From Ascaphus truei (Eukaryota; Chordata; Amphibia; Anura; Ascaphidae), in NCBI GenBank assembly GCA_036426205.1, contig CM071567.1, positions 289,851,141-289,915,140 of the forward strand: 64,000 nt of DNA, in the 5' to 3' direction. The notes beneath the pieces were generated by a model. That model was not told where the DNA came from. It saw only the letters and a list, made by a program, of their open reading frames with translations, and ran no database searches. Made by a program: the position numbers and the translations under genes. Of this stretch, positions 1-64,000 are shown piece after piece. The stretch's first letter is position 1. Each line of letters opens with the position of its first letter.

Positions 1-1
1 A

Positions 2-250
2 CCCAGGAGTCTTTCTGATCCGGACATGCGCAGTTGCGCCGAATCCAATCCTATCGAATTGGTCTGGCATCAGCTGAAGGACCATATCCGAAAAGTGGTG
101 AAACCCTCAAAAAAGGATGAGTTGGTGAATGGCGTAATGAGTTTTTGGAACGATGTGCTCACCGTGGAACACTGTAATAAATATATCGACCATATTGCGA
201 CTGTGTTGCCCATTGTGATAGAGTGTAATGGGAAAGCATCAGGAAGGTAG
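2..250 (+). pseudogene. Tc1/mariner-type DDE transposase, C-terminal fragment
   Basis: The open frame enters from the left edge of the window and ends at a stop at 248-250. It contains SNPIELVWHQLKDHIR, the block around the last catalytic acidic residue in IS630/Tc1/mariner transposases (family consensus NPIE.VW..LK). This is followed by the usual C-terminal helix pattern with W, C-x-KYI and a basic tail. The first ATG (position 26) is internal, so this is not a start. Only about 80 residues are present, so the subfamily (Tc1, pogo-like or other) and the integrity of the rest cannot be judged. No splice site is needed to explain the visible part. It is the only transposase piece found in either copy of the large element. 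Confidence 0.7.
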
Positions 251-1200
251 TATAGTATTGTACTGTAGTATGGTAAGTACAGGCACACCAAGTACAGCAT
301 GATACAGGTAAGTATGGCACAGATTGTTTTACAGTATACAGTATGCACTTTACTGCACTAATTTTTAGAGAGAGCTGGCTGCACTACCAATCTTGTTACA
401 AAGTATTTACAGTACAGTAGTTCCAGTATTCAGTAGTTTGACAGTAGTAACTGCATACAGTAGTCCAATATAGAGTAATTTTATAGTACACAATGCAATT
501 ATATGCACTTAACTGCACTAATTTTTTATTTCCTTTTCAGAGACAACTGGCTGCACTACAAAAGGACGGGTGGGGCGAGGGGGGTTTCATGTGTAAATTG
601 GGTGAACTGTGTGTATAGTGTATCTACAGTCATGATTTACACAACCCCCCCCTCTCTCAATGAACTACAGAATGCAATGTGGCCATGACGAACAAGATAA
701 AGACTACAAATTTGTATTACTGTTTTTATTATTATAAATGTGCATTATTCATGATTATTTGTATTTTTCATTCTTCCATTATTATGCACCGGCCCTAAAA
801 TTTCAACTGAGAGAAGAACGACAGTACACTACTGTACACTACTGTACACTACTGTACATGTACAAAGAAGATAAACACTGAAAATGATTATTTGTATTTT
901 TTATTCCTGATAAAATAAAATAAATATTTCATTACTGTACATTCACATTTTTTTTCTTTGAACTTTATATTCACTGTGAATGTGTGTGTGGGGGAGGATT
1001 CATCAAGAAGGCTTACATTTTTATTAATTGGTTACATTTTTATTCATTGGTTACATAATCAGATTAACATATTCAATTCGAGAAGGGTTTATCACATGTG
1101 CGCATGCGTTACCGTAAACAAAGCCTCAAAGGGTTGGGGGGGGGTCATCATAATGGATTAGCATAAGGGATTAGCCAAGCATTTGAAAATGATTGTGAAG

Positions 1201-2110
1201 TTATACACGCATGCGCATTAATCATCAACTAGGTCCCTTCCCAAAGAGGATTACACGCAGGCGCAGAGATGTGACACTCGGCCCGGGAAGATTAAAAGCA
1301 CAAAGCCAAGCTTTTGAAAATGAATGGTTTTCGAGAGGTGTCGATAAGAAGATGAAATACTTGAGCCTTGTGTGTGTCTGTGGGGGGAGGGGGGTAAAGC
1401 TGCATGAAGGATTAGCAGTACTGAACTGTAGTTCAAAGACATATTTTCAACATGTCATCATAATGTTTTGATCCACAGACCCCCAAATCAATAAAAATTG
1501 CATAAAGCATGTGAATGACCAGTGTAACATTAAAAATCTACAGTACCGATAGAATTTCAGAATAACAAGAATTTTTATGCAGGCACACATGTCTGGAAAC
1601 GAAACATAAAAAAAATATATATTTTTTTTTTCCAGACTTCAACTTCCACATGATTGTGAAGTTATACACGCATGCGCATTAATCATCAACTAGGTCCCTT
1701 CCCAAAGAGGATTACACGCAGGCACAGAGATGTGACGCTCGGCTCGGAAGATAAAAGCACAAAGCCAAGCTTTTGAAAATTAATGGTTTTTGAGAGGTGT
1801 CGATAAGAAGTTGAAATACTTGAGCCTTGTGTGTGTCTGCGGGGGGAGGGGGCTAAAGCTGCATGAAGGATTAGCAAAGACATATTTTCAACAGGTCATA
1901 TAATGTTTTGATCCCCAGACCGTGAAATCAATACAATTTACATAAAGCATGTGAATGACCAGTGAAATATTAAAAATCTACAGTACCGATAGAATATCAG
2001 AATAACAAGAATTTTTATGCAGGCACACATGTCTGTAAACGAAACATTAAAAAAAAAAAAAATTCAGACTTCAACTTCCACATGATTACACGCAGGCGCT
2101 GAAATGTGAC
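1201..2110 (+). repeat. Subterminal tandem duplication with repeated GATTACACGCAGGCG motif (copy A)
   Basis: A block of about 460 bp starting at 1201 is repeated from 1662, and a third, shortened start follows at about 2080. Each unit carries a motif close to GATTACACGCAGGCGCAG followed by a (A/T)GTGAC box, at about 1249, 1710 and 2084. The motif also occurs in altered form in copy B. Short ORFs over these units are shadows of the repeats. Subterminal repeat arrays in DNA transposons often bind element-encoded proteins; that role is inference here. Confidence 0.75.
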
Positions 2111-2732
2111 ACCAGGCTCTGTACGTTATACACGCAGGAATGTGATGACAGGTTCGGGATGATTGAAGCCAGAAAGCCATCTGTATGTGAGAGGTGTACT
2201 GAACTGTAGATAAGAAGTTGAAATAGTACTTTAGCCGTGTGTGTGCGGGGGCGAGAGGGAGAGCGCTGTATGCGCCGAAATGTGATACTGTAACACGCCT
2301 ATGCATTTCAACAATGTATGGTACACGCATAATACTGTATAAAAAGAGAATGAAAATAAATAAAAGTAAAAGTACTGATTACAAAATAATACAGTACATA
2401 CAGTACTGTATAGAAATGTGATAATTTTATATTCGAAGAAGATGCGACGCTATATTTTTATAATACTGTATACTGTAAATCCTCCATTTTACAAATACTG
2501 CGCGCGCACACACAGACATAATGCATTAGACTTATTAGCCTTTTCAGACAACAGCTCACGAACGCCCACCTGTGTTTTTAGACGGTATTTCAGTATAGCG
2601 GACAGCGCTAAAAATCCGAGCGCTAACATACCGGAAAGCGCTACGGAAAATAAGAAAATATACCGCATCTGGCCACGGTTAGCAGAGCGCCGCGGATCAG
2701 GGTGCATTAGGATAAAGGCGGCCGCAGCTGTA

Positions 2733-3107
2733 TGTACCACTATAAAGGAAAATATTTATAAAATTCTTAACTATTGGTACCTCACCCTAAGCCGACTGAA
2801 GCAAATCTACCCTCTGGTGTCGGATCTGTGCTGGAGGGGCTGTGGGCAAAAAGGGGATATGCTGCATATTTGGTGGACATGTCCAGCGATACAGACATTT
2901 GGGACACTAGTCCAAACAATTATTAAAGATACCACAGAATTGTCCACCCCACTGGACCCTCTAACTTTCCTACTGGCAAAGCCAGTGGAGAATGTGGATC
3001 GTCCTATGAGACGTCTAATATCATTTATACTGAAGCGGCTAGATGCTCTGTGGCAGCCTCCTGGAAAAAGATTGCCCCCCTGTGATGGTGAAGGGGTAAC
3101 CACACCA
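2733..3107 (+). pseudogene. L1/Tx1-type LINE ORF2, C-terminal fragment
   Basis: Directly after the transposon end the frame reads the C-terminal region typical of L1-clade ORF2 proteins. It has a tyrosine/tryptophan-rich stretch (YKILNYWYLTLSRL) and then the Cys-rich knuckle CWRGCGQKGDMLHIWWTC. It ends at a stop at 3105-3107, just before AATAAA (3111-3116). Reverse transcriptase and endonuclease are absent; they would lie to the left of the transposon insertion, outside the window. It is a fragment in the same orientation as the transposon. Confidence 0.8.
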
Positions 3108-3119
3108 TGAAATAAAGGC

Positions 3120-4560
3120 ATTCTGCTCGGCTGGGTTCCCCTGAGTCAGATAAAGTGACTGTAGAGTGTCAGTTCTGCAGTCCAGGGCTGGCTGAAGTCC
3201 TATTAATGTGTAATAACATGTCTAAAATGCGCCTGCTAGGAATAAGGGGCTTCTATCTCTGTTTAAAGGGTTAATTGGATGTGTGCCTGTGGTTATGTGG
3301 TGGAGCCCGGCATTGCAACACTGTATAATTGTGTAACCGCAGACAAGCAAGGGAAGCCTTAACCGTGAGCTAAATTGGTTAAGTGGTCTGCAGTCATGAA
3401 AAGATGCCGTATTGCAACAATGTATAATGTGGTCTCATCATCCAATTAAGGTCAATTGGGAAAGTGTGTCTGCGGTTATCGATTGGGTCCGGTCATTGCA
3501 ACATTGCATCCTGGCCCCAAAACGCAGACAGTTAAACCACAAGCCACATCACAGCCCACACATAATTAACTAGCTAACTTTTGATAGGAAGGTCCTGCTC
3601 TCTGATTTTTGATATGAAGGGTTCTAGGGGGTAATCATTTAACCATGAATAGTTATGGGAATCTAACATTTATTTAAAGGCATAAATAAGAAGTGCCTCT
3701 GATTTTGGTATCTTAAAGTTATAAGAACCGGGACATTTACATTTCAACCAGGCAGGACAGCGAATACATTAAGCATTCACTATTTTTATTTATGATCAGC
3801 CAGTTCAGGGATGAGTCATGCATTATGTAAGTCCGAACTTCTGAGACTCCCTGTGGAGATGACTCCAGAGTGTCTACGAAAGTCCGGGGCTTCAAAAGGT
3901 ACCGACCTGGTGAAGGTGTTAAATGTCAGGAACTGTATATAAACAGTTTGCCTAGCAGATGTCCGGGCATCCTGGAGAAAGGTAGACATTCTGCCACCAT
4001 GCAAGGGGCTTGGTCAGGTATGCTAAGCGGGTTAAGTGTGATGTAAGCGCATGACCCTTGGCATACTGTGAAGCCCTTTGCCCGGCTGCAGGAACAGTTG
4101 GCAAACTTGCAATTGGGTGGGAATTTGCTTCCCATGCCAAGATTGTCTGTGTATTACCCAGATAGGCTTGGGAGGGTGTTATAAGCACGTGCGGGTGGTT
4201 GTTCAACTGTGATCCATCTGAAGGTGTAGCGTGTGGTACAGAGACGATTCCATCGCAGCCAAGGATTGTACCCCGCTACGAAAGTTCATTAGAACTAAGG
4301 ACTTGTAAACGAATTCTGCAAGTGCAGAACGAAGATATTTCTTTCGGCGAAGATATGGGGGCTGCAAGCGGCGCCCCTAGCCAAAGACGGTTTCGCATCT
4401 CTGTTTGCGTATTTAACCAGCTCCTGGGAATTGATACCTAGAGACTGTATTTCGTGGACTTTCATTCTGGAAACCATTTATTTCGTTTTACCTCTTTCCC
4501 GTAAGTGTTATTTTGTAAATCAAGCTGTGTGTGTTTTTTTGTGAATAAATTAAAATTTAT
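3120..4560 (+). other. LTR-like unit without recognisable gene
   Basis: No coding frame is recognisable. The stretch has three imperfect copies of a block containing CATTGCAACA..TGTATAAT (about 3310-3510), a TATA-like element TATATAAAC near 3936, and a polyadenylation-like GAATAAATT near 4542, followed by the 3' end of a neighbouring LINE. This layout (repeated U3-like enhancer, TATA, poly(A) signal) would fit a solitary LTR. I do not see clear TG...CA ends or target duplication, so the assignment is tentative. Confidence 0.3.
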
Positions 4561-5240
4561 TTTATTGTATTGTATTGTATGTCTTTATTTATATAGCGCC
4601 ATTAATGTACATAGCGCTTCACAGCAGTAATACATGTGGTAATCCAATAAATAACAGATAATATAAATAACAGATCATGGGAATAAGTGCTTTAGACATT
4701 AAGGAAGAGGAGTCCCTGCTCCGAGGAGCTTACAGTCTAATTGGTAGGTAGGGAGAACGTACAGAGACAGTAGGAGGGAGTTCTGGTAAGTGCATCTGCA
4801 GGGGGCCAAGCTTTATGTGCCATGTGTTCAGAATAGCCACAGTGCTATTCATATGCTTCTTTAAGCAAGTGTGTCTTAAGGTGGGTCTTAAAGGTGGATA
4901 GAGAGGGTGCTAGTCGGGTACTGAGGGGAAGGGCATTCCAGAGGTGAGGGGCAGTCAATGAAAAAGGTTTAAGGCGGGAGAGGGCTTTAGATACAAAGGG
5001 GGTAGAAAGAAGACATCCTTGAGAAGAACGCAAGAGTCTGGATGGTGCATAACGAGAAATTAGGGCTGAGATGTAAGGAGGGGCAGAAGAGTGTAAAGCT
5101 TTAAAAGTGAGGAGAAGAATGGAGTGTGAGATGCGGGATTTGATCGGAAGCCAGGAGAGGGATTTCATGAGGGGAGATGCTGAGACAGATCTAGGAAAGA
5201 GTAGAGTGATTCTGGCAGCAGCGTTAAGGATAGATTATAG
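4561..5240 (-). mobile_element. CR1/L2-group LINE, 3' end
   Basis: The minus strand holds the end of a non-LTR ORF2 (4845-5168), then about 280 bp of 3' UTR and a short tandem repeat of about five bases (ATACA type on the minus strand, 4563-4580). CR1/L2-type LINEs typically end in short tandem repeats rather than poly(A). The plus-strand text TATTTATATAGCGCCATTAATGTACATAGCGC is, from general knowledge, a common interspersed repeat in frog and fish genomes. The element is strongly 5' truncated. Confidence 0.65.
4845..5168 (-). pseudogene. CR1/L2-type ORF2 C-terminal tail
   Basis: About 107 residues match the C-terminal tail shared by L2, CR1 and Rex1-like ORF2 proteins. They open with an LPIKSRI-type block and contain LLTFKALHSSAPPYISAL, a serine/arginine stretch, a LWNALPLS-type motif, and end in a TFKTHLKTHLL helix. 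Reverse transcriptase and endonuclease domains are missing upstream. The frame is open over this short piece, but the protein is only a remnant. Confidence 0.7.
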
Positions 5241-5459
5241 GGGAGACAGGTGAGAGGCAGGAAGGCCGGACAGCAGGAGGTTACAGTAATCAAGACGGGA
5301 GAGAATGAGGGCCTGAGTCAGAGTTTTAGCAGTCGAGCAACAGAGGAAAGGGCGTATCTTTGTTATATTGCGGAGGAAAAAGCGACAGGTTTTAGAAATG
5401 TTTTGAATGTGAGGGGCAAATGTTGTTCAATCAAAGGATCTAGGTCTTTCTGGTGTTAA

Positions 5460-6190
5460 AAGCACTGGTCTCCCATGACACCCACAATCCAGACTGGCTG
5501 TTGAGAGAAGGATAAATGAGATAATGCTAATAGAAAAAAATACAGCTTTCTAAAGCAATCAACATACGAATTTTATAGAATGGGATCCATGGATACAGCA
5601 ATAAATTGAACCACACAGGTCTGACAACCGAGTTCCTCAATACTGGCAAGATAAAAATAGCTTATCTTAGCTATTAAGAACCCAACTTGACCCAAAGTTG
5701 ACCAAAATGATATCTTGAGTAAAATTCGCTAATGAGTATAAGTAGAATCTCAAAATAACGAAAGGATAATACCTACTGGTGGATGGGTTGGCTGTAGCGG
5801 GTGTGGGGGAGCAGGGGGTGGGATCACTACACCCCTGCCCGCCTCCAATCCATTCCCCTCCTCCGCACCCCCCTTCTTCCTTGTCCAGTTCCTTTTTTCT
5901 TTTTCCTCTTTCCTCTTCTCTCTCCTTCTTGTCTTGTCCTTATAAGGACATTAACCTGATAGCGCTAATGGATATGACACGAACCACCTGACCGAACCTG
6001 ACATGCCTAACTGAATAGACAAAAAGATATACGATACAATATGGTGTGCTGAAAATCAATTCATTGTATTTTGAAATTCTCCATGTAAGTACATGAAAGC
6101 ATCTTATTGTATATTGCCCTGTTCAAATGTGCATGGATGTGGTTTGTAATCCGATTACCCAATAAAAATGTTTGAAATAAAAAAAAACCC
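5460..6190 (+). mobile_element. Retroposed 3' end with poly(A) signal and A-tail
   Basis: The segment ends with CCCAATAAAAATGTTTGAAATAAAAAAAAA at 6160-6187: two polyadenylation hexamers and an A-run, the mark of a target-primed insertion. The A-tail directly abuts sequence leading into the palindrome at 6228. Upstream is a pyrimidine-rich block (5820-5940). No coding domain is recognised, so it is probably the 3' UTR of an L1-like LINE or a retroposed transcript. The 5' boundary is estimated. Confidence 0.45.
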
Positions 6191-6227
6191 ACAAAAGTCC
6201 TTCGGAGACACAAGCTGCCATCTTCTA

Positions 6228-9068
6228 ATGTACTTACCCCTACCATCATGAAGGGCGTCCTCGTCAGCATGCTACAGATCCATGTCCTCCGATGCTAGCA
6301 AGAATACATGAAAAAATATAATCTAATGGCCCCTAACCCCTTATCACCTTAGCGGTTAATAACCGCTATAGTAATTAAGGGGTTAAGCCACCCTCCCCTG
6401 CTACCCACCCAGGAAGCCTAACCATCCACCCCAGGACCACTATACCCACCCTGTACCCATTGAGTGACATAGTGGTACATCATACACATATATTATGGGC
6501 ATGATAAGCCACTATATCACTCAATAATCACCCTAATAAAAAAGCATGATGGCCAGAAATACACAATAATAAAAGGTATACACAAGTATCTAAACACCCC
6601 AATTCAATAAATAAAAGCACTAGCCAACCAATTAAATACATAAATTTAAAGCACTGGCCAACCAATCAATTTAATAAATAAAAGCACTAACCAACCAATC
6701 ATTTTAATAAATAAATGCACTAACTAACGAAACAATCAATTAATTTTAAACATTAGCCAAGAAAACAATTAATTAATTTAAACCACTGGCCAACAAATCA
6801 ATGAATTAATAAAACAACTAGCCAACACATCAATTAAAACCAGTAGCCAACAAAATAAATACTTCATTAAAAATGCTAAACAATCGGAAAATTAAATAAA
6901 AACAAGTCATCCAAATTACAAACAATTTAAGCCAAGCAATAAACAGAAAACTAAAAAACAACAATCAATAGAAAAAAGCATTTGCCAAAAAATGAATTGG
7001 CTCTCACTAAACAGGCACAGATTAATACATTATCAATCAATGGGCAATGAAAAACATAACAAGAAAAAAAAAGAAAAAAATTCAATAAAGAAACCTGTAA
7101 AAATCAAATTCCATACATTCAATATTTTACTTGCCTTTAGAAGTGTTGACCCTACGAATCCCGGCGATTCATACCGCGATGTCATCAAAGTCAATCCAGC
7201 GCCATCCACCTTAAAGAAATGGAACAGGTAACAAAATTCTTCTTTCTTTTATCTTCTATCACCGTCTACTTTCTTCATCTGTCATTATTTCTTTGTTTTC
7301 TTTAATCTTCTATCTTCATCTGTCAATCCAAAACCCAATAGTAAATCCAGAACAGGATGTTCTCTCGTTACCTTCTTCCTGTTAAATAAGGCATTCAGAC
7401 CTTATTTAGGGCCTGTGACGTCACATTTTCAGGTCTGATGGTACAGCTCCAATCTATTGGATGCTGTATCATGTGCCCAGATCCTTTTTTTGTTTTGTTA
7501 AGTGAGGTACATCACATCCTTAAAACCATATGGCTATATCACATGGTATTACAGCCAATAGGATTGAAGACAATCCCATTGGTTGCTGTACCATGTGATG
7601 GGTTCCATTAGTTCAAAAGGATGTGATATCACTTTAAGGGATGACGTCACATCCTTTTGAACTAATGTAACCTATCACATAGTACAGCAACCAATGAGAT
7701 TGTCTTCAATCCCATTGGCTGTAATACCATATTATACCATATTATATAGACATGTGGTTTCAAGGATGTGACGTACCTCCCAAAGATGTGGGCACATGAT
7801 ACAGCGTCCAATCAGATTGGAGCTGTACCATTTGACCTGAAAATGTGACAGCACAGGCCCTATATAAGGCCTGGATGCCTCATTTAACAGGAAGAAGATA
7901 ACGAGAGAACATCCTGTTCTGGATTTAACATTGGGTTTTGGATTGACAGATGAAGATTGAAGATAAAAGAAAATAAAGAAATAATGACAAATTAACAAAG
8001 AAGATGGTGATAGAAGATAAAAAAAAGAAGAATGTTCTTACCTGTTCCGGATCTTCAAGGTGGATGGCGTTGGATTGACTTTGATGACATCGCGGTATGA
8101 GAGCTTGCAGAATCACTGGGATTCGAAGGGTCAACACTTAGAAAGGTAAGAAAAATATTGAATGTATGGAATTGTATTTTTACAGGTTTTTTGATTGGAT
8201 TTTTTTTTTTTTATGTTTTTCATTGCCCATTGACTGATAAGGCCAGTTTAGGGTACAGATCAATACAGTGAGAGCCAATTCATTTTTTGTCAAATGCTTT
8301 TTTTCTATTGATTGTTGTTTTTTAGTTTTGTTTATTGTTTGGCTTAAATTGTTTGTAATTTGGATGGCTTGTTTTAATTTCATTTAACAATTGTTTAGCA
8401 TTTTAAATTAATGATTTTTTTTGGCTACTGGTTTTAATTGATGTATTAGCTAGTGGTTTTATTAATTCATTGATTTGTTGGCTAGTGATTTAAATTCATT
8501 AATTGCTTTTTTGGATAATGTTTGAAATGAATTGATTGTTTTGTTGGTTAGTGAGTTCATTTTTTTTAATTGGTTGGTTAGTGCGTTTATATATTAAATT
8601 GATTGGTTGTTTAGTGCTTTTATTTATTAAATTGATTTGTTAGTGGTTTTATGTATATTTTTAATTGGTTGGCTGGTGCTTTTATTTATTGAATTGGAGT
8701 GTTTAGGTGCTTGTGTATATCTTTTATTATTGTGTATTTTTGGCCTTCATGGTATTTTATTTAGGGTGACCATTGAGTGATATATTGGCTTATCATGCCC
8801 ATATTATATGTGTATGATGTACCACTATGCCAATCAATGGGTACAGGGTAGGTATAGTGGTCCCGGGGTGGGTGGTTAGGCATCCCGGGTGGGTATCGGG
8901 GAAAGGTGGGTTAACACCTTAATTACTATAGCAGTTATTAACCGCTAAGTTGATTAAGGATTTATGGCCCATTAGAATGTATTTTTTCATGTATTCTTGC
9001 TGGCATCAGAAGACATGGACCTGGAGAATGCTGAAGAGGATGCCTTTGATTATGGCAGGGGTAAGAAT
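6228..9068. repeat. 2.8-kb foldback palindrome
   Basis: The left arm (6228 to about 7640) is repeated in reverse complement in the right arm (about 7640-9068). Examples: CTTACCCCT...CAAGAATAC at 6229-6308 matches GTATTCTTG...GGGGTAAG at 8990-9066; the AACCGCTA block at 6356 matches 8935; GCATTCAGACC at 7390 matches GGCCTGGATGCC at 7869. The centre is near 7640 around GATGACGTCACATCC. The arms differ by substitutions and small gaps and their inner halves are AT-rich. There is no coding frame. It belongs to a foldback family also seen at 20660-21830 and 29050-30250. Confidence 0.85.
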
Positions 9069-9254
9069 AAAGGTTTATTTACTTTAATTATGCTGGCTGG
9101 CTAATGTTTTTTTTTTATATAATGGGCAAATGAGCTACAGTATTATCCATATCTGGATAATAGTAATTTTGCCCATTACTGTACTGTATATATTGGGGGG
9201 GGGGGGTAGGAGGGGGATGTATGTATTTGAATGCATGCTTATACATTTTTTTTA

Positions 9255-9600
9255 GCCACAGAATTGGAAAGGAGCCCCGGGCACCCACAAGAACCACCCG
9301 AGGCCTCTGGACACACACGGGTACCACCTGAGGACCCACAGACACCTGCAGGGGACCCATGAGGACCACCCGAGGGCCCCCAGACCCACATGGGAATGAC
9401 CCAAGGGCCCCCTGACACCCGTGGGGGCGATCCGCGGACCTCCAGACATCAGCGGCGACCACCTGTGGACCCCATTGGGGACATCTGGAGGCCCAAGGAG
9501 CCTGAGGGTCCCCAGACAGCCGTGGGTACCCCCCGGGTGCACTGTGGGGACCACAGACACCTGACGGGTCCACCCAGGGACCCCTGCCGGCCTGTGGTAT
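9255..9600. repeat. GC-rich minisatellite-like module of the foldback family
   Basis: Imperfect repeats of about 30 bp built on GACCACCCGAGG, CCCCAGACCCAC and similar words. The block lies beside the palindrome and follows a short inverted pair (TATTATCC..GGATAATA near 9140-9160). The same arrangement recurs at 21150-21600 (inverted) and 29400-29760, so it is part of the repeat family. Long proline/glycine-rich frames on both strands are a by-product of composition. Confidence 0.7.
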
Positions 9601-10115
9601 TAATCCTGTGTGTAAAAAAATTAAATATGGTTTTATGTGGGGGTACAGAGGGTGGGTTGTGTTTTGGTGGTTATTACATATTTTAATTTAAATTTTATTA
9701 CTACTGCTGAGGCGCATCTGAGTCTAACACATCACCGGTTTTTCCCTGGCTTTTTCCTGGAATGCGACGCACTTTACTTGGAGCATGCCGCATTCATTTT
9801 GCGTTCTCAGCCACGGGTCATGCGCGGTTGACGCGCGGTTGATGCGTTTATTGAGAATGGTTCGGATTTAATAGGTTGCAATTCTTCGCGTGTCCGCCAG
9901 ATGGCAGATATTCATGAATTGTAATGCGCATGCGCTTCAGTAATGTGTCGACTTGCAGGTGTTTCGTTTAAAAAAGATACCACAGTGTGCTATTGTAACT
10001 TGGCCTTGAGACTGAAGGAAGAGGTTGCAAAAATGTATCAATTTAGGCTCTTCATATTAAAGAAAGACAACGACCAGTTTCAGTTACAGTATTCTCCAGA
10101 GACCCGCCGCCCACC

Positions 10116-10691
10116 ATGAGTGTTCAAGTGCAGCCCGTTTTCCAAAAACCCGACAGAAGTTACGCGTATTTGATATGGGCCGCGATTAATGCAACAGATG
10201 ATAAGATGACAACAGTTGTTCAAATTTATCAGTATTTTATCGAAAACTATGACTTTTGCAAATTTTCGCCAGCTCCTCATACGTGGAAGCGTGCAATAAG
10301 GAAAAGGTTATGTAGCGATCCCTGTTTTTATCGTATTGAACCACAATTTGTTGGAGGGTATTGGTGTGTATCACCGGCTTTTTCCTGTATCTATGATCAT
10401 GCAGACGGCAAAAGGCGAAGGGTCGTGTTAAAATCAACTAAGAAACGACAGTCGCTTCCAAGCAATGCACCGGCACCGGCTTTCGATAACGGTCCCACCG
10501 TCAACCCTGAGCCTGAGTCGGATTTCGCGTGCAGTTTCGATCAAGCTTGCATGTACCTAAGCAATTTCCAGCCTCATCAGCTGACTACAGGTGGACTAGT
10601 CCCACTGCAAACTATCGACGTGGATGATCAAGAACACTGGACTGGCAATGGACCGGCGTCGGCGCCAGCTGAATGGGAAATGCTATGGTGA
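10116..10691 (+). CDS. Forkhead-like winged-helix protein encoded in the transposon
   Basis: ATG at 10116 has a good context (CCCACCATGA); the frame encodes 191 residues to a TGA. Residues 11-87 follow the forkhead pattern: KP..SY..LI at 11-20, AI at 23-24, T...IY at 33-38, F at 47, W at 57, IR..L at 61-65, F at 71, and GGYW...P at 80-87. In forkhead helix 3 the conserved NSIRH..LS is replaced by RAIRKR.LC, so the usual Asn and His base-contact residues are absent. Residues 88-191 are basic then acidic/proline-rich, like an activation or interaction tail. GTGAGT at 10688 overlaps the stop and could be a splice donor; a strong acceptor (polypyrimidine then CAG) ends at about 11019, but joining them gives a stop at the junction. 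A poly(A) signal AATAAA lies at 11251. Function is inferred: nuclear DNA-binding factor of the element. Confidence 0.7.
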   Translation: MSVQVQPVFQKPDRSYAYLIWAAINATDDKMTTVVQIYQYFIENYDFCKFSPAPHTWKRAIRKRLCSDPCFYRIEPQFVGGYWCVSPAFSCIYDHADGKRRRVVLKSTKKRQSLPSNAPAPAFDNGPTVNPEPESDFACSFDQACMYLSNFQPHQLTTGGLVPLQTIDVDDQEHWTGNGPASAPAEWEMLW

Positions 10692-11700
10692 GTATTGTTG
10701 CCGTATTATTTTCTGTATTTTTTTTATTTTGACAATACAGTATCAATATCGGTGCGATTCAAAAGTCAAGCGATTCTCCTGTAAGCAATATCATTGGCTG
10801 AACGGCTTCTAAAGTACTGTACTGCAGATACTGAACAATTGGTGGAACGCTAGGTGCATGCGCATTGGAACCTTCTTGAAACGCATATGCGTATCATTAC
10901 ATCCACGGTAGGCGCATGCACATGTGAACAGGAGATGCCCCCCGAGAAAATTATTGGTGGGACTGGCTGGGAACTTCTTTAGACCATTACAGTAAAACTT
11001 TTCTTTTTGTTTTTCCTCAGAAAAGAAAGCGGCTAATGGAGGGATTTCGATGGATAATATCACTTTGTGTAACAATGCCTGCACATTGCTGAATCGGATT
11101 TAAAAAGCCACGTACCGGAGGCTACAGTATAGTGGCCGTTGTTATTGATTAGGATAGAATACTGTACCTGAAACAGTATGCTGATGTTTTCCGGCCGTAC
11201 AGTTTACAATACTTTTTTATAAACAGTATACTGTGTATTAAACCCGAAAAAATAAAAACTATGCATTTATTCTACATGTATTACAGTACTGTACATACTG
11301 TACAGTATGTGTCTTCTATACAGTGCCAGTACATACAGTACAGTACTGTATGTGTCTTCTATATTTTTTTTATACTCTTGTACTGAGCATGCCTACAGTA
11401 TACAGTACAGTGTGCCTGAAAAGTAGTGTACATTCTAGAAACACTGTATTTTGTTACAGTAGCAAAGGAGCCAATGGAACAATGTAAAACAAATCAACAT
11501 GTTCTTTTATTGGTGGAGTAAGTACAAAAACATTTATTTACAAATACTGTACAATGTAGAAACATTTTAAGTGCACAGCAATTCAAAACATCAAAAGGTG
11601 TATGGTTTACTGCTACAGTAGTGAAAACATTTATGTATACAAAGTAAAAACATTTACAGTCAGTCACTATGGTTTACAGTCACATGTTTTAAAAACAAAT

Positions 11701-12262
11701 TCTTTATTCATAAAATATACAAAACGCAACATCTCCTTTATTAAAGTCAAAACATATACAGTGGGATGTTGTGCAAAACAGTCTGCACCAGTACAGTCCT
11801 CGAGGGCAGCAGACAGGCCCAGTTTTCAGGACAACCTTGAAAACCGTGCCTGTTTGCGGCCCTCAGGGACTGGAGTTGTGCAGGTCCTGTGTGTGTGTAC
11901 AGCAAGTTAAAACATTTCTGTATAAATACAAGTTAAAAAACACACAACAACATCTCCTTTATTTAAGTACAGCAGGTCAAAACATGTACAATACAGTTCA
12001 GCACAACAGTATGGTCTTACCTGTGATTAAAAAAATCTTTATTCATAAAATACAGTATACAAAACGCAACATCTCCTTTATTAAAGAAACATATAGTATA
12101 CAGTACAGTGGGATGTTGTGCAAAACAGTCAGTCAGGCATGCACCAATACAGTCCTCGAGGGTAGCAGACAGGCCCGGTTTTCAGGACTACCTTGAAAAC
12201 CGTGCCTGTTTGCGGCCCTCAGGGACTGGAATTGTGCAGGTCCTGTGGGTGTGTGTACAGCA
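11701..12262. repeat. Tandem duplication of about 340 bp downstream of the BEN-like gene
   Basis: The block at about 11701-11910 (CTTTATTCATAAAATA..., then TCCTCGAGGG..AGCAGACAGGCCC and GTTTGCGGCCCTCAGGGACTGG) recurs at about 12041-12262 with few differences. On the minus strand these units contain AATAAAGGAGATG, so they supply repeated poly(A)-type hexamers beyond the BEN-like gene; the nearest is at 12310-12315. Small ORFs here are not coding. Confidence 0.7.
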
Positions 12263-12471
12263 AGTTAAAGCAGTAAGTTAAATATAGTACAGCAGGTCAA
12301 AACATCTCCTTTATTTAAGTTCAGCAGGTCAAAACATGTACAGCACAGTTCAGCACAACAGTATGGTCTTACAGTTCCGTGATTAAGCCATAAAGTCCAC
12401 CACATTGTCCATCCATGGCCGATTCCTTGCATGGCGCAAAACGCCATTAATGCAGTCTCGAACGCCTTTCA

Positions 12472-13823
12472 TTACAGGATCTGTAATTGGTTAAAACGCC
12501 GCATTTCATCCAGAATGTTCTTTCTTAAATTGGAAGGAAGCGCCTTTTTTACGCGATTTCCGTCGTAGTTCACTCTGAAGGCCCAGTCGCAGTACAATGA
12601 GTAGGGAACATGGTGCTTAAAAAGTAACAAGGCATACTTGTGGGGTGCACCTGCACTCATCACCCTATACTTCTCCCTGAGCGTCGGTGGCAGATCGCAC
12701 AGGGTGATGTCGGGCACTGTATCGATGCGAGTGAATGTAGGTCTTCTGCGAGCGGGTGTGCTTGAGGCGACGGGCGATGGTAGGTTGTCTGGGAGAAAGC
12801 TTTCCTCCGATCTTGGTCGCTGTATTGTCTCCTGGCGTGGTCTTGACGGGATTGTCATGTCCTTCTCAATGGCATACATGTACACTACATCTTCTGGTGG
12901 AGCGGTTGTGCTTGGTGATGGAAGGGGGTCGATGCTCCCATTCATCACATCCATGTCACCCCCCTGCTCCGGCATCGGGGAAACAGGGGCATTAACACCG
13001 AGCAAATTATGTATAACCGCTATGTCAGCCTCTATCTTCTCCATCCGTCGATCCATCCGTTGATCCATATCTAGCATCCGTTGATCCATATGTATCATCC
13101 GTTGATCCATATGTAGCATCCGTTGCTCCACATTTAACATGGTCTCCAGAAGCAAATCTATCTTTGCTAGCACAATAGAGTTCCCGGGGAGATCCACACT
13201 TATCCCATTCAGCATCCGGTCTAACGATCTGCTTCTTGTGCATGGCGTGTGGACATCTGGGTGGATGGGTGCAATGGAGGATGAGATGGGGGTTCTATGG
13301 AGAGAAGCGGCAGCGACGTCAAAGAAGGGTAGAAGAGGTGACCTGTGGATGTCCGGTAGAGGAGAAGCGGCAGCGTCGTCGAAGAGGGATGGGGAAAGTG
13401 ACCTTTTGATTTCCGGGCGAGAAGCAGAGTCGTCTAAGAGCAAAGGAGAAAGTGACCCGTGGATTTCAGAGGCGGCAGCGTCGTCGGATAGAACCGGAGA
13501 AAATGGCCTGTGGTTTCCGGGAGGGCGGCGGCAGTGTCGAGGACGAGGGGTGGAGAAGACGGGCTGAAGATTTCCGGGACAGCGGCGGCAGAGTCGTCGA
13601 AGCGTATGTGAGGAAGTGGTCTGCGGGTTCGATGGGTTGGCTGCCAATCGTTTTGCGTCGAGAGTACATCACCGTATATATTCTTGACATAATAAGGCTG
13701 ACTTCTATGAAAACCCTTAGCCTTTGGGGTCAGCAGAAGGTTTTCTTTATTGGCCTTAGCCTGTCGCTTTTGCCTTGGTGTGGAAACGGCAACCGCCTTT
13801 CGCTTTTTCTGCTTGACAGGCAC
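12472..13823 (-). pseudogene. Coiled-coil protein with C-terminal BEN-like domain
   Basis: Minus strand, ending at 12472. The C-terminal 70 residues (YALLLFKHHVP..., NYDGNRVKKALPSNLRKNI) fit the BEN domain pattern: hydrophobic helix, G-x-(R/K) turn, LP/LDP followed by an I-rich helix. BEN domains bind DNA or mediate chromatin interactions. Upstream is a heptad-like stretch of repeated MDQRM (about 13020-13135), then proline/serine-rich repeats with the word DDAAAS (13290-13640). A basic N-terminus (KQKKRK, RQKRQAK) looks like a nuclear localisation signal. The N-terminal part is in another frame: one frameshift lies at about 13520. The most likely start codon at 13821-13823 is GTG in a GCC.CC context, suggesting a mutated ATG. 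It faces the forkhead-like gene tail to tail. An alternative to BEN is an unrelated helical domain. Confidence 0.55.
13290..13640. repeat. Coding minisatellite of about 57-60 bp
   Basis: At least five degenerate units built on GGCGGCAGCGTCGTCG and GA(C/T)..GTGGATTTCCGG encode a repeated Ser/Pro-Asp-Asp-Ala-Ala-Ala block in the BEN-like protein. The frameshift in that gene falls inside this array, so unit slippage is a plausible cause. Confidence 0.7.
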
Positions 13824-13955
13824 GGCAGAGGCGAGTGGGTTCCTGCGTCAGTAGAATCGGGGTTGCTCCATGGAAGCAGGTGGCACAATGCAATATCTGG
13901 ACAAGGGCAAGTTCAGATAAAGATCATCGAGTGGTGGGCTATGCAAAGTGTGTAA

Positions 13956-14897
13956 CCTTTTATGCATGGCAGCGAGGTACAGATGTTGAAAGTATGCGTA
14001 CTCTAATGTGAGTCATTACAGTATAAATACACCATCCATTTTGTGGATTCACGGGCTACGGCCCCAGTCTTATTGCAGCACGCAGCCCTGGTGGCGCGTG
14101 CACAGTTGAAAACCGCATTGTGCTGTCTTTAGGGGAGTGATGGGATGGGCGGGGCCATGATGGGGGAGGGGGGGCATGACGTGACCATGCACCAAGCTTA
14201 AGCCTATAGGGAACCATGTTTAAAATGGTTTTCTAGCAAAAAGTGTCACTGTGTGCTCATTTGCATGTCATTTCCCAGAATCCCTTGCTGCAGTGGAAGT
14301 GCTGGGTGATAATGGTGAAAGGCGGGGTTGCAGACCTGCCCAAGACATGCAAATGAGCATACAGTTATATTTCCATTTGCTATATGCTTTGCTGTGGAGG
14401 GTTTTTGTCACTTTTTTTTACTCACCATAATGTTACTAATGATCACCATTGCCACTGATTCACCTTCTACCCCATCATTGATGTATGGTATACAGTGAGC
14501 TAGAAATTACACACATTGAACTGCCTCTAGTGGATGTATATATTTTATATAGTGCTCCAGTGACGTCATCCATTTCAGTTAGCCTTCACTGCCTTACACC
14601 ATAGGCATTGACTGTGTGCTACCTATAATTTATAGTGCTTATGTTAAGTTTTCCAACTATTTTGGATCAACTATTTGGCAATTTGCCCTAATAGCACCAT
14701 TTGTATTCTGTTCATTCCATTCACCATTTAATCTGGTACCATTTTTAACCAACATTAATAAAGCATACTCAAACACTATTTACAGGTTTGGTTCAGATTA
14801 TTCCTATGTTGTTGCTTTTTTACTAGGGTGACTTACCCCTCAGATTTTGTGTGCATTAATAGGGCCTTATCTGTATGCTCTGTGTCTCTACATCATA
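13956..14897. other. No gene recognised
   Basis: AT-rich sequence between the BEN-like gene and a MITE. It contains a G-run block (GGGGGAGGGGGGGC near 14164-14178) and two copies of ATGCAAATGAGC-like text around 14263 and 14347 in opposite orientation. No domain or splice-supported frame is visible. Copy A suggests that the transposase belongs near the right part of this stretch, but no match to it is seen. Confidence 0.5.
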
Positions 14898-15229
14898 CAG
14901 GCATACCCCGCATTAACGTACGCAATGGGACCGGAGCATATATGTAAAGCGAAAATGTACTTAAAGTGAAGCACCACCTTTTTCCCACTTATTGATGCAT
15001 GTACTGTACTGCAATCGTCATATACGTGCATAACTGGTGTATATAAGGCATTTGTAACAGGCTCTATAGTCTCCCCGCTTGCGCACAGCTTCAGTACAGG
15101 TAGGGAGCCGGTATTGCTATTCAGAACGTGCTGACAGGTGCATGCATGAACTGCCGTTTGCAAATTGGGCAACATGTACTTACTCGCGAGTATACTTAAA
15201 GTGAGTGTCCTTAAAGCGGGGTATGCCTG
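14898..15229 (-). mobile_element. MITE with CAGGCATACCCCGC termini
   Basis: A 332-bp element flanked by TA on both sides (14896-14897, 15230-15231). The ends are CAGGCATACCCCGC and GCGGGGTATGCCTG. The inside has AAAGCGAAAATGTACTTAAAG. A second copy, in the opposite orientation, is at 22003-22334. It has no coding capacity; frames spanning it are shadows. TA flanks suggest mobilisation by a Tc1/mariner transposase. Confidence 0.85.
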
Positions 15230-16129
15230 TACAGTGTTCTCTGTGTTCTGAACAGTTTTTTCTTTACAGAAAGAGCAGCACCAGCCATCAGGTTACAGTA
15301 CATAGTATTTAACAGTAGTAAGAGTATAGAGTTGTTCCAGTATACAGTAGACTAGTTTGACAGTACTACAGTAACTGCCTACTAACTGCTCAATTTTTTT
15401 TCAGAGAAAGCAGCACCAGCCATGTACAGTAGTACTACACATCACACAATGCCATAATACAGTACGCACATAACTTCACTAATTTTTTGTTTTCTTGTCA
15501 TTTCAGGAAAAAGGGTGGCCTGGGGGGAGGTGGGGTATTGTGTCCAGTCTAATATGCTTGTACAGTCAAATGTACAGTATATAAACAGCAGTAATGATGT
15601 ACACAAAACCTTTCTTGTCTCAATGAACTACTGTACTGTACACAGAATGAGGAACAAGATAAAGACGGAAAAAATAATATTACTATATATATATATTATA
15701 CATTACAGTATATATTATTAAATAATATTCTTATAAATGTGCATTATTCATGTTTCCCCATGTTTTACAAATGTTTTCTAAATGTTTATCCAATTTCAAT
15801 CTGCCAGAAGAACTTAATAAAGACAGCATTATGTATTATTATGATTATTTTTATATTTGTATTTTTTGTTTCCTGATAAAATAAAATGAATATTTATTCA
15901 CATTCCTGCTAATCATAATCATTGACAACAACCACAAACCCCCACCCCACCCTTCAGTACACCAATGAATAAGAATGAATGACAAAACAACATGAATCAG
16001 TTAATGTTTTTTTTAACTCTCAATTCTCACAATGCTGTGCAAATCAAATTTACAATTCAAAATCGAGAAGGGATTTTCCAAAGCGTTACCGTAAACTAAG
16101 CCTCAAAGGGTTGGGGGGAGGGGGGTTGG

Positions 16130-17210
16130 GTGAGTCATGTGCAGTAATCAGCTAGCTCCCATCTCAAAGAGGATTACACAATGGCAATATTCACAAAATT
16201 AACGAATCTGTGGAGTGAGGGGGTTGGGTGACTCATGCGCCGTAAGCAGCAAGCTCCCATCTCTAAAAGGATTAGAGTACATGCAGGCGCAGTGAGGCGA
16301 TTGACGCTCAGCTAGGGACGGATTAAAAACACAATGACTAACTAACTTCAGAAAAAGAATGACTCTGTGGAGGTGTCTGTCGATAAGAGTTTGTGTGTGT
16401 GTGGGGGAGGGATGAAGGATTAGTCGTGCAGCAGTTCAAAGAAATAACATACTGTACTGTAGAGTACAGTAATTTCAAAAGGCAGTTCATCATAATACTG
16501 TAATTTGATCCCTACACCCCCCAAATACAGTACATAAAAAGCACACAAATTAACCATGTGCAGGCAAATGCACAGATTTAATATCGTAATATCAAGATTG
16601 TTTTTGCAGGCTTGTGGATAAAATAACAGTTAAAAGTTACAGTCGCATGAGCAGGAATAAACTAGCTCCCATCCGAAAGAGGATTACACACAGGCGCATA
16701 GAGAGGTGATGCTCTGTGCAAATCAAATTTGAGAAGGGATTTTCCAAAGCGTTGCCGTAAACAAAGCCTCAAAATTCCCATCTCAAAGAGAATTACACGC
16801 AGGCGCAGTGAGGCTTTGTAGCTCGGCTATGGACGGATTCAGAACACAATGGCAAGATTCAGTAAATTAACGACTCCATGGAATTTCAAATCCTTGAGCT
16901 AGCGTTCGTGGGGGAGGGGGCTACAGGGTACAGCTGCATGAAGTTCAAAGCTAAAGACATACTTTAATTTCAAAAGGCAGTTCATCATAATAATACACCC
17001 CCAAATACAGTACGTAAATAGCACACAAATCAACCATGTGCAGTCAAACGCACAGGGTCGCAGTCAAAAGCTACAGCACAGATTGAATATCGTAATACAG
17101 TAAAATGGTTTTTGCAGGCTTGTGGAGAAAAAAAAATTACAATAAAAAAATTTTTTAAATTTTTTTTGGTCACTCACTAAGGCAAGCAAGCAGTGGTGGG
17201 CGAAGTTACA
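16130..17210 (+). repeat. Subterminal repeats of the large element (copy B)
   Basis: Two to three diverged units resembling those of copy A: AGCTCCCATCTCAAAGAGGATTACAC at 16152, 16240, 16660 and 16775, followed by an (A)CAGGCGCA(G/T) core near 16279, 16690 and 16800, then T-rich or A-rich runs and GGGGGAGG words. Further on, a region at 17350-17410 (GAAATGTGACACTGTTACAG) matches 2277-2300 of copy A. Confidence 0.65.
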
Positions 17211-17769
17211 GGCGCATGCGCAGTACATTCCTGCTGTCAAGCAGGAATGTGATTGAAACCAGACACACGTTCAAAGGAATGGTGTGGGAGAGATGTACTG
17301 CATTGCACAGAAGATAAGAAGTTGAAATACCCTGCAGTGCAGTTAATTATCCTGAGTGAGGGGAGAGCGCTGTATATGCCGAAATGTGACACTGTTACAG
17401 TACTGTACACGCCTATGCGTTTCAACAATTTTCAAATGAGACATACTGTACAGCAGCACAGCACTGCAAATGCATGTATACTTTAAATTTGCAAATTTAC
17501 AATTATTGCACGCGCACACACAGACTGTATACTGACGTAGGTTGAACCGCGAAGGTATTAGACTTCCAAGACAACAGCTCGCAAACGCCCCCCTGAGTTT
17601 TAACACGGCATTGCAGTATTGCAGACAGCGAGAATAAAATGCTAATATCACGAGCGCGAAAATAACGCAGTTCACTCCGGGCGAAAACGACAAAAAACGC
17701 ACCTAACCGGGATAATCTGAAAGCCGCGGATCTAGCCGACTTAGACTCAGATTGGCCGCCACTGTAGTG

Positions 17770-17885
17770 TATTGTAGCAGGGGGTCTCCGGAGCAGAACC
17801 TTGTTTATTTGAGGTCTGGGGACTCCCTCCTTCCCAAGATACAGGCCCTGTTATGGGGTGCCGGCATCTCCTATGCATGTTAATG
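17770..17885. repeat. Half-copy of a hairpin repeat
   Basis: GTATTGTAGCAGGGGGTCTCCGGAG..., GATACAGGCCC and TCACGTGATC match in order the left arm of the hairpin at 30762-31010 and, more loosely, 30387-30660. Only one arm is present. It lies immediately outside the right end of the large transposon, which may have inserted into such a repeat. Confidence 0.55.
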
Positions 17886-17889
17886 TCTT

Positions 17890-18480
17890 GCGTCACGTGA
17901 TCGAATGTGCTATATGTATGCACACACAGCTGTCTCTTACACATACAAATACTCCATGTTATTCCATCCCTATACTACAATAGAGACCACATAGTATCTA
18001 CACACCCTTGTAGTAATGCAACAATCTCTCACATTTCCACACCTACCCACACCATTCATATACACTCCCATTCCACACAAACCTTTTGTAAAGCACTGTA
18101 TACACTGTGGGCTCTTCATTCATTTATATTTACATAGATACACTCACACACACACACATTCTTACATCACTAACATTCAGGAACCATTTAACACCTCTAG
18201 CCATAAATCACATCAACACACGGGGGAGGGACAAGCACAGATAACATTCCAAGAGACATTGTTTTTAAGTAAACCCTTTGCTTGCTTTATTCATTGTAAC
18301 ACCGCCAGAAGAAGAGATCAGTGTATCTCGAAAGCTCGCACAAATATAAGCATTTCGTTAGCCACAGAACGGTATCATCTATTTATTTTTATTATTGAAG
18401 CTCGGCTAACACGTACTGATACCTCTACATGTATATATATATATACACATGTTACATGCAGTTTTGTCTTTACTTGATTT
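17890..18480 (+). mobile_element. Penelope-like 3' terminal remnant
   Basis: There is no reading frame. The order of AGAAGAAGAGATC...GTATCTCGAAAGCTCGCAC, CGTTAGCCACAGAACGGTATC and TTATTGAAGCTCGGCTAACACG is known to me as a recurring terminal sequence of Penelope/Neptune-type elements in amphibians and other vertebrates (memory, not a search). It is followed by a TA-rich run. Boundaries are approximate. Confidence 0.4.
18302..18341 (+). ncRNA. Degenerate hammerhead-like motif
   Basis: AGAAGA (for CUGANGA), a stem II GAGAT/ATCTC around a short loop, then GAAA and GCTCGC. Stem I is not convincing. It is probably a non-functional relative of Penelope hammerheads. Confidence 0.3.
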
Positions 18481-19089
18481 TGATTAATTTTAATTAATTA
18501 TCTTTTACAATGATTCCCATCTCAATACTTGCATCTGCAGCATTATCATATTCAACAACACCACCTCACAGACTTTTATAGCATCAGCGAAAACCTCATC
18601 AGAATCCTTGTTCACAGCAAGGGATATTTGAATGGATGAATCAGCATCAAGTCCATCCTCTTCACCATAAATCTTATTATGGGCTCTATGCATAAAGCGC
18701 CAAAAAGTTTTTTATAGCCAAAAAATGCCTTTGGTATTCAGTAAGCGCCGATAATTTAGCCAAAGCGGCATTATTGGCAGGCGGCTGGCGGCTGGCGATA
18801 AGCCACTTTTCGGCACCTTTCGGCACTTTTTTAAATCACCTGTATTCTAGTAGCCCCGATCCTGTTTTCGGTGCTTACCGGAGCTGATCGGCAGTCCCGA
18901 AAAGCCTTTTTTTTCGGCAAATCTTCCCACCAACTCAAAGTTGGTGGGATGGTGGGGAGAAGCATCGGCAAGGGCGACACTTAGAAAAAATCAGGCCTTT
19001 TTCCTGTCTGTGATTTATGCCGGGGGTCTCCGGAGCTGATACCAGCACCGGAGCCCCCCGGCATGCATCCGAGGCAGGAAAAATGCATG

Positions 19090-20200
19090 TAAAGCCCACT
19101 TCATTACCTTACCTTCGCACGGGGGAGAAAAAAATGAAACCAACTCATACCCTGATCAGCATATACAATAATGAATACAAAAATCCTGCAACATGGATGA
19201 AGGCCACCGACGGCCGAAACGCGTAGAGTGTTTCCTTTGGTAGCTGTATGGATTTCTCGGCGTGATCCTGCAGCACAGTAAACGCATGGACTTATTTGAA
19301 TCTTCATAAAGACAAAGTTTTTGCAATATCCCACAGAGGACTGAACTCGTGTGCTATTCTGGCGACAGCTGAGTATATTTTCGCTCTGCTGTCTGGTGTT
19401 ACTGTTCTCTTGGTTTCCTGGCAATCTCAATGTTTTCATTGTGCAAAACAGTTTTACTTAACTTTGTCTCTATCTCTTATGTGCTATGACCATGGTCACT
19501 CTATATATTCATGCTGCAGGATTTTGTTTCATTATTGTATATGCTGATCAGGGTATATGTTGGTTTCTTTTTTTTCTCCCCTGGCCTTTCCCTTGGCTTA
19601 AGGTATATTTTTTGTCTATGTTCATGTTTTCTGTACATAGCACTATTGATTTCATACTTTTCAATGCTCTTTAGTTTATTTTTGCTATCATAGACATTAG
19701 GGTTCAATTAGATACAATATCTTTTTTGATAGTTTTTTGTCCCATTTTGGTTTTTTGATTGCCTCATTATATTTTTTATAAATAAGACGCAGTCATAGCT
19801 TTTTGGTTCACATCAGCATTTACTTTTGTAAAATCACACTGCCTTCATATTTTCAGCTGCCATTTGTTATTTTCATGTTTTAAGTTAGTGTGTCTGCTGC
19901 TGTGTAATAAATCTTGTTCATTTTTTGCCTTGAAGGAATATCGGGTCTTTTTGTCAAACTCTATTTAGGCTATTTTGGTAGCATACATATATTGCTAGCT
20001 TAGGGGACTGTTCTTTGTCGTCTTTCGTGGTGTGTTTTTTCATATTTGCATCTTTCCCCCCAAGCACGATCAGCTATACCCTTTATACATAATTTTTTCT
20101 GTCTTTTGGGTGTATATATTTCTGTGTACCCTATTAGGGCAGTACTTTTGGGGGTCTGATTTATCTACTATATATTAGTGTTGAGCAAACTAACTTTTTT
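19090..20200 (+). mobile_element. Penelope-like terminal remnant with inverted arms
   Basis: The stretch 19125-19199 (GAAACCAACTCATACCCTGATCAGCATATAC...) recurs inverted at 19508-19580. A hammerhead-like core (19192-19228) follows the left arm. The rest is T-rich non-coding sequence. The same layout, an inverted terminal segment holding a GAAACGCGT motif, is seen in the fuller Penelope elements at 24190 and 31511, so this is called a coding-free remnant. Confidence 0.45.
19192..19228 (+). ncRNA. Hammerhead-like motif
   Basis: TGGATGA stands where CUGANGA is expected. Stem II is AGGCC/GGCC with loop ACCGAC, followed by GAAA, CGCG and TA. G8-A9 of the core are kept but positions 3-4 differ. 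Stem I pairing is weak. Penelope hammerheads have very short stem III, as here. Confidence 0.4.
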
Positions 20201-20206
20201 GTGTTT

Positions 20207-20270
20207 TTATATATATATATATATATGATATATATATATATATCTATAATATATTATATATATATAATAG
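20207..20270. repeat. AT microsatellite
   Basis: (TA)n with single interruptions, ending in TATATAATAG. It can fold on itself. Confidence 0.9.
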
Positions 20271-20457
20271 TACCCCCAACAACCCCTAATAACCACTAAA
20301 TCTACCATATATGCACATCAATGATACTCCAGGCCGGCGGGGCCCTCGGGTGTTACCCGCAGGCCGGCAGTACCAATTAATGTGCCCCCCCAAATTAATG
20401 TAAAAACACATACATACTTATAAATAAATAACCCCCCCCTAACACATACAGTATAGT

Positions 20458-20494
20458 AATGAAAAAGGGCTGCATAGCCTGAAACGCGTTAGAG
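20458..20494 (+). ncRNA. Weak hammerhead-like remnant
   Basis: Stem II GGGCT/AGCCT with a GCAT loop, then GAAACGCGTTAG as in other Penelope ends of this window. The CUGANGA box is not recognisable (AATGAAAAA). Listed because the 3' half is so similar to the better motifs. Confidence 0.25.
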
Positions 20495-20659
20495 TTTTTG
20501 TTGTCTCCCCCCGTTGTGCACCATGTTTCATTAAAGAAATACTTTTACCCCTTCATTGCTGGTGTTGACCCCATCCTTCAGCTGTGCTCCGCTGCCATCC
20601 TTGGATAATCTTTGTATAGTAATGAGCACAATTACTATTATCCACAAATGGATAATAGT

Positions 20660-21830
20660 GAATGTGCCCATTTTAAATACATAAACACCAATCAATACAT
20701 TAAATAAATATAGCACTCACCCATGTCCGGCTGCCACGATGAAGGCCATCCTCATCTTCATCCTGTTCATGCCCCCTCCGCTGCTGCAAAACAGACACAA
20801 GAATGAAAAAATCCAATGTAATGTCCCCTAACCCCTTAATCACCATAGCGGTTATTAACTGCTACAGTCATTAAGGGGTTAACCCACCCTCACCCACCAC
20901 TCAGGAGGCCTACATACCCTCCCACACTAACCCCCCACCCCGTGAGGCCTAACCACCCTCACCCACTACCCACAAGGGAGGCCTACCCACATACCCTTGG
21001 GGCCAATACCCCATCCCCCCACCCCCAGTACCCACAATAAAAACAATACACTGCCCCACAATAAGCATCATTCTATTTATTAAATACATTACCCAGCCCC
21101 TGTGCCCCCCCATAAATACATGATTTATTGTTTTACATACAGGGTTCATACCCCAGCCCCACGCGAGTCCCCGGCGGGCTGGCGGGTCACCTGACAGACC
21201 TACAGGGTACCAGCAACTTGTTTCACACAGGTTCTGGAGGCCTGTTGGTGGGTCCCGCCAAGCGCCATGGCCCCCAGGTGGTCTCCTTGGGACACCGTGG
21301 GTCACAATTGGGTCCCCACGGTAGGCCCACGGATGTCTGGGAGCCCCGGGTCAGACCCACAGGTGTCTGCGGGGCCTCGGGTGGTTCTCACGGGGGTCTG
21401 TGGTGCCCCCACGGATGTGGGACCACTGGTTCATCCCCGCACCTATGGGTCTGCGGTGCCCCCACGAATGTGGGACCACCGGTTCTTCCCTGCAGGTGTC
21501 ACCCGTGGAACCACCAGCCTGATACCCATGAGATACCCAAGGAGACCACAGGTGGTCTCCAGAGGTCTCACACAGAACCAAGGAACCAACCCTGAATGTA
21601 AAAAAAATAAACCTGGCCTATACATTCAATACATACATCCCCCCCCCAACACCTACAGTACAATAATGTGCAAAATAACTATTATCCAGATAGGGACAAT
21701 AGATTATTCACCCATTATTTAACACATTAACTAGCATATTAAAATAAATAAAGTACTACTGACCTCATCAATAAGAAGCCCCCGTCGCCAGCAACATCCT
21801 TGTCTTTCGTTGCCCCAGCTCTTTTACATG
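20660..21830 (+). repeat. Left arm of a large inverted repeat
   Basis: It reads inverted against 29050-30250. Examples: TTTTAAATACATAAACACCAATC at 20671 against its complement at 30222; the AACCCCTTAATCACCATAGCGG block at 20829 against 30060; the GCCCCACGCGAGTCCCC block at 21155 against 29750; the words of the GC-rich minisatellite (21240-21600). There is no gene; long frames on both strands mirror the composition. Confidence 0.85.
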
Positions 21831-22002
21831 TGTATTTATTTATTTTTGGTATATCATTTCTTGCCACTGTATGTATGTATGTATGTATGTCTAGATCGAT
21901 ATATAAATACAGGGTAAGAAATGATGTTGTTTTAAAAGCTTGATTTGCTGTGTTTTAAATTATTTTGGCTATGCTGCTATGCATAAATGTGTGTGTCATG
22001 TA

Positions 22003-22334
22003 CAGGCATACCCCGGTTTAAGGACACTCACTTTAAGTACACTCGCGAGTAAGTACATATCGCCCAATAGGCAAAAGGCAGCTTGCGCATGCGCCTGTCA
22101 GCACGTCCTGAACAGCAATAGTGGCTCCCTGCCTGTACCGAAGCTGTGCGCAAGCGGGGAGACTATAGAGCCTGTTGCAAATGCGTTATTTACATCAGTT
22201 ATGCAAGGATATGACGATTGCTGTACAGTACAAGCATCGATAAGTGGAAAAAAGGCAGTGCTTCACTTTAAGTACATTTTCGCTTTACATACATGCTCCG
22301 GTCCCATCGCGTATGTTAATGCGGGGTATGCCAG
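22003..22334 (+). mobile_element. MITE with CAGGCATACCCCG termini, second copy
   Basis: It begins after TA (22001-22002) with CAGGCATACCCCGG and ends at GCGGGGTATGCCAG. The sequence is the reverse complement of the MITE at 14898-15229, with substitutions. The right terminal base and TA are altered, so this copy is probably the older or more decayed one. Confidence 0.8.
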
Positions 22335-22962
22335 TTTTTTAAAATTAGATAGATGTAATTTTTGCTATTGTATGGTTTACTTTAGGTCAGGGTGAGGCTT
22401 GCTTTTGTATATTGTATTCTTGTTGATACTTATATTTTTTCAGAGGATAACTTGTTCTGTTCAACGATTGAATTAGTTAATTGTTTAATTGTTAGGGATG
22501 GAATGTAAATTGTTTAGGGATTTAATTAATGAATGCTAATTGATTTGTGGTTACTGGATTGGTTTAAATAGTATACTTGTTTGGATGTATTGGTATTTTG
22601 TTTGGAATATGTTATTGTTAACATTCATTTGCAGAATGTATATGGTGCATAGATTGTATGCATCATGTATACAATGTAAATGCAATGTTTTCAGTGGCAT
22701 TAGTGACTTTTGATTGGCATTTGAGGATTTTGATTGGAAGATCAGATTGGATTATTAAAGGAAATGGATTTTATTGTAGTGTGTCTGTATGGAGAAGTGG
22801 TATTTGTAGTACAGCATGTTTTTGATAACCCTTCTACATTTATTTGTATATTGGTTCATCATGTGTATAGTATCGGTGGTGATCAAAGAGTTTGATCAAG
22901 AAAGAAACCCTTCTAGGTAGCAATCTCTTGTCATGTGTGTAGTGTCATATTTAATGGACTTA
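22335..22962. other. No gene recognised
   Basis: AT-rich DNA with repeated TTG/AAT words and no domain, repeat end or RNA gene that I can support. Confidence 0.6.
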
Positions 22963-23882
22963 ATTGGTCCAACCGTAAGATACTGTATGTCTGAGTAGTG
23001 CCCAGATTCACAGGGGAAATCAAAAAATAATAAAATTTTATTAAATCTACATAGATATTAAAAACACATATACATGATTAAAAATCCCTATTATGTAGAG
23101 TGGTGATAGTGTTTTGTCATAAATCAATCGGTGTATTACCATATGTAAAACAATATCTTGACTTTCTGAATCACAGCTATATATACGGTCTCTTGACCAC
23201 AACCAATGGATATTGTAGGTGTATACACATGTATCAATCACAGCATGATCACTCGGAGGTGAAGCATAAACCAAGTGTGTACTACAGGGTTAATGCAAGG
23301 AGCATATACTGGTGTAATGTGGGACAAATAATACATCAAACAGAGAATGCAGTCATGTAGATTTATACCAAAGCTGATGTCATAATATACAGATGGTGCA
23401 TATATACAGTATCAAGGCAGAAATTGTACATATATCTCTGCTATACTCCGTTTGTGTAATGAGCCCTCAGGTTCTCCCAACAAAAACAGTGCTGTTTATT
23501 ATTGTTCAATATACTGAGCCAATGTCATGCAGTTAGATACACGCAATTAGAGGATACTCCGTGGTTATAAGGTAATATAATATAATTCACTATAGTAATC
23601 CTCAATACCCGTAAGTACAGCTCCTATATGGTGCCAGAGAGTGATTTCTCTACTGTATATATATATATCTGTGATTCAGAAAGTCAAGATATTGTTTTAC
23701 ATATGGTAATACACCGATTGATTTATGACAAAACACTATCACCACTCTACATAATAGGGATTTTTAATAATGTATATGTGTTTTTAATATCTATGTAGAT
23801 TTAATTTTTTTTTATTATTTTTTGATTTCCCCTGTGAATCTGGGCACTACTCAGACATACAGTATCTAACTGTTGGACCAAT
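22963..23882. mobile_element. Inverted-repeat element of 920 bp
   Basis: The left arm 22963 to about 23190 begins ATTGGTCCAAC; the right arm about 23658-23882 is its reverse complement and ends GTTGGACCAAT. The arms are nearly identical over more than 200 bp, including CTACATAGATATTAAAAACAC and ATCTTGACTTTCTGAATCACAG. The inner 470 bp have no coding frame. No target duplication is certain. It could be a foldback DNA transposon or a head-to-head pair of a short repeat. Confidence 0.75.
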
Positions 23883-24528
23883 CTATCTAGAAGAGAGATG
23901 AAAATAGTAGCGCCACTTACAAACCAGTGAACAATTGAATAACCTAAAAAGTTGCTATGCTTATTGATAAAAAACAATCCTATAGTACATATAATTATAA
24001 TAATATTAACTAGATAAAACACTCTATTACAAAAATATACAATATATAATAATTAAATAAAAATGTCCAATGGTAATAGTCCAAACCCCAAATGTATTCC
24101 TGATTGGTGATGCAGGAAATGTTTGTAGGATCCACGGGTCCACGGCTGCTCTCACATGGAAGAACCACTTCCAAGGCAAATTCTATAGAAACAAAAACAA
24201 AACAGAGAGTGCACCCCCCATAGTGTGATCCTGTACAGTTTAAAGGGGGGAGGGGTGTTGGTGGGGGGGGATTAAAAACACTTACAAAGAATAAGTGAAA
24301 ATAAAGTAATTTGTGACAATAATATCACCACCGATGCAGGCCGTCCCGTGAAGTCTTGGAATCCAACTGGAACCCTTGTGCTGTGCATCCGATAGTGTCC
24401 GCTCTTATCCGCAATCAATTGAAGTCCTCCACGCAGTGTGTCATCAGAGTAGGCCTCAAATTCAATCCTGCATGCTCCGGCCGTAAAGCACGCAGACAAC
24501 GTGATGACGTAATGTCGTAATTTTACGT

Positions 24529-24570
24529 CCCTGACGCGTTTCGTCACAATACTGCAACTTGATCAAAGGG
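24529..24570 (-). ncRNA. Hammerhead-like motif of Penelope terminal repeat
   Basis: On the minus strand: stem I CCCT/AGGG; box TTGATCA where CUGANGA is expected; a seven-pair stem II GTTGCAG/TTGTGAC (with G-U pairs); GAAA; palindromic CGCG; and a UC cleavage-type end. The core changes at positions 3 and 8 would be expected to block catalysis. Confidence 0.45.
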
Positions 24571-25380
24571 ATTTGTACACGAACAGTAGTGGCTGAATAT
24601 ATATACCAGAGTGTCTGCGAATCAATTGGTGCATCAATTTGTGATGCTTACGCCCCTACAAACGGGCCCAAATGTATGTAATTAAAAATATCACTTAAAT
24701 TACTATTGGTACTCAAATCTGGATCGCAGAAAACCCAAGTATATAGTAATAATAATAGTATAACCACAAAATAAAATAGAATGATCCATAATCACAATAA
24801 AATTAATTATTTAAAACATCATTAAACTTATACCACTAAATAAAATTCGGAGAAATAGTTAATATATGATATAATCAATAATCATATAATAATTATAAAA
24901 AATGAATATGATAAAAACGAATACAATTTTAAACACTTGATCTCATAAATATTGTAATATGAAAGTATCAATCCTAAAGGTCTAAAACATATATATATAT
25001 ATCTCTGTGTGTTCTGACATTCAAAACTGCACACAACCATGATGATGACTAATAGTGCATCAATACATGCTAAGCGCAAATATCTAACTGCCCTACCACA
25101 CAGATAGAGTATTATAGCATTTTCCATACAGGATACTAATATAGTAAATGGAAGGGAAGGTGGATGGGAGGGGTATGGAAGCTTGGTAAGGATGGTGGGG
25201 TATAAAGAGGGGCGGGAAAGGGGGGTGGGGGGAAAGGTAAGGGGGGGAAAGGGAGAAGGGAGGGGAGGAGGGGAGAAGAGGGGGAGGGAAAGGGCAAGAT
25301 TGGGAAAAGGAAAAGGGAAGTAATGGGTCAGAGATGGGGGGAATGGACCAAAGAGCACAAAAACAGATCAAACCTATAGC

Positions 25381-26640
25381 TCATACCAGAGTACTGGTAT
25401 CCAGACATTCATTAAGACCCCCGGGGGTTAGTGTCCCCAACCGGTGGATCCAGAATGTCTCCCTTCTACACAAAGATTTAAAGCGATCCCCCCCTAGAGC
25501 ACAAGGAGGAATGTGATCAATACCCATAATACTCATGGATCCAGGATCCTTGTGATGTACAGATGCAAAATGTTTGGGTATACTATGGGTGTTGACTCCA
25601 TTGATCACATTCCTCCTATGCTCCAGGAACCTGGTACTAAGGGGTCGTGTGGTGCGACCTACATATTGAAGGCCGCAACCACATTGCAGGAGATAGACGA
25701 CAAATGTAGTCAGGCAGTTGATATTGCCCCTAACACTATATCATCCACTCCTGAGATGGGAGACAAACTCCGATTTGGTATTTAAATGTTTACATGTAAT
25801 GCAACGGCTTCTGCCACATCTCTGGTTACCCACCTGGCCCAAAGATGTAGCATCGGCAGTCACAACTAATGGTCTCATATTACTAGGAGCTAAAATGTTT
25901 TTAATGTTTTTTGCCTTCCTGTATGTAATAGGTATTTTCTCTGGAAGTATGTTACCTAAATGTGGATCGCACTTTAAAATGCTTCAATGAGTATTAAGAA
26001 TACCCTGGATAGATCTGTGGGATTGGTTGAAGGTGGTAATAAACCGTGAAACCCCATCGGTGTTTACTGATCTTTTCCTTGGTGCCTTGTAGCTGGTGTG
26101 TTTAATTGTAGAGCACTTATTAAGTAGCAATGATCTATCGGTGGCCCTTACCTTGCTGAAAGAGTCACAGACAAGATCAGGATCATATCCCTTCAACAAA
26201 AATTTGTTACTCAGTTCTTTTGATTGGTTAATAAAGTCACTTTCCCTGGAACAGTTTCTTTTGAGACGATGAAACTGTCCCAGGGGGATGCTCCTGAGCC
26301 ACTGTGCATGGTGGTTACTGGATGCATTAACATAATTGTTAACTGCAACGGGCTTGAAATGTGTGGTAGTAATGATATTACCATTTGGATCTGAAGTTAA
26401 AATAAGATCCAAAAATACCACTGATTTTGGACTGATATCAAATGTAAATTGCAAGCCCATATCATTGTGATTGAAGGATTCCAGGACATTGGAAAAAACT
26501 GTGAGATCACCCTCGCAAATGATAATAATATCATCGATGAAACGGCCATAGAATACGATACCCCCCCAGCTCCAAATTTTGCCAGACAGATGTTTCTTCC
26601 CAAAATCCCATAAAGAGATTGGCATAGCTGGGTATATCTG
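25381..26640 (-). pseudogene. Penelope-like RT (C-terminal half) and GIY-YIG endonuclease, downstream tandem copy
   Basis: The frame runs from RT through to the endonuclease. It contains the RT catalytic motif as FIDDIII, the fingers/thumb sequence FDISPKSVVFLDLIL, a basic linker, and the endonuclease ending ...GGLNECLDTSTLV at 25381. The GIY-YIG block (LLQCGCGLQYVGRTTR-like) lies near 25640-25690. There is one in-frame stop, TGA at 25984-25986, where the other copy has Trp (after ILNTH). At the upstream edge, just after the truncation at 26637, a small frameshift separates the first residues. The long proline-rich N-terminus in the same frame is translated 3' UTR and not part of the protein. 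Confidence 0.75.
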
Positions 26641-26968
26641 TGTGTTCTGACATTCAAAACTGCACACAAACATGATGATGACTAATACTGCATCAATGCA
26701 TGATGAGCGCAAAATTCTATCTGCCCTAACACACAGATAGAGTAAAAAAGCGTTTTCCATACAGGATATTAATATGGTATAAAGGAAAGGGGAAGTGGAA
26801 GGGAAGGGTAGGGAAGGAATGGGGGAAAGGGAGAGGAAGGGGGGAGGGGGGGAAGGGGAGGGAGGGAGGGGGGGAAAGGGGAGGAGGGCAAGGAAAAAGG
26901 GAAGAAGAAAAAGGCCAGAGATGGGGGGGAATGGACCAAAGAGCACAAAAACAGACCGAACCTATAGC

Positions 26969-28563
26969 TCATACCAGAGTACTGGTATCCAGACATTCAT
27001 TAAGACCCCCGGGGGTTAGTGTCCCCAACCGGTGGATCCAGAATGTCTCCCTTCTACACAAAGATTTGAAACGATCCCCACCTAGAGCACAGGGAGGAAT
27101 GTGATCAATACCCATAATACTCATGGATCCAGGATCCTTATGATGTACAGATGCAAAATGTTTAGGTATACTATGGGTGTTAACTCCATTGATCACATTC
27201 CTCCTATGCTCCAGGAACCTAGTACTAAGGGGTCGTGTGGTGCGACCTACATATTGAAGGCCGCAATCACATTGCAGGAGATAGACAACAAATGTAGTCA
27301 GGCAGTTGATATTGCCCCTAACACTATATCGTCCACTCTTGAGAGGGGAGACAAACTCCGATTTGGTGTTTAAATGTTTACATGTAATGCAACGGCTTCT
27401 GCCACATCTCTGGTTACCCACCTGGCCCAGGGATGTAGCATCGGCAGTCACAACTAATGGTCTCAATTTACTAGGAGCTAAAATGTTTTTAATGTTTTTT
27501 GCCTTCCTGTATGTAATAGGTATTTTCTCTGGAAGTATGTTACCTAAATGCGGATCGCACTTTAAAATGCTCCAATGAGTATTGAGAATACCCTGGATAG
27601 ATCTGTGGGATTGGTTGAAGGTGGTAATAAACCGTGAAACCCCATCGGTGTTTATTGATCTTTTCCTTGGTGTCTTATAACTAGTCTGTTTAATTGTAGA
27701 GCACTTATTAAGTAACAATGATCTATCGGTGGCCCTCACCTTGCTGAAAGAGTCACAAACAAGATCAGGATCATATCCCTTCAACAAAAATTTGTTACTC
27801 AGTTCCTTTGATTGGTTAATAAAGTCACTTTCCCTGGAACAGTTTCTTTTAAGACGATGAAACTGTCCCAGGGGGATGCTCCTGAGCCACTGTGCGTGGT
27901 GATTACTGGATGCATTAACATAATTGTTAACTGCAACGGGCTTGAAATGTGTGGTAGTAATAATATTGCCATTTGGATCTGAAGTTAAAATAAGATCCAA
28001 AAATACCACTGATTTTGGACTAATATCAAATGTAAATTGCAAGCCCATATCATTGCGATTGAAGGAATCCAGGACATTGGAAAAAAACTGTGAGATCACC
28101 CTCCCAAATAATAATAATATCATCGATGAAACGGCCATAGTATACGAGACCCCCCCCCAGCTCCAAATTTTGCCAGACAGATTTTTTTCCCAAAATCCCA
28201 TAAAGAGATTGGCATAGCTGGGGGCAAATCTCGTCCCCATGGCCGTTCCACAGATCTGTAAATAATAAGAATCCTCAAATAAAAAATAATTGTGATTTAA
28301 TATAAATGTAATACTATCTAATATAAATTTCTTGTGAATAGTAGGAATAGAGGAATCCGTGCTCAGCCAGAAGTCTATGGCTTCGATCCCCCTGGAATGA
28401 CCTAGAGATGTGTACAATGAGGACACATCACATGTGGCCCATAAATAACTGGGCTTCCATTTAATCCCGGAGATGGAGTCGATGACATGTAGCGTATCCC
28501 GAATGTGTGACCTGAGCTTAGCTACAAAGGGTTGGAGATAATAATCCACATACTGGGATAGGC
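26969..28563 (-). pseudogene. Penelope-like RT and GIY-YIG endonuclease, upstream tandem copy
   Basis: An apparently open frame of about 530 codons begins after the inverted terminal sequence with the RT segment SQYVDYYLQPFV (the 5' part is missing). It continues through a D-V-SSLYTS motif, MGTRFAPSYANLFMGFWE, the linker, two Cys pairs (RCGRSRCITCKH), the GIY-YIG domain (VVYLLQCDCGLQYVGRTTR) and EHR. Compared with the tandem copy it has two extra C in a C-run near 28150 and one extra A near 28081. Together these keep the frame open but replace the segment holding FIDD. So the ORF looks intact while the RT active site is out of frame. Confidence 0.8.
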
Positions 28564-28605
28564 CAGATTGATAAAGTTGCAGTATTGTGACGAAACGCGT
28601 CAGGG
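28564..28605 (+). ncRNA. Hammerhead-like motif, inverted partner
   Basis: Plus-strand partner of 24529-24570: box TTGATAA, the same stem II GTTGCAG/TTGTGAC, then GAAACGCGTC and AGGG. Stem I has decayed on its 5' side because the truncated RT begins there. Confidence 0.4.
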
Positions 28606-28937
28606 ACGTAAAATAACGACATTACGTCATCACGTTGTCTGCGTGCTTTACGGCCGGAGCATGTAGGATTGAATTTGAGGCCTACTCTGATGACACACTG
28701 CGTGGAGGACTTCAATTGATTGCGGATAAGAGCGGACACTATCGGATGCACAGCACAAGGGTTCCAGTTGGATTCCAAGACTTCACGGGACGGCCTGCAT
28801 CGGTGGTGATATTATTGTCACAAATTGCTTTATTTTCACATATTCTTTGTAAGTGTTTTTAATCCCCACCAACCCCCCTCCCCCCATTAAACTGTACAGG
28901 ATCACACTATGGGGCGTGCACTCTCTCTTTTGTTTTT

Positions 28938-28939
<2 letters not shown>

Positions 28940-28980
<41 letters not shown>

Positions 28981-28996
28981 TATATATATATATAGT
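28940..28996. repeat. AT microsatellite
   Basis: (TA)n interrupted by CTCTG, at the outer edge of the Penelope inverted terminal segment. The left partner shows only a short A-rich run. Confidence 0.9.
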
Positions 28997-29049
28997 TGCA
29001 TGATGAAGCCACTGTATAAATGAATGTGTGAAGGGTGGGTATCGGGCCA

Positions 29050-30250
29050 GTGTGGCTTAACCCCTTAATTACCTTTGCGGTTATTATCCGAGAAAGTGTT
29101 TAAGGGGTTAATTGATATCTGAATGTAATTGCAATGTATTGGCTATGTATTGGCTATGTATTTTGTGGGCAATGAAAGACAAGGATGTTGCTGGCGACAG
29201 GGGCTTCTTATTGATGAGGTCAGTAGTACTGTATTAATTTTAATATGCAAGTTAATGTGTTTAATTATGAGCAAATAATCTATTATCCCTATCTGGATAA
29301 TAGTTATTTTGCACATTATTGTACTGTAGGTGTTTGGGGGGGGAGGGGAGGTGATGTATGTATTGAATGTATAGGCCAGGTTTATTTTTTTTACATTCAG
29401 GGTTTGTTCCTTGGTTCTGTGTGGGGGCACCGCGGAGCCGTAGGTGCGGAGATGAACCGGTGGTCCCACATCCGTGGGGGCACCGCGGACATGTAGTGAG
29501 CACTCGTGAGTTCCCCAGACCCCTGTGAGAACCACCCGAGGCCCCGCAGACACCTGTGGGTCTGACCCGGGGCTCCCAGACATCCGCGGGCCTACCGTGG
29601 GGACCAAATTGTGGCCCACGGTGTCCCAAGGAGACCACCTGGGGGCCATGGCACTTGGCGGAACCCACCAACAGGCCTCCATAACCTGTGTGAAACATGT
29701 TGCTGGTACCCTGTAGGTCTGTCAGGTGACCCGCCAGCCCGTCGGGGACTCGCGTGGGGCTGGGGTATGAACCCTGTATGTAAAAGAATAAATCATGTAT
29801 TTATGGGGGGGGGCACAGGGGGTGGGTAATGTATTTAATAAATAGAATGATGCTTATTGTGGGGCAGTGTATTGTTTTTATTGTGGGTACTGGGGGTGGG
29901 GGGATGGGGTATTGGCCCCAAGGGTATGTGGGTAAGCATCCCTTGTGTGTAGTGGGTGAGGGTGGTTAGGCCTCACGGGGTGGGGGGTTAGTGTGGGAGG
30001 GTATGTAGGCCTCCCGAGTTGTGAGTGAGGGTGGGTTAACCCCTTAATGACTGTAGCGGTTAATAACCGCTATGGTGATTTAGGGGTTAGGGGACATTAC
30101 ATTGGAGGTTTTTATTCTTGTGTGTTTTTTGCAGCAGCGGAGGGGGCATGGCCATGATGAAGATGAGGATGGCCTTCATCGTGGCAGCCGGAAATGGGTG
30201 AGTGCTATATGTATTTAATGTATTGATTGGTGTTTATGTATTTTAAATAC
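29050..30250 (-). repeat. Right arm of the large inverted repeat
   Basis: Inverted match to 20660-21830. It carries in order the AACCCCTTAATT block, the TATTATCC..GGATAATA pair, the GC-rich minisatellite, GGGACTCGCGTGGGGCTG, and the GGGTTAACCCCTTAATGAC...AACCGCTATGG block. 29143-29230 (CAATGAAAGACAAGGATGTTGCTGGCGAC) matches 21770-21815. Confidence 0.85.
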
Positions 30251-30386
30251 ACAGGGTGTGTATGTTGTTTATTGCAATGTTTATTGGGGGCAAATGTCCC
30301 CAATAAACATGCTATTCTGCCTTAACCCCTTCATTGCCTTAGCCGATATCCACTATGGTAATGAAGCAGCATTTATGTATTTTAAT

Positions 30387-30660
30387 AATATTGTGCAGAA
30401 GAAGAGGGGCTCCTGAGCTGAACCGCATTGATTTGTGGCTCAGAGACCCCCTGCTTCCCGAATTACAGGCCCCGGTTTGGGGCATCAGTTACAGTGTCGC
30501 CGCCATATTTATAGCAGGCACGGCGCGAATGGGGTGCTATAAAGATGGCGGCGACACTGCCACCCGATGATACATACCGGGGCCTGTAACTCGGGAAGCA
30601 GGGGGTCCCTGGTCCACAAAGCAATGCAGTTCAGCTCAGGGGACCCCCTGCTCACAGTGC
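30387..30660. repeat. Hairpin repeat 1
   Basis: Inverted arms: TGAGCTGAACCGCATTG...CCCTGCTTCCCGAATTACAGGCCCCGG on the left and its complement, CCGGGGCCTGTAACTCGGGAAGCAGGG...GTTCAGCTCA, on the right. The loop holds TGTCGCCGCCAT and its complement. No coding sequence. Confidence 0.8.
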
Positions 30661-30761
30661 ACTATTATTAAAAAAAATTCATGCTGCTTCGTTACCATAG
30701 CACATAGCCGCAAAGGTAAGGAATGATTTTTTATTTATATATGTGTTTTACTCATAGTGTA

Positions 30762-31010
30762 GATGTGCAGAGGTCTCCGGAGCTGAACCGCTTTGGTTTT
30801 AGGTCCGGGGACCCCCTGCTTCCTGAGATACAGGCCCCTTTATGGGGTGACGGTATCCCTCTGCTTTGTTTACATTCCGCGGTCACGTGATCGGGACATG
30901 ATATGCAGAGGGATACCGGCACCTCATAAAGGGGCCTGTATCTCGGGAAGAATGGGGGTCCCCGGACGTGAAACCAATGCGGTTCAGCTCCGGAGACCCC
31001 CTGCACATGT
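30762..31010. repeat. Hairpin repeat 2
   Basis: GTGCAGAGGTCTCCGGAGCTGAACCGC to ATACAGGCCCC on the left is mirrored by GGGGCCTGTATCTCGGGAAG to CTCCGGAGACCCCCTGCAC on the right. The centre contains CGGTCACGTGATCGGG. It is related to hairpin 1 and to the half-copy at 17770. Confidence 0.85.
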
Positions 31011-32598
31011 ACACTATGAGTTAAAGTTGTTTTGAAATGTTTTTATTTTGCCGATGTTTGCGCAGAGAAAGCGGCGGGTCTCTCTCTGCTGCAAACACAT
31101 ATCGGCAGAAACGGCCTATCGCCAGGTTATCGGGAGCCAGGATTTTTTATCACCGGCTCATCGGCGTTTTGCTTTCGCAGAGATTCGGCAGGGATCGGCA
31201 TGGATTCGGTCCTTACTGAATATTGCGAGGGCAAATCGCCCAAATCATGCCTATCGGCAACACTTGCCGAAGAGATTTTTTCGGCGCTTAGTGCATGAGG
31301 CCCTAAGTCTCTGTGACTCTCCCTGTTTTTCATCTGGCATCTTAACAGATCATTAGAGTCTTGTACTATTAATTAAAGTGCTTGTTTGGCATTTATTAAT
31401 ATTTTGAATGTGAATAAAGTGCTTTTTGTAGATGAGTTAGTGGGCTTGCCAGCAGATACAGCAACTGTCACTGATGGCAGTAGTTGTGGTTGTACTGGCT
31501 AATCCCTAGTGTTAGAAAACTAGGAGAAAGCACACCCTTTTGATAGCACTCATTGTATAATATGATATGATGATGAATTTAAAATCAAATTTTAATGATA
31601 TTAAAAATAAAAAAAAGGGGGATAAATGTGTATGTGAAACTTGATACAACTAAAGTGTATAGGAGTGAATATGTCACTGAGGTGACTAAACATATAAAAC
31701 AAACAGAGACGCTATATACATTAATGTCAAAAACTGAAACAAAGGGGATATCATGAAAAGCAATGAAAAATTAAACTGATAATATTTATAAACTCAATAG
31801 GTCACAGTCTTTCATGGATAACCCCTAGGTACAGCACTAAAAGTATATATTAAAAAACCTGTATATAGTAGACAGGTAGCGTAAAGACTGATAGTGTAAA
31901 TGCTTAATAATAAATTACGTATATTTGTTCCTTCAAAGACCTACAATTATGCAATAGATGGTAGAATACCTCATGTGATAGCTATTTTACACAGACACAC
32001 AAAATGTGTTAGAATGCCTAGAGGCACGAATCAATGTTCGTATCAATTTATAGCCTCATTAACAAATAAATAGCTATTTGAAATATACAAATATATAGCC
32101 AGTGCAATAAGCACACAAAGTGTGTAAATATAGCTCAGAGGCACGGATCAAGTCCGTATCAAGTTATAGCCTCCTAAATAAATCTATTATGCACTATTAG
32201 TAAAAAGCAGGTCAATAGCTCACAAAGAGTCAAAAATATGTGGTCAGGAACAAGTATATCGCAGACAGACAGGGTGTTCAAATAGAGTAACACACAACTG
32301 GTAAATCAACCAACATCAATATTGGCTAGATGATGTGCCAAAAGGAGCAATCAAAAGACACTGCAACTGTATCTAAGTAAATGCCTCATATATTGCTACT
32401 ACCATCGTCACAGAGTAGCATTAATTCAATTCAGTTCAGTGTCAAAAATACAATCCAGGCTCGGCTGGCAACTTTCAAAGTGTGTGTGTTTGTATCAGAC
32501 CTGCAACGTAGCGACTTGCGGATCCTACCGGCACTCAGATGTGCCTATCACCCTTGTTGCTGTGTACAGACGTCATGACGTCAGTCTAGTCCCGCCTC

Positions 32599-32640
32599 CC
32601 ACCTGACGTACGTTTCGCAGAGGCGCTTTGTCAAAGGTGG
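32599..32640 (-). ncRNA. Hammerhead-like motif in Penelope terminal repeat
   Basis: Minus strand: six-pair stem I CCACCT/AGGTGG; box TTGACAA; stem II GCG/TGC with loop CCTC; GAAA; palindromic stem III CGTACG; cleavage-type UC. All hammerhead elements occur in order, but the catalytic box deviates from CUGANGA at positions 3 (U) and 8 (A). Confidence 0.5.
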
Positions 32641-32979
32641 TGACGCCTAGATCGACGGAGGAGGTATTTATATGCAGCTAATCACCAATGGAGCAGTGAT
32701 GTCGGGCAGCTGAGATTAACCCTCTTATGGCTACTAGACAAACTTGAATAGCGGAGAGACGATATTAATATGAAGGGGTAGAAATAAAGAATAAGTCACA
32801 GTTAGTGTCTTAAAGACACAGTGTATTCATTTTGTCAGAAAGACTGTAAGGGTTCCAGATGCGGACAAAGTGAAGTCTTTACCAGGTAAGAATAATGATG
32901 TAGATGAAAATATGGAGAGAGTTAGATTAAAGGAAGGATATCACCTCCAACAGTGACTTAACATATCATCAGATATAAT

Positions 32980-35900
32980 TTAAATAAAAGGAGAAAATAG
33001 AAAGCCCTCATTAATCCCTCTTGGTGCTAATATACCAAAGGTGTAAATCCATTTGGATTCTTTCTGGAGAATGAGACGATTCCAATCACCGCCTCTCGGA
33101 TTAGGGGGAACACTTTCTATTCCCAGGAATTGGAGATTAGTGGTGCCTACTTCATGCACTTGATGGATATGGTTGGTCAGGGGTGTATCAAGATGGTTAC
33201 GAATGGTCCCCAGATGTTCTAAAATACGTTGACAAAATTCTCTAATTGTTTTGCCAATGTACTTTTTGTGGCATTGACATATCACCTGATAAATTACACC
33301 TTTGGTTCTGCAGTTTATAAACTGCCTCACCGTAAAGGACTTACTGCACCGACACACTTTATTCGAGCAAATACCCAGTATGTACCTGGCAGATACCTGG
33401 AATGCGCCGCTCCTCACCTCTGACAAGCCCCGTTGCATTTGCCTTCCCAGCCTGGGTTCATGCCTGGCTGACAGGCGGCTGATCTGTTAAATGATAATGA
33501 TTAGGATTTAATAGGCTGCAATGCTTCGCGTGTCTACCAGATGGCATAAATTCATGAATTGTAATGCAGTATATATATATATACTGTGCAGTATTGCAGC
33601 CAGCGGGAATAAAATGCTTCAATCCCTGTCTGGAAAATAACCCAATGCACTCGGGCAGAAAACAGTCACAAACCTCAATACACCCGGGTATACCCGAATT
33701 CGTGGGACTAGCCGAGCTCGAATAAAGTGTGTCGCCAGTGTAATATCATTCCAGTTTAAAAAGGTTTTGGTTGGAGATATGTGTGCGCAGGCTTTTGCAG
33801 CCCTGGCATTTGAAATTGCCAGTAGACCTATTCAAAAGCCAGGTGTTGAGTACGGGCGGCCTTACGTGGCTATGAACCAATTTAGCTTTAAGGTTCAATG
33901 CCCTTCTACTGACCAGTGTAGGTGTAGATTTCAAGACTTCACTCAGGCCTTGGTCTTCAGTAAGAATATACCAGTGTCTGATCAGTATGGTATTCATTTC
34001 AGTTATTATTATATGTTCCTACAAACCTTGAGTTTAGAATCTTGAGATTTGTCTCGATTATGACTCAATAAAGAGTTTCTGTCTGTGAATTTGGCTCTCC
34101 GATAGGCTTTTAAAATCGATCTTTGACTATAGCCTTTCTCTTTAAACTTCTTTCTCATCTTAACTGCCTCAATCGCAAAAACTGTTAAAGTCGAGCAATT
34201 TCTGTGAATTCTCAGAAATTGACTGATAGGGATACCTTCCTTTAGTCGTCTCGGGTGAGGACTTTCATAGTGTAGAAGACTGTTGGTGGCAGTAGTTTTA
34301 CAATATATAGTCGTTTCTACTCTGTCATCAACACCTCTCGAGATTTTGAGATCTAGGAAGGTTATTTCCTGTGAGCTGATCTCATAGGTCAGGTGCAAAT
34401 TGTATTCATTGGTGTTGAGAATCTTGATGAATTCAATAAACAACGCCCGTGTCCCCTGCCACAGGATCAGGACGTCGTCTATATAGTGGATCCACAGTGA
34501 GATATGTGTCGTAAATATCTCATTAGCTTTCTGGAAGACCACCTCCGCCTCCCACCAACCAAGATATAGGTTGGCGTAGGTGGGGGCGCAGGTGGTCCCC
34601 ATTGCCATACCTCTAAGTTGGTGATAGATAGTACCGTTAAAGGTGAAGTAATTGTGGGTCAAGATGAACCTCAATAGGTCCAACACCAATTGATAGTGTG
34701 TTTTACAAATTCACAGCTCCTGCTTTTGAGAAAATAGGCCACAGCCTCTATCCCTATTTGGTGTATGATAGAGGTATAAAGGGATTCTACATCAAGACTA
34801 ATTAGTAGAGTTTCTCCATCTAGGGTGATATCGTTAAGTCTATTTAAGGCATCTTTTGTATCTCTTAAAAAAGATGGTAAAGTGTTGACAAAGGGTCGCA
34901 GTATCTGATCAACATACTTACTACTTTGTTCAGTAAGGTTCGGAGATATCGGACACAATTGGTCTTCCAGGTGGGGGCGAAATGCCCTTATGTATTTTCG
35001 GCAGACAGTAGAAAGTTGCCAAAACTGGTGTTGATGTTAATAGTTGGTCATATTCTTTTTTTGAGAGTGTCTTTGACACTAGACCCAAGTCCAATATTTC
35101 CTTCAGTTCCCTTTGGAACTGTATGGTAGGACTCGTCTTTAAGATCTTATAACATTTAGTATCGGATAGGAGTCGGGTACATTCTCTGATGTAATCGTCA
35201 GTGTTCAAAATCACTGTATTGCCTCCTTTATCGGAAGGTTTTACAGTGATATTCGCATCATTTTGCAGATCTTCCAGGCCTTGACATTCCGAGAGAGACA
35301 GATTGTCAGGCATCTTTTTAGGGGTCAGACTCTCCAAGTCTTTAATAACCAACCTCATGAACATTTCTACATTTGGGCTGGTCCATGGGGGAGGTGTAAA
35401 TTTAGACCTTGGTCTCAGATCTGAGAATGGACCTTCACCCTCAATCCTACTTGACACTTCAAGGAGTGCAGTGAGGTCCCTCATATTATGAATATGTAAT
35501 TGATCAAGATGATCAAGACCTTCATTTTTAAGTTTAAACAATTCCCTATATTTTAAAGAATTTATGAAGTAGGAGTTTCCTCCCAAACAGGTTTGTGTCC
35601 TTTACCCAGTCAAAAATATGAAAGTTTTCTGATGGGGAAAATGACAAACCCTTGTTCAATGCACTTATTTCATCTGTGGTTAATAGTTTCTTGGAGATGT
35701 TAATAACCTGATTGTCATTAGAAGTAGTAGTGCCTATCTGCGTCTCCTGAAGTGACGCTGTTGTCTGCCCCTGTACACCCAGACGTTTCTGTCTATCAAC
35801 CCATCCCTTTTGTCCTCTCCGGGTTTTCCCTTTTCGTAAAATAAGGGGTATCTTGGTCCCGGTTCTAAAAAATGCATACGGTCCAAATCAGGTTTGTTAA

Positions 35901-36529
35901 ACGGTCTCAGTACCGTCCCCCTCATCATCTGAGGTGTCCCAGTCAGTAGAGGAATCATTGTGATTGGGTCTAGTTCTTCTCTCAGTAAAATGATGACGAT
36001 ATATTTTGCCACCCTGAAAGTCCTTAGTGTCCCTTTGAAATTTTTTAAGTTTCCGTTCCTTCAACTCTTTTATGAATTTGTCTATATTTGTTAGTAATTT
36101 ATTCTCAGACTCAACAAAGTCCGTTTTGTCTCTCCATTTGTCCAAGTCGTTTAAGTGTGTTTTTAGATCTGTTTTAGTGGTTGTAAGTTTTTCACTTTGG
36201 TGTTCAATCAATAGCTTCATTAATGAAGCTGAGCATTTGCTCAGGATTGTGTAACAATTTTTGACAAATGTTTCATGTTTAAACATATGGGAGGGAGCCA
36301 AGTTAACTATGAGTCCCCGTGGGATACGTTCAGTTCTTAAATAATTCTCTAGACTAGTGATTACCCACCATAATCTGGCTCGTTGTTTAAGCAAAGTCTC
36401 AAGTTTAGTGAAAAAAGAAGGTAAATCATCATTGGGAGCTAACACACAGTCTATATCACCTGAAAACAGATTTGTGGCCTCATTTTGCCAAACCGCAAAG
36501 CCCAATTGGATGGACAGAAATCCAGTCAT
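32980..36529 (-). pseudogene. Penelope-like polyprotein: N-terminal region, RT, GIY-YIG endonuclease
   Basis: Segments in order on the minus strand: N-terminal helical region (36529-35897) rich in Lys/Glu; pre-RT (35586-34930) with KPSDKGGNTVIL and FYCLPKIHKG; RT with SKYVDQILRPFV and LDVESLYTS (34958-34671); RT with MAMGTTCAPTYANLYLG and the catalytic HYIDDVLILW (34689-34009); linker with a Cys pair FKCQGCKS (33997-33746); then, after the MITE, the GIY-YIG endonuclease (33340-32980) with VIYQVICQCHKKYIGKT and EHLG. The pieces lie in different frames, so at least three frameshifts plus the MITE have inactivated it. The YIDD motif itself is intact. Confidence 0.8.
33344..33740. mobile_element. 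MITE: internal-deletion derivative of the large Tc1/mariner-like element
   Basis: A 397-bp insertion flanked by TA (33342-33343, 33741-33742). The terminal repeats share CGACACACTTTATTCGAGC. The left 230 bp follow 9704-9935 of the 8-kb element (for instance AGGATTTAATAGGCTGCAATGCTTCGCGTGT and CCAGATGGCA..ATTCATGAATTG). The right 165 bp follow 17595-17764 (GCAGTATTGCAG.CAGCG.GAATAAAATGCT). It is inserted in the Penelope gene between the linker and the endonuclease. Confidence 0.8.
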
Positions 36530-36695
36530 TGTACAATACTGTGTAGCGAGCTGAGAGCATAGATGAACATTAGTTCACTATGAATCAATTAGAGAATTGG
36601 GGGGGAAAGGGAAAGGAACTCTCGCTTCAGCTCAATTAACAGAATAATGTGTTGGTAATAAAGGTGCAAAGTGGGGATAAGGAGCAGTTATAGTT

Positions 36696-38307
36696 ATAGA
36701 GAATTTCGTCAACGTATTTTAGTACATCTGGGGGCCATTCATAACCATCTTGATACACCCCTGGCCAACCATATCCATCAAGTGCATGAAGGAGACACCA
36801 CTAATCTCCAATTCCTGGGAATAGAAAGTGTTCCCCCTAATCCGAGAGGCGGTGATGGAATCGTCTCATTCTCCAGAAAGAATCCAAATGGATTTACACC
36901 TTGGGTACATTAGCACCAAGAGGGATTAATGAGGGCTTTCTATTTTCTCCTTTATTTATATTGTAACTGATGATATGTTAAGTCACTGTTGGAGGTGATA
37001 TCCTTCCTTTAATCCAACTCTCTCCATATTTCTATCTACATCATTATTTTTACCTGGTAAAGAATTCACTTTGTCCGCATCTGGAACCCTTACAGTCTTT
37101 CTGACAAAATGAATACACTGTGTCTTTAAGACACTAACTGTGACTTATTCTTTATTTCTACCCCTTCATATTAATATCGTCTCTCCGCTATTCAAGTTTG
37201 TCTAGTAGCCATTAGAGGGTTAATCTCAGCTGCCAACATCACTGCTCCATTGGTGATTAGCTGCATATAAATACCTCCTCCGTCGATCCAGACGTCACCA
37301 CCTTTGACAAAGTGCCTCTGCGAAATGTACGTCAGGTGGGAGGCGGGACTAGATAGACGTCACGACGTCTGTACGCAGCAACGAGGTTGAGAGGCACATC
37401 TGAGTGCCGGTAGGATCCGCAAGTCGCTACGATGCATGTCTGATACAAACACACACACTTTGAAAGTTGCCAGCCGAGCCTGGATTGTATTTTTGACACT
37501 GAACTTAATTGAATTAATGCTACTCTGTGACGATGGTAGTAGCAATATATGAGGCATTTACTTAGATTCAGTTGCAGTGTCTTTTGATTGCTCCTTTTGG
37601 CACTTTATCTAGCCAATATTGATGTTGGTTGATTTACCAGTTGTGTATTACTCTATTTGAACACCCTGTCTGTCTGCGATACACTTGTTCCTGACCATAT
37701 ATTTTTGACTCTTTGTGAGCTATTGACCTGCTTTTTACTAATAGTGCATAATAGATTTATTTAGGAGGCTATAACTTGATATGGACTTGATCCGTGCCTC
37801 TGAGCTATATTTACACACTTTGTGTGCTCATTGCACTGGCTATATATTTGTATATTTAAAATAGTAATTTGTTTGTTAAAGGCTATAAATTGATACGAAC
37901 ATTGATTCGTGCCTCTAGGCATTCTAACACATTTTTTGTGCCTGTGTAAAATAGCTATCACATGAGGTATTCTACCATCTATTGCATAATTGTAGGTCTT
38001 TGAAGGAACAAATATACGTAATTTATTATTAAGCATTTACACTATCAGTCTTTACGCTACCTGTCTACTATACACAGGTTTTTTAATATATACTTTTAGT
38101 GCTGTTCCTAGGGGTTATGTTTAGTCACCACAGTGACATATTCACTCCTATACACTTTAGTTTGATCAAGTTTCACAAACACATTTATCCCCCTTTTTCC
38201 CTTTTTTTTATTTTTAATATCATTAAAATTTGATTTTAAATTCATCATCATATCATATTATACAATGAGTGCTTTCAAAAGGGTGTGCTTTCTCCTAGTT
38301 CTATAAC
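36696..38307 (+). repeat. Inverted arm: 5'-truncated plus-strand Penelope copy
   Basis: It begins inside the endonuclease (YREFRQRILVHLGAIHNH at about 36697-36750), ends the gene near 36950, and continues through the 3' UTR to 38307, mirroring 33246-31511. It lacks the MITE. The endonuclease frame has small changes relative to the left arm (a frame break after PPNPRGGDG). Confidence 0.85.
37298..37339 (+). ncRNA. Hammerhead-like motif, inverted partner
   Basis: Same as 32599-32640 on the plus strand: CCACCT/AGGTGG stem I, TTGACAA, stem II, GAAA, then TGTACG (one change in stem III) and TC. The same deviating box in both arms shows that the substitution was present before the arms separated. 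Confidence 0.5.
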
Positions 38308-38420
38308 TGCTCCTTATCCCCTTTTGCACCTTTGTTACCTACACATTATTCTGTTAATTGAGTTGAAGCGAGAGTTCCTTTCCCTTTCCCCTTCCCCCCC
38401 CCCCCATTCTCTAATATATT

Positions 38421-40384
38421 CCCTAGTGCTGACAGTTTCATTCATATTCTCATTCTGCTTCTCCACATTATCAATTTTAATTTCATTACTACTCCTAGTA
38501 CTAGCCCTGGGCTCACTTAAACTTCCCTTTTCCAGTATAAATCTCTTCAACACTGGAAGTTCATTGTCTATGAAGAGAGGAAGTGGAAATTATGCAGAGT
38601 GATTGGGATTAAGTGTTGTTGTCCATCAGATGATACTTGCTGTGACTGCTGTGAATAGTTGTAGGCACACAAGTTTTTGTCATCCCCACCACATCGATCA
38701 CTACAACAAACATGACCAACAATATGTCCACCACTTCTCTGCTTCCTCCTGCATGTCTATTATATCTGTTGTTATTTGTTAACTTGTTATATATACTAGT
38801 GTTTCTAGGCTTGATAGCCTGGGGTTGGACAGATTCCAATAATCTGCTGCTATACTGGACCTGCTACTGCTTCTTGCCTGGCACTGGCAGCAAACAGTTC
38901 ACCTCCATACCAACCTACTCCCATTCCATCTCCACCCACACTCCTTCCGAGCCCCCAGCCACCCAACACAAGCTACTCCACTAGTTGGTATAAAATGTAC
39001 TATATAATTATACTACTAGTTGTAGTAAAAACACACACATATATATATATGTATATATATTAAGTAAATAAAGCAAAACTATATGCACATGATGTGACGT
39101 AACCCACCAATAATCTAACACAAATATTGTTAATATTGTTCAATGAATTTTTTTTATTAATTACTCTACTCTAAATGCTAACTGTACAGCTCATATTAGT
39201 TATAGATATTAGTTACACACTACTTTAATATTAACTAGTGGTGTGGTGTTGGTTCTGGACCTGTGTGCCTGAGGACTCTGAATGCTAATAGTAACAGTAA
39301 CAGACAGTTACTTAACTGTACATGCAAAAATGTGTGGTTTGAGAACTTTGGAGCTTTTGTCTCTGTCTCTGATTTCAATTAGATTCGCTGCAGAGAATAA
39401 CAAAGGTTGTGGGTTCTAATCCTGTTGGATCTGACACCAGTGTCTCACAAGCTACCTTAGACATGTTAACTCAATTTAGTTCTTATGGAAATTAATTTAG
39501 GAAGTGTGAGCTCTGAGTCATTCAAATATACTTAGCATGTCTGATTAGCATATCTCCAAAAATACATAAAGTATGATTTTTTTATCTGTAATGCGTGGGT
39601 TGAGGACATAATCCTGTATATTATTTTTTTCCCTTGTGAACCACTTGTACATGTTCAGTGTTTTGTGTGACAGAAGCCACAGCAGTGGGGTCTACTGAGA
39701 GAAACTAAGGGACAGATCCACAGATCTTTGTTAAATTAAGGCAAATAAGGTGACATTACTTAAATAGGTAACAGATGTTACCTTCTCTGAGTTTAAAGTA
39801 ATTCATTTAGCTAATGATAAATCCCTTCCCACACTTCCGAAAATGATTTCCATAGAAGTGAGCAGTGAGCAGTTCAAAAGTATGTTTGATTTTTAGAGTT
39901 AAAAAAAAAATCAATCTCCTTTTTCAAGACATCTGCGGATTAAATGAACTGGCAAATCGTGGTGAATTCGAAGTTCCAAAGAAAAATGTGACCATCTCTA
40001 CTTAACACTGTATTCACTTAAATATCATCTTGTCATACTCCTTAATAGAGCTAACAATTGCCCATTAGCTTAATAGAGATAACATTGTTGCATTTGATAT
40101 TGCATATAAGTCACTCTGGCTATTTACTGTAGATTTACAACAGCTAATGAGTCCTAATTTTAAGAGTGAAACTGAGCATTAAAAAGTCTTATTTTGGGCT
40201 TCCAGTAAAGATAACATATAAAAAAAGCAAATTGAAAAAGCATTCCAGAGTTTATTGATGCTCCAAGTTACATCCATCAGTATGCGGACATAAATTAACT
40301 TTGCAAATTAATAAACATAGAAATACATAAATGACAGCAACAGAGAGTGTTTTGGTCACTGATATACATAGCTATTAAAATAGA
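38421..40384. other. No confident gene; one short hydrophobic frame
   Basis: After the start of a further Penelope 5' UTR the sequence turns unique. A 90-codon plus-strand frame (38712-38984) has a hydrophobic segment (LLYLLLFVNLLYILVFLGLI) and a Ser/Thr/Pro tail, without recognisable family or splice support. It could be chance or the 5' part of a Penelope unit. A (CA)n/(TA)n run lies at 39031-39062. Nothing else is supported. Confidence 0.4.
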
Positions 40385-40829
40385 TGTAGCCAGGTCCCCC
40401 TCTTAACTCCGGGCTGCGTGAGGGGGACGGCTCCATGGGGAAGGGAAGCGCTATCTCACACATGCTCTTTGGGGGGGGACTAGGTTGTGGATACTAAGGG
40501 GTTATGTGCCCAGGCACTCCAGTAGTTGGGGGTTCAACCCGGGAGGTGTTATTGTGTGGGTGCGGCCTTGCATGGCCGTGTTATGCTTGTTGTGTATTAT
40601 ATGTGTTTAGTAAATACTGTTATAATATACCTGCATGTAATTACTGTGTATATGGGTTCTGGTGAGGGGCTCCTCCCACTATGCTGGGCTCCCTCGCCGG
40701 TGGAGGCACTGCACCAAGACGAACAAGTGATACCCCAGGCTCCAAGTGGCGGAGGCTCAGACCTTCTGGTAGCCAAACAGGTGAAAGCAGCACTGGTAGT
40801 TCCCTTAGTTACGTGGAAAGGGGGCTACA
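40385..40829 (+). mobile_element. Probable solo LTR
   Basis: A 445-bp segment begins TGTAGCCAGGTCCCC and ends GGGGGCTACA: TG...CA ends with a seven-base inverted repeat TGTAGCC/GGCTACA. It is GC-rich, and the CTCGCCGGTGGAGG text resembles U5 of Gypsy-type LTRs. No internal region flanks it. A clear target duplication is not visible (TAGA on the left, TAAA on the right). Confidence 0.5.
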
Positions 40830-41749
40830 TAAATAACAATTCTTAGTATTCAACAGTGTTCCAGGACATGTCAATAGGCAGACAGGTTTATGTATCAGCG
40901 AAAAGGTGAAGTTATTTTGGCACCATACCTGTATGTGTATGTACTGTTCAGTGTTAAAAATAACATTGTTGTCTTTTATACAGTAGAACTTGTACAGCTT
41001 TTTTGACCAAGAATTGCTCCTCTTTTGCCTTAATACATACAGTAGATTCCAGAGTGGTTTCCTCTTAATTACTTAAATGTATTAGTACTTGAATATTTAC
41101 TGAAGTATTCCTTCCCCAGAGAAACAGCAATTACAGTGAATCAAAATGCATCCAACTGAGTGAACAAAATGTATAGAAACATACAATGAATGTGCCACAG
41201 TGCACTCAAAAACATTAATAAGTGGAAAAATCTTTAAACAGCTGAATGTCAAAGCATAAATAATATTATATTTACATGAGTGTCAGAAAAATGTCTCTAC
41301 ATATACAAAATTAAAACATTATGACATGTAAATTGCAGAGCTTGAGGAGAAGTACAGTATTGTCCTGAAGACATTGATTTGTAATATCTTTTAATGGACC
41401 AACATGGGAATTTTTAATATTGTACATTCGTTTTCCATGTACCGTATGTACAGTAGCTTTGAAAACCTTATATGCATACAGTATATAGTATGTTTCCAGT
41501 ATTGCAGTCTTTGATACTTTTCTCCTTTTTCTCACAAAGACCAATGTTATAGCTCAAAGTAAATTAAAAAAATTGAAATGAATGGTACATTTAAAACCAT
41601 GTCCTTAGGGTATTTTCATGTTCGCAATGCATTTTCAAGGATGAACATGTTGACCTCTCCCCAAAGACAATAACAGGTTATGGTTTAAATCTTATCCCTC
41701 CTGTTACGTATAATTATAGAGAAAAGTAAAAAACTACAGGTATGTACAG
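40830..41749. other. No gene recognised
   Basis: AT-rich sequence with scattered ACAGTA words. Nothing is supported in this stretch. Confidence 0.6.
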
Positions 41750-42361
41750 TACAGATGTAGCTGCCTGCTCTATACCGCATCATGAGAAAAAAAGAGTGGC
41801 CAATTCACCGAAAACTCAGCGAGATGATCCACAGCAGGCTCTAATGGCCTATCGGTGGGCAAGCAGGATGTGGGAGCGGGAAGCACCATATGTCAAGAGA
41901 AACAATAAAACAGAAAATAGTGTGATACTGTCTTAATAACCACTAATCATATCCAGAAAAACTTCAATGGTTCTGCTCACATACGTGTGAGAAAAGAAGG
42001 CATGTCGCACATATAGATGAAGTGTGCAGGAAATGGGTCTTGCTGGTAACAGGTTAACCCTTGGTTGACAGGCTGTATGGGTGTGCTGGAGTAGAAGACA
42101 GGGGAAACACCATAGTGCAGATTGCATCCAATAAATTTAATAAGATACGGATATCACAAATTCGCACTCACATGGTATAGATTAAAAAAAGGTAATTTAA
42201 AATGATCTTGGAGCTGCCATGTTCTCACCACCTCCTCTCTCTCAAACAGATACGCGCCAACAGGACACGTGATGAGTGGGTGCTGCTTCCTATTGTGGCC
42301 GCAGGACACAGCAACTCCACTCTTCCAGGTCCCCTCTCAGTGTACCTCTGCCGCTCCTCCT

Positions 42362-42406
42362 GGATTCTATGCATTTCGCTATGCCAGATAGCTTCGTCAT
42401 GAATCC
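42362..42406 (-). ncRNA. Hammerhead-like ribozyme motif, best formed in the window
   Basis: Minus strand: stem I GGATTC/GAATCC (six pairs); box ATGACGA, matching CUGANGA except at the first base; stem II GCTAT/ATAGC around CTGGC; GAAA; palindromic stem III within ATGCAT; and an AUA cleavage-type triplet. The very short stem III fits the type I, dimer-dependent hammerheads reported from Penelope-like elements. The C3 change would weaken the C3-G8 pair, so activity is uncertain. Confidence 0.55.
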
Positions 42407-43535
42407 TGATACACCCTACAGCTGCTAGCCCTGATATAGATAACACATTAATCCCATTGGTTGCCTGGTTAGCGAGCTCAACGAATGCTCACATCTCTGG
42501 TGACAAATATATACCAATCATATGGCGTCTACTACAGCTCACAGCAAATCAGGGAGTTCCTGACCTGGGCAACCAATGTTGACCCTGTTACAAGGAAAAC
42601 ATCAGCCTTCCTGATAATAGTTCAGACGCACTTGATAAACAATAGAACAACTTCCTGCCTCAACATTAAGCATTCTAATCTTGAAGCTGTAGGCTTTCAT
42701 GATGAAGTTTCTACATATTACAAGAACAATATATTATAGGGGATATGTATCAATGATAGGCATTAACCAAAATAATTCAGATATATAATGAATGGGACAA
42801 TATTAAAATTGTATATAGAATATATTCCACATTCTACATTAGTATTCTTCATACATCAAAAAAGGAGAGCATGACTCCAATGAAGTAATCGCTGCAACAA
42901 TCTTGTTACAATACAAATCAAGTATACAGGATACTACACAGATATAAAAAATATATTAACAGAATCTAGACACGACCTATAGTAAGAGTAACCTAATTAA
43001 AAAGACACAATAAAAACCTAGGGACAGACTAAATCCAATTGTAAACTATTCTCATCTCATCTAAGCCAATCATCTTTAATCGTATGAGGTGGTTCAAATT
43101 CCACCACGTATAGGATGACCGTTGACATGAAAAACAAACAGAACATAGAGAAAAAACAATTAGTGAACAGTCCATCCTCAATGCAAAGGGCTTATAAAAG
43201 TAATGATTCCAAAAGAGCACAAATCCTTATTGCAAATGTCCGTGACAGTGTAAGGATGATGTTAAAATAAGATCTTATGTTGGAGTCAAAAATACTGGCA
43301 TCTTTTGGGTTATATCAAAATTAAACATGTCTTAGACTCATGTTAAATTATAGGTAAAACATATCAGTTAAATCTGGAAGATTGCAACATCAAATCTGGT
43401 CCCTTTATCCAAATGTACCGTAAAAAGACACCCTGTGTGTTCACACATTAGAAATGAATAGTCCCCATTTCCACAACTACATCAGAAACACTCCCAAATC
43501 TATATCGGAGTTCATCCCTTGTGGGATCATCCTCT

Positions 43536-43947
43536 TCAGTTTTTCTCCACATGCTCGTTCCCTTTATATGTGAGACCAGTTATATCCGATTGATGAAACA
43601 GCTCAAAGTGTCTCGACAAACTATAGGTGGCCAATCTGCGTTTGATATTCCCTAGGTGCTCGAGAACCCTAACCTTTAGAGGCCTCATGGTCTTACCTAT
43701 GTATTGTAGACCACAAGGACACTCTAATAGATATATAACATGATCCATCATACACTTGTGGCTCTTGATACTAAACATTTCTCCTGAAAAAAATAGTTCT
43801 CTTTGTAGGAGTCAATTTTTGCAAGGGCACTGGGTGCGAAGCAGCCCTTTAGATTATTTTATTTCCTAAAAATCACCCCTGGCACTTCAGGGACTGCCTT
43901 TTGTAACACTGGGTCACTTTTGACAATATGCCAATGCCTCCTCAGTA
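43536..43947 (-). pseudogene. Penelope-like GIY-YIG endonuclease, C-terminal piece
   Basis: Reading resumes directly at the LINE junction with LRRHWHIVKSDP, equivalent to LNTHWSILKCDP of the element at 26969-28563. It breaks once near 43855 (stop after VIFRK) and once in a frame change near 43790. The endonuclease is then clear at 43778-43536: VIYLLECPCGLQYIGKTMR and a VLEHLGNI segment. The final part is missing. Confidence 0.75.
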
Positions 43948-44140
43948 TTTTTTTTTTTTTTTTGTAACTTCAATTTTTATTGATTCATATTAACATTAAA
44001 CACAATACATTATATGATACATTTTGTCTTAGCAATCAATGGGAGATAGTCATAACAACAGGATGACGTTGACATAACGGTTAGACACAAACTTTCTTAC
44101 GGGGGGGACAAGACGTACTCATTCACAAACCGACTTACCA

Positions 44141-44235
44141 GCAGACGGACAGACAGTCAGACAGACGGACGGGCAGACATCCAGGTGGGTAGACAGACAA
44201 ACAGAGAGATTGGCAACCAAATGAATATGCAGACA
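44141..44235. repeat. Imperfect tetranucleotide repeat
   Basis: GACA/GACG/CAGA repeats in the LINE 3' UTR, followed by a G-run (44290-44320). Confidence 0.85.
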
Positions 44236-45246
44236 GGCCAGGGGACAAACATGAAAACAAAGGGGAAAGGGGGGAGATAGGTTGGGGTAGGAGGGGGGGG
44301 GGGCAGACTGGGGGGGGAGAGAGGGGATGAGGCGCGGTTTTTCGTGTGTGCGTCTCGGGGGCACGGGCGGTCCGTCACAACTCCCAGAGGTCCAGGCTTT
44401 GCCCTAAGTGCTAGGACATCTACTTCTATACCGACTTGTGCTCTAGATAATTACCGTAGGATCTGTTTGCATTTCCAAAGAGAACCGTACCTATCGCTAT
44501 CAGCAGCCAAATGATGTGCCTTTCAAGCCCCGGAATATCTGGTCTGTGCCAACCAAGGCGTCAGCGACTTTAAGAAATTGTCGCCAGTGTCGTTAACTAA
44601 ACTCGTTAACTTTTCCATCTGGCAATAATCAAATACGATTCCAGAATTTTTGGGATGGGTTGGGATATCTGGCTGGGCGTTTCCATAATGTCGCGATCAT
44701 CACACAGCCTGACAGCATTGCAAAATGGCAATTAGCTTATTGTGTGCTTTAGAGATGCCCGCCAGTGGGTCTGTTCAATAGAAGGCCAACGGGTCCGGGG
44801 AATTGATAGATCAAATAATCTATGTATCCATTGAAATTAATACATTGTAATACGCTGGTCCGAAGCAAGAGTGAAGCAGGGTCGAGATAGACAGGGGTCA
44901 AGCGGCCAACATAAAAGTAGAGAGCGAAGAAGGAGGGGGGTCAGAGGTCGAAGGAAAACGACAAGAACGCTCGGGAACAGGGGGGGTGGAAAGAGAGATG
45001 GTAGTGAAGACGTAAGAAGCGGTACAGGTGCAGAGGGGAGGAAAGCATTGAGGCGGGAAAGAAATCGTTAGAGAAGAAGCGTCAGACGAAAAATACAGGG
45101 AACACAAATTCTGAGAGATCCGCGGGCAGAGACCACAGCATATGTTAACATGTTCTGTCCGGATCCTCCACCACCTGGGGTGTCACAGATGGGAGGATCC
45201 CTAACAAACTAGATATTTCAGTGGGTAAGGTACCATCGCATCGACC

Positions 45247-48200
45247 TTATATGCGTTCTCCTTTGAAGAGTGGTGCATATGAACTCCGTTGCCGTGGAAG
45301 AGCATAGCACGTCACTACCTCGTGTCTAGGTTTCGCCCTATGTCTGTTTCCCATTGTGTCTAAATGAGGGTACACTTGTGTTCCTGTGTCGCCAGACCCG
45401 ATTACCTCTCCGTATAACTGTGATGTGAGTCCCTTTCTGTCGGTCTCTGCCAGACAGAGCTTTTCGAAGGATGTCAGTGGGGGGTATGGGGAAAATTTGT
45501 TATAGAACGCCCTGATCTGGAGGTATCTAAAAAATTCTGAGTGGGGGATCTCATTTTCTAATCTGACATGATCGAACGTTTTAATTTTCCTGTCGTGACC
45601 TTCGAGATCTTTAATCCGATTGTAACCCTTCTGTCGCCAAATCGATATATTACTGACCGATAGACCTGGTACGAACTCAGGATTGTTCCATAGGGGTGTC
45701 ATCATGGTATGTATCGTTGTAAGGGAATGTCTGAATTTTGTGGCCTCCCATATTGACAGCGAGTTGGTCATTGAGGAGAGCGGCATTTTAGTGCCTTTTC
45801 GCGCTGTTTTGGGGAGCCAGATTAAGCTGCTGAGTTCTAGAGGTGCACACGCAGCACTTTCTAATTCAACCCATCTCTTAAGTCTTGGGTTGGATTGCCA
45901 TTGCACGATTTGGCTTAATTGTGCCGCTTTATAATATGAGAACAGGCAGGGTACCGCTAAACCCCCAGCCAGAACAGGTCTTTTCATATTAATTTTATTT
46001 ATTCTTGGTTTCTTACCTCCATATATAAATTTGGAGATGTCAGATTGAAGTGAATGTAGATCTTTCAACCTGAGTGGTACTGAGAATGTCTGGAAGAGGT
46101 ATAGGATACGGGGTAGTAAATTCATTTTGACACTACGGATTCGTCCTATCCAGGAGATCCTTTTGGACGTCCACTTCTGCAAGTCAGATTTTAGGGTCCG
46201 GATTAGGTTGGGGTAATTTGCGTTGTATATGTCTTTAACATTTTTGCTGATGTGGACTCCTAAGTATTTGATAGATCTCTGTTGCCAGTGAAATTTGAAG
46301 TTTAATTTTAATAATTTTTCTGAGATTGACATTTAGGGCCTCTGATTTAGATTGGTTGATTTTAAAGCCGGAGATCTGAGAGAACCGGTCCAGCAGGTCG
46401 AATAGGTTTGGTAGGGAAATGAGAGGTTTTGTGATAATCAAGAGGATATCATCAGCGTACAGGGCCGCTTTATGTGTTTGGGTGTATGTGTTTAACCCTG
46501 AGATGTCGGGGTTTCCTCTGATTTGTGCCGCCAGGGGTTCAATACACAGGGCAAATAGGAGGGGTGAGAGGGGAGAACCCTGTCTCGTGCCACTCCGTAT
46601 TTGAAAGGGCAGAGAGGGGTAGCCCTGGTGTACAACCCTGGCGGTAGGGTTAGAGTACAGCGAGAGGATCGCTTCACTCACCCGATCCCCAAAGCCAAAT
46701 GCCGCAAGCGTCTCTTTTAAATAGGGCCAGTCTATCCTATCAAAGGCTTTTTCTGCATCCAGACTTAACAACATACTTTGTGTGGTGTTAATGTTAGCCA
46801 GGTCCAGCAGATCAATAAAACGTCGTGTATTATCCGTGGCTTGCCGACCTTTGATAAAACCGACCTGATCTGGGTGTATAAGTCTGGGTAGGATGAGACA
46901 TAATCTATTGGCCAGTAATTTAGCATATAGTTTGATATCAGTGTTGATTAGCTATATAGGCCGGTAGCTTTTGCAGTCTAGCGGGTCCTTTCCAGATTTA
47001 TGAATTGTTGATATAGACGCCTGTAACATCTCTCTGGGGATGGGGGCTGCCGCTAAAATTGCGTTGAACATTTGGAGCAACCTTGGGGCAAGCAGCTTGA
47101 CAAATTTCTTATAATATAGCCCCGAGAAGCCGTCTGGCCCTGGGGCTTTTGAGGGTTTGAGTTCTTTAATGGCCTGTGAGAGCTCCTCTATACAGAAATC
47201 GGCGTTTAGCATTTCTCTGTCCGTTTCTGTCAATCTCACTAGATTCGAGCTGGCTAGAAAATCTCTTAGCCTACTGCTCGTTTTAGCGTTATGTACCACT
47301 TTTTCTCCATTATACAATGTCTCATAGAAGGAGCCGAATTCATCTACTATTTTCTGAGGGTTGGTTGTAGGGGTTCCAGATTTTAATCGTATAGCTTGAA
47401 TGTTATATTTGGTTTGCCTGTCCTTCAGCATGCGGGCCAGCATCGTATCCGGCCTGTTTGCTTTTTCGTAAAATTTCCTTTTTGACCAACTTAGAGAATT
47501 GTCAGCCCTGGAGGCCAGTAGCATGTTTAATTCAATTTTAGTGTCTTTTACCTCCTGTAGGGTTTGTGAATCCAGATTCTGTTTGTGCTTAGATGAGAGA
47601 TCCTGTAATTTAGTTTGAAGCGTAACAATTTTGGCCTCTCTCTCCTTTTTCCGTCTAGCTGTGATATTGATTAGTGTACCGCGGAAAGTCGCTTTATGCG
47701 CTTCCCATAGAACCAAATGCGAGGTGACAGAGCCTGCGTTTATTTTAAAGAATTGATCTATCTCGGTACTAATAGTATCACAAATTGCGGGGATTTTTAA
47801 GATCGATTCATTACGTTTCCAGTTCGTCCCTGGTCTATCCAGTCGAATATTATTGCACCGTAGCTCTATTGGTGCATGGTCAGACCATGAAATATCATGA
47901 ATCTCCGCTCGGGTGACCTTGGGGACCAGTTGACAGGACACAAAGAAGTAATCGAGTCTGCTGTATGAACCATGTGGGTGGGAGAAGAATGTGTAATCTC
48001 TATCCGCTGGGTGTAATTCCCTCCAAATGTCTGATAGCTTGTTAATTTTGAGGCCCCGGTGTACCAATATGCCTACCCCTTTGTTGTGTACCCCAGCGCC
48101 TCCTGATCTGTCCATTGGTGGGTGCATGACCAAATTAAAGTCACCTGCTAAGACAATGCTTCCTTGTGCTATGGAGTTTAGGGTTCTGAAGAATGTTTCA

Positions 48201-48559
48201 AAGAAGTTTGTGCTCCTTTCACAAGGGGCATATATGCATGCTATAGTAATCTTCTGTCCCCTGATTGCCCCTACTACGATAATATACCTGCCATCGGCAT
48301 CTCGCTTAGTTAGCTGCCCTTCAAATGGAATGCTATTTCTGAAAAGAATGGCCACACCTCATTTTTTGACCTCAGCAGATGCGGAGAAGACCTGGGTAAA
48401 TTCTTTATCAAGGTATTTAGGGGTGTTGGGTTTACTGAAATGTGTCTCTTGTAAGAGCAACACATCGGCGTGTTTCCTTTTATAGTCGGAGAAAGCTAAT
48501 TTGCGCTTTGTTGGGTTATTGAAGCCCTGCACATTGTGGGAAATAAATGTTAAAGCCAT
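45247..48559 (-). pseudogene. L1/Tx1-type ORF2: APE endonuclease and reverse transcriptase
   Basis: ATG near 48559 starts the APE-type endonuclease: SHNVQGFNN, LLLQETHF, AGDFNLVMHP and SDHAPIEL are its expected active-site blocks. RT follows, with the LSLDAEKAFDRIDW block, GTRQGSPLSPLLF, and the catalytic YADD at 46448-46459. Lesions: an in-frame TGA near 48358 (context of a CpG change), TAG near 46952, and a frameshift near 46300 after which the frame continues to 45247. The frame ends in unrelated residues after about 45410, and the Cys-rich C-terminal knuckle seen in the fragment at 2733-3107 is missing, so the 3' coding end appears deleted. Confidence 0.85.
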
Positions 48560-49579
48560 ATATTAATGTGAGTGTCTATACGCATCATGGCATTAGTTGA
48601 CTTACCTGTGACCTCTATGGTCCGACCCAGCCGGACGGTCATCCCGACACGCACCTCTTTAATTTGCATTCTGTTTTGTCCAGACGGATGATATTCCTCT
48701 GGAGAGGAGGGGGGGAGAAGGGGAGGGAGGGTGGGTGGGGGAGGGAGGGGAGAGGTCGGGAAAGGAAGGGGGGCCGGGTGAGACACACAGGGAACATGAC
48801 AAGAGGGTGCAAGCGATAAACATATAATTCAGAAAATACTACTGTACGAATAACAATTAAACACCAAAAGACAAGAGCCCACCTCGGGAGCCCCCGGAAG
48901 TGTCTCTTGCGCCCAAAGGGTTGGTCCCGTGGCCCAGACTTATGAAGGTATGTCCCCATTCTGCTGGAACCAGGCTTCCCTGGGACTTGTTCATACTCCC
49001 TGTTTCCCAGGGAATGAAACGGAGAACGCATGCACGTCGGACAGGGAACCTCCCCACCGGCGTCCCGCCATTTAACTTTTTACATTTTGACAGCAACATA
49101 ACTTTTAAGCTTTAAAACTGTTAGCATTAACACAACCTTGGAACCATTTAACTTCATCTCAACAACCCTCAGCATTTTCGCCTACTCAAACCTCTTATAG
49201 TGCCGTAACTACCCCCATAGATGTGGCTATCCCTTTGCTGTGACCCCCCTACTCCTGCCCCCCCCCTGGGATCTTGCATGTCTTTGGTCTCATCTGTTAA
49301 CGGGAGTGGGGAGACCCTAGAATTACCCATCCAGCTATTTGTATTGCCCTGCGCATGTGGATCTACCTTAGCGTTTCATATTCAGTTGCTGCCCACCCAC
49401 CTGATCTCCTCTCTCACCCAGGAGGCAGGCACCGTGTAGGGACCGACCCTGTCTATTGGCACACCCCCCTCCTTCTCCTCCCCCGCTACCCTCAGGAATC
49501 ATGTCCCGTAACCAGGCCTGCCCCCCCAAGGGGTAATGCAAACTAACAAACAAAAGATTCCCCTTTGAATGCATTCAGA

Positions 49580-50200
49580 TAGATCAATATGTAATAGTGG
49601 AGTATATTAAAATCCTTTTATTCAATAATAAAATAGTAGTTGTATAGAGGGGTGTGGTGCAAATATCCAGGACCACCCCCTAATGACATACCAAACAATC
49701 TTCCTGAATGATTGAATACGGAAGATGGCTGAAGAGTAGAGTAAAAACACCTAGCAAAAATCAATATAGTCCTGTAAAGGGCTAGCACAAAGTGTGCATA
49801 TGTAATGTCCTGAGGCACGGTTCACCGACCGTATCAAGTTATAGCCTCATAAACAGAAAACTATATAGACATTATATAAACACATTAACTTTTGTATGAA
49901 AAGAAGTGTATATGATAGTAACATAGATCAAGGAAATAGCTAGTGTCCTCCATTTAGCTTAAACACTGAGTATGAGTCTCACAAGGAGTATATATGCTGG
50001 TGGTACACAGGAAAATAGCATCAAATGCCAATCCTATTTAGTCAAAGTCAGACTCGTGGTGCAGCAGTTTAAATCAAAGCGCTACCGCACCACACACATA
50101 TATATAGAGGTCTCAATATGTAGCAACCGCATAGTAAAACACTTGCAACCATAGAGACACTTAGAATCATAAGTACCCCCTCTCAGAGCCAAGCAGCATG
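49580..50200 (-). mobile_element. Penelope-like 3' fragment inside the LINE
   Basis: GAGGCACGG..CCGTATCAAGTTATAGCCTC at 49813-49848 matches 32138-32183 in the Penelope 3' UTR, in the same orientation. No coding part or hammerhead motif is visible. Boundaries are approximate. It explains part of the unusually long gap between ORF1 and ORF2. Confidence 0.5.
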
Positions 50201-50858
50201 ATGTCTGCACAGAACGCTATGAGAGCAATACACTTAGCTCAGTGTCAGATGTATCAGCAACTGCATCATGCTGCCTGGAGGAGTGGGGAGAACAGGAGAC
50301 TGCAACAGCAGGGCAACAGTGGTAAAGCTCAAACAGCTGGAGTCGCCGGAACACTAGTACGCATGTCAATGGAGTCCGTCCTGCAGGGTGACGTCACGCC
50401 GTGTGATCACCTGACGGAGACCGGCAGTTGTTATTCCGCTGCCCTCCGGCTCCTGATTGTCCCCTCGGGGGAAGCCTCTGTATTTGGGGCCGCTCCGCGG
50501 CCATCTTTGGACGCTGCCGCGTCATCTTCCCGCGTCGTCGCTCCGAAATCCCTCTGCGCATGCGTCGTTGGCCAGGTCTCGCGATAAGTCGACGGGAGCC
50601 TCCGGGGAACTGGTGACGTCACCACTTCAGCCCGCGAAGAGCACAGTTGTTCCGGCGCTCCCCGGAGAGGGAGCAGGACAAGATGGCTGCATCTCGAAAA
50701 TCGTGAGTAGAGCTGCTGTGGAAGCAGGGTCCCATAGCCGTCACCCAGGGGCTGTAGGAGGGTTTCCAGAGGGTTCGGACTGTGCAGTAGGTTCTTGATG
50801 GTCCTGATGTTCTATGTAACAGGGGGTGTTGTGGTTGGCCAGAGAATTGGAGGTTAGT

Positions 50859-51830
50859 TTAAGAGGTTGTGTCTGGTCTTGTGCCCCCCACTGTGCGCCA
50901 TGAGGGTGCAGGGGCACCATCTTTAGCTGCTACCAGGTGAGGGGGACTTTGCGGGGAACCAATGATTTTCTGGAGGAACCCCTCTCCATCTTCAGTGTAT
51001 TTAAGCATATGCGCAACGCCATTTTTCATGACCAGGATTGCACAGGGGAATAGTAATCTGTAACGCACCTCCTTATCATGCAGAGCCCTGGTAATGGGAG
51101 CCATGGCTTTCCTCTTTGCCAGAGTGGCAGGGGAAAGGTCCTGAAACACCTGGAACTTGATGTGTTCAAATTCCACCACTTTCATCCCCCTGGCAATGCG
51201 GCAAGCCTCTTCCTTTGTGCGGTAACAGTGGAATCTCAGCACAATATCTCTGGGGGGATTCCCCTGTTGGGGTCTTCCCCGCAGTGCGCGGTGGCACCTG
51301 TCCAGCATCAGGTCCCTGTCTGCCATGTCTGGGAAGATATGTTCCAACCACTTTGTGGTAAAGTCCTCAGGGTCTGTTATAGACTCGGGTACCCCTCGCA
51401 GACGGATGTTACAGCGACGGTCCGGATCTCCCCGTCCTCAATCTTATCCTCCAAGGACCTGACCTGTTCCTTTAGGGTGCCCAGTTGTGCTTGTGTCTGA
51501 GATAGTGCACTGACAGTTGCATCAGATTGAGATTCTAAAGTGTCCGTGCGCTCCCCCCAGGCCATCTACATCCTTTCTCAGTGCCCAGAGTTCTGATTTA
51601 AAGAACTTTTTCATAGTGGAGCAAAACTCCTTCATATCCTTATGGCGCATAACCGCCATATCGTCCAGATCCTCATCAGGGGCATCCATTTCGGGTTCCA
51701 CTGCTGCTGGCTGCTCAGGGGATTCTGGTGTACTGGCCTTGGCTGTTTCTTTAGCCTTGAAATATGTGGTCACCTGCTGAGTTTTTCTGTGTAGCCCTTT
51801 GGTTGCAGCCATCTCTGATGGTTTAGGCAT
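50859..51830 (-). pseudogene. L1-type ORF1 RNA-binding protein
   Basis: The N-terminus (51830-51522) is Lys/Glu-rich and leads into a coiled coil (LESQSDATVSALSQTQAQL, 51565-51377). After two frame changes comes a region with the RRM/C-terminal pattern of L1 ORF1p (Transposase_22): HIFPDMADRDLMLDRCHRAL, then RDIVLRFHCYRTKEE and a basic stretch. L1 ORF1p trimerises by its coiled coil and binds LINE RNA as a chaperone. Frameshifts near 51560 and near 51370 break the gene. Confidence 0.75.
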
Positions 51831-51954
51831 GATTTGCAGGCTTTAGTATTGCAATCGGTCACGTTTATGTTGCTGTTTTTATAGTTAGACACACCGGGGG
51901 GAATGGAGCTCACACTCTAAGCTTCCATTCACCTCTCCGTCGACACGCCCCCTC

Positions 51955-54170
51955 TATTTGTTTTATTTTTAATGCATCCTTATTGTAACCACTGATGAAA
52001 GACCATGCCAGATTTTTTTTAGTGGTCTCTGAAGTTCTTTTCAAACTGACTTGGAGTAAATCCTTTCTATCTAATATTTTCATTTTCTCTAAAGCTGCAC
52101 CTAGTTCATCTTGTTTATATTCGTGTTCCAGGAATCTTTTAGTTAAAAATTTGGACTGGGACTCAAACTCACTAGTTTCTGTGCAGTTTCTCTTAATTCT
52201 CCGGTATTGTCCGCAAGGAACGTTATTGACCAAGCTTGGGTGATGGCAGCTTGATTTTAATATATAATTATTCGTGTCCATGGGTTTAAATAAAGTCTTG
52301 CTCTTAAGTTGGTTTTCCTCAACAAAAATCGTTAAATCAAGAAAGTCAATAGAAGACATACTAGATGTAAAAGTGAACCAAAGATTTCTATCGCTGTCAT
52401 TGATGTAACCTATAAAAACATTAAGATCAGCCTCACTACCTCTCCATATTAAAAAGACATCATCAATATAGCACCGCCATAGGACCAATTCCGCTCTGAG
52501 CCCTGTGTAAGACCAGATGACATCGTCCTCCCACGCGCCCATAAACAGATTTGCGTAGCTCGGGGCGAACTTGCTACCCGTGGCGGTGCCATACTTTTGC
52601 AAAAAGAATTGGCTGTTAAAATTGAAATAATTATTATTTAAAATTTAATCTATCCCTTCAAGAATAAAATCAGACTGGCTCTCTAAAATATCTGTGTCTT
52701 GCTCCAGAGATCTTCTGATAGCAGAACACCCTGTATATGTCCGATGGACTTATACAGGGATGTTACATCGCAAGTGGCTTAATTTAATCCCTTTTCCCAC
52801 TTGAAATTCTCAATCACCTTCAGTACATCAGTAATATCTTATAAGTAGGACCTTAAATTCTTGATGTACTTTTGCAGAAATTGGTCCACATACTTGGACA
52901 GGTTCTGGGATAATGACCCAATAACCGAGATTATGGCCCTCCCTGGAGGGTGCGTCAGGGACTTGTGCTCCTTGGGTAGAAAATAAAAGACGGGGAGTCT
53001 CGAATTTTCTATCATCAGGTACTCAAATTCTATTTTATTCAATATTCCCTGGTCTTTCCCTTTATTTAGCATATCTTACAACCTTTTGAGGTATACATTT
53101 GTTAGGTCATTGCTTAATTTTTCATAAGTATTCGCATCACCAAGAAGTCTGTCCGTTTCACTCACATAATCGGTCCTGTTCATAATAACAACACCCCCTC
53201 CCTTATCTGCCTGTTTCACCTCTATGGTTTTATCGTCTGTTAGGGTTTTCATGGCATCATGTTCCACTTTTGTCATACTGTATTATTTCTGAATTTAGTT
53301 TTACTTAAGGCCATTTTTTCTAAGTAATTTATGACCAATTTTTCAAAGACATCCAGAAAGTTACCTTTGCTTCGTTAGGATAAAAGGTGGACGTCTTCTT
53401 TAATTCAGGATGTATATATTGAAGATTCTCAGTGAGTGCCACTTCAGGACAATGCACCCTAGAATTACCACAGTTTCTAAGTTCTGTGTCTCTATTAATA
53501 AAAAAAAAACTCATTACTGTCAGCTTCCTAATATGCTTGCTGGCATCCACAAACAGACCAAAGTTACTTGGTGCACTCGTGGGTGCGAACGCAAGACCTC
53601 TGGCTATCACTTGTTCTTGTTCTTTCGTTAAAATTTTGGTGCTAAGCTTAAATATACTCCTGGTGTCTACCTGGCTAATTTTGTGTCTTGATTTGCCCGC
53701 TCCTCTCCCCCACTTCCCTCTGTATTTCTTTCTCTTTTTTTGTTCGTTGACATCGGGTCGGATTCCCTCTGGGATGGGCATCTGTTGGTCTCCTTCTGGT
53801 TCAGAGAACTGGCCCTCTCTTAAAAACATTCTCTGCTCTTACTGGTATTTCTATTTCTTGATTTGGTCTTTTATCTTTCTTCAGGGCCTCAGATTTAGTT
53901 TTCCCCTTATCCTCCTTTTTCTCTGGTTTTGTTGACTGCCACCGGTCCCTTGATGTATACCCTCTTTTGTTATAAAATCTTCTATTAAAATTTTGGTAGT
54001 GCCAGTCAATCCTTGCCCTATAATTCCTATCCGGGGACCGCCTCTCATAATAACTTTCTTGTCTATACGGTGATCTGTGTCTGTCTGGAATATAGGAGGG
54101 ATGATCACTCCATTTACTGTAGGATGTGTATCTTTTCTAGATTCCTCCCTGTGTTGGGAAAGTTCCCTCT
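51955..54170 (-). mobile_element. 5' part of the Penelope-like element split by the L1
   Basis: Minus strand, from a basic Arg/Tyr-rich N-terminal region near 54108 to the LINE junction at 51955. It continues at 43947. No inverted terminal copy is seen upstream; the 5' end meets an LTR-like segment. Confidence 0.75.
51961..54108 (-). pseudogene. Penelope-like N-terminal region and reverse transcriptase
   Basis: Pieces in order: basic N-terminus (54108-53881); FKLSTKILTKEQEQVIARGL and FAPTSAP (53700-53570), the conserved pre-RT block of this family; KQADKGGGVVIM (53276-53076); FYFLPKEHKS and SKYVDQFLQKY (53072-52839); then, after a gap with stops, KYGTATGSKFAPSYANLFMG and the catalytic CYIDDVFLIW (52602-51910). 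The segment between 52839 and 52602 (LYTS region) is broken by stops, and there are several frame changes. RT catalytic Asp pair and fingers are recognisable, but the gene is dead. Confidence 0.8.
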
Positions 54171-54229
54171 ATGGTTCTCTTGAAACAACCCTCTCTCCTT
54201 CTCTTTCCTCTCTAATGGCCCATCGGATT

Positions 54230-55462
54230 AACACCACGGGCGTCCCTGCATTTGAATGGGACTCACGCTGTGTGAATCCTACTGGGTTCCACCAGTCTGT
54301 AAGAGAGGTGAAAAATAAAGCCTTGGCTTGTTTATTTTGTAATTCAAATGTTACAGCAGATAACATGAGTAAATCAAACAAACCAAACAAAAGTCCTTGC
54401 TCTCCTGAGCACGAAACAGCTTTCTCAGTGCAAACTTCTCTGAGTAAAAAAGGTCTGCCTTGCTCTGCTCCGAGCAGGTTTTTTATCGCCTCCCATCCTC
54501 AATCAGCCGCTGCAGCCATGTGAAACCAGGGAGAGCTAGAAGTCCCAGTCTGGACTCCACCTGGCTGTCAGGACGTGCTCACCACAAATGAGACGGGACC
54601 GCGGTGCTGAGGTGGGATAGGATATAACGCCACCCACAGCCACGAGGGCACGTCTTGAGAGTAGAGTGGTCTGGGAGTCCAGGTCGGGGCAGGAGAGGTA
54701 CGGATGGTAGAGGGTGCTGTTTGCCAAGTCCGGGGTTAGAGAGAAGGACGTAATCATTTACCGTTTGCAGGGTTCGGGATGCCAGAAGTGCGGAGAGTCG
54801 TGTTGCCGTTTGCCGAGTTCGGGATGCCAGAGGTGTGGGTAGTCGTAGAGGAAGCGGTTTGGTACACGAGGAAGACTGCAAAACAAGACAGGACAAGACA
54901 GGACTAGGGAGGCAGAGAGTGATGAGAACAACTTGTTCTATGCTCAGCCAATGAGTTAATGAAGCTGTAGGGTATGTATAGGCATGAGGGTCCAATGGCA
55001 GAGTAGCAAGGTGGGGGTGTGTGAATGGGCCAGGCTGAGGCAGGGATAGGTCCAGAGAAACCCCTGGAGGAGGGACTAGACGAACGAGCACATTTGATTG
55101 AGGCATTGTAAAGAGGAGATATGCCTTTAAGAGGCTGGTGCTCCTCCATGTGGATGCGCCCCCGTGTGGCCGTACTTGCAGGCACGTGACCGAGTACACG
55201 CCCAGGCCTGACACTTGAAGGGGGAGTGCTGACGTGCGCGCGCGCCTAGGCAATATGTCAATCAACTTCCTGGAGGGAGGATCGCTACGAGACGCGGGAG
55301 AGCCCGGCGGCTCCACGGGTAAGTGAGGAGCACGCCGAGGACGGCGTGACTCCCAGAACCTTACACTGGCAAACCTCCAAAACATGGAGTGGGGCAGAAA
55401 CCCTGCAATAATTTAGGGCCATAATATACACTTTCCACTACCGTTCCCTCATTTCTGTCACA
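54230..55462 (-). mobile_element. Probable 3' LTR of the minus-strand Gypsy element
   Basis: On the minus strand it begins TGTGACAGAAATGAGG at 55462, right after the polypurine stretch. It has a TATA-like GCGATAAAAAAC near 54487 and AATAAA at about 54338-54343. TGGTGTTAATCCG near 54235 looks like a primer-binding site of the type TGGTGT, which would mark the LTR end there. The unit contains a GC-rich segment (54560-55380) with no gene. The other LTR is outside the window, so the length is not confirmed. Confidence 0.4.
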
Positions 55463-55550
55463 TACCTTCCCCCCCAGCTCAGACCTAGTAGGATAAGTGA
55501 CCGTGCACACCAGTGAATGCATTCTTGATAGGCCACCTGCATTTCCTTGT

Positions 55551-57770
55551 TTACTGCCTGCTCTGTGCTACTGAGAACTTGTAGGGTTGCAGACTAAGAA
55601 ACCAGAAAGTCACTCTGCTATTTTTCTCTCTATTCTGACTCATCCAGGTTAGGTGTGCGTGGTCTGTCACCAGCCTGAATTTCCTGCCTAACAGGTAGTA
55701 CTTAAGACTGTCTTCTGTCCACTTTATAGCACTACTCTCTTTTTCAACTATGGAATAATTTCTTTCCTGTGGGTTAAGTTTTCTTCTTAGGTATAAGATA
55801 GGATGTTCTTCATTCTGGTTCTCTTGTGAGAGGACCGCACCAAGCCCTACATCCGATGCATCGGGTTGCAAAATAAATTCTCTAGAAAAATCAAAGGTTA
55901 TTAACACTGGTTGGACATATATGGCTTCTTTCAGTGTCCTGAATGCCTGTTCTATTTCAGGGGACCATTTTACCATTACTGGGGCTCTTGCTTTTGTCAG
56001 ATCAGTTAATGAACATGCAAGGGTAGCAAAGTTAGAGATAAATCTCCGGTAATATCCAATTAGGACTAGGAAAGTTCTCACCTGTTTCTTAGTGACTGGC
56101 CGGGGCCAATTCCATATGGCTTCCACTTTAGCCATCTGAGGTTTCACTAACCCTCTACCAATAGAATATCCCAAATATTTGGCTTCCTCTAAGCCAATCG
56201 TACAATTACTTGGGTTAGCCGTTAACCCAGCAGTGTGAATCGAGTTTAACACTGCTTGTAATTTTGGGAGGTGAGATTCCCAATCTTCCATATGTATCAC
56301 TACATCGTCTAGATATGCAGCTGCATATAATGTATGTGGCCTTAATATTCTGTCCATCATCCTTTGAAAGGTGGCAGTAGCCCCATGTAGACCAAACAGC
56401 AACACTTTTTATTGGAAAATCCCATCAGGAGTAGAAAAGGCAGTCTTTTCCTTTGCTTGCTCTGTGAGTGGAACCTGCCAGTAACTTTTGTCATGAGTGA
56501 TAACAAAAGGAGTAATAAGTGCACAACCATATACAGTGCTAAATTTGGTGTGAAAGTGCACTAAAATATTATAAGTGATAACAAATATACAAATTATACG
56601 TGAACTGGTATAGGAGCGTCTGCAGCTGAATAAGGGGTGGCTCGGCACCACCAGGAGCTAGAACAGGTAAAACAAAAAGAAAACAGCGCACAACGCTCAT
56701 AGTGAAGTATATCAGGGATAAAATTGTATTAAATATCCAAGGAAAGGTAATGTGCGTACATCAGGGAAATATTAAAACAGCATTTCATGGGACAAATTAC
56801 CCATACGCCACACCGACATGAAGATCTGGACAGTCACGGATCATCAGCCATCTGGCTCCAAAGGTAAGGACAATTCACAGGTCACCACAGTGATAAAGCT
56901 GGTCCACAAGTGGGGTGCGGTGAGGGCAGCAGTCAAGTCCCAAGCACTGAGACTGATCGAACTTGTCTCTGTGGGACTCTGATACTTGGGACTTGACTGC
57001 TGCCCTCACCGCACCCCACTTGTGGACCAGCCTTATCACTGTGGTGACCTGTGAATTGTCCTTACCTGTGGAGCCAGATGGCTGATGATCCATGACTGTC
57101 CATACTGTATCTTCATGTCGGTGTGGCGTATGGGTAATTTGTCCCATGAAATGCTGTTTTAATATTTCCCTGATGAACGCATATTACCTATCCTTGGATA
57201 TTTAATACAATTTTATCCCTGATATACTTCACTATGAGCATTGTGCGCTGTTTTCTTTTTGTTTTAACCTTTTGTCATATCTAGTGTGGTGAGGTAACGG
57301 GCTTTCCCAAGCCTCTCCACTAGCTCATCAACCCTTGGCATGGGGTAGGAATCAAATTTTGAGATGGCATTCAGCTTGCGATAATCGTTACAAAACCTTA
57401 TAGTACCATCCGGCTTTGGTACAAGCACAATAGGGCTGCTCCAGTCACTTTGTGACTCCTCAATCACCCCAAGTTCTAGCATTTTCTTAACCTCTGCTCT
57501 AATTGCCTCTCTACGAGCTGCAGGTATTCTATAAGGCTTAAGATTGACCCTTTTTCCTGACTCGCTTATAATGTCATGTCTAATAACCGTAGTCCTTCCT
57601 GGAACTGCGGAGAATACCCTTTTGTTTAATTTGACAAATTCTTTTACCTCCTGTGCCTAGTGAGGTGTATAGACAGGGCCTTTGATATGTTCACTTCTGG
57701 ATCTGGGTTTTCCTTAGCGGGGAAGGCAGTGTTTTCCACAGTAACTAGAACCTCCCTTTCTTTCCAAGGC
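55551..57770 (-). pseudogene. Gypsy reverse transcriptase and RNase H
   Basis: RT starts after a linker with PGRTTVIRHDI. It has LELGVIEESQSDWSSPIVL, the substrate-binding FCNDYRKLN and LTTLDMTKG (to 57279). It is interrupted by the 774-bp palindromic insertion and continues with YWQVPLTEQ (56490), LFGLHGATATFQRMMD and the catalytic YLDDVVI near 56310. RNase H follows with TFDFSREFILQPDASDVG, GAVLSQ, NYSIVEKE and TDHAHLTWM. A frame change lies at 56405-56409. The first 100 bp of the linker contain stops. It is the pol C-terminal half of the minus-strand element. Confidence 0.8.
56495..57268. mobile_element. Palindromic insertion with 10-bp target duplication
   Basis: CTTTTGTCAT occurs at both flanks (56485-56494 and 57269-57278). 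The inserted 774 bp consist of 174 bp of AT-rich sequence and a palindrome (56669-57265) with arms of about 280 bp around a 40-bp centre. The arms share AAACAAAAAGAAAACAGCGC..., CAGCCATCTGGCTCC and GGTGCGGTGAGGGCAGCAG. No gene. A duplication of 9-10 bp would fit Mutator-like elements or a retroposon with variable duplications. Confidence 0.8.
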
Positions 57771-57774
57771 TTAA

Positions 57775-58220
57775 AGCTGCAGTTCAGTCTTTTTTTTTTT
57801 TTAATTTATTTTTTTACTTCAATAGTTTCATGTGTGCAATCTCTAATTACCTAAAGAACTGTATAGCTGCAGGTCAATTCGTTCTCCATGTATTGATAGG
57901 CGAAATTTGGTGACATAATTAGTGAATGGATCTGTTTTTCTTCGAATCTGTCTCTCAGTGGAAGCTCATGAATATTCATGAGCACTCCTGCACTGACATG
58001 TGCTAGAGGGAGGGCAGGGCTGACAAAGGGGTGTGCCAGGGCTTGTGACTGGACATGAAGGGGCTGTGCCTTAGCAAATGGCTGTTAAAATAGAATACAA
58101 GAAAATTGGTCTTTCAAAGTTGTTTTTTTAAAAACAGAAAATGCTAAAAGTATTTTTTCTTACTACAGAACTGATTTATTTAAAAACACACACATGCAGG
58201 ATATTGACTGAACTGCAGCT
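57775..58220. mobile_element. TTAA-flanked MITE
   Basis: A 446-bp element with 15-base inverted ends AGCTGCAGTTCAGTC/GACTGAACTGCAGCT, flanked by TTAA (57771-57774, 58221-58224). There is no coding frame; it starts with a T-run. TTAA duplication is typical of piggyBac and Kolobok. It lies exactly at the boundary between integrase tail (HVNLLK) and linker (PWKERE) of the Gypsy element. Confidence 0.85.
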
Positions 58221-58224
58221 TTAA

Positions 58225-58544
58225 GTAAGTTCACATGGTATATTTGTTCAGGTTTTCGTCTGCATGGCTGTTTCACTTTATAATTTACCTCCCCCAGTTT
58301 TTCAATAACCTCATATGGCCCATGCCATTTTGCCAGAAATGTATTTTCTACTGTGGGAATTAACACTAGGACTCTGTCTCCAGGTTGAAACCTACAGACC
58401 GTAGCATTCTTATTATAGCTATTTCGCTGGTTAAGTTGGGCCTTTTCCATATGTTCACACACTATAGGGATAATGGCTGCCATACGTTCCTGCATCTGGG
58501 ATATGTGCTCAATTACACTGCGATGGGCTGTAGTCTCCTGTTCC
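58225..58544 (-). pseudogene. Gypsy integrase C-terminal fragment
   Basis: About 105 residues: HISQMQERMAAI, an NQRNSYNKNATVCRFQPGDRV block, then the GPY/F module LAKWHGPYEVIEKLGEVNYKV, and QIYHVNLLK running into the MITE. Its first residues are cut by the LTR of the plus-strand element at 58547. The catalytic core is absent. Its position upstream of RT is the main evidence for Gmr1-type order. Confidence 0.8.
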
Positions 58545-58546
58545 CA

Positions 58547-58977
58547 TGTGACAGGGTGAATGAACGTCACCAGCCATATACCTGGCAAACCTATGTTTAG
58601 GCTTGCAGTGCAGCAGTGGCGACGTTAAGTTTCAGTTGAGAAGGGCTGCTTAATTAGTCTGACCCAAGCTGCACAATCAAGGTGTTTTAAAACCCCCAGG
58701 CTGTACACACATGCAAGCTAGCTGGTCAGGAGACAGGACTGATATACTGAAGAGATTACTGCTATAAGTTCTGTTTTTCAAAGTAACATGTGTGATGACT
58801 GTCTGTATCCTGCATGCTGAAGAGAAGCTGCCTTTTTTTCTATGCTGAAGAGAAGCTATTTTGTTTTTGTCTGCTGAAGAGAAGCTATTTTGTTTTTGTG
58901 CGCTGTGTGTTTTTAAGGCTCAATAAATAAGCCTTATCAAGAGAACCCGCGTGTGTGGTTGCATGTACCCTGCAACA
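58547..58977 (+). repeat. 5' LTR
   Basis: 431 bp, TGTGACAGGG...CCTGCAACA. It contains TTTTAAAACCCC (TATA-like, about 58684) and AATAAA at 58922-58927. The first 221 bases align without gaps to the 3' LTR. Confidence 0.85.
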
Positions 58978-58979
58978 TA

Positions 58980-58993
58980 TGGTGTAAGAAGTG
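58980..58993 (+). promoter_or_regulatory. Candidate primer-binding site
   Basis: TGGTGTAAGAAGTG begins two bases after the LTR end, the usual place for tRNA priming. TGGTGT starts are common in Gypsy elements; the tRNA is not identified. Confidence 0.45.
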
Positions 58994-59306
58994 TCTGGAT
59001 TTTGAGAGGCCCCTGCAGTTGAAGGGCCACACACATACAGTGACAGCCGCCTTTAGCCTCCTGCGGCCTTTTCCCCGTGATTTAAAAAATCGCAGGCAAA
59101 TCGCGGGCTGATGGGGGCCGTTTTCGGCCGTTTTGAGCGCCTGCGGGCATTTCTATTGTTTAGCGCTAAGCGCTTTCATTGTCTAGTGCTATTAGTGCTA
59201 GCAGCTGATTTCGGACCGCGTGGAGAAGGCCCGTGAAAGTCGGAAAACATCCCCGCATTTTGCCGGGTAAGTCGGAGGAAAGGAGGGGCCGCAGCAGTAC
59301 ACAAAA

Positions 59307-60445
59307 ATGAGAAAAATGGAAGAATTTTTTAAAGAGTTTCTGTGCGAGCAGACCAGACAGCAGGGACTGTTAATGCAGGAGCAGACAAACAGCAGGGACA
59401 GTTAATGCAGGAGCAGGCCCAACTGCTATTGCAGCAGCAAACCCAGCTCCTAACCCGGCAGCACAGGATGAGCGGATGGCCAAGCTGCTGACCCAATTCC
59501 AATTCCAAGTCCAAGTCCAGAACTTGCGAACAAACCCCCGGTCCTCCTGAGGAAAATGGCTCCGAACGAGGATCCAGAGGCTTTTCTACTGACATTTGAA
59601 AGGGTTGCTGAAGCTCAGGGCTGGGCTGCAGATCGCTAGGCAACTGCTTTGGCCCCGCTCCTCATAGGAGAAGCCCAAGCCTCATATCAGGGCTTCCCAG
59701 CAGATCAGGCAATGGACTACCAACAAGTAAAAGCTGCCATACTGGATCACTGAGGTCTGACCCCAGAGACCTACCGGCAGCAGTTCTGGAACCTGAAGTA
59801 CACCGCTAAGATGAGACCCCGGGTCCTCGCTCAGCGGTTATTGGACTTGTGTATTTGCTGGATACAACCCGAGGAGCGCACTACGGAGGCAATTCTTGAG
59901 CAAGTGGTTTTGAAACAATTCCTACAGATAATACCCCTTCCGCACGCTCGTGGGTAAAACGCCATGCTGCTGAAACCCTAGCTTTGGTGGTCCGACTCGT
60001 TGAGAACTTCCTTGGGGCTGAGGATCAGGCGAGTGCCCTGGACCCGATGGATCCAACTTCACCAGCACTTGCGGATATCCAAAAAGGGAGATTGGAACAA
60101 CGTGGAAACTACGGCCCCTCCATACGCAACCGCCAAGTGCCACGAAAGGAGCAGTCCTTCCAACAAGGAAGAAGTCAAAACGCCGGGCACCGTTTAGACC
60201 CTCATCCCCTTCCTGATGTCGGATTGTCGCCAAATGAGAGGAACTTCCAAGGACGTCGCCCACAGGACCCACCAGATGCCTGGTCTCCAGTATCCGGTCC
60301 AGCGGAGCGCTATCCGCGGCACCCTCCTGCAAGGGAACCCTCTCCAGGTTCCGCCTGCGGAGAACAAGGCCACCGGCATGTGGACTGTCCACAGATGGAT
60401 TGTTCCTTCAGCAGGACCGTCGCCTCGGCCTTCACTGGAGAAAAT
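59307..60445 (+). pseudogene. Gag with SCAN-like capsid domain and zinc knuckle
   Basis: ATG at 59307 leads a Gln-rich N-terminus, then PEAFLLTFERVAEAQGW (capsid). From 59763 the sequence PETYRQQFWNLKYTA, LLDLCICWIQPE and LEQVVLKQFLQIIP tracks the SCAN domain almost residue for residue. It continues in a second frame after about 59945 (HAAETLALVVRLVENFLG). A zinc knuckle of CCHC type follows near 60357 (ACGEQGHRHVDC), with the first Cys apparently replaced by Gly. Lesions: TAG at 59637-59639, TGA at 59751-59753, and frame changes in the Gln-rich region and near 59945. SCAN domains of vertebrate zinc-finger proteins are thought to derive from Gmr1-like capsids. Confidence 0.75.
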
Positions 60446-60577
60446 TACAAGCCCTGGCTACTTCCAGCCCAGGTTGGGGTTAAAACCGTCCAGGCCCTTG
60501 TAGATTCGGGCTCTGGGAAAACTCTGGTCTTCCAGGAACTGTTACCGCCTGACGTGTGTTCTTTTGACTCCCCATGA
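60446..60577 (+). pseudogene. Aspartic protease segment
   Basis: VGVKTVQALVDSGSGKTLVF contains the D-S-G active-site triad of retrotransposon proteases in the same frame as the zinc knuckle. The frame stops at 60575-60577 shortly after QELLPPDV. The rest of the protease and the spacer to integrase (60578-60960) are out of frame. Confidence 0.65.
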
Positions 60578-60960
60578 AGTATAGAATGTATACACGGCGA
60601 TGTAAAATGGTTTTCGACGGCCAAAATCTGGCTACAGGTAAAAGGTCAGGAGACCTAGCTCGAAGTAGGAGTCACTCCTTGGCTCCCTGCCCCCGTTGTG
60701 CTCGGCCGGGACTGGCCTTTCTTTTCGGACCTAATGGCTCCAGTCTCTCCCGAGGAGCCTTATTCTATGGCTCTGGAGAACCCTGGTAAACTGTTCCCCT
60801 TCTCGGCAGACCTTTTTCCCAGTAGACACCGGGTTCAAAAGACTCGGAAGCAAAGACACTCTGACAAACAGGACCGGTTTCAGAAATCTGGGTCTCAAGG
60901 GGCTCATTCTAGTAGCCAGAAGTCACAAGTGATGGCTGGGGATGGCAGAGGGAGGGGGAT

Positions 60961-62183
60961 ATGGGCCCTGGGGATTTACCAGACCTGTACCTCCCTGATT
61001 TTCGCCAGAGGCAAAGGGAAGACCCAGTCCTTGCTAGACAGTATGATAAGGTGGTAAAAATTGATGAGCAGATTTTGAATGCACAGGGGGTGATAGTATT
61101 CCCCCATTTTGAATTATCAAATGATATCCTGTATAGGGTGAATAGGCAGACACAAACAGGGAAGGTCACCAGACAGATATTGGTTCCCAAGGCGTTTGTT
61201 AAATCTGTGTTCACTCTAGCCCATACTGTCCCTTGGGGGGTCACCTAGGCAGGGATAAAACATTGGACCATATTTCGTCCCGATTCTATTGGCCAGGGAT
61301 GCATAGTGATATTGCTAAGTTATGTGCAGCATGTCTGGAGTGCCAGCTAACTAGTCCGAAGGGACAAAAACCAGCCCCTTTGGTTCCTCTACGTTTGGTG
61401 TCAGTTCCCTTTGAGAGGATTGGGGTAGACTTGGTAGGACCGCTAGAACCTTCTGCGAAAGGACACAGGTTTATTCTTGTAATAGTTGACTATGCAACAA
61501 GATATCCTGAGGCGTTCCCCCTGAGAACAGCAATGGCGAAGCAAGTAGCCAACAAGTTGTTGGAGCTGTTCTCAAGGGTTGGACTTCCCCAGGTTATGTT
61601 GACAGACCAAGGTACAAATGTTATGGCTAAACTGATGCAGGATGTCTTAAAATTACTAGAGGTCAAGTCTGTGCGGACATCGGTCTACCATCCACAGACT
61701 GACAGATTGGTGGAAAGATTTAACCGAACTCTAAAAGGGATGCTGAGGAAATTTGTAGATTCAGAGAAGAGAGCCTGGGATGAACTTCTCCCTTTTCTGC
61801 TGTTTGCAGTGCGGGAAGTTCCCCAGGCCTCCACGGGATTCTCTCCATTTGAACTGCTGTATGGACGCCAACCCCGGGGTATCCTAGACCTCCTAACGGA
61901 GTCCTGGGAGGAACAGCGGTCCCCTTCTAAGAATACCCTGCAATATGTATTGGACCTTAGGAAGCGCCTAGATGTGGTCGGGCATTTTGCTAGGGAGAAT
62001 CTTAGATCAGCCCAGGACAGTCAGGAGAGCCATTACAATCAAAATGCTCGTATGAGAGTGTTTCACCCAGGAGATCAAGTGATGTTGTTGTTACCCAGTT
62101 GTAAGAGCAAACTCCTAGCCAAATGGCAGGGCCCATTCAAAGTACTCCGCCGCACGGGTGATGTGGATTATGAGATTGCTTAA
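60961..62183 (+). pseudogene. Integrase with zinc-binding, DDE core and GPY/F module
   Basis: The HHCC zinc region spans a frame break: the first His (LAH) is at the end of one frame and GGHLGRDK, FYWPGMHSDIAKLC and CLEC in the next, because one G is missing in a G-run at about 61232. The catalytic core has D in RIGVDLVGPL, D in MLTDQGTN and E in LVERFNRT, all present (HPQTDRLVER has R where G is usual). The C-terminus has AKWQGPFKVLRRTGDVDYEI, the GPY/F module. The frame ends with TAA at 62181, one base change from the expected Gln codon; QIYHVNLLKPW follows in frame. Integrase inserts the cDNA into the genome. Confidence 0.85.
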
Positions 62184-62484
62184 CCAGGGTCCAGGAAGGG
62201 TAAACAAATTTACCATGTGAACTTGCTGAAACCGTGGAAGGTGCAGCGGTCTCTATTCATCCACCCGGTGGAGGAGGAAAGGGACTTGGGTCCTCAGCCC
62301 CCATGGGAGAACATCGTGGGTGACGATAAAATCCCAATGGGTAGACAGTTGTCCTCTGAACAAAAAGGGACTTGTTAGAAATAGTTACACAATTCCATGA
62401 TGTTTTTTCTGATTTGCCAGGGCAAACTAATTTAATTTCACATGTGATCGAGACAGCACCTGGGGTAAAAGTTACGTTCCCGTC

Positions 62485-63671
62485 CTTATAGGTTTCCTGA
62501 AAGTCGTAGGTACCTGGTAGAGAAGGATGTACAAGAAATTTTACACTTAGGAGTGATTGAGGAATCATGCAGTGAGTGGTGTAGTCCACTAGTTATGGTC
62601 CCTAAACCCGATAGGAAGGTAAGATTTTGTGTGGACCTCCGAAAGTACAATGCGGTATCCAATTTTGACGCATATCCGATGTCAAGTGTGGACGAGTTAA
62701 TTGACACACTTGGTAACACGGAATATATATCCACGCTGGACTTAACAAAAGGATACTGGGAAATACCTTTAGAGGATAAGTCCAAGTGCAAAACAGCCTT
62801 TGCCACTACCATGGGTTTATACCAGTTTGTGATAATGCCATTTGGACTGCATGGAGCCCCAGCCACATTTCAGAGACTCATGGATAAAGTGCTGAGACCC
62901 CTAGGGCTTATGCCGCAGCCTACCTAGATGACATTGTCATTTATAGTAAACACTGGCGGGCCCATCTAAATAGGCTGAAAGCGGTCCTCAAATCTCTAAG
63001 AGAGGCAGGGCTTACAGTCAACCCTAAGAAATGTGCCTTAGGTAAGGCGGAAACCAAATACTTAGGGTATGCAGTGGGAGTTGGAAAAGTAAGGCCACTA
63101 GCTGACAAGGTAGTTGCCCTGAAAGAAGTTCCGACCCACCCAAACAAAAACGCAGGTACGCTCTCTGCTGGGTTTAGCAGGGTATTATCGGCGGTTCATC
63201 CCCAACTACTCGGAAGTTGCAGCCCAATTAACGGACCTCACAAAAAAGTGTGCCCCTTCACAAGTGGTATGGTCAAGGGAGTGTCAGAGAGCCTTTGAGG
63301 ACATAAAAAGGTGTCTATCAGAGGGTCCCGTCCTTAGAAGCCCAGACTTCTACAGGCCTTTTGTAGTGCAAACCGATGCATCAGAGATAGGGCTAGAGGC
63401 AGTGTTGTCACAACAGTTTGAGGGAGTGGAACATCCGATACTTTTTCTGAGTAGGAAATTGTTCCCGAGGGAAAAAAACTACTCAGTTATTGAGAAGGAG
63501 TGCCTCGCAGTAAAGTGGGCAATCGAGGCTTTGAGGCATTACCTGGCAGGAGTCCATTTTACTCTGGTGACGGACCATGCTCCATTAAAGTGGTTAAATA
63601 GTATGAAGGACTCCAATGCTAGATTGACCAGGTGGTATATGGCCCTCCAACCCTTCTCATTTGAGATTTAG
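62485..63671 (+). pseudogene. Reverse transcriptase and RNase H
   Basis: RT begins around 62485 (ILHLGVIEESCSEW) with VPKPDRKVRFCVDLRKYN, STLDLTKGYW and FGLHGAPATFQRLMD. A frame change near 62895 precedes the catalytic AYLDDIVIYS (about 62915-62944). Another lies near 63155. RNase H (63264-63671) is open, with TDASEIG, ILFLSRKL, NYSVIEKECLAVKWA and VTDHAPLKWL. A TAG at 63669-63671 precedes HRPGKENADA, the normal RNase H/connection end. It copies RNA into DNA; here it is inactive. Confidence 0.85.
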
Positions 63672-63769
63672 CACAGGCCGGGAAAAGAAAATGCAGATGC
63701 TGACTTCTTTTATAGAGAAGGGGTGGATGATCGGGCTTCAGCCGTGCATGGCCTCAGCCACACACTAAC

Positions 63770-63779
63770 AGGGGAGGAA
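63770..63779 (+). promoter_or_regulatory. Polypurine tract
   Basis: AGGGGAGGAA directly before the 3' LTR; the expected plus-strand primer. Confidence 0.85.
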
Positions 63780-64000
63780 TGTGACAGGGTGAATGAACGT
63801 CACCAGCCATATACCTGGCAAACCTATGTTTAGGCTTGCAGTGCAGCAATAACGACGTTAAGTTTCAGTTGAGAAGGGCTGCTTAATTAGTCTGACCCCA
63901 GCTGCACAATCAAGGTGTTTTAAAACCCCCAGGCTGTAAACACATGCAAGCTAGCTGGTCAGGAGACAGGACTGATATACTGAAGAGATTACTGCTATAA
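63780..64000 (+). repeat. 3' LTR, truncated by the window end
   Basis: 221 bases starting TGTGACAGGG. It aligns to 58547-58767 without gaps and with five mismatches, three of them clustered G-to-A changes within GTGG/ATAA at about 63850. About 210 further bases and the target duplication are outside the window. Confidence 0.9.

Follow-up and report, generated by a model that had tools for sequence, protein, structure and literature searches.

The window, the 64,000-nucleotide stretch of Ascaphus truei DNA analysed here, contains a transposable element at positions 9704-17764, which is one member of an abundant DNA-transposon family. The initial annotation had proposed a TA-flanked element between these positions, and it was found to be real and its bounds exact. 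The features of the element, and of two relatives in the same window, are as follows:

1-2730, plus strand: related truncated copy, with the last transposase exon (~44-250), subterminal repeats and a right end that has TA next to it at 2731-2732
9704-9727, plus strand: left terminal repeat, CTGCTGAGGCGCATCTGAGTCTAA, preceded by TA at 9702-9703
10116-10691, plus strand: forkhead gene, 191 amino acids in the window copy, with the forkhead domain at ~10143-10382
~12389-13871, minus strand: accessory gene, its frame broken in the window copy; an open reading frame with ATG spans 12472-13215
14053-15251, no strand assigned: sequence in place of the transposase of other copies, without alignment to copies L014 and L020 and, from 14026, to copy L022
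16053-17160, no strand assigned: right subterminal repeat arrays, with units recurring at a spacing of ~480-670 bp
17741-17764, minus strand: right terminal repeat, reverse-complemented CAGTGGCGGCCAATCTGAGTCTAA, followed by TA at 17765-17766
33344-33740, plus strand: internally deleted relative of 397 bp, with left and right arms joined, its own inner terminal repeat and TA on both sides

The two 24-bp ends of the window element are alike at 18 of 24 positions, and the terminal inverted repeats of nine copies were alike at 18-19 of the 24. The subterminal repeat arrays that had been described from the sequence were recovered on the right side. Inside the stretch at 14053-15251 lies a nested repeat (~14900-15233) that occurs a second time at 21999-22332; nested repeats were also seen elsewhere, a small derivative sitting in reversed orientation inside copy L022. 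The copy at 1-2730 had been described as related and as carrying a transposase C terminus, and this was borne out, with the right end present and TA next to it. Its terminal bases resemble those of a second subfamily, B, when compared by eye, and no left end was found within 10 kb upstream. The 397-bp derivative has ends of the same kind as the element at 9704-17764.

The first 297 bp of the element were found at 97-100% identity in at least 40 scored places of the genome, and a first look gave 2608 candidates. Twenty copies, selected for closest similarity to the left end of the window element and not at random, were fetched at 10 kb. All 20 showed the identical first base directly after TA, with unrelated flanks. 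Since the 297-bp start recurs and every fetched copy begins at the same base after TA, the ends of the element are not a product of chance. A right end was found in ten copies, and nine of these had an intact tip with TA on both sides; the tip of the tenth (L027) had diverged.

Copies of this subfamily, termed A, are 4.9-11.6 kb long and carry up to three genes. In the four copies of 9.8-11.6 kb (L013, L014, L020 and L022), the forkhead gene, the reverse-strand gene and a five-exon Tc1-type DDE transposase gene lie between the same ends, the reverse-strand gene being partial in two of them. The check that had been suggested at the outset, whether the three genes recur together, was positive: 7 of the 20 fetched copies combined forkhead sequence with the transposase C terminus and over 300 bp from the region of the reverse-strand gene, and parts of all three genes were present in four of the nine copies with two intact ends. 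The proposal of a large, multi-gene Tc1/mariner-like element therefore stands in that transposase, forkhead and second accessory gene share TA-flanked termini, but the window copy itself is a deletion derivative without transposase. These data support a Tc1/mariner-type family that has three genes and is unusually large. The extra genes are unusual because such transposons normally carry a transposase only. Tc1/mariner elements typically measure 1.3-2.5 kb with the transposase as sole gene, which is typical and not defining, and the size and gene content observed here depart from both.

The transposase matched Pfam DDE_3 (E=3.3e-16), and its relatives are annotated as Tc1-like DDE. The catalytic D, D and E residues were kept in all six two-ended copies that have exons 3-5, and exon 5 gave a dN/dS of 0.28 against the copy at 1-2730. 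TA target duplication, terminal inverted repeats and a Tc1-type DDE transposase (the last absent from the window copy) all agree with Tc1/mariner membership. The spacing does not: the available text of a published account gives DD34-41 E/D for the IS630-Tc1-mariner superfamily (PMC8533490), and the spacing here is DD32E. Among 55 sequences measured, the query included, 37 were DD34E, 15 DD32E and three DD35E. A search of the available literature for mariner elements with DD32E spacing found no paper, and this transposase group may lack a name.

Subfamily B has ends unlike those of A, and the inner terminal repeats also differ between the two. Eight of nine B left ends, among those listed, lie directly after TA. 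The forkhead gene stands at the same place as in A, and its frame is intact at 4 of 10 loci (L052, L053, L056 and L058). One of these, L058, is a deletion derivative, and its 4 kb therefore contain no transposase (L061).

The open reading frame at 10116-10691 had been called forkhead-like, and a match to the Pfam forkhead domain (PF00250, residues 10-89, E=1.2e-14) at 54.6 bits, against a curated cut-off of 27, bore this out. Forkhead chains in the PDB also matched, from E=1e-9. The recognition helix of FOX proteins has the consensus WxNSIRHNLS. The helix of subfamilies A and B, WKRAIRK(R/K)LC, departs from this consensus, and the canonical base-contacting residues are missing. A and B are identical at residues 16-52, and changes within the domain are found mainly around the recognition helix and the wing. 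Ten further forkhead copies sampled from the genome fell into at least five very divergent groups; the five groups beyond A and B share 30-44% identity with A/B and have a near-canonical recognition helix. For only one of them was a link, and a weak one, seen to a repeat edge flanked by TA.

Purifying selection was shown between several divergent forkhead groups of the genome. The bootstrap upper bound of dN/dS was below 1 in nine of the 12 pairs tested (for example 0.15 (0.04-0.39) and 0.21 (0.08-0.43)), these nine being overlapping pairs of which three have saturated synonymous sites, a fourth has a dS of 2.0 and most represent groups without an established carrier. For A versus B, dN/dS was 0.85 (0.47-1.75), and 0.60 (0.26-1.99) for the domain, with no selection shown. 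Inside subfamily A, shared and singleton changes did not differ (p=0.71) in a test that was weak because the 39-row alignment included truncated copies and CpG decay. The frame was open to its end in 4 of 21 A copies (L011, L024, L027 and the window copy) and broken in most.

Measured against 200 first-order random sequences, the known forkhead motifs GTAAACA, RYAAAYA and GACGC showed no enrichment in the arms of six A copies. Enrichment was found for CAGGCGCA, with 4-6 occurrences in the right 2.1 kb of the six copies against fewer than 0.1 expected, occurrences that are not independent because they lie partly within duplicated units. In five of the six, GCGCATGCGC was present in the left 400 bp.

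For the reverse-strand gene, three database proteins matched, all from Ascaphus truei, and stop-to-stop frames of 477-541 amino acids were present in L010, L014 and L026. The protein has a repeated MDQRM-type stretch and a C-terminal domain without a family match. It had been labelled coiled-coil/BEN-like; a family gene in the opposite orientation was indeed found, but none of the tests supported the BEN label. No Pfam or PDB match was obtained, and a scan of the genome with the Pfam BEN model found six places, none of them this gene. When the profile of the protein was compared with four BEN domains of the host, hhalign gave an E of 0.16, and 71 of 300 column-shuffled controls scored as high. 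An AlphaFold model built from four sequences only was helical, with a mean pLDDT of 46, too low for fold comparison. The C-terminal motif may resemble CCDC106/BEN-like fish proteins, a likeness taken as a lead only. Two DNA-binding accessory proteins had been envisaged; with BEN unsupported for the second, a recognised DNA-binding domain has been demonstrated in only one of them, the forkhead protein.

One interpretation of these data, which we consider probable, is a three-gene cut-and-paste family of Tc1/mariner type in which the forkhead protein has been kept as the element's helper. The five-exon DD32E transposase would act on the short terminal repeats and insert at TA. Next to the left end, the forkhead gene would be retained because its product is useful to the element, and by analogy with known helpers this protein would most likely serve the element that encodes it as a DNA-binding regulator or as a cofactor of transposition. 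It would most likely bind element DNA, at the ends, subterminal repeats or promoters, and so either activate the element's genes or aid assembly of the transposition complex. The reverse-strand protein would be a second, poorly understood cofactor. TnpA of Spm and the Myb-like protein of Harbinger are analogous helpers.

It could instead be that the transposon long ago captured two genes, one of them a Fox gene of the host, which it does not need and which were amplified only along with it. This would fit the few open frames (4 of 21) in A, the lack of significant constraint between A and B and likewise in the shared changes inside A, and the spread of copies that miss parts of the accessory genes. 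We think it rather unlikely, as the place and strand of the forkhead gene are common to A and B, the frame is kept in 4 of 10 B loci, and constraint appears in nine of 12 pairs, though most of these nine come from groups without an established carrier. Alternatively, the accessory proteins might target the host and not the transposon, the forkhead protein for example activating germ-line genes or countering silencing so that the element is active in cells from which it can be passed on. The near-canonical helices of the other groups could bind ordinary forkhead sites, for which the A arms show no enrichment; the loss of canonical recognition residues in A and B makes this reading improbable. 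A composite, in which a plain Tc1 element contains a second element that supplies the forkhead and reverse-strand genes, is very improbable and already contradicted by the data: the genes keep their order, their strand and their distance to the left end throughout the A copies fetched and also in B, despite the differing ends of A and B, even if nesting does occur, as with the reversed derivative in L022.

The closest precedent is the TBE elements of Oxytricha, which are Tc1/mariner elements and, in the available text, likewise have three genes, a transposase and two others, one of them reversed, with the accessory genes under purifying selection (PMC4724952, PMC12242761). No forkhead protein is among the TBE accessory proteins, which are described as a zinc-finger/kinase protein and one of 22 kDa, and the host is a ciliate, not a vertebrate. 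Mariner elements of algal viruses, some of them Fanzor-bearing, share the Mariner-type transposase, two extra genes and TA-flanked ends, but the extra genes encode nucleases, methyltransferases or Fanzor, and the available text does not mention forkhead (PMC3627910). At the transposase level, the fish Tc1-like DDE proteins of Larimichthys, Polypterus and Danio (si:dkey-77f5.3) showed 42-47% identity over 87-99% of the query, likewise with DD32E spacing where measured. The two-gene transposons Spm/En and Harbinger combine a transposase with a DNA-binding helper, and the Spm helper binds subterminal repeats; they differ from the frog family in transposase superfamily and target site, and their helpers are not forkhead proteins. 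Among the openly accessible papers searched, no forkhead-bearing transposon was listed.

More broadly, the frog lineage might harbour an ancient assemblage of Tc1/mariner-type elements, large and diverse, in which each element has its own forkhead protein recognising its own ends. The divergent forkhead groups would then be carried by elements of this kind, at least seven groups would have kept the fold while the recognition part changed along with the terminal repeats, and the elements would go on supplying the host with new forkhead genes. This picture is possible and is offered tentatively.

A 2025 paper, in its available text, calls accessory proteins surprising for Tc1/mariner, with TBEs as the case (PMC12242761), and a vertebrate forkhead-bearing family would add an independent, high-copy case for asking what helpers do. 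Such a family would also mean that mobile copies of a developmental transcription-factor fold have been scattered in large number, from which new regulators might arise, and Fox gene counts in such genomes would need care.

The following coordinates were assigned to the element of subfamily A in the window:

9704-17764, element carrying the forkhead gene and a gene on the reverse strand, with TA outside both ends

Its 24-bp ends were alike at 18 of 24 positions, and those of eight other two-ended copies at 18-19 of 24. A search of the 2.82-Gb genome with the first 297 bp of the element gave at least 40 places at 97-100% identity (the best 40 of 2608 first-look candidates). Twenty of these were retrieved, at 10 kb each, and four then lengthened; the retrieved copies are among the best matches and their mutual closeness is therefore partly selected. 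In all 20 the element began at the identical base after TA, and the flanks were unrelated. The right end was located in nine of them and in the window copy, and was not found for the other 11 within the stretch retrieved. Among the ten copies having a right end, the tip was intact with TA outside in nine and diverged in copy L027, the nine intact copies measuring 4,924 to 11,559 bp. A 397-bp relative at 33344-33740 has 24-bp ends of its own (19/24 alike, by eye); its inner end sequence differs from the ends of the 8-kb element, and on this comparison it would be another subfamily.

The initial annotation raised the possibility that the transposase, forkhead and reverse-strand genes recur between the same termini, and this was borne out in four two-ended copies holding parts of all three, with the reverse-strand gene near-complete in L014 and L022 and partial in L013 and L020. 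The forkhead gene was at least partly kept in all 20 copies. The reverse-gene region (scored as query 12472-13950) exceeded 300 bp in 14, spanned 54-131 bp in three and was absent from three, the remnant in L019 and L025 being the edge beyond the gene only. The transposase C terminus lay inside the first 10 kb in 11/20, and seven copies (L012, L013, L014, L015, L018, L020 and L022) combined it with the forkhead gene and the reverse-gene region. The window copy holds the forkhead gene and a frame-broken reverse-strand gene, without transposase, and its positions 14053-15251 gave no alignment to L014 or L020. Linkage was also scored by coordinates among top-scoring matches (149 transposase places, 150 places of the forkhead gene of subfamily B, and 40 left ends of subfamily A): three pairs lay within 12 kb, against 0.24 expected under independence. 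In two of these both features share a strand and the transposase follows downstream, at 4.9 and 6.0 kb; the third pair is on opposite strands.

The transposase is encoded by five exons on the same strand as the forkhead gene, with splice sites chosen by eye to make the phases fit in copy L021, which has one frameshift. The joined protein matched DDE_3 (E=3.3e-16) and 76 database proteins, including relatives from fish that are 42-47% identical over 87-99% of its length, and its catalytic spacing is DD32E (D150, D233, E266). All six two-ended copies with exons 3-5 (L013, L014, L019, L020, L022 and L025) retained D, D and E, and five had stop-free aligned exon stretches; L020 and L022 show a small indel or shortened match. 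Exon 5 of the truncated copy at 1-2730, compared with the majority of 13 family sequences from 11 copies, gave a dN/dS of 0.28 over 69 codons, a point estimate with no confidence interval. The first intron, before exon 2, is an AT-rich minisatellite in L012, L013, L015, L021 and L025 and reads as long open frames of the YIYFVYLYLYYNS type. Two Larimichthys crocea proteins, P0013 (named a BESS-domain protein) and P0022, are transposase relatives predicted to be fused to other protein sequence, which might reflect genes neighbouring the transposase in those fish elements.

The BEN-like label given earlier to the reverse-strand gene failed its tests, and no family assignment was obtained for the protein. 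Stop-to-stop frames of 477-541 amino acids were found in L010, L014 and L026 among 21 copies, and the three matching database proteins are all from Ascaphus truei.

The forkhead protein, of 191-193 amino acids in A and about 206 in B, matched the Pfam forkhead model (E=1.2e-14); FOXL2 was the top PDB chain, with several FOX classes scoring nearly as well. The single database protein matching the gene is from A. truei, and one of the A. truei proteins matching the element's genes agreed with the genome at 100% over 110 amino acids, which makes this frog the very probable host. For the B gene there were at least 150 places (the best 150 among 22,107 first-look candidates); one aside, these were 85-94% identical to database protein P0001. 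The frame was open through to its end in 4/21 A copies (L011, L024 with an overrun, L027 and the window) and in 4/10 B loci. B copies start CAGCCGCGGCCCCTTTTATTCTCC, about 410-441 bp upstream of the start codon, preceded by TA in eight of nine left ends and by CA in L054; L057, rearranged in its left part, falls outside this count. The alignment of B to A is collinear and reaches at most 2.8 kb into the element.

The Pfam model matched at least 150 genomic places (the best 150 of 12,894 candidates). The 21 scoring 107-141 bits were taken to be Fox genes of the host, and the remaining 129 scored 73-94 bits. Ten of these 129, selected for stop-free frames, all contained a forkhead domain, formed at least five groups by eye at 30-44% identity to A/B, and mostly had a near-canonical recognition helix. 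Of 12 forkhead pairs, nine had a dN/dS bootstrap upper bound below 1, although these overlap and include three with saturated synonymous sites and one with a dS of 2.0; the bound was not below 1 for L070/L075, L069/L074 and A/B. L070 and L075, two loci of one group, share the start CCA(G/C)TGTGTTACAGTTA directly after TA, about 300 bp upstream, with unrelated flanks, and these two copies suggest that a TA-flanked repeat has its edge beside this group too. The divergent groups may ride on transposons of the kind described here, or may in part be genes of the host.

Other repeats were seen in the window. The 2.8-kb foldback palindrome at 6233-9065, with arms 83% alike, is probably another family. 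A repeat nested in the element at 14900-15233 reappears reversed at 21999-22332 (90% identity), with ends that we take to resemble a Tigger/pogo MITE. Many decayed retroelement-like ORFs (reverse transcriptase, integrase and others, by eye) occupy 25984-36529, 45247-48127 and 51910-62927.

Tc1/mariner elements are described as typically 1.3-2.5 kb with DD34-41 signatures (PMC8533490), and Mariner elements encoding three proteins are described from algal viruses (PMC3627910). The accessory proteins of the TBE elements of Oxytricha have been called surprising for Tc1/mariner, and are reported to leave DNA-binding profiles in E. coli unaltered (PMC12242761). No forkhead-bearing transposon was found in the literature searched. 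The structure of the element is secure, and the role of its forkhead protein is one that we infer. Known multi-gene Tc1/mariner elements have other helpers and, in the sources covered (PMC4724952, PMC12242761, PMC3627910, PMC8533490, PMC12822217, PMC11075544), are not from vertebrates.
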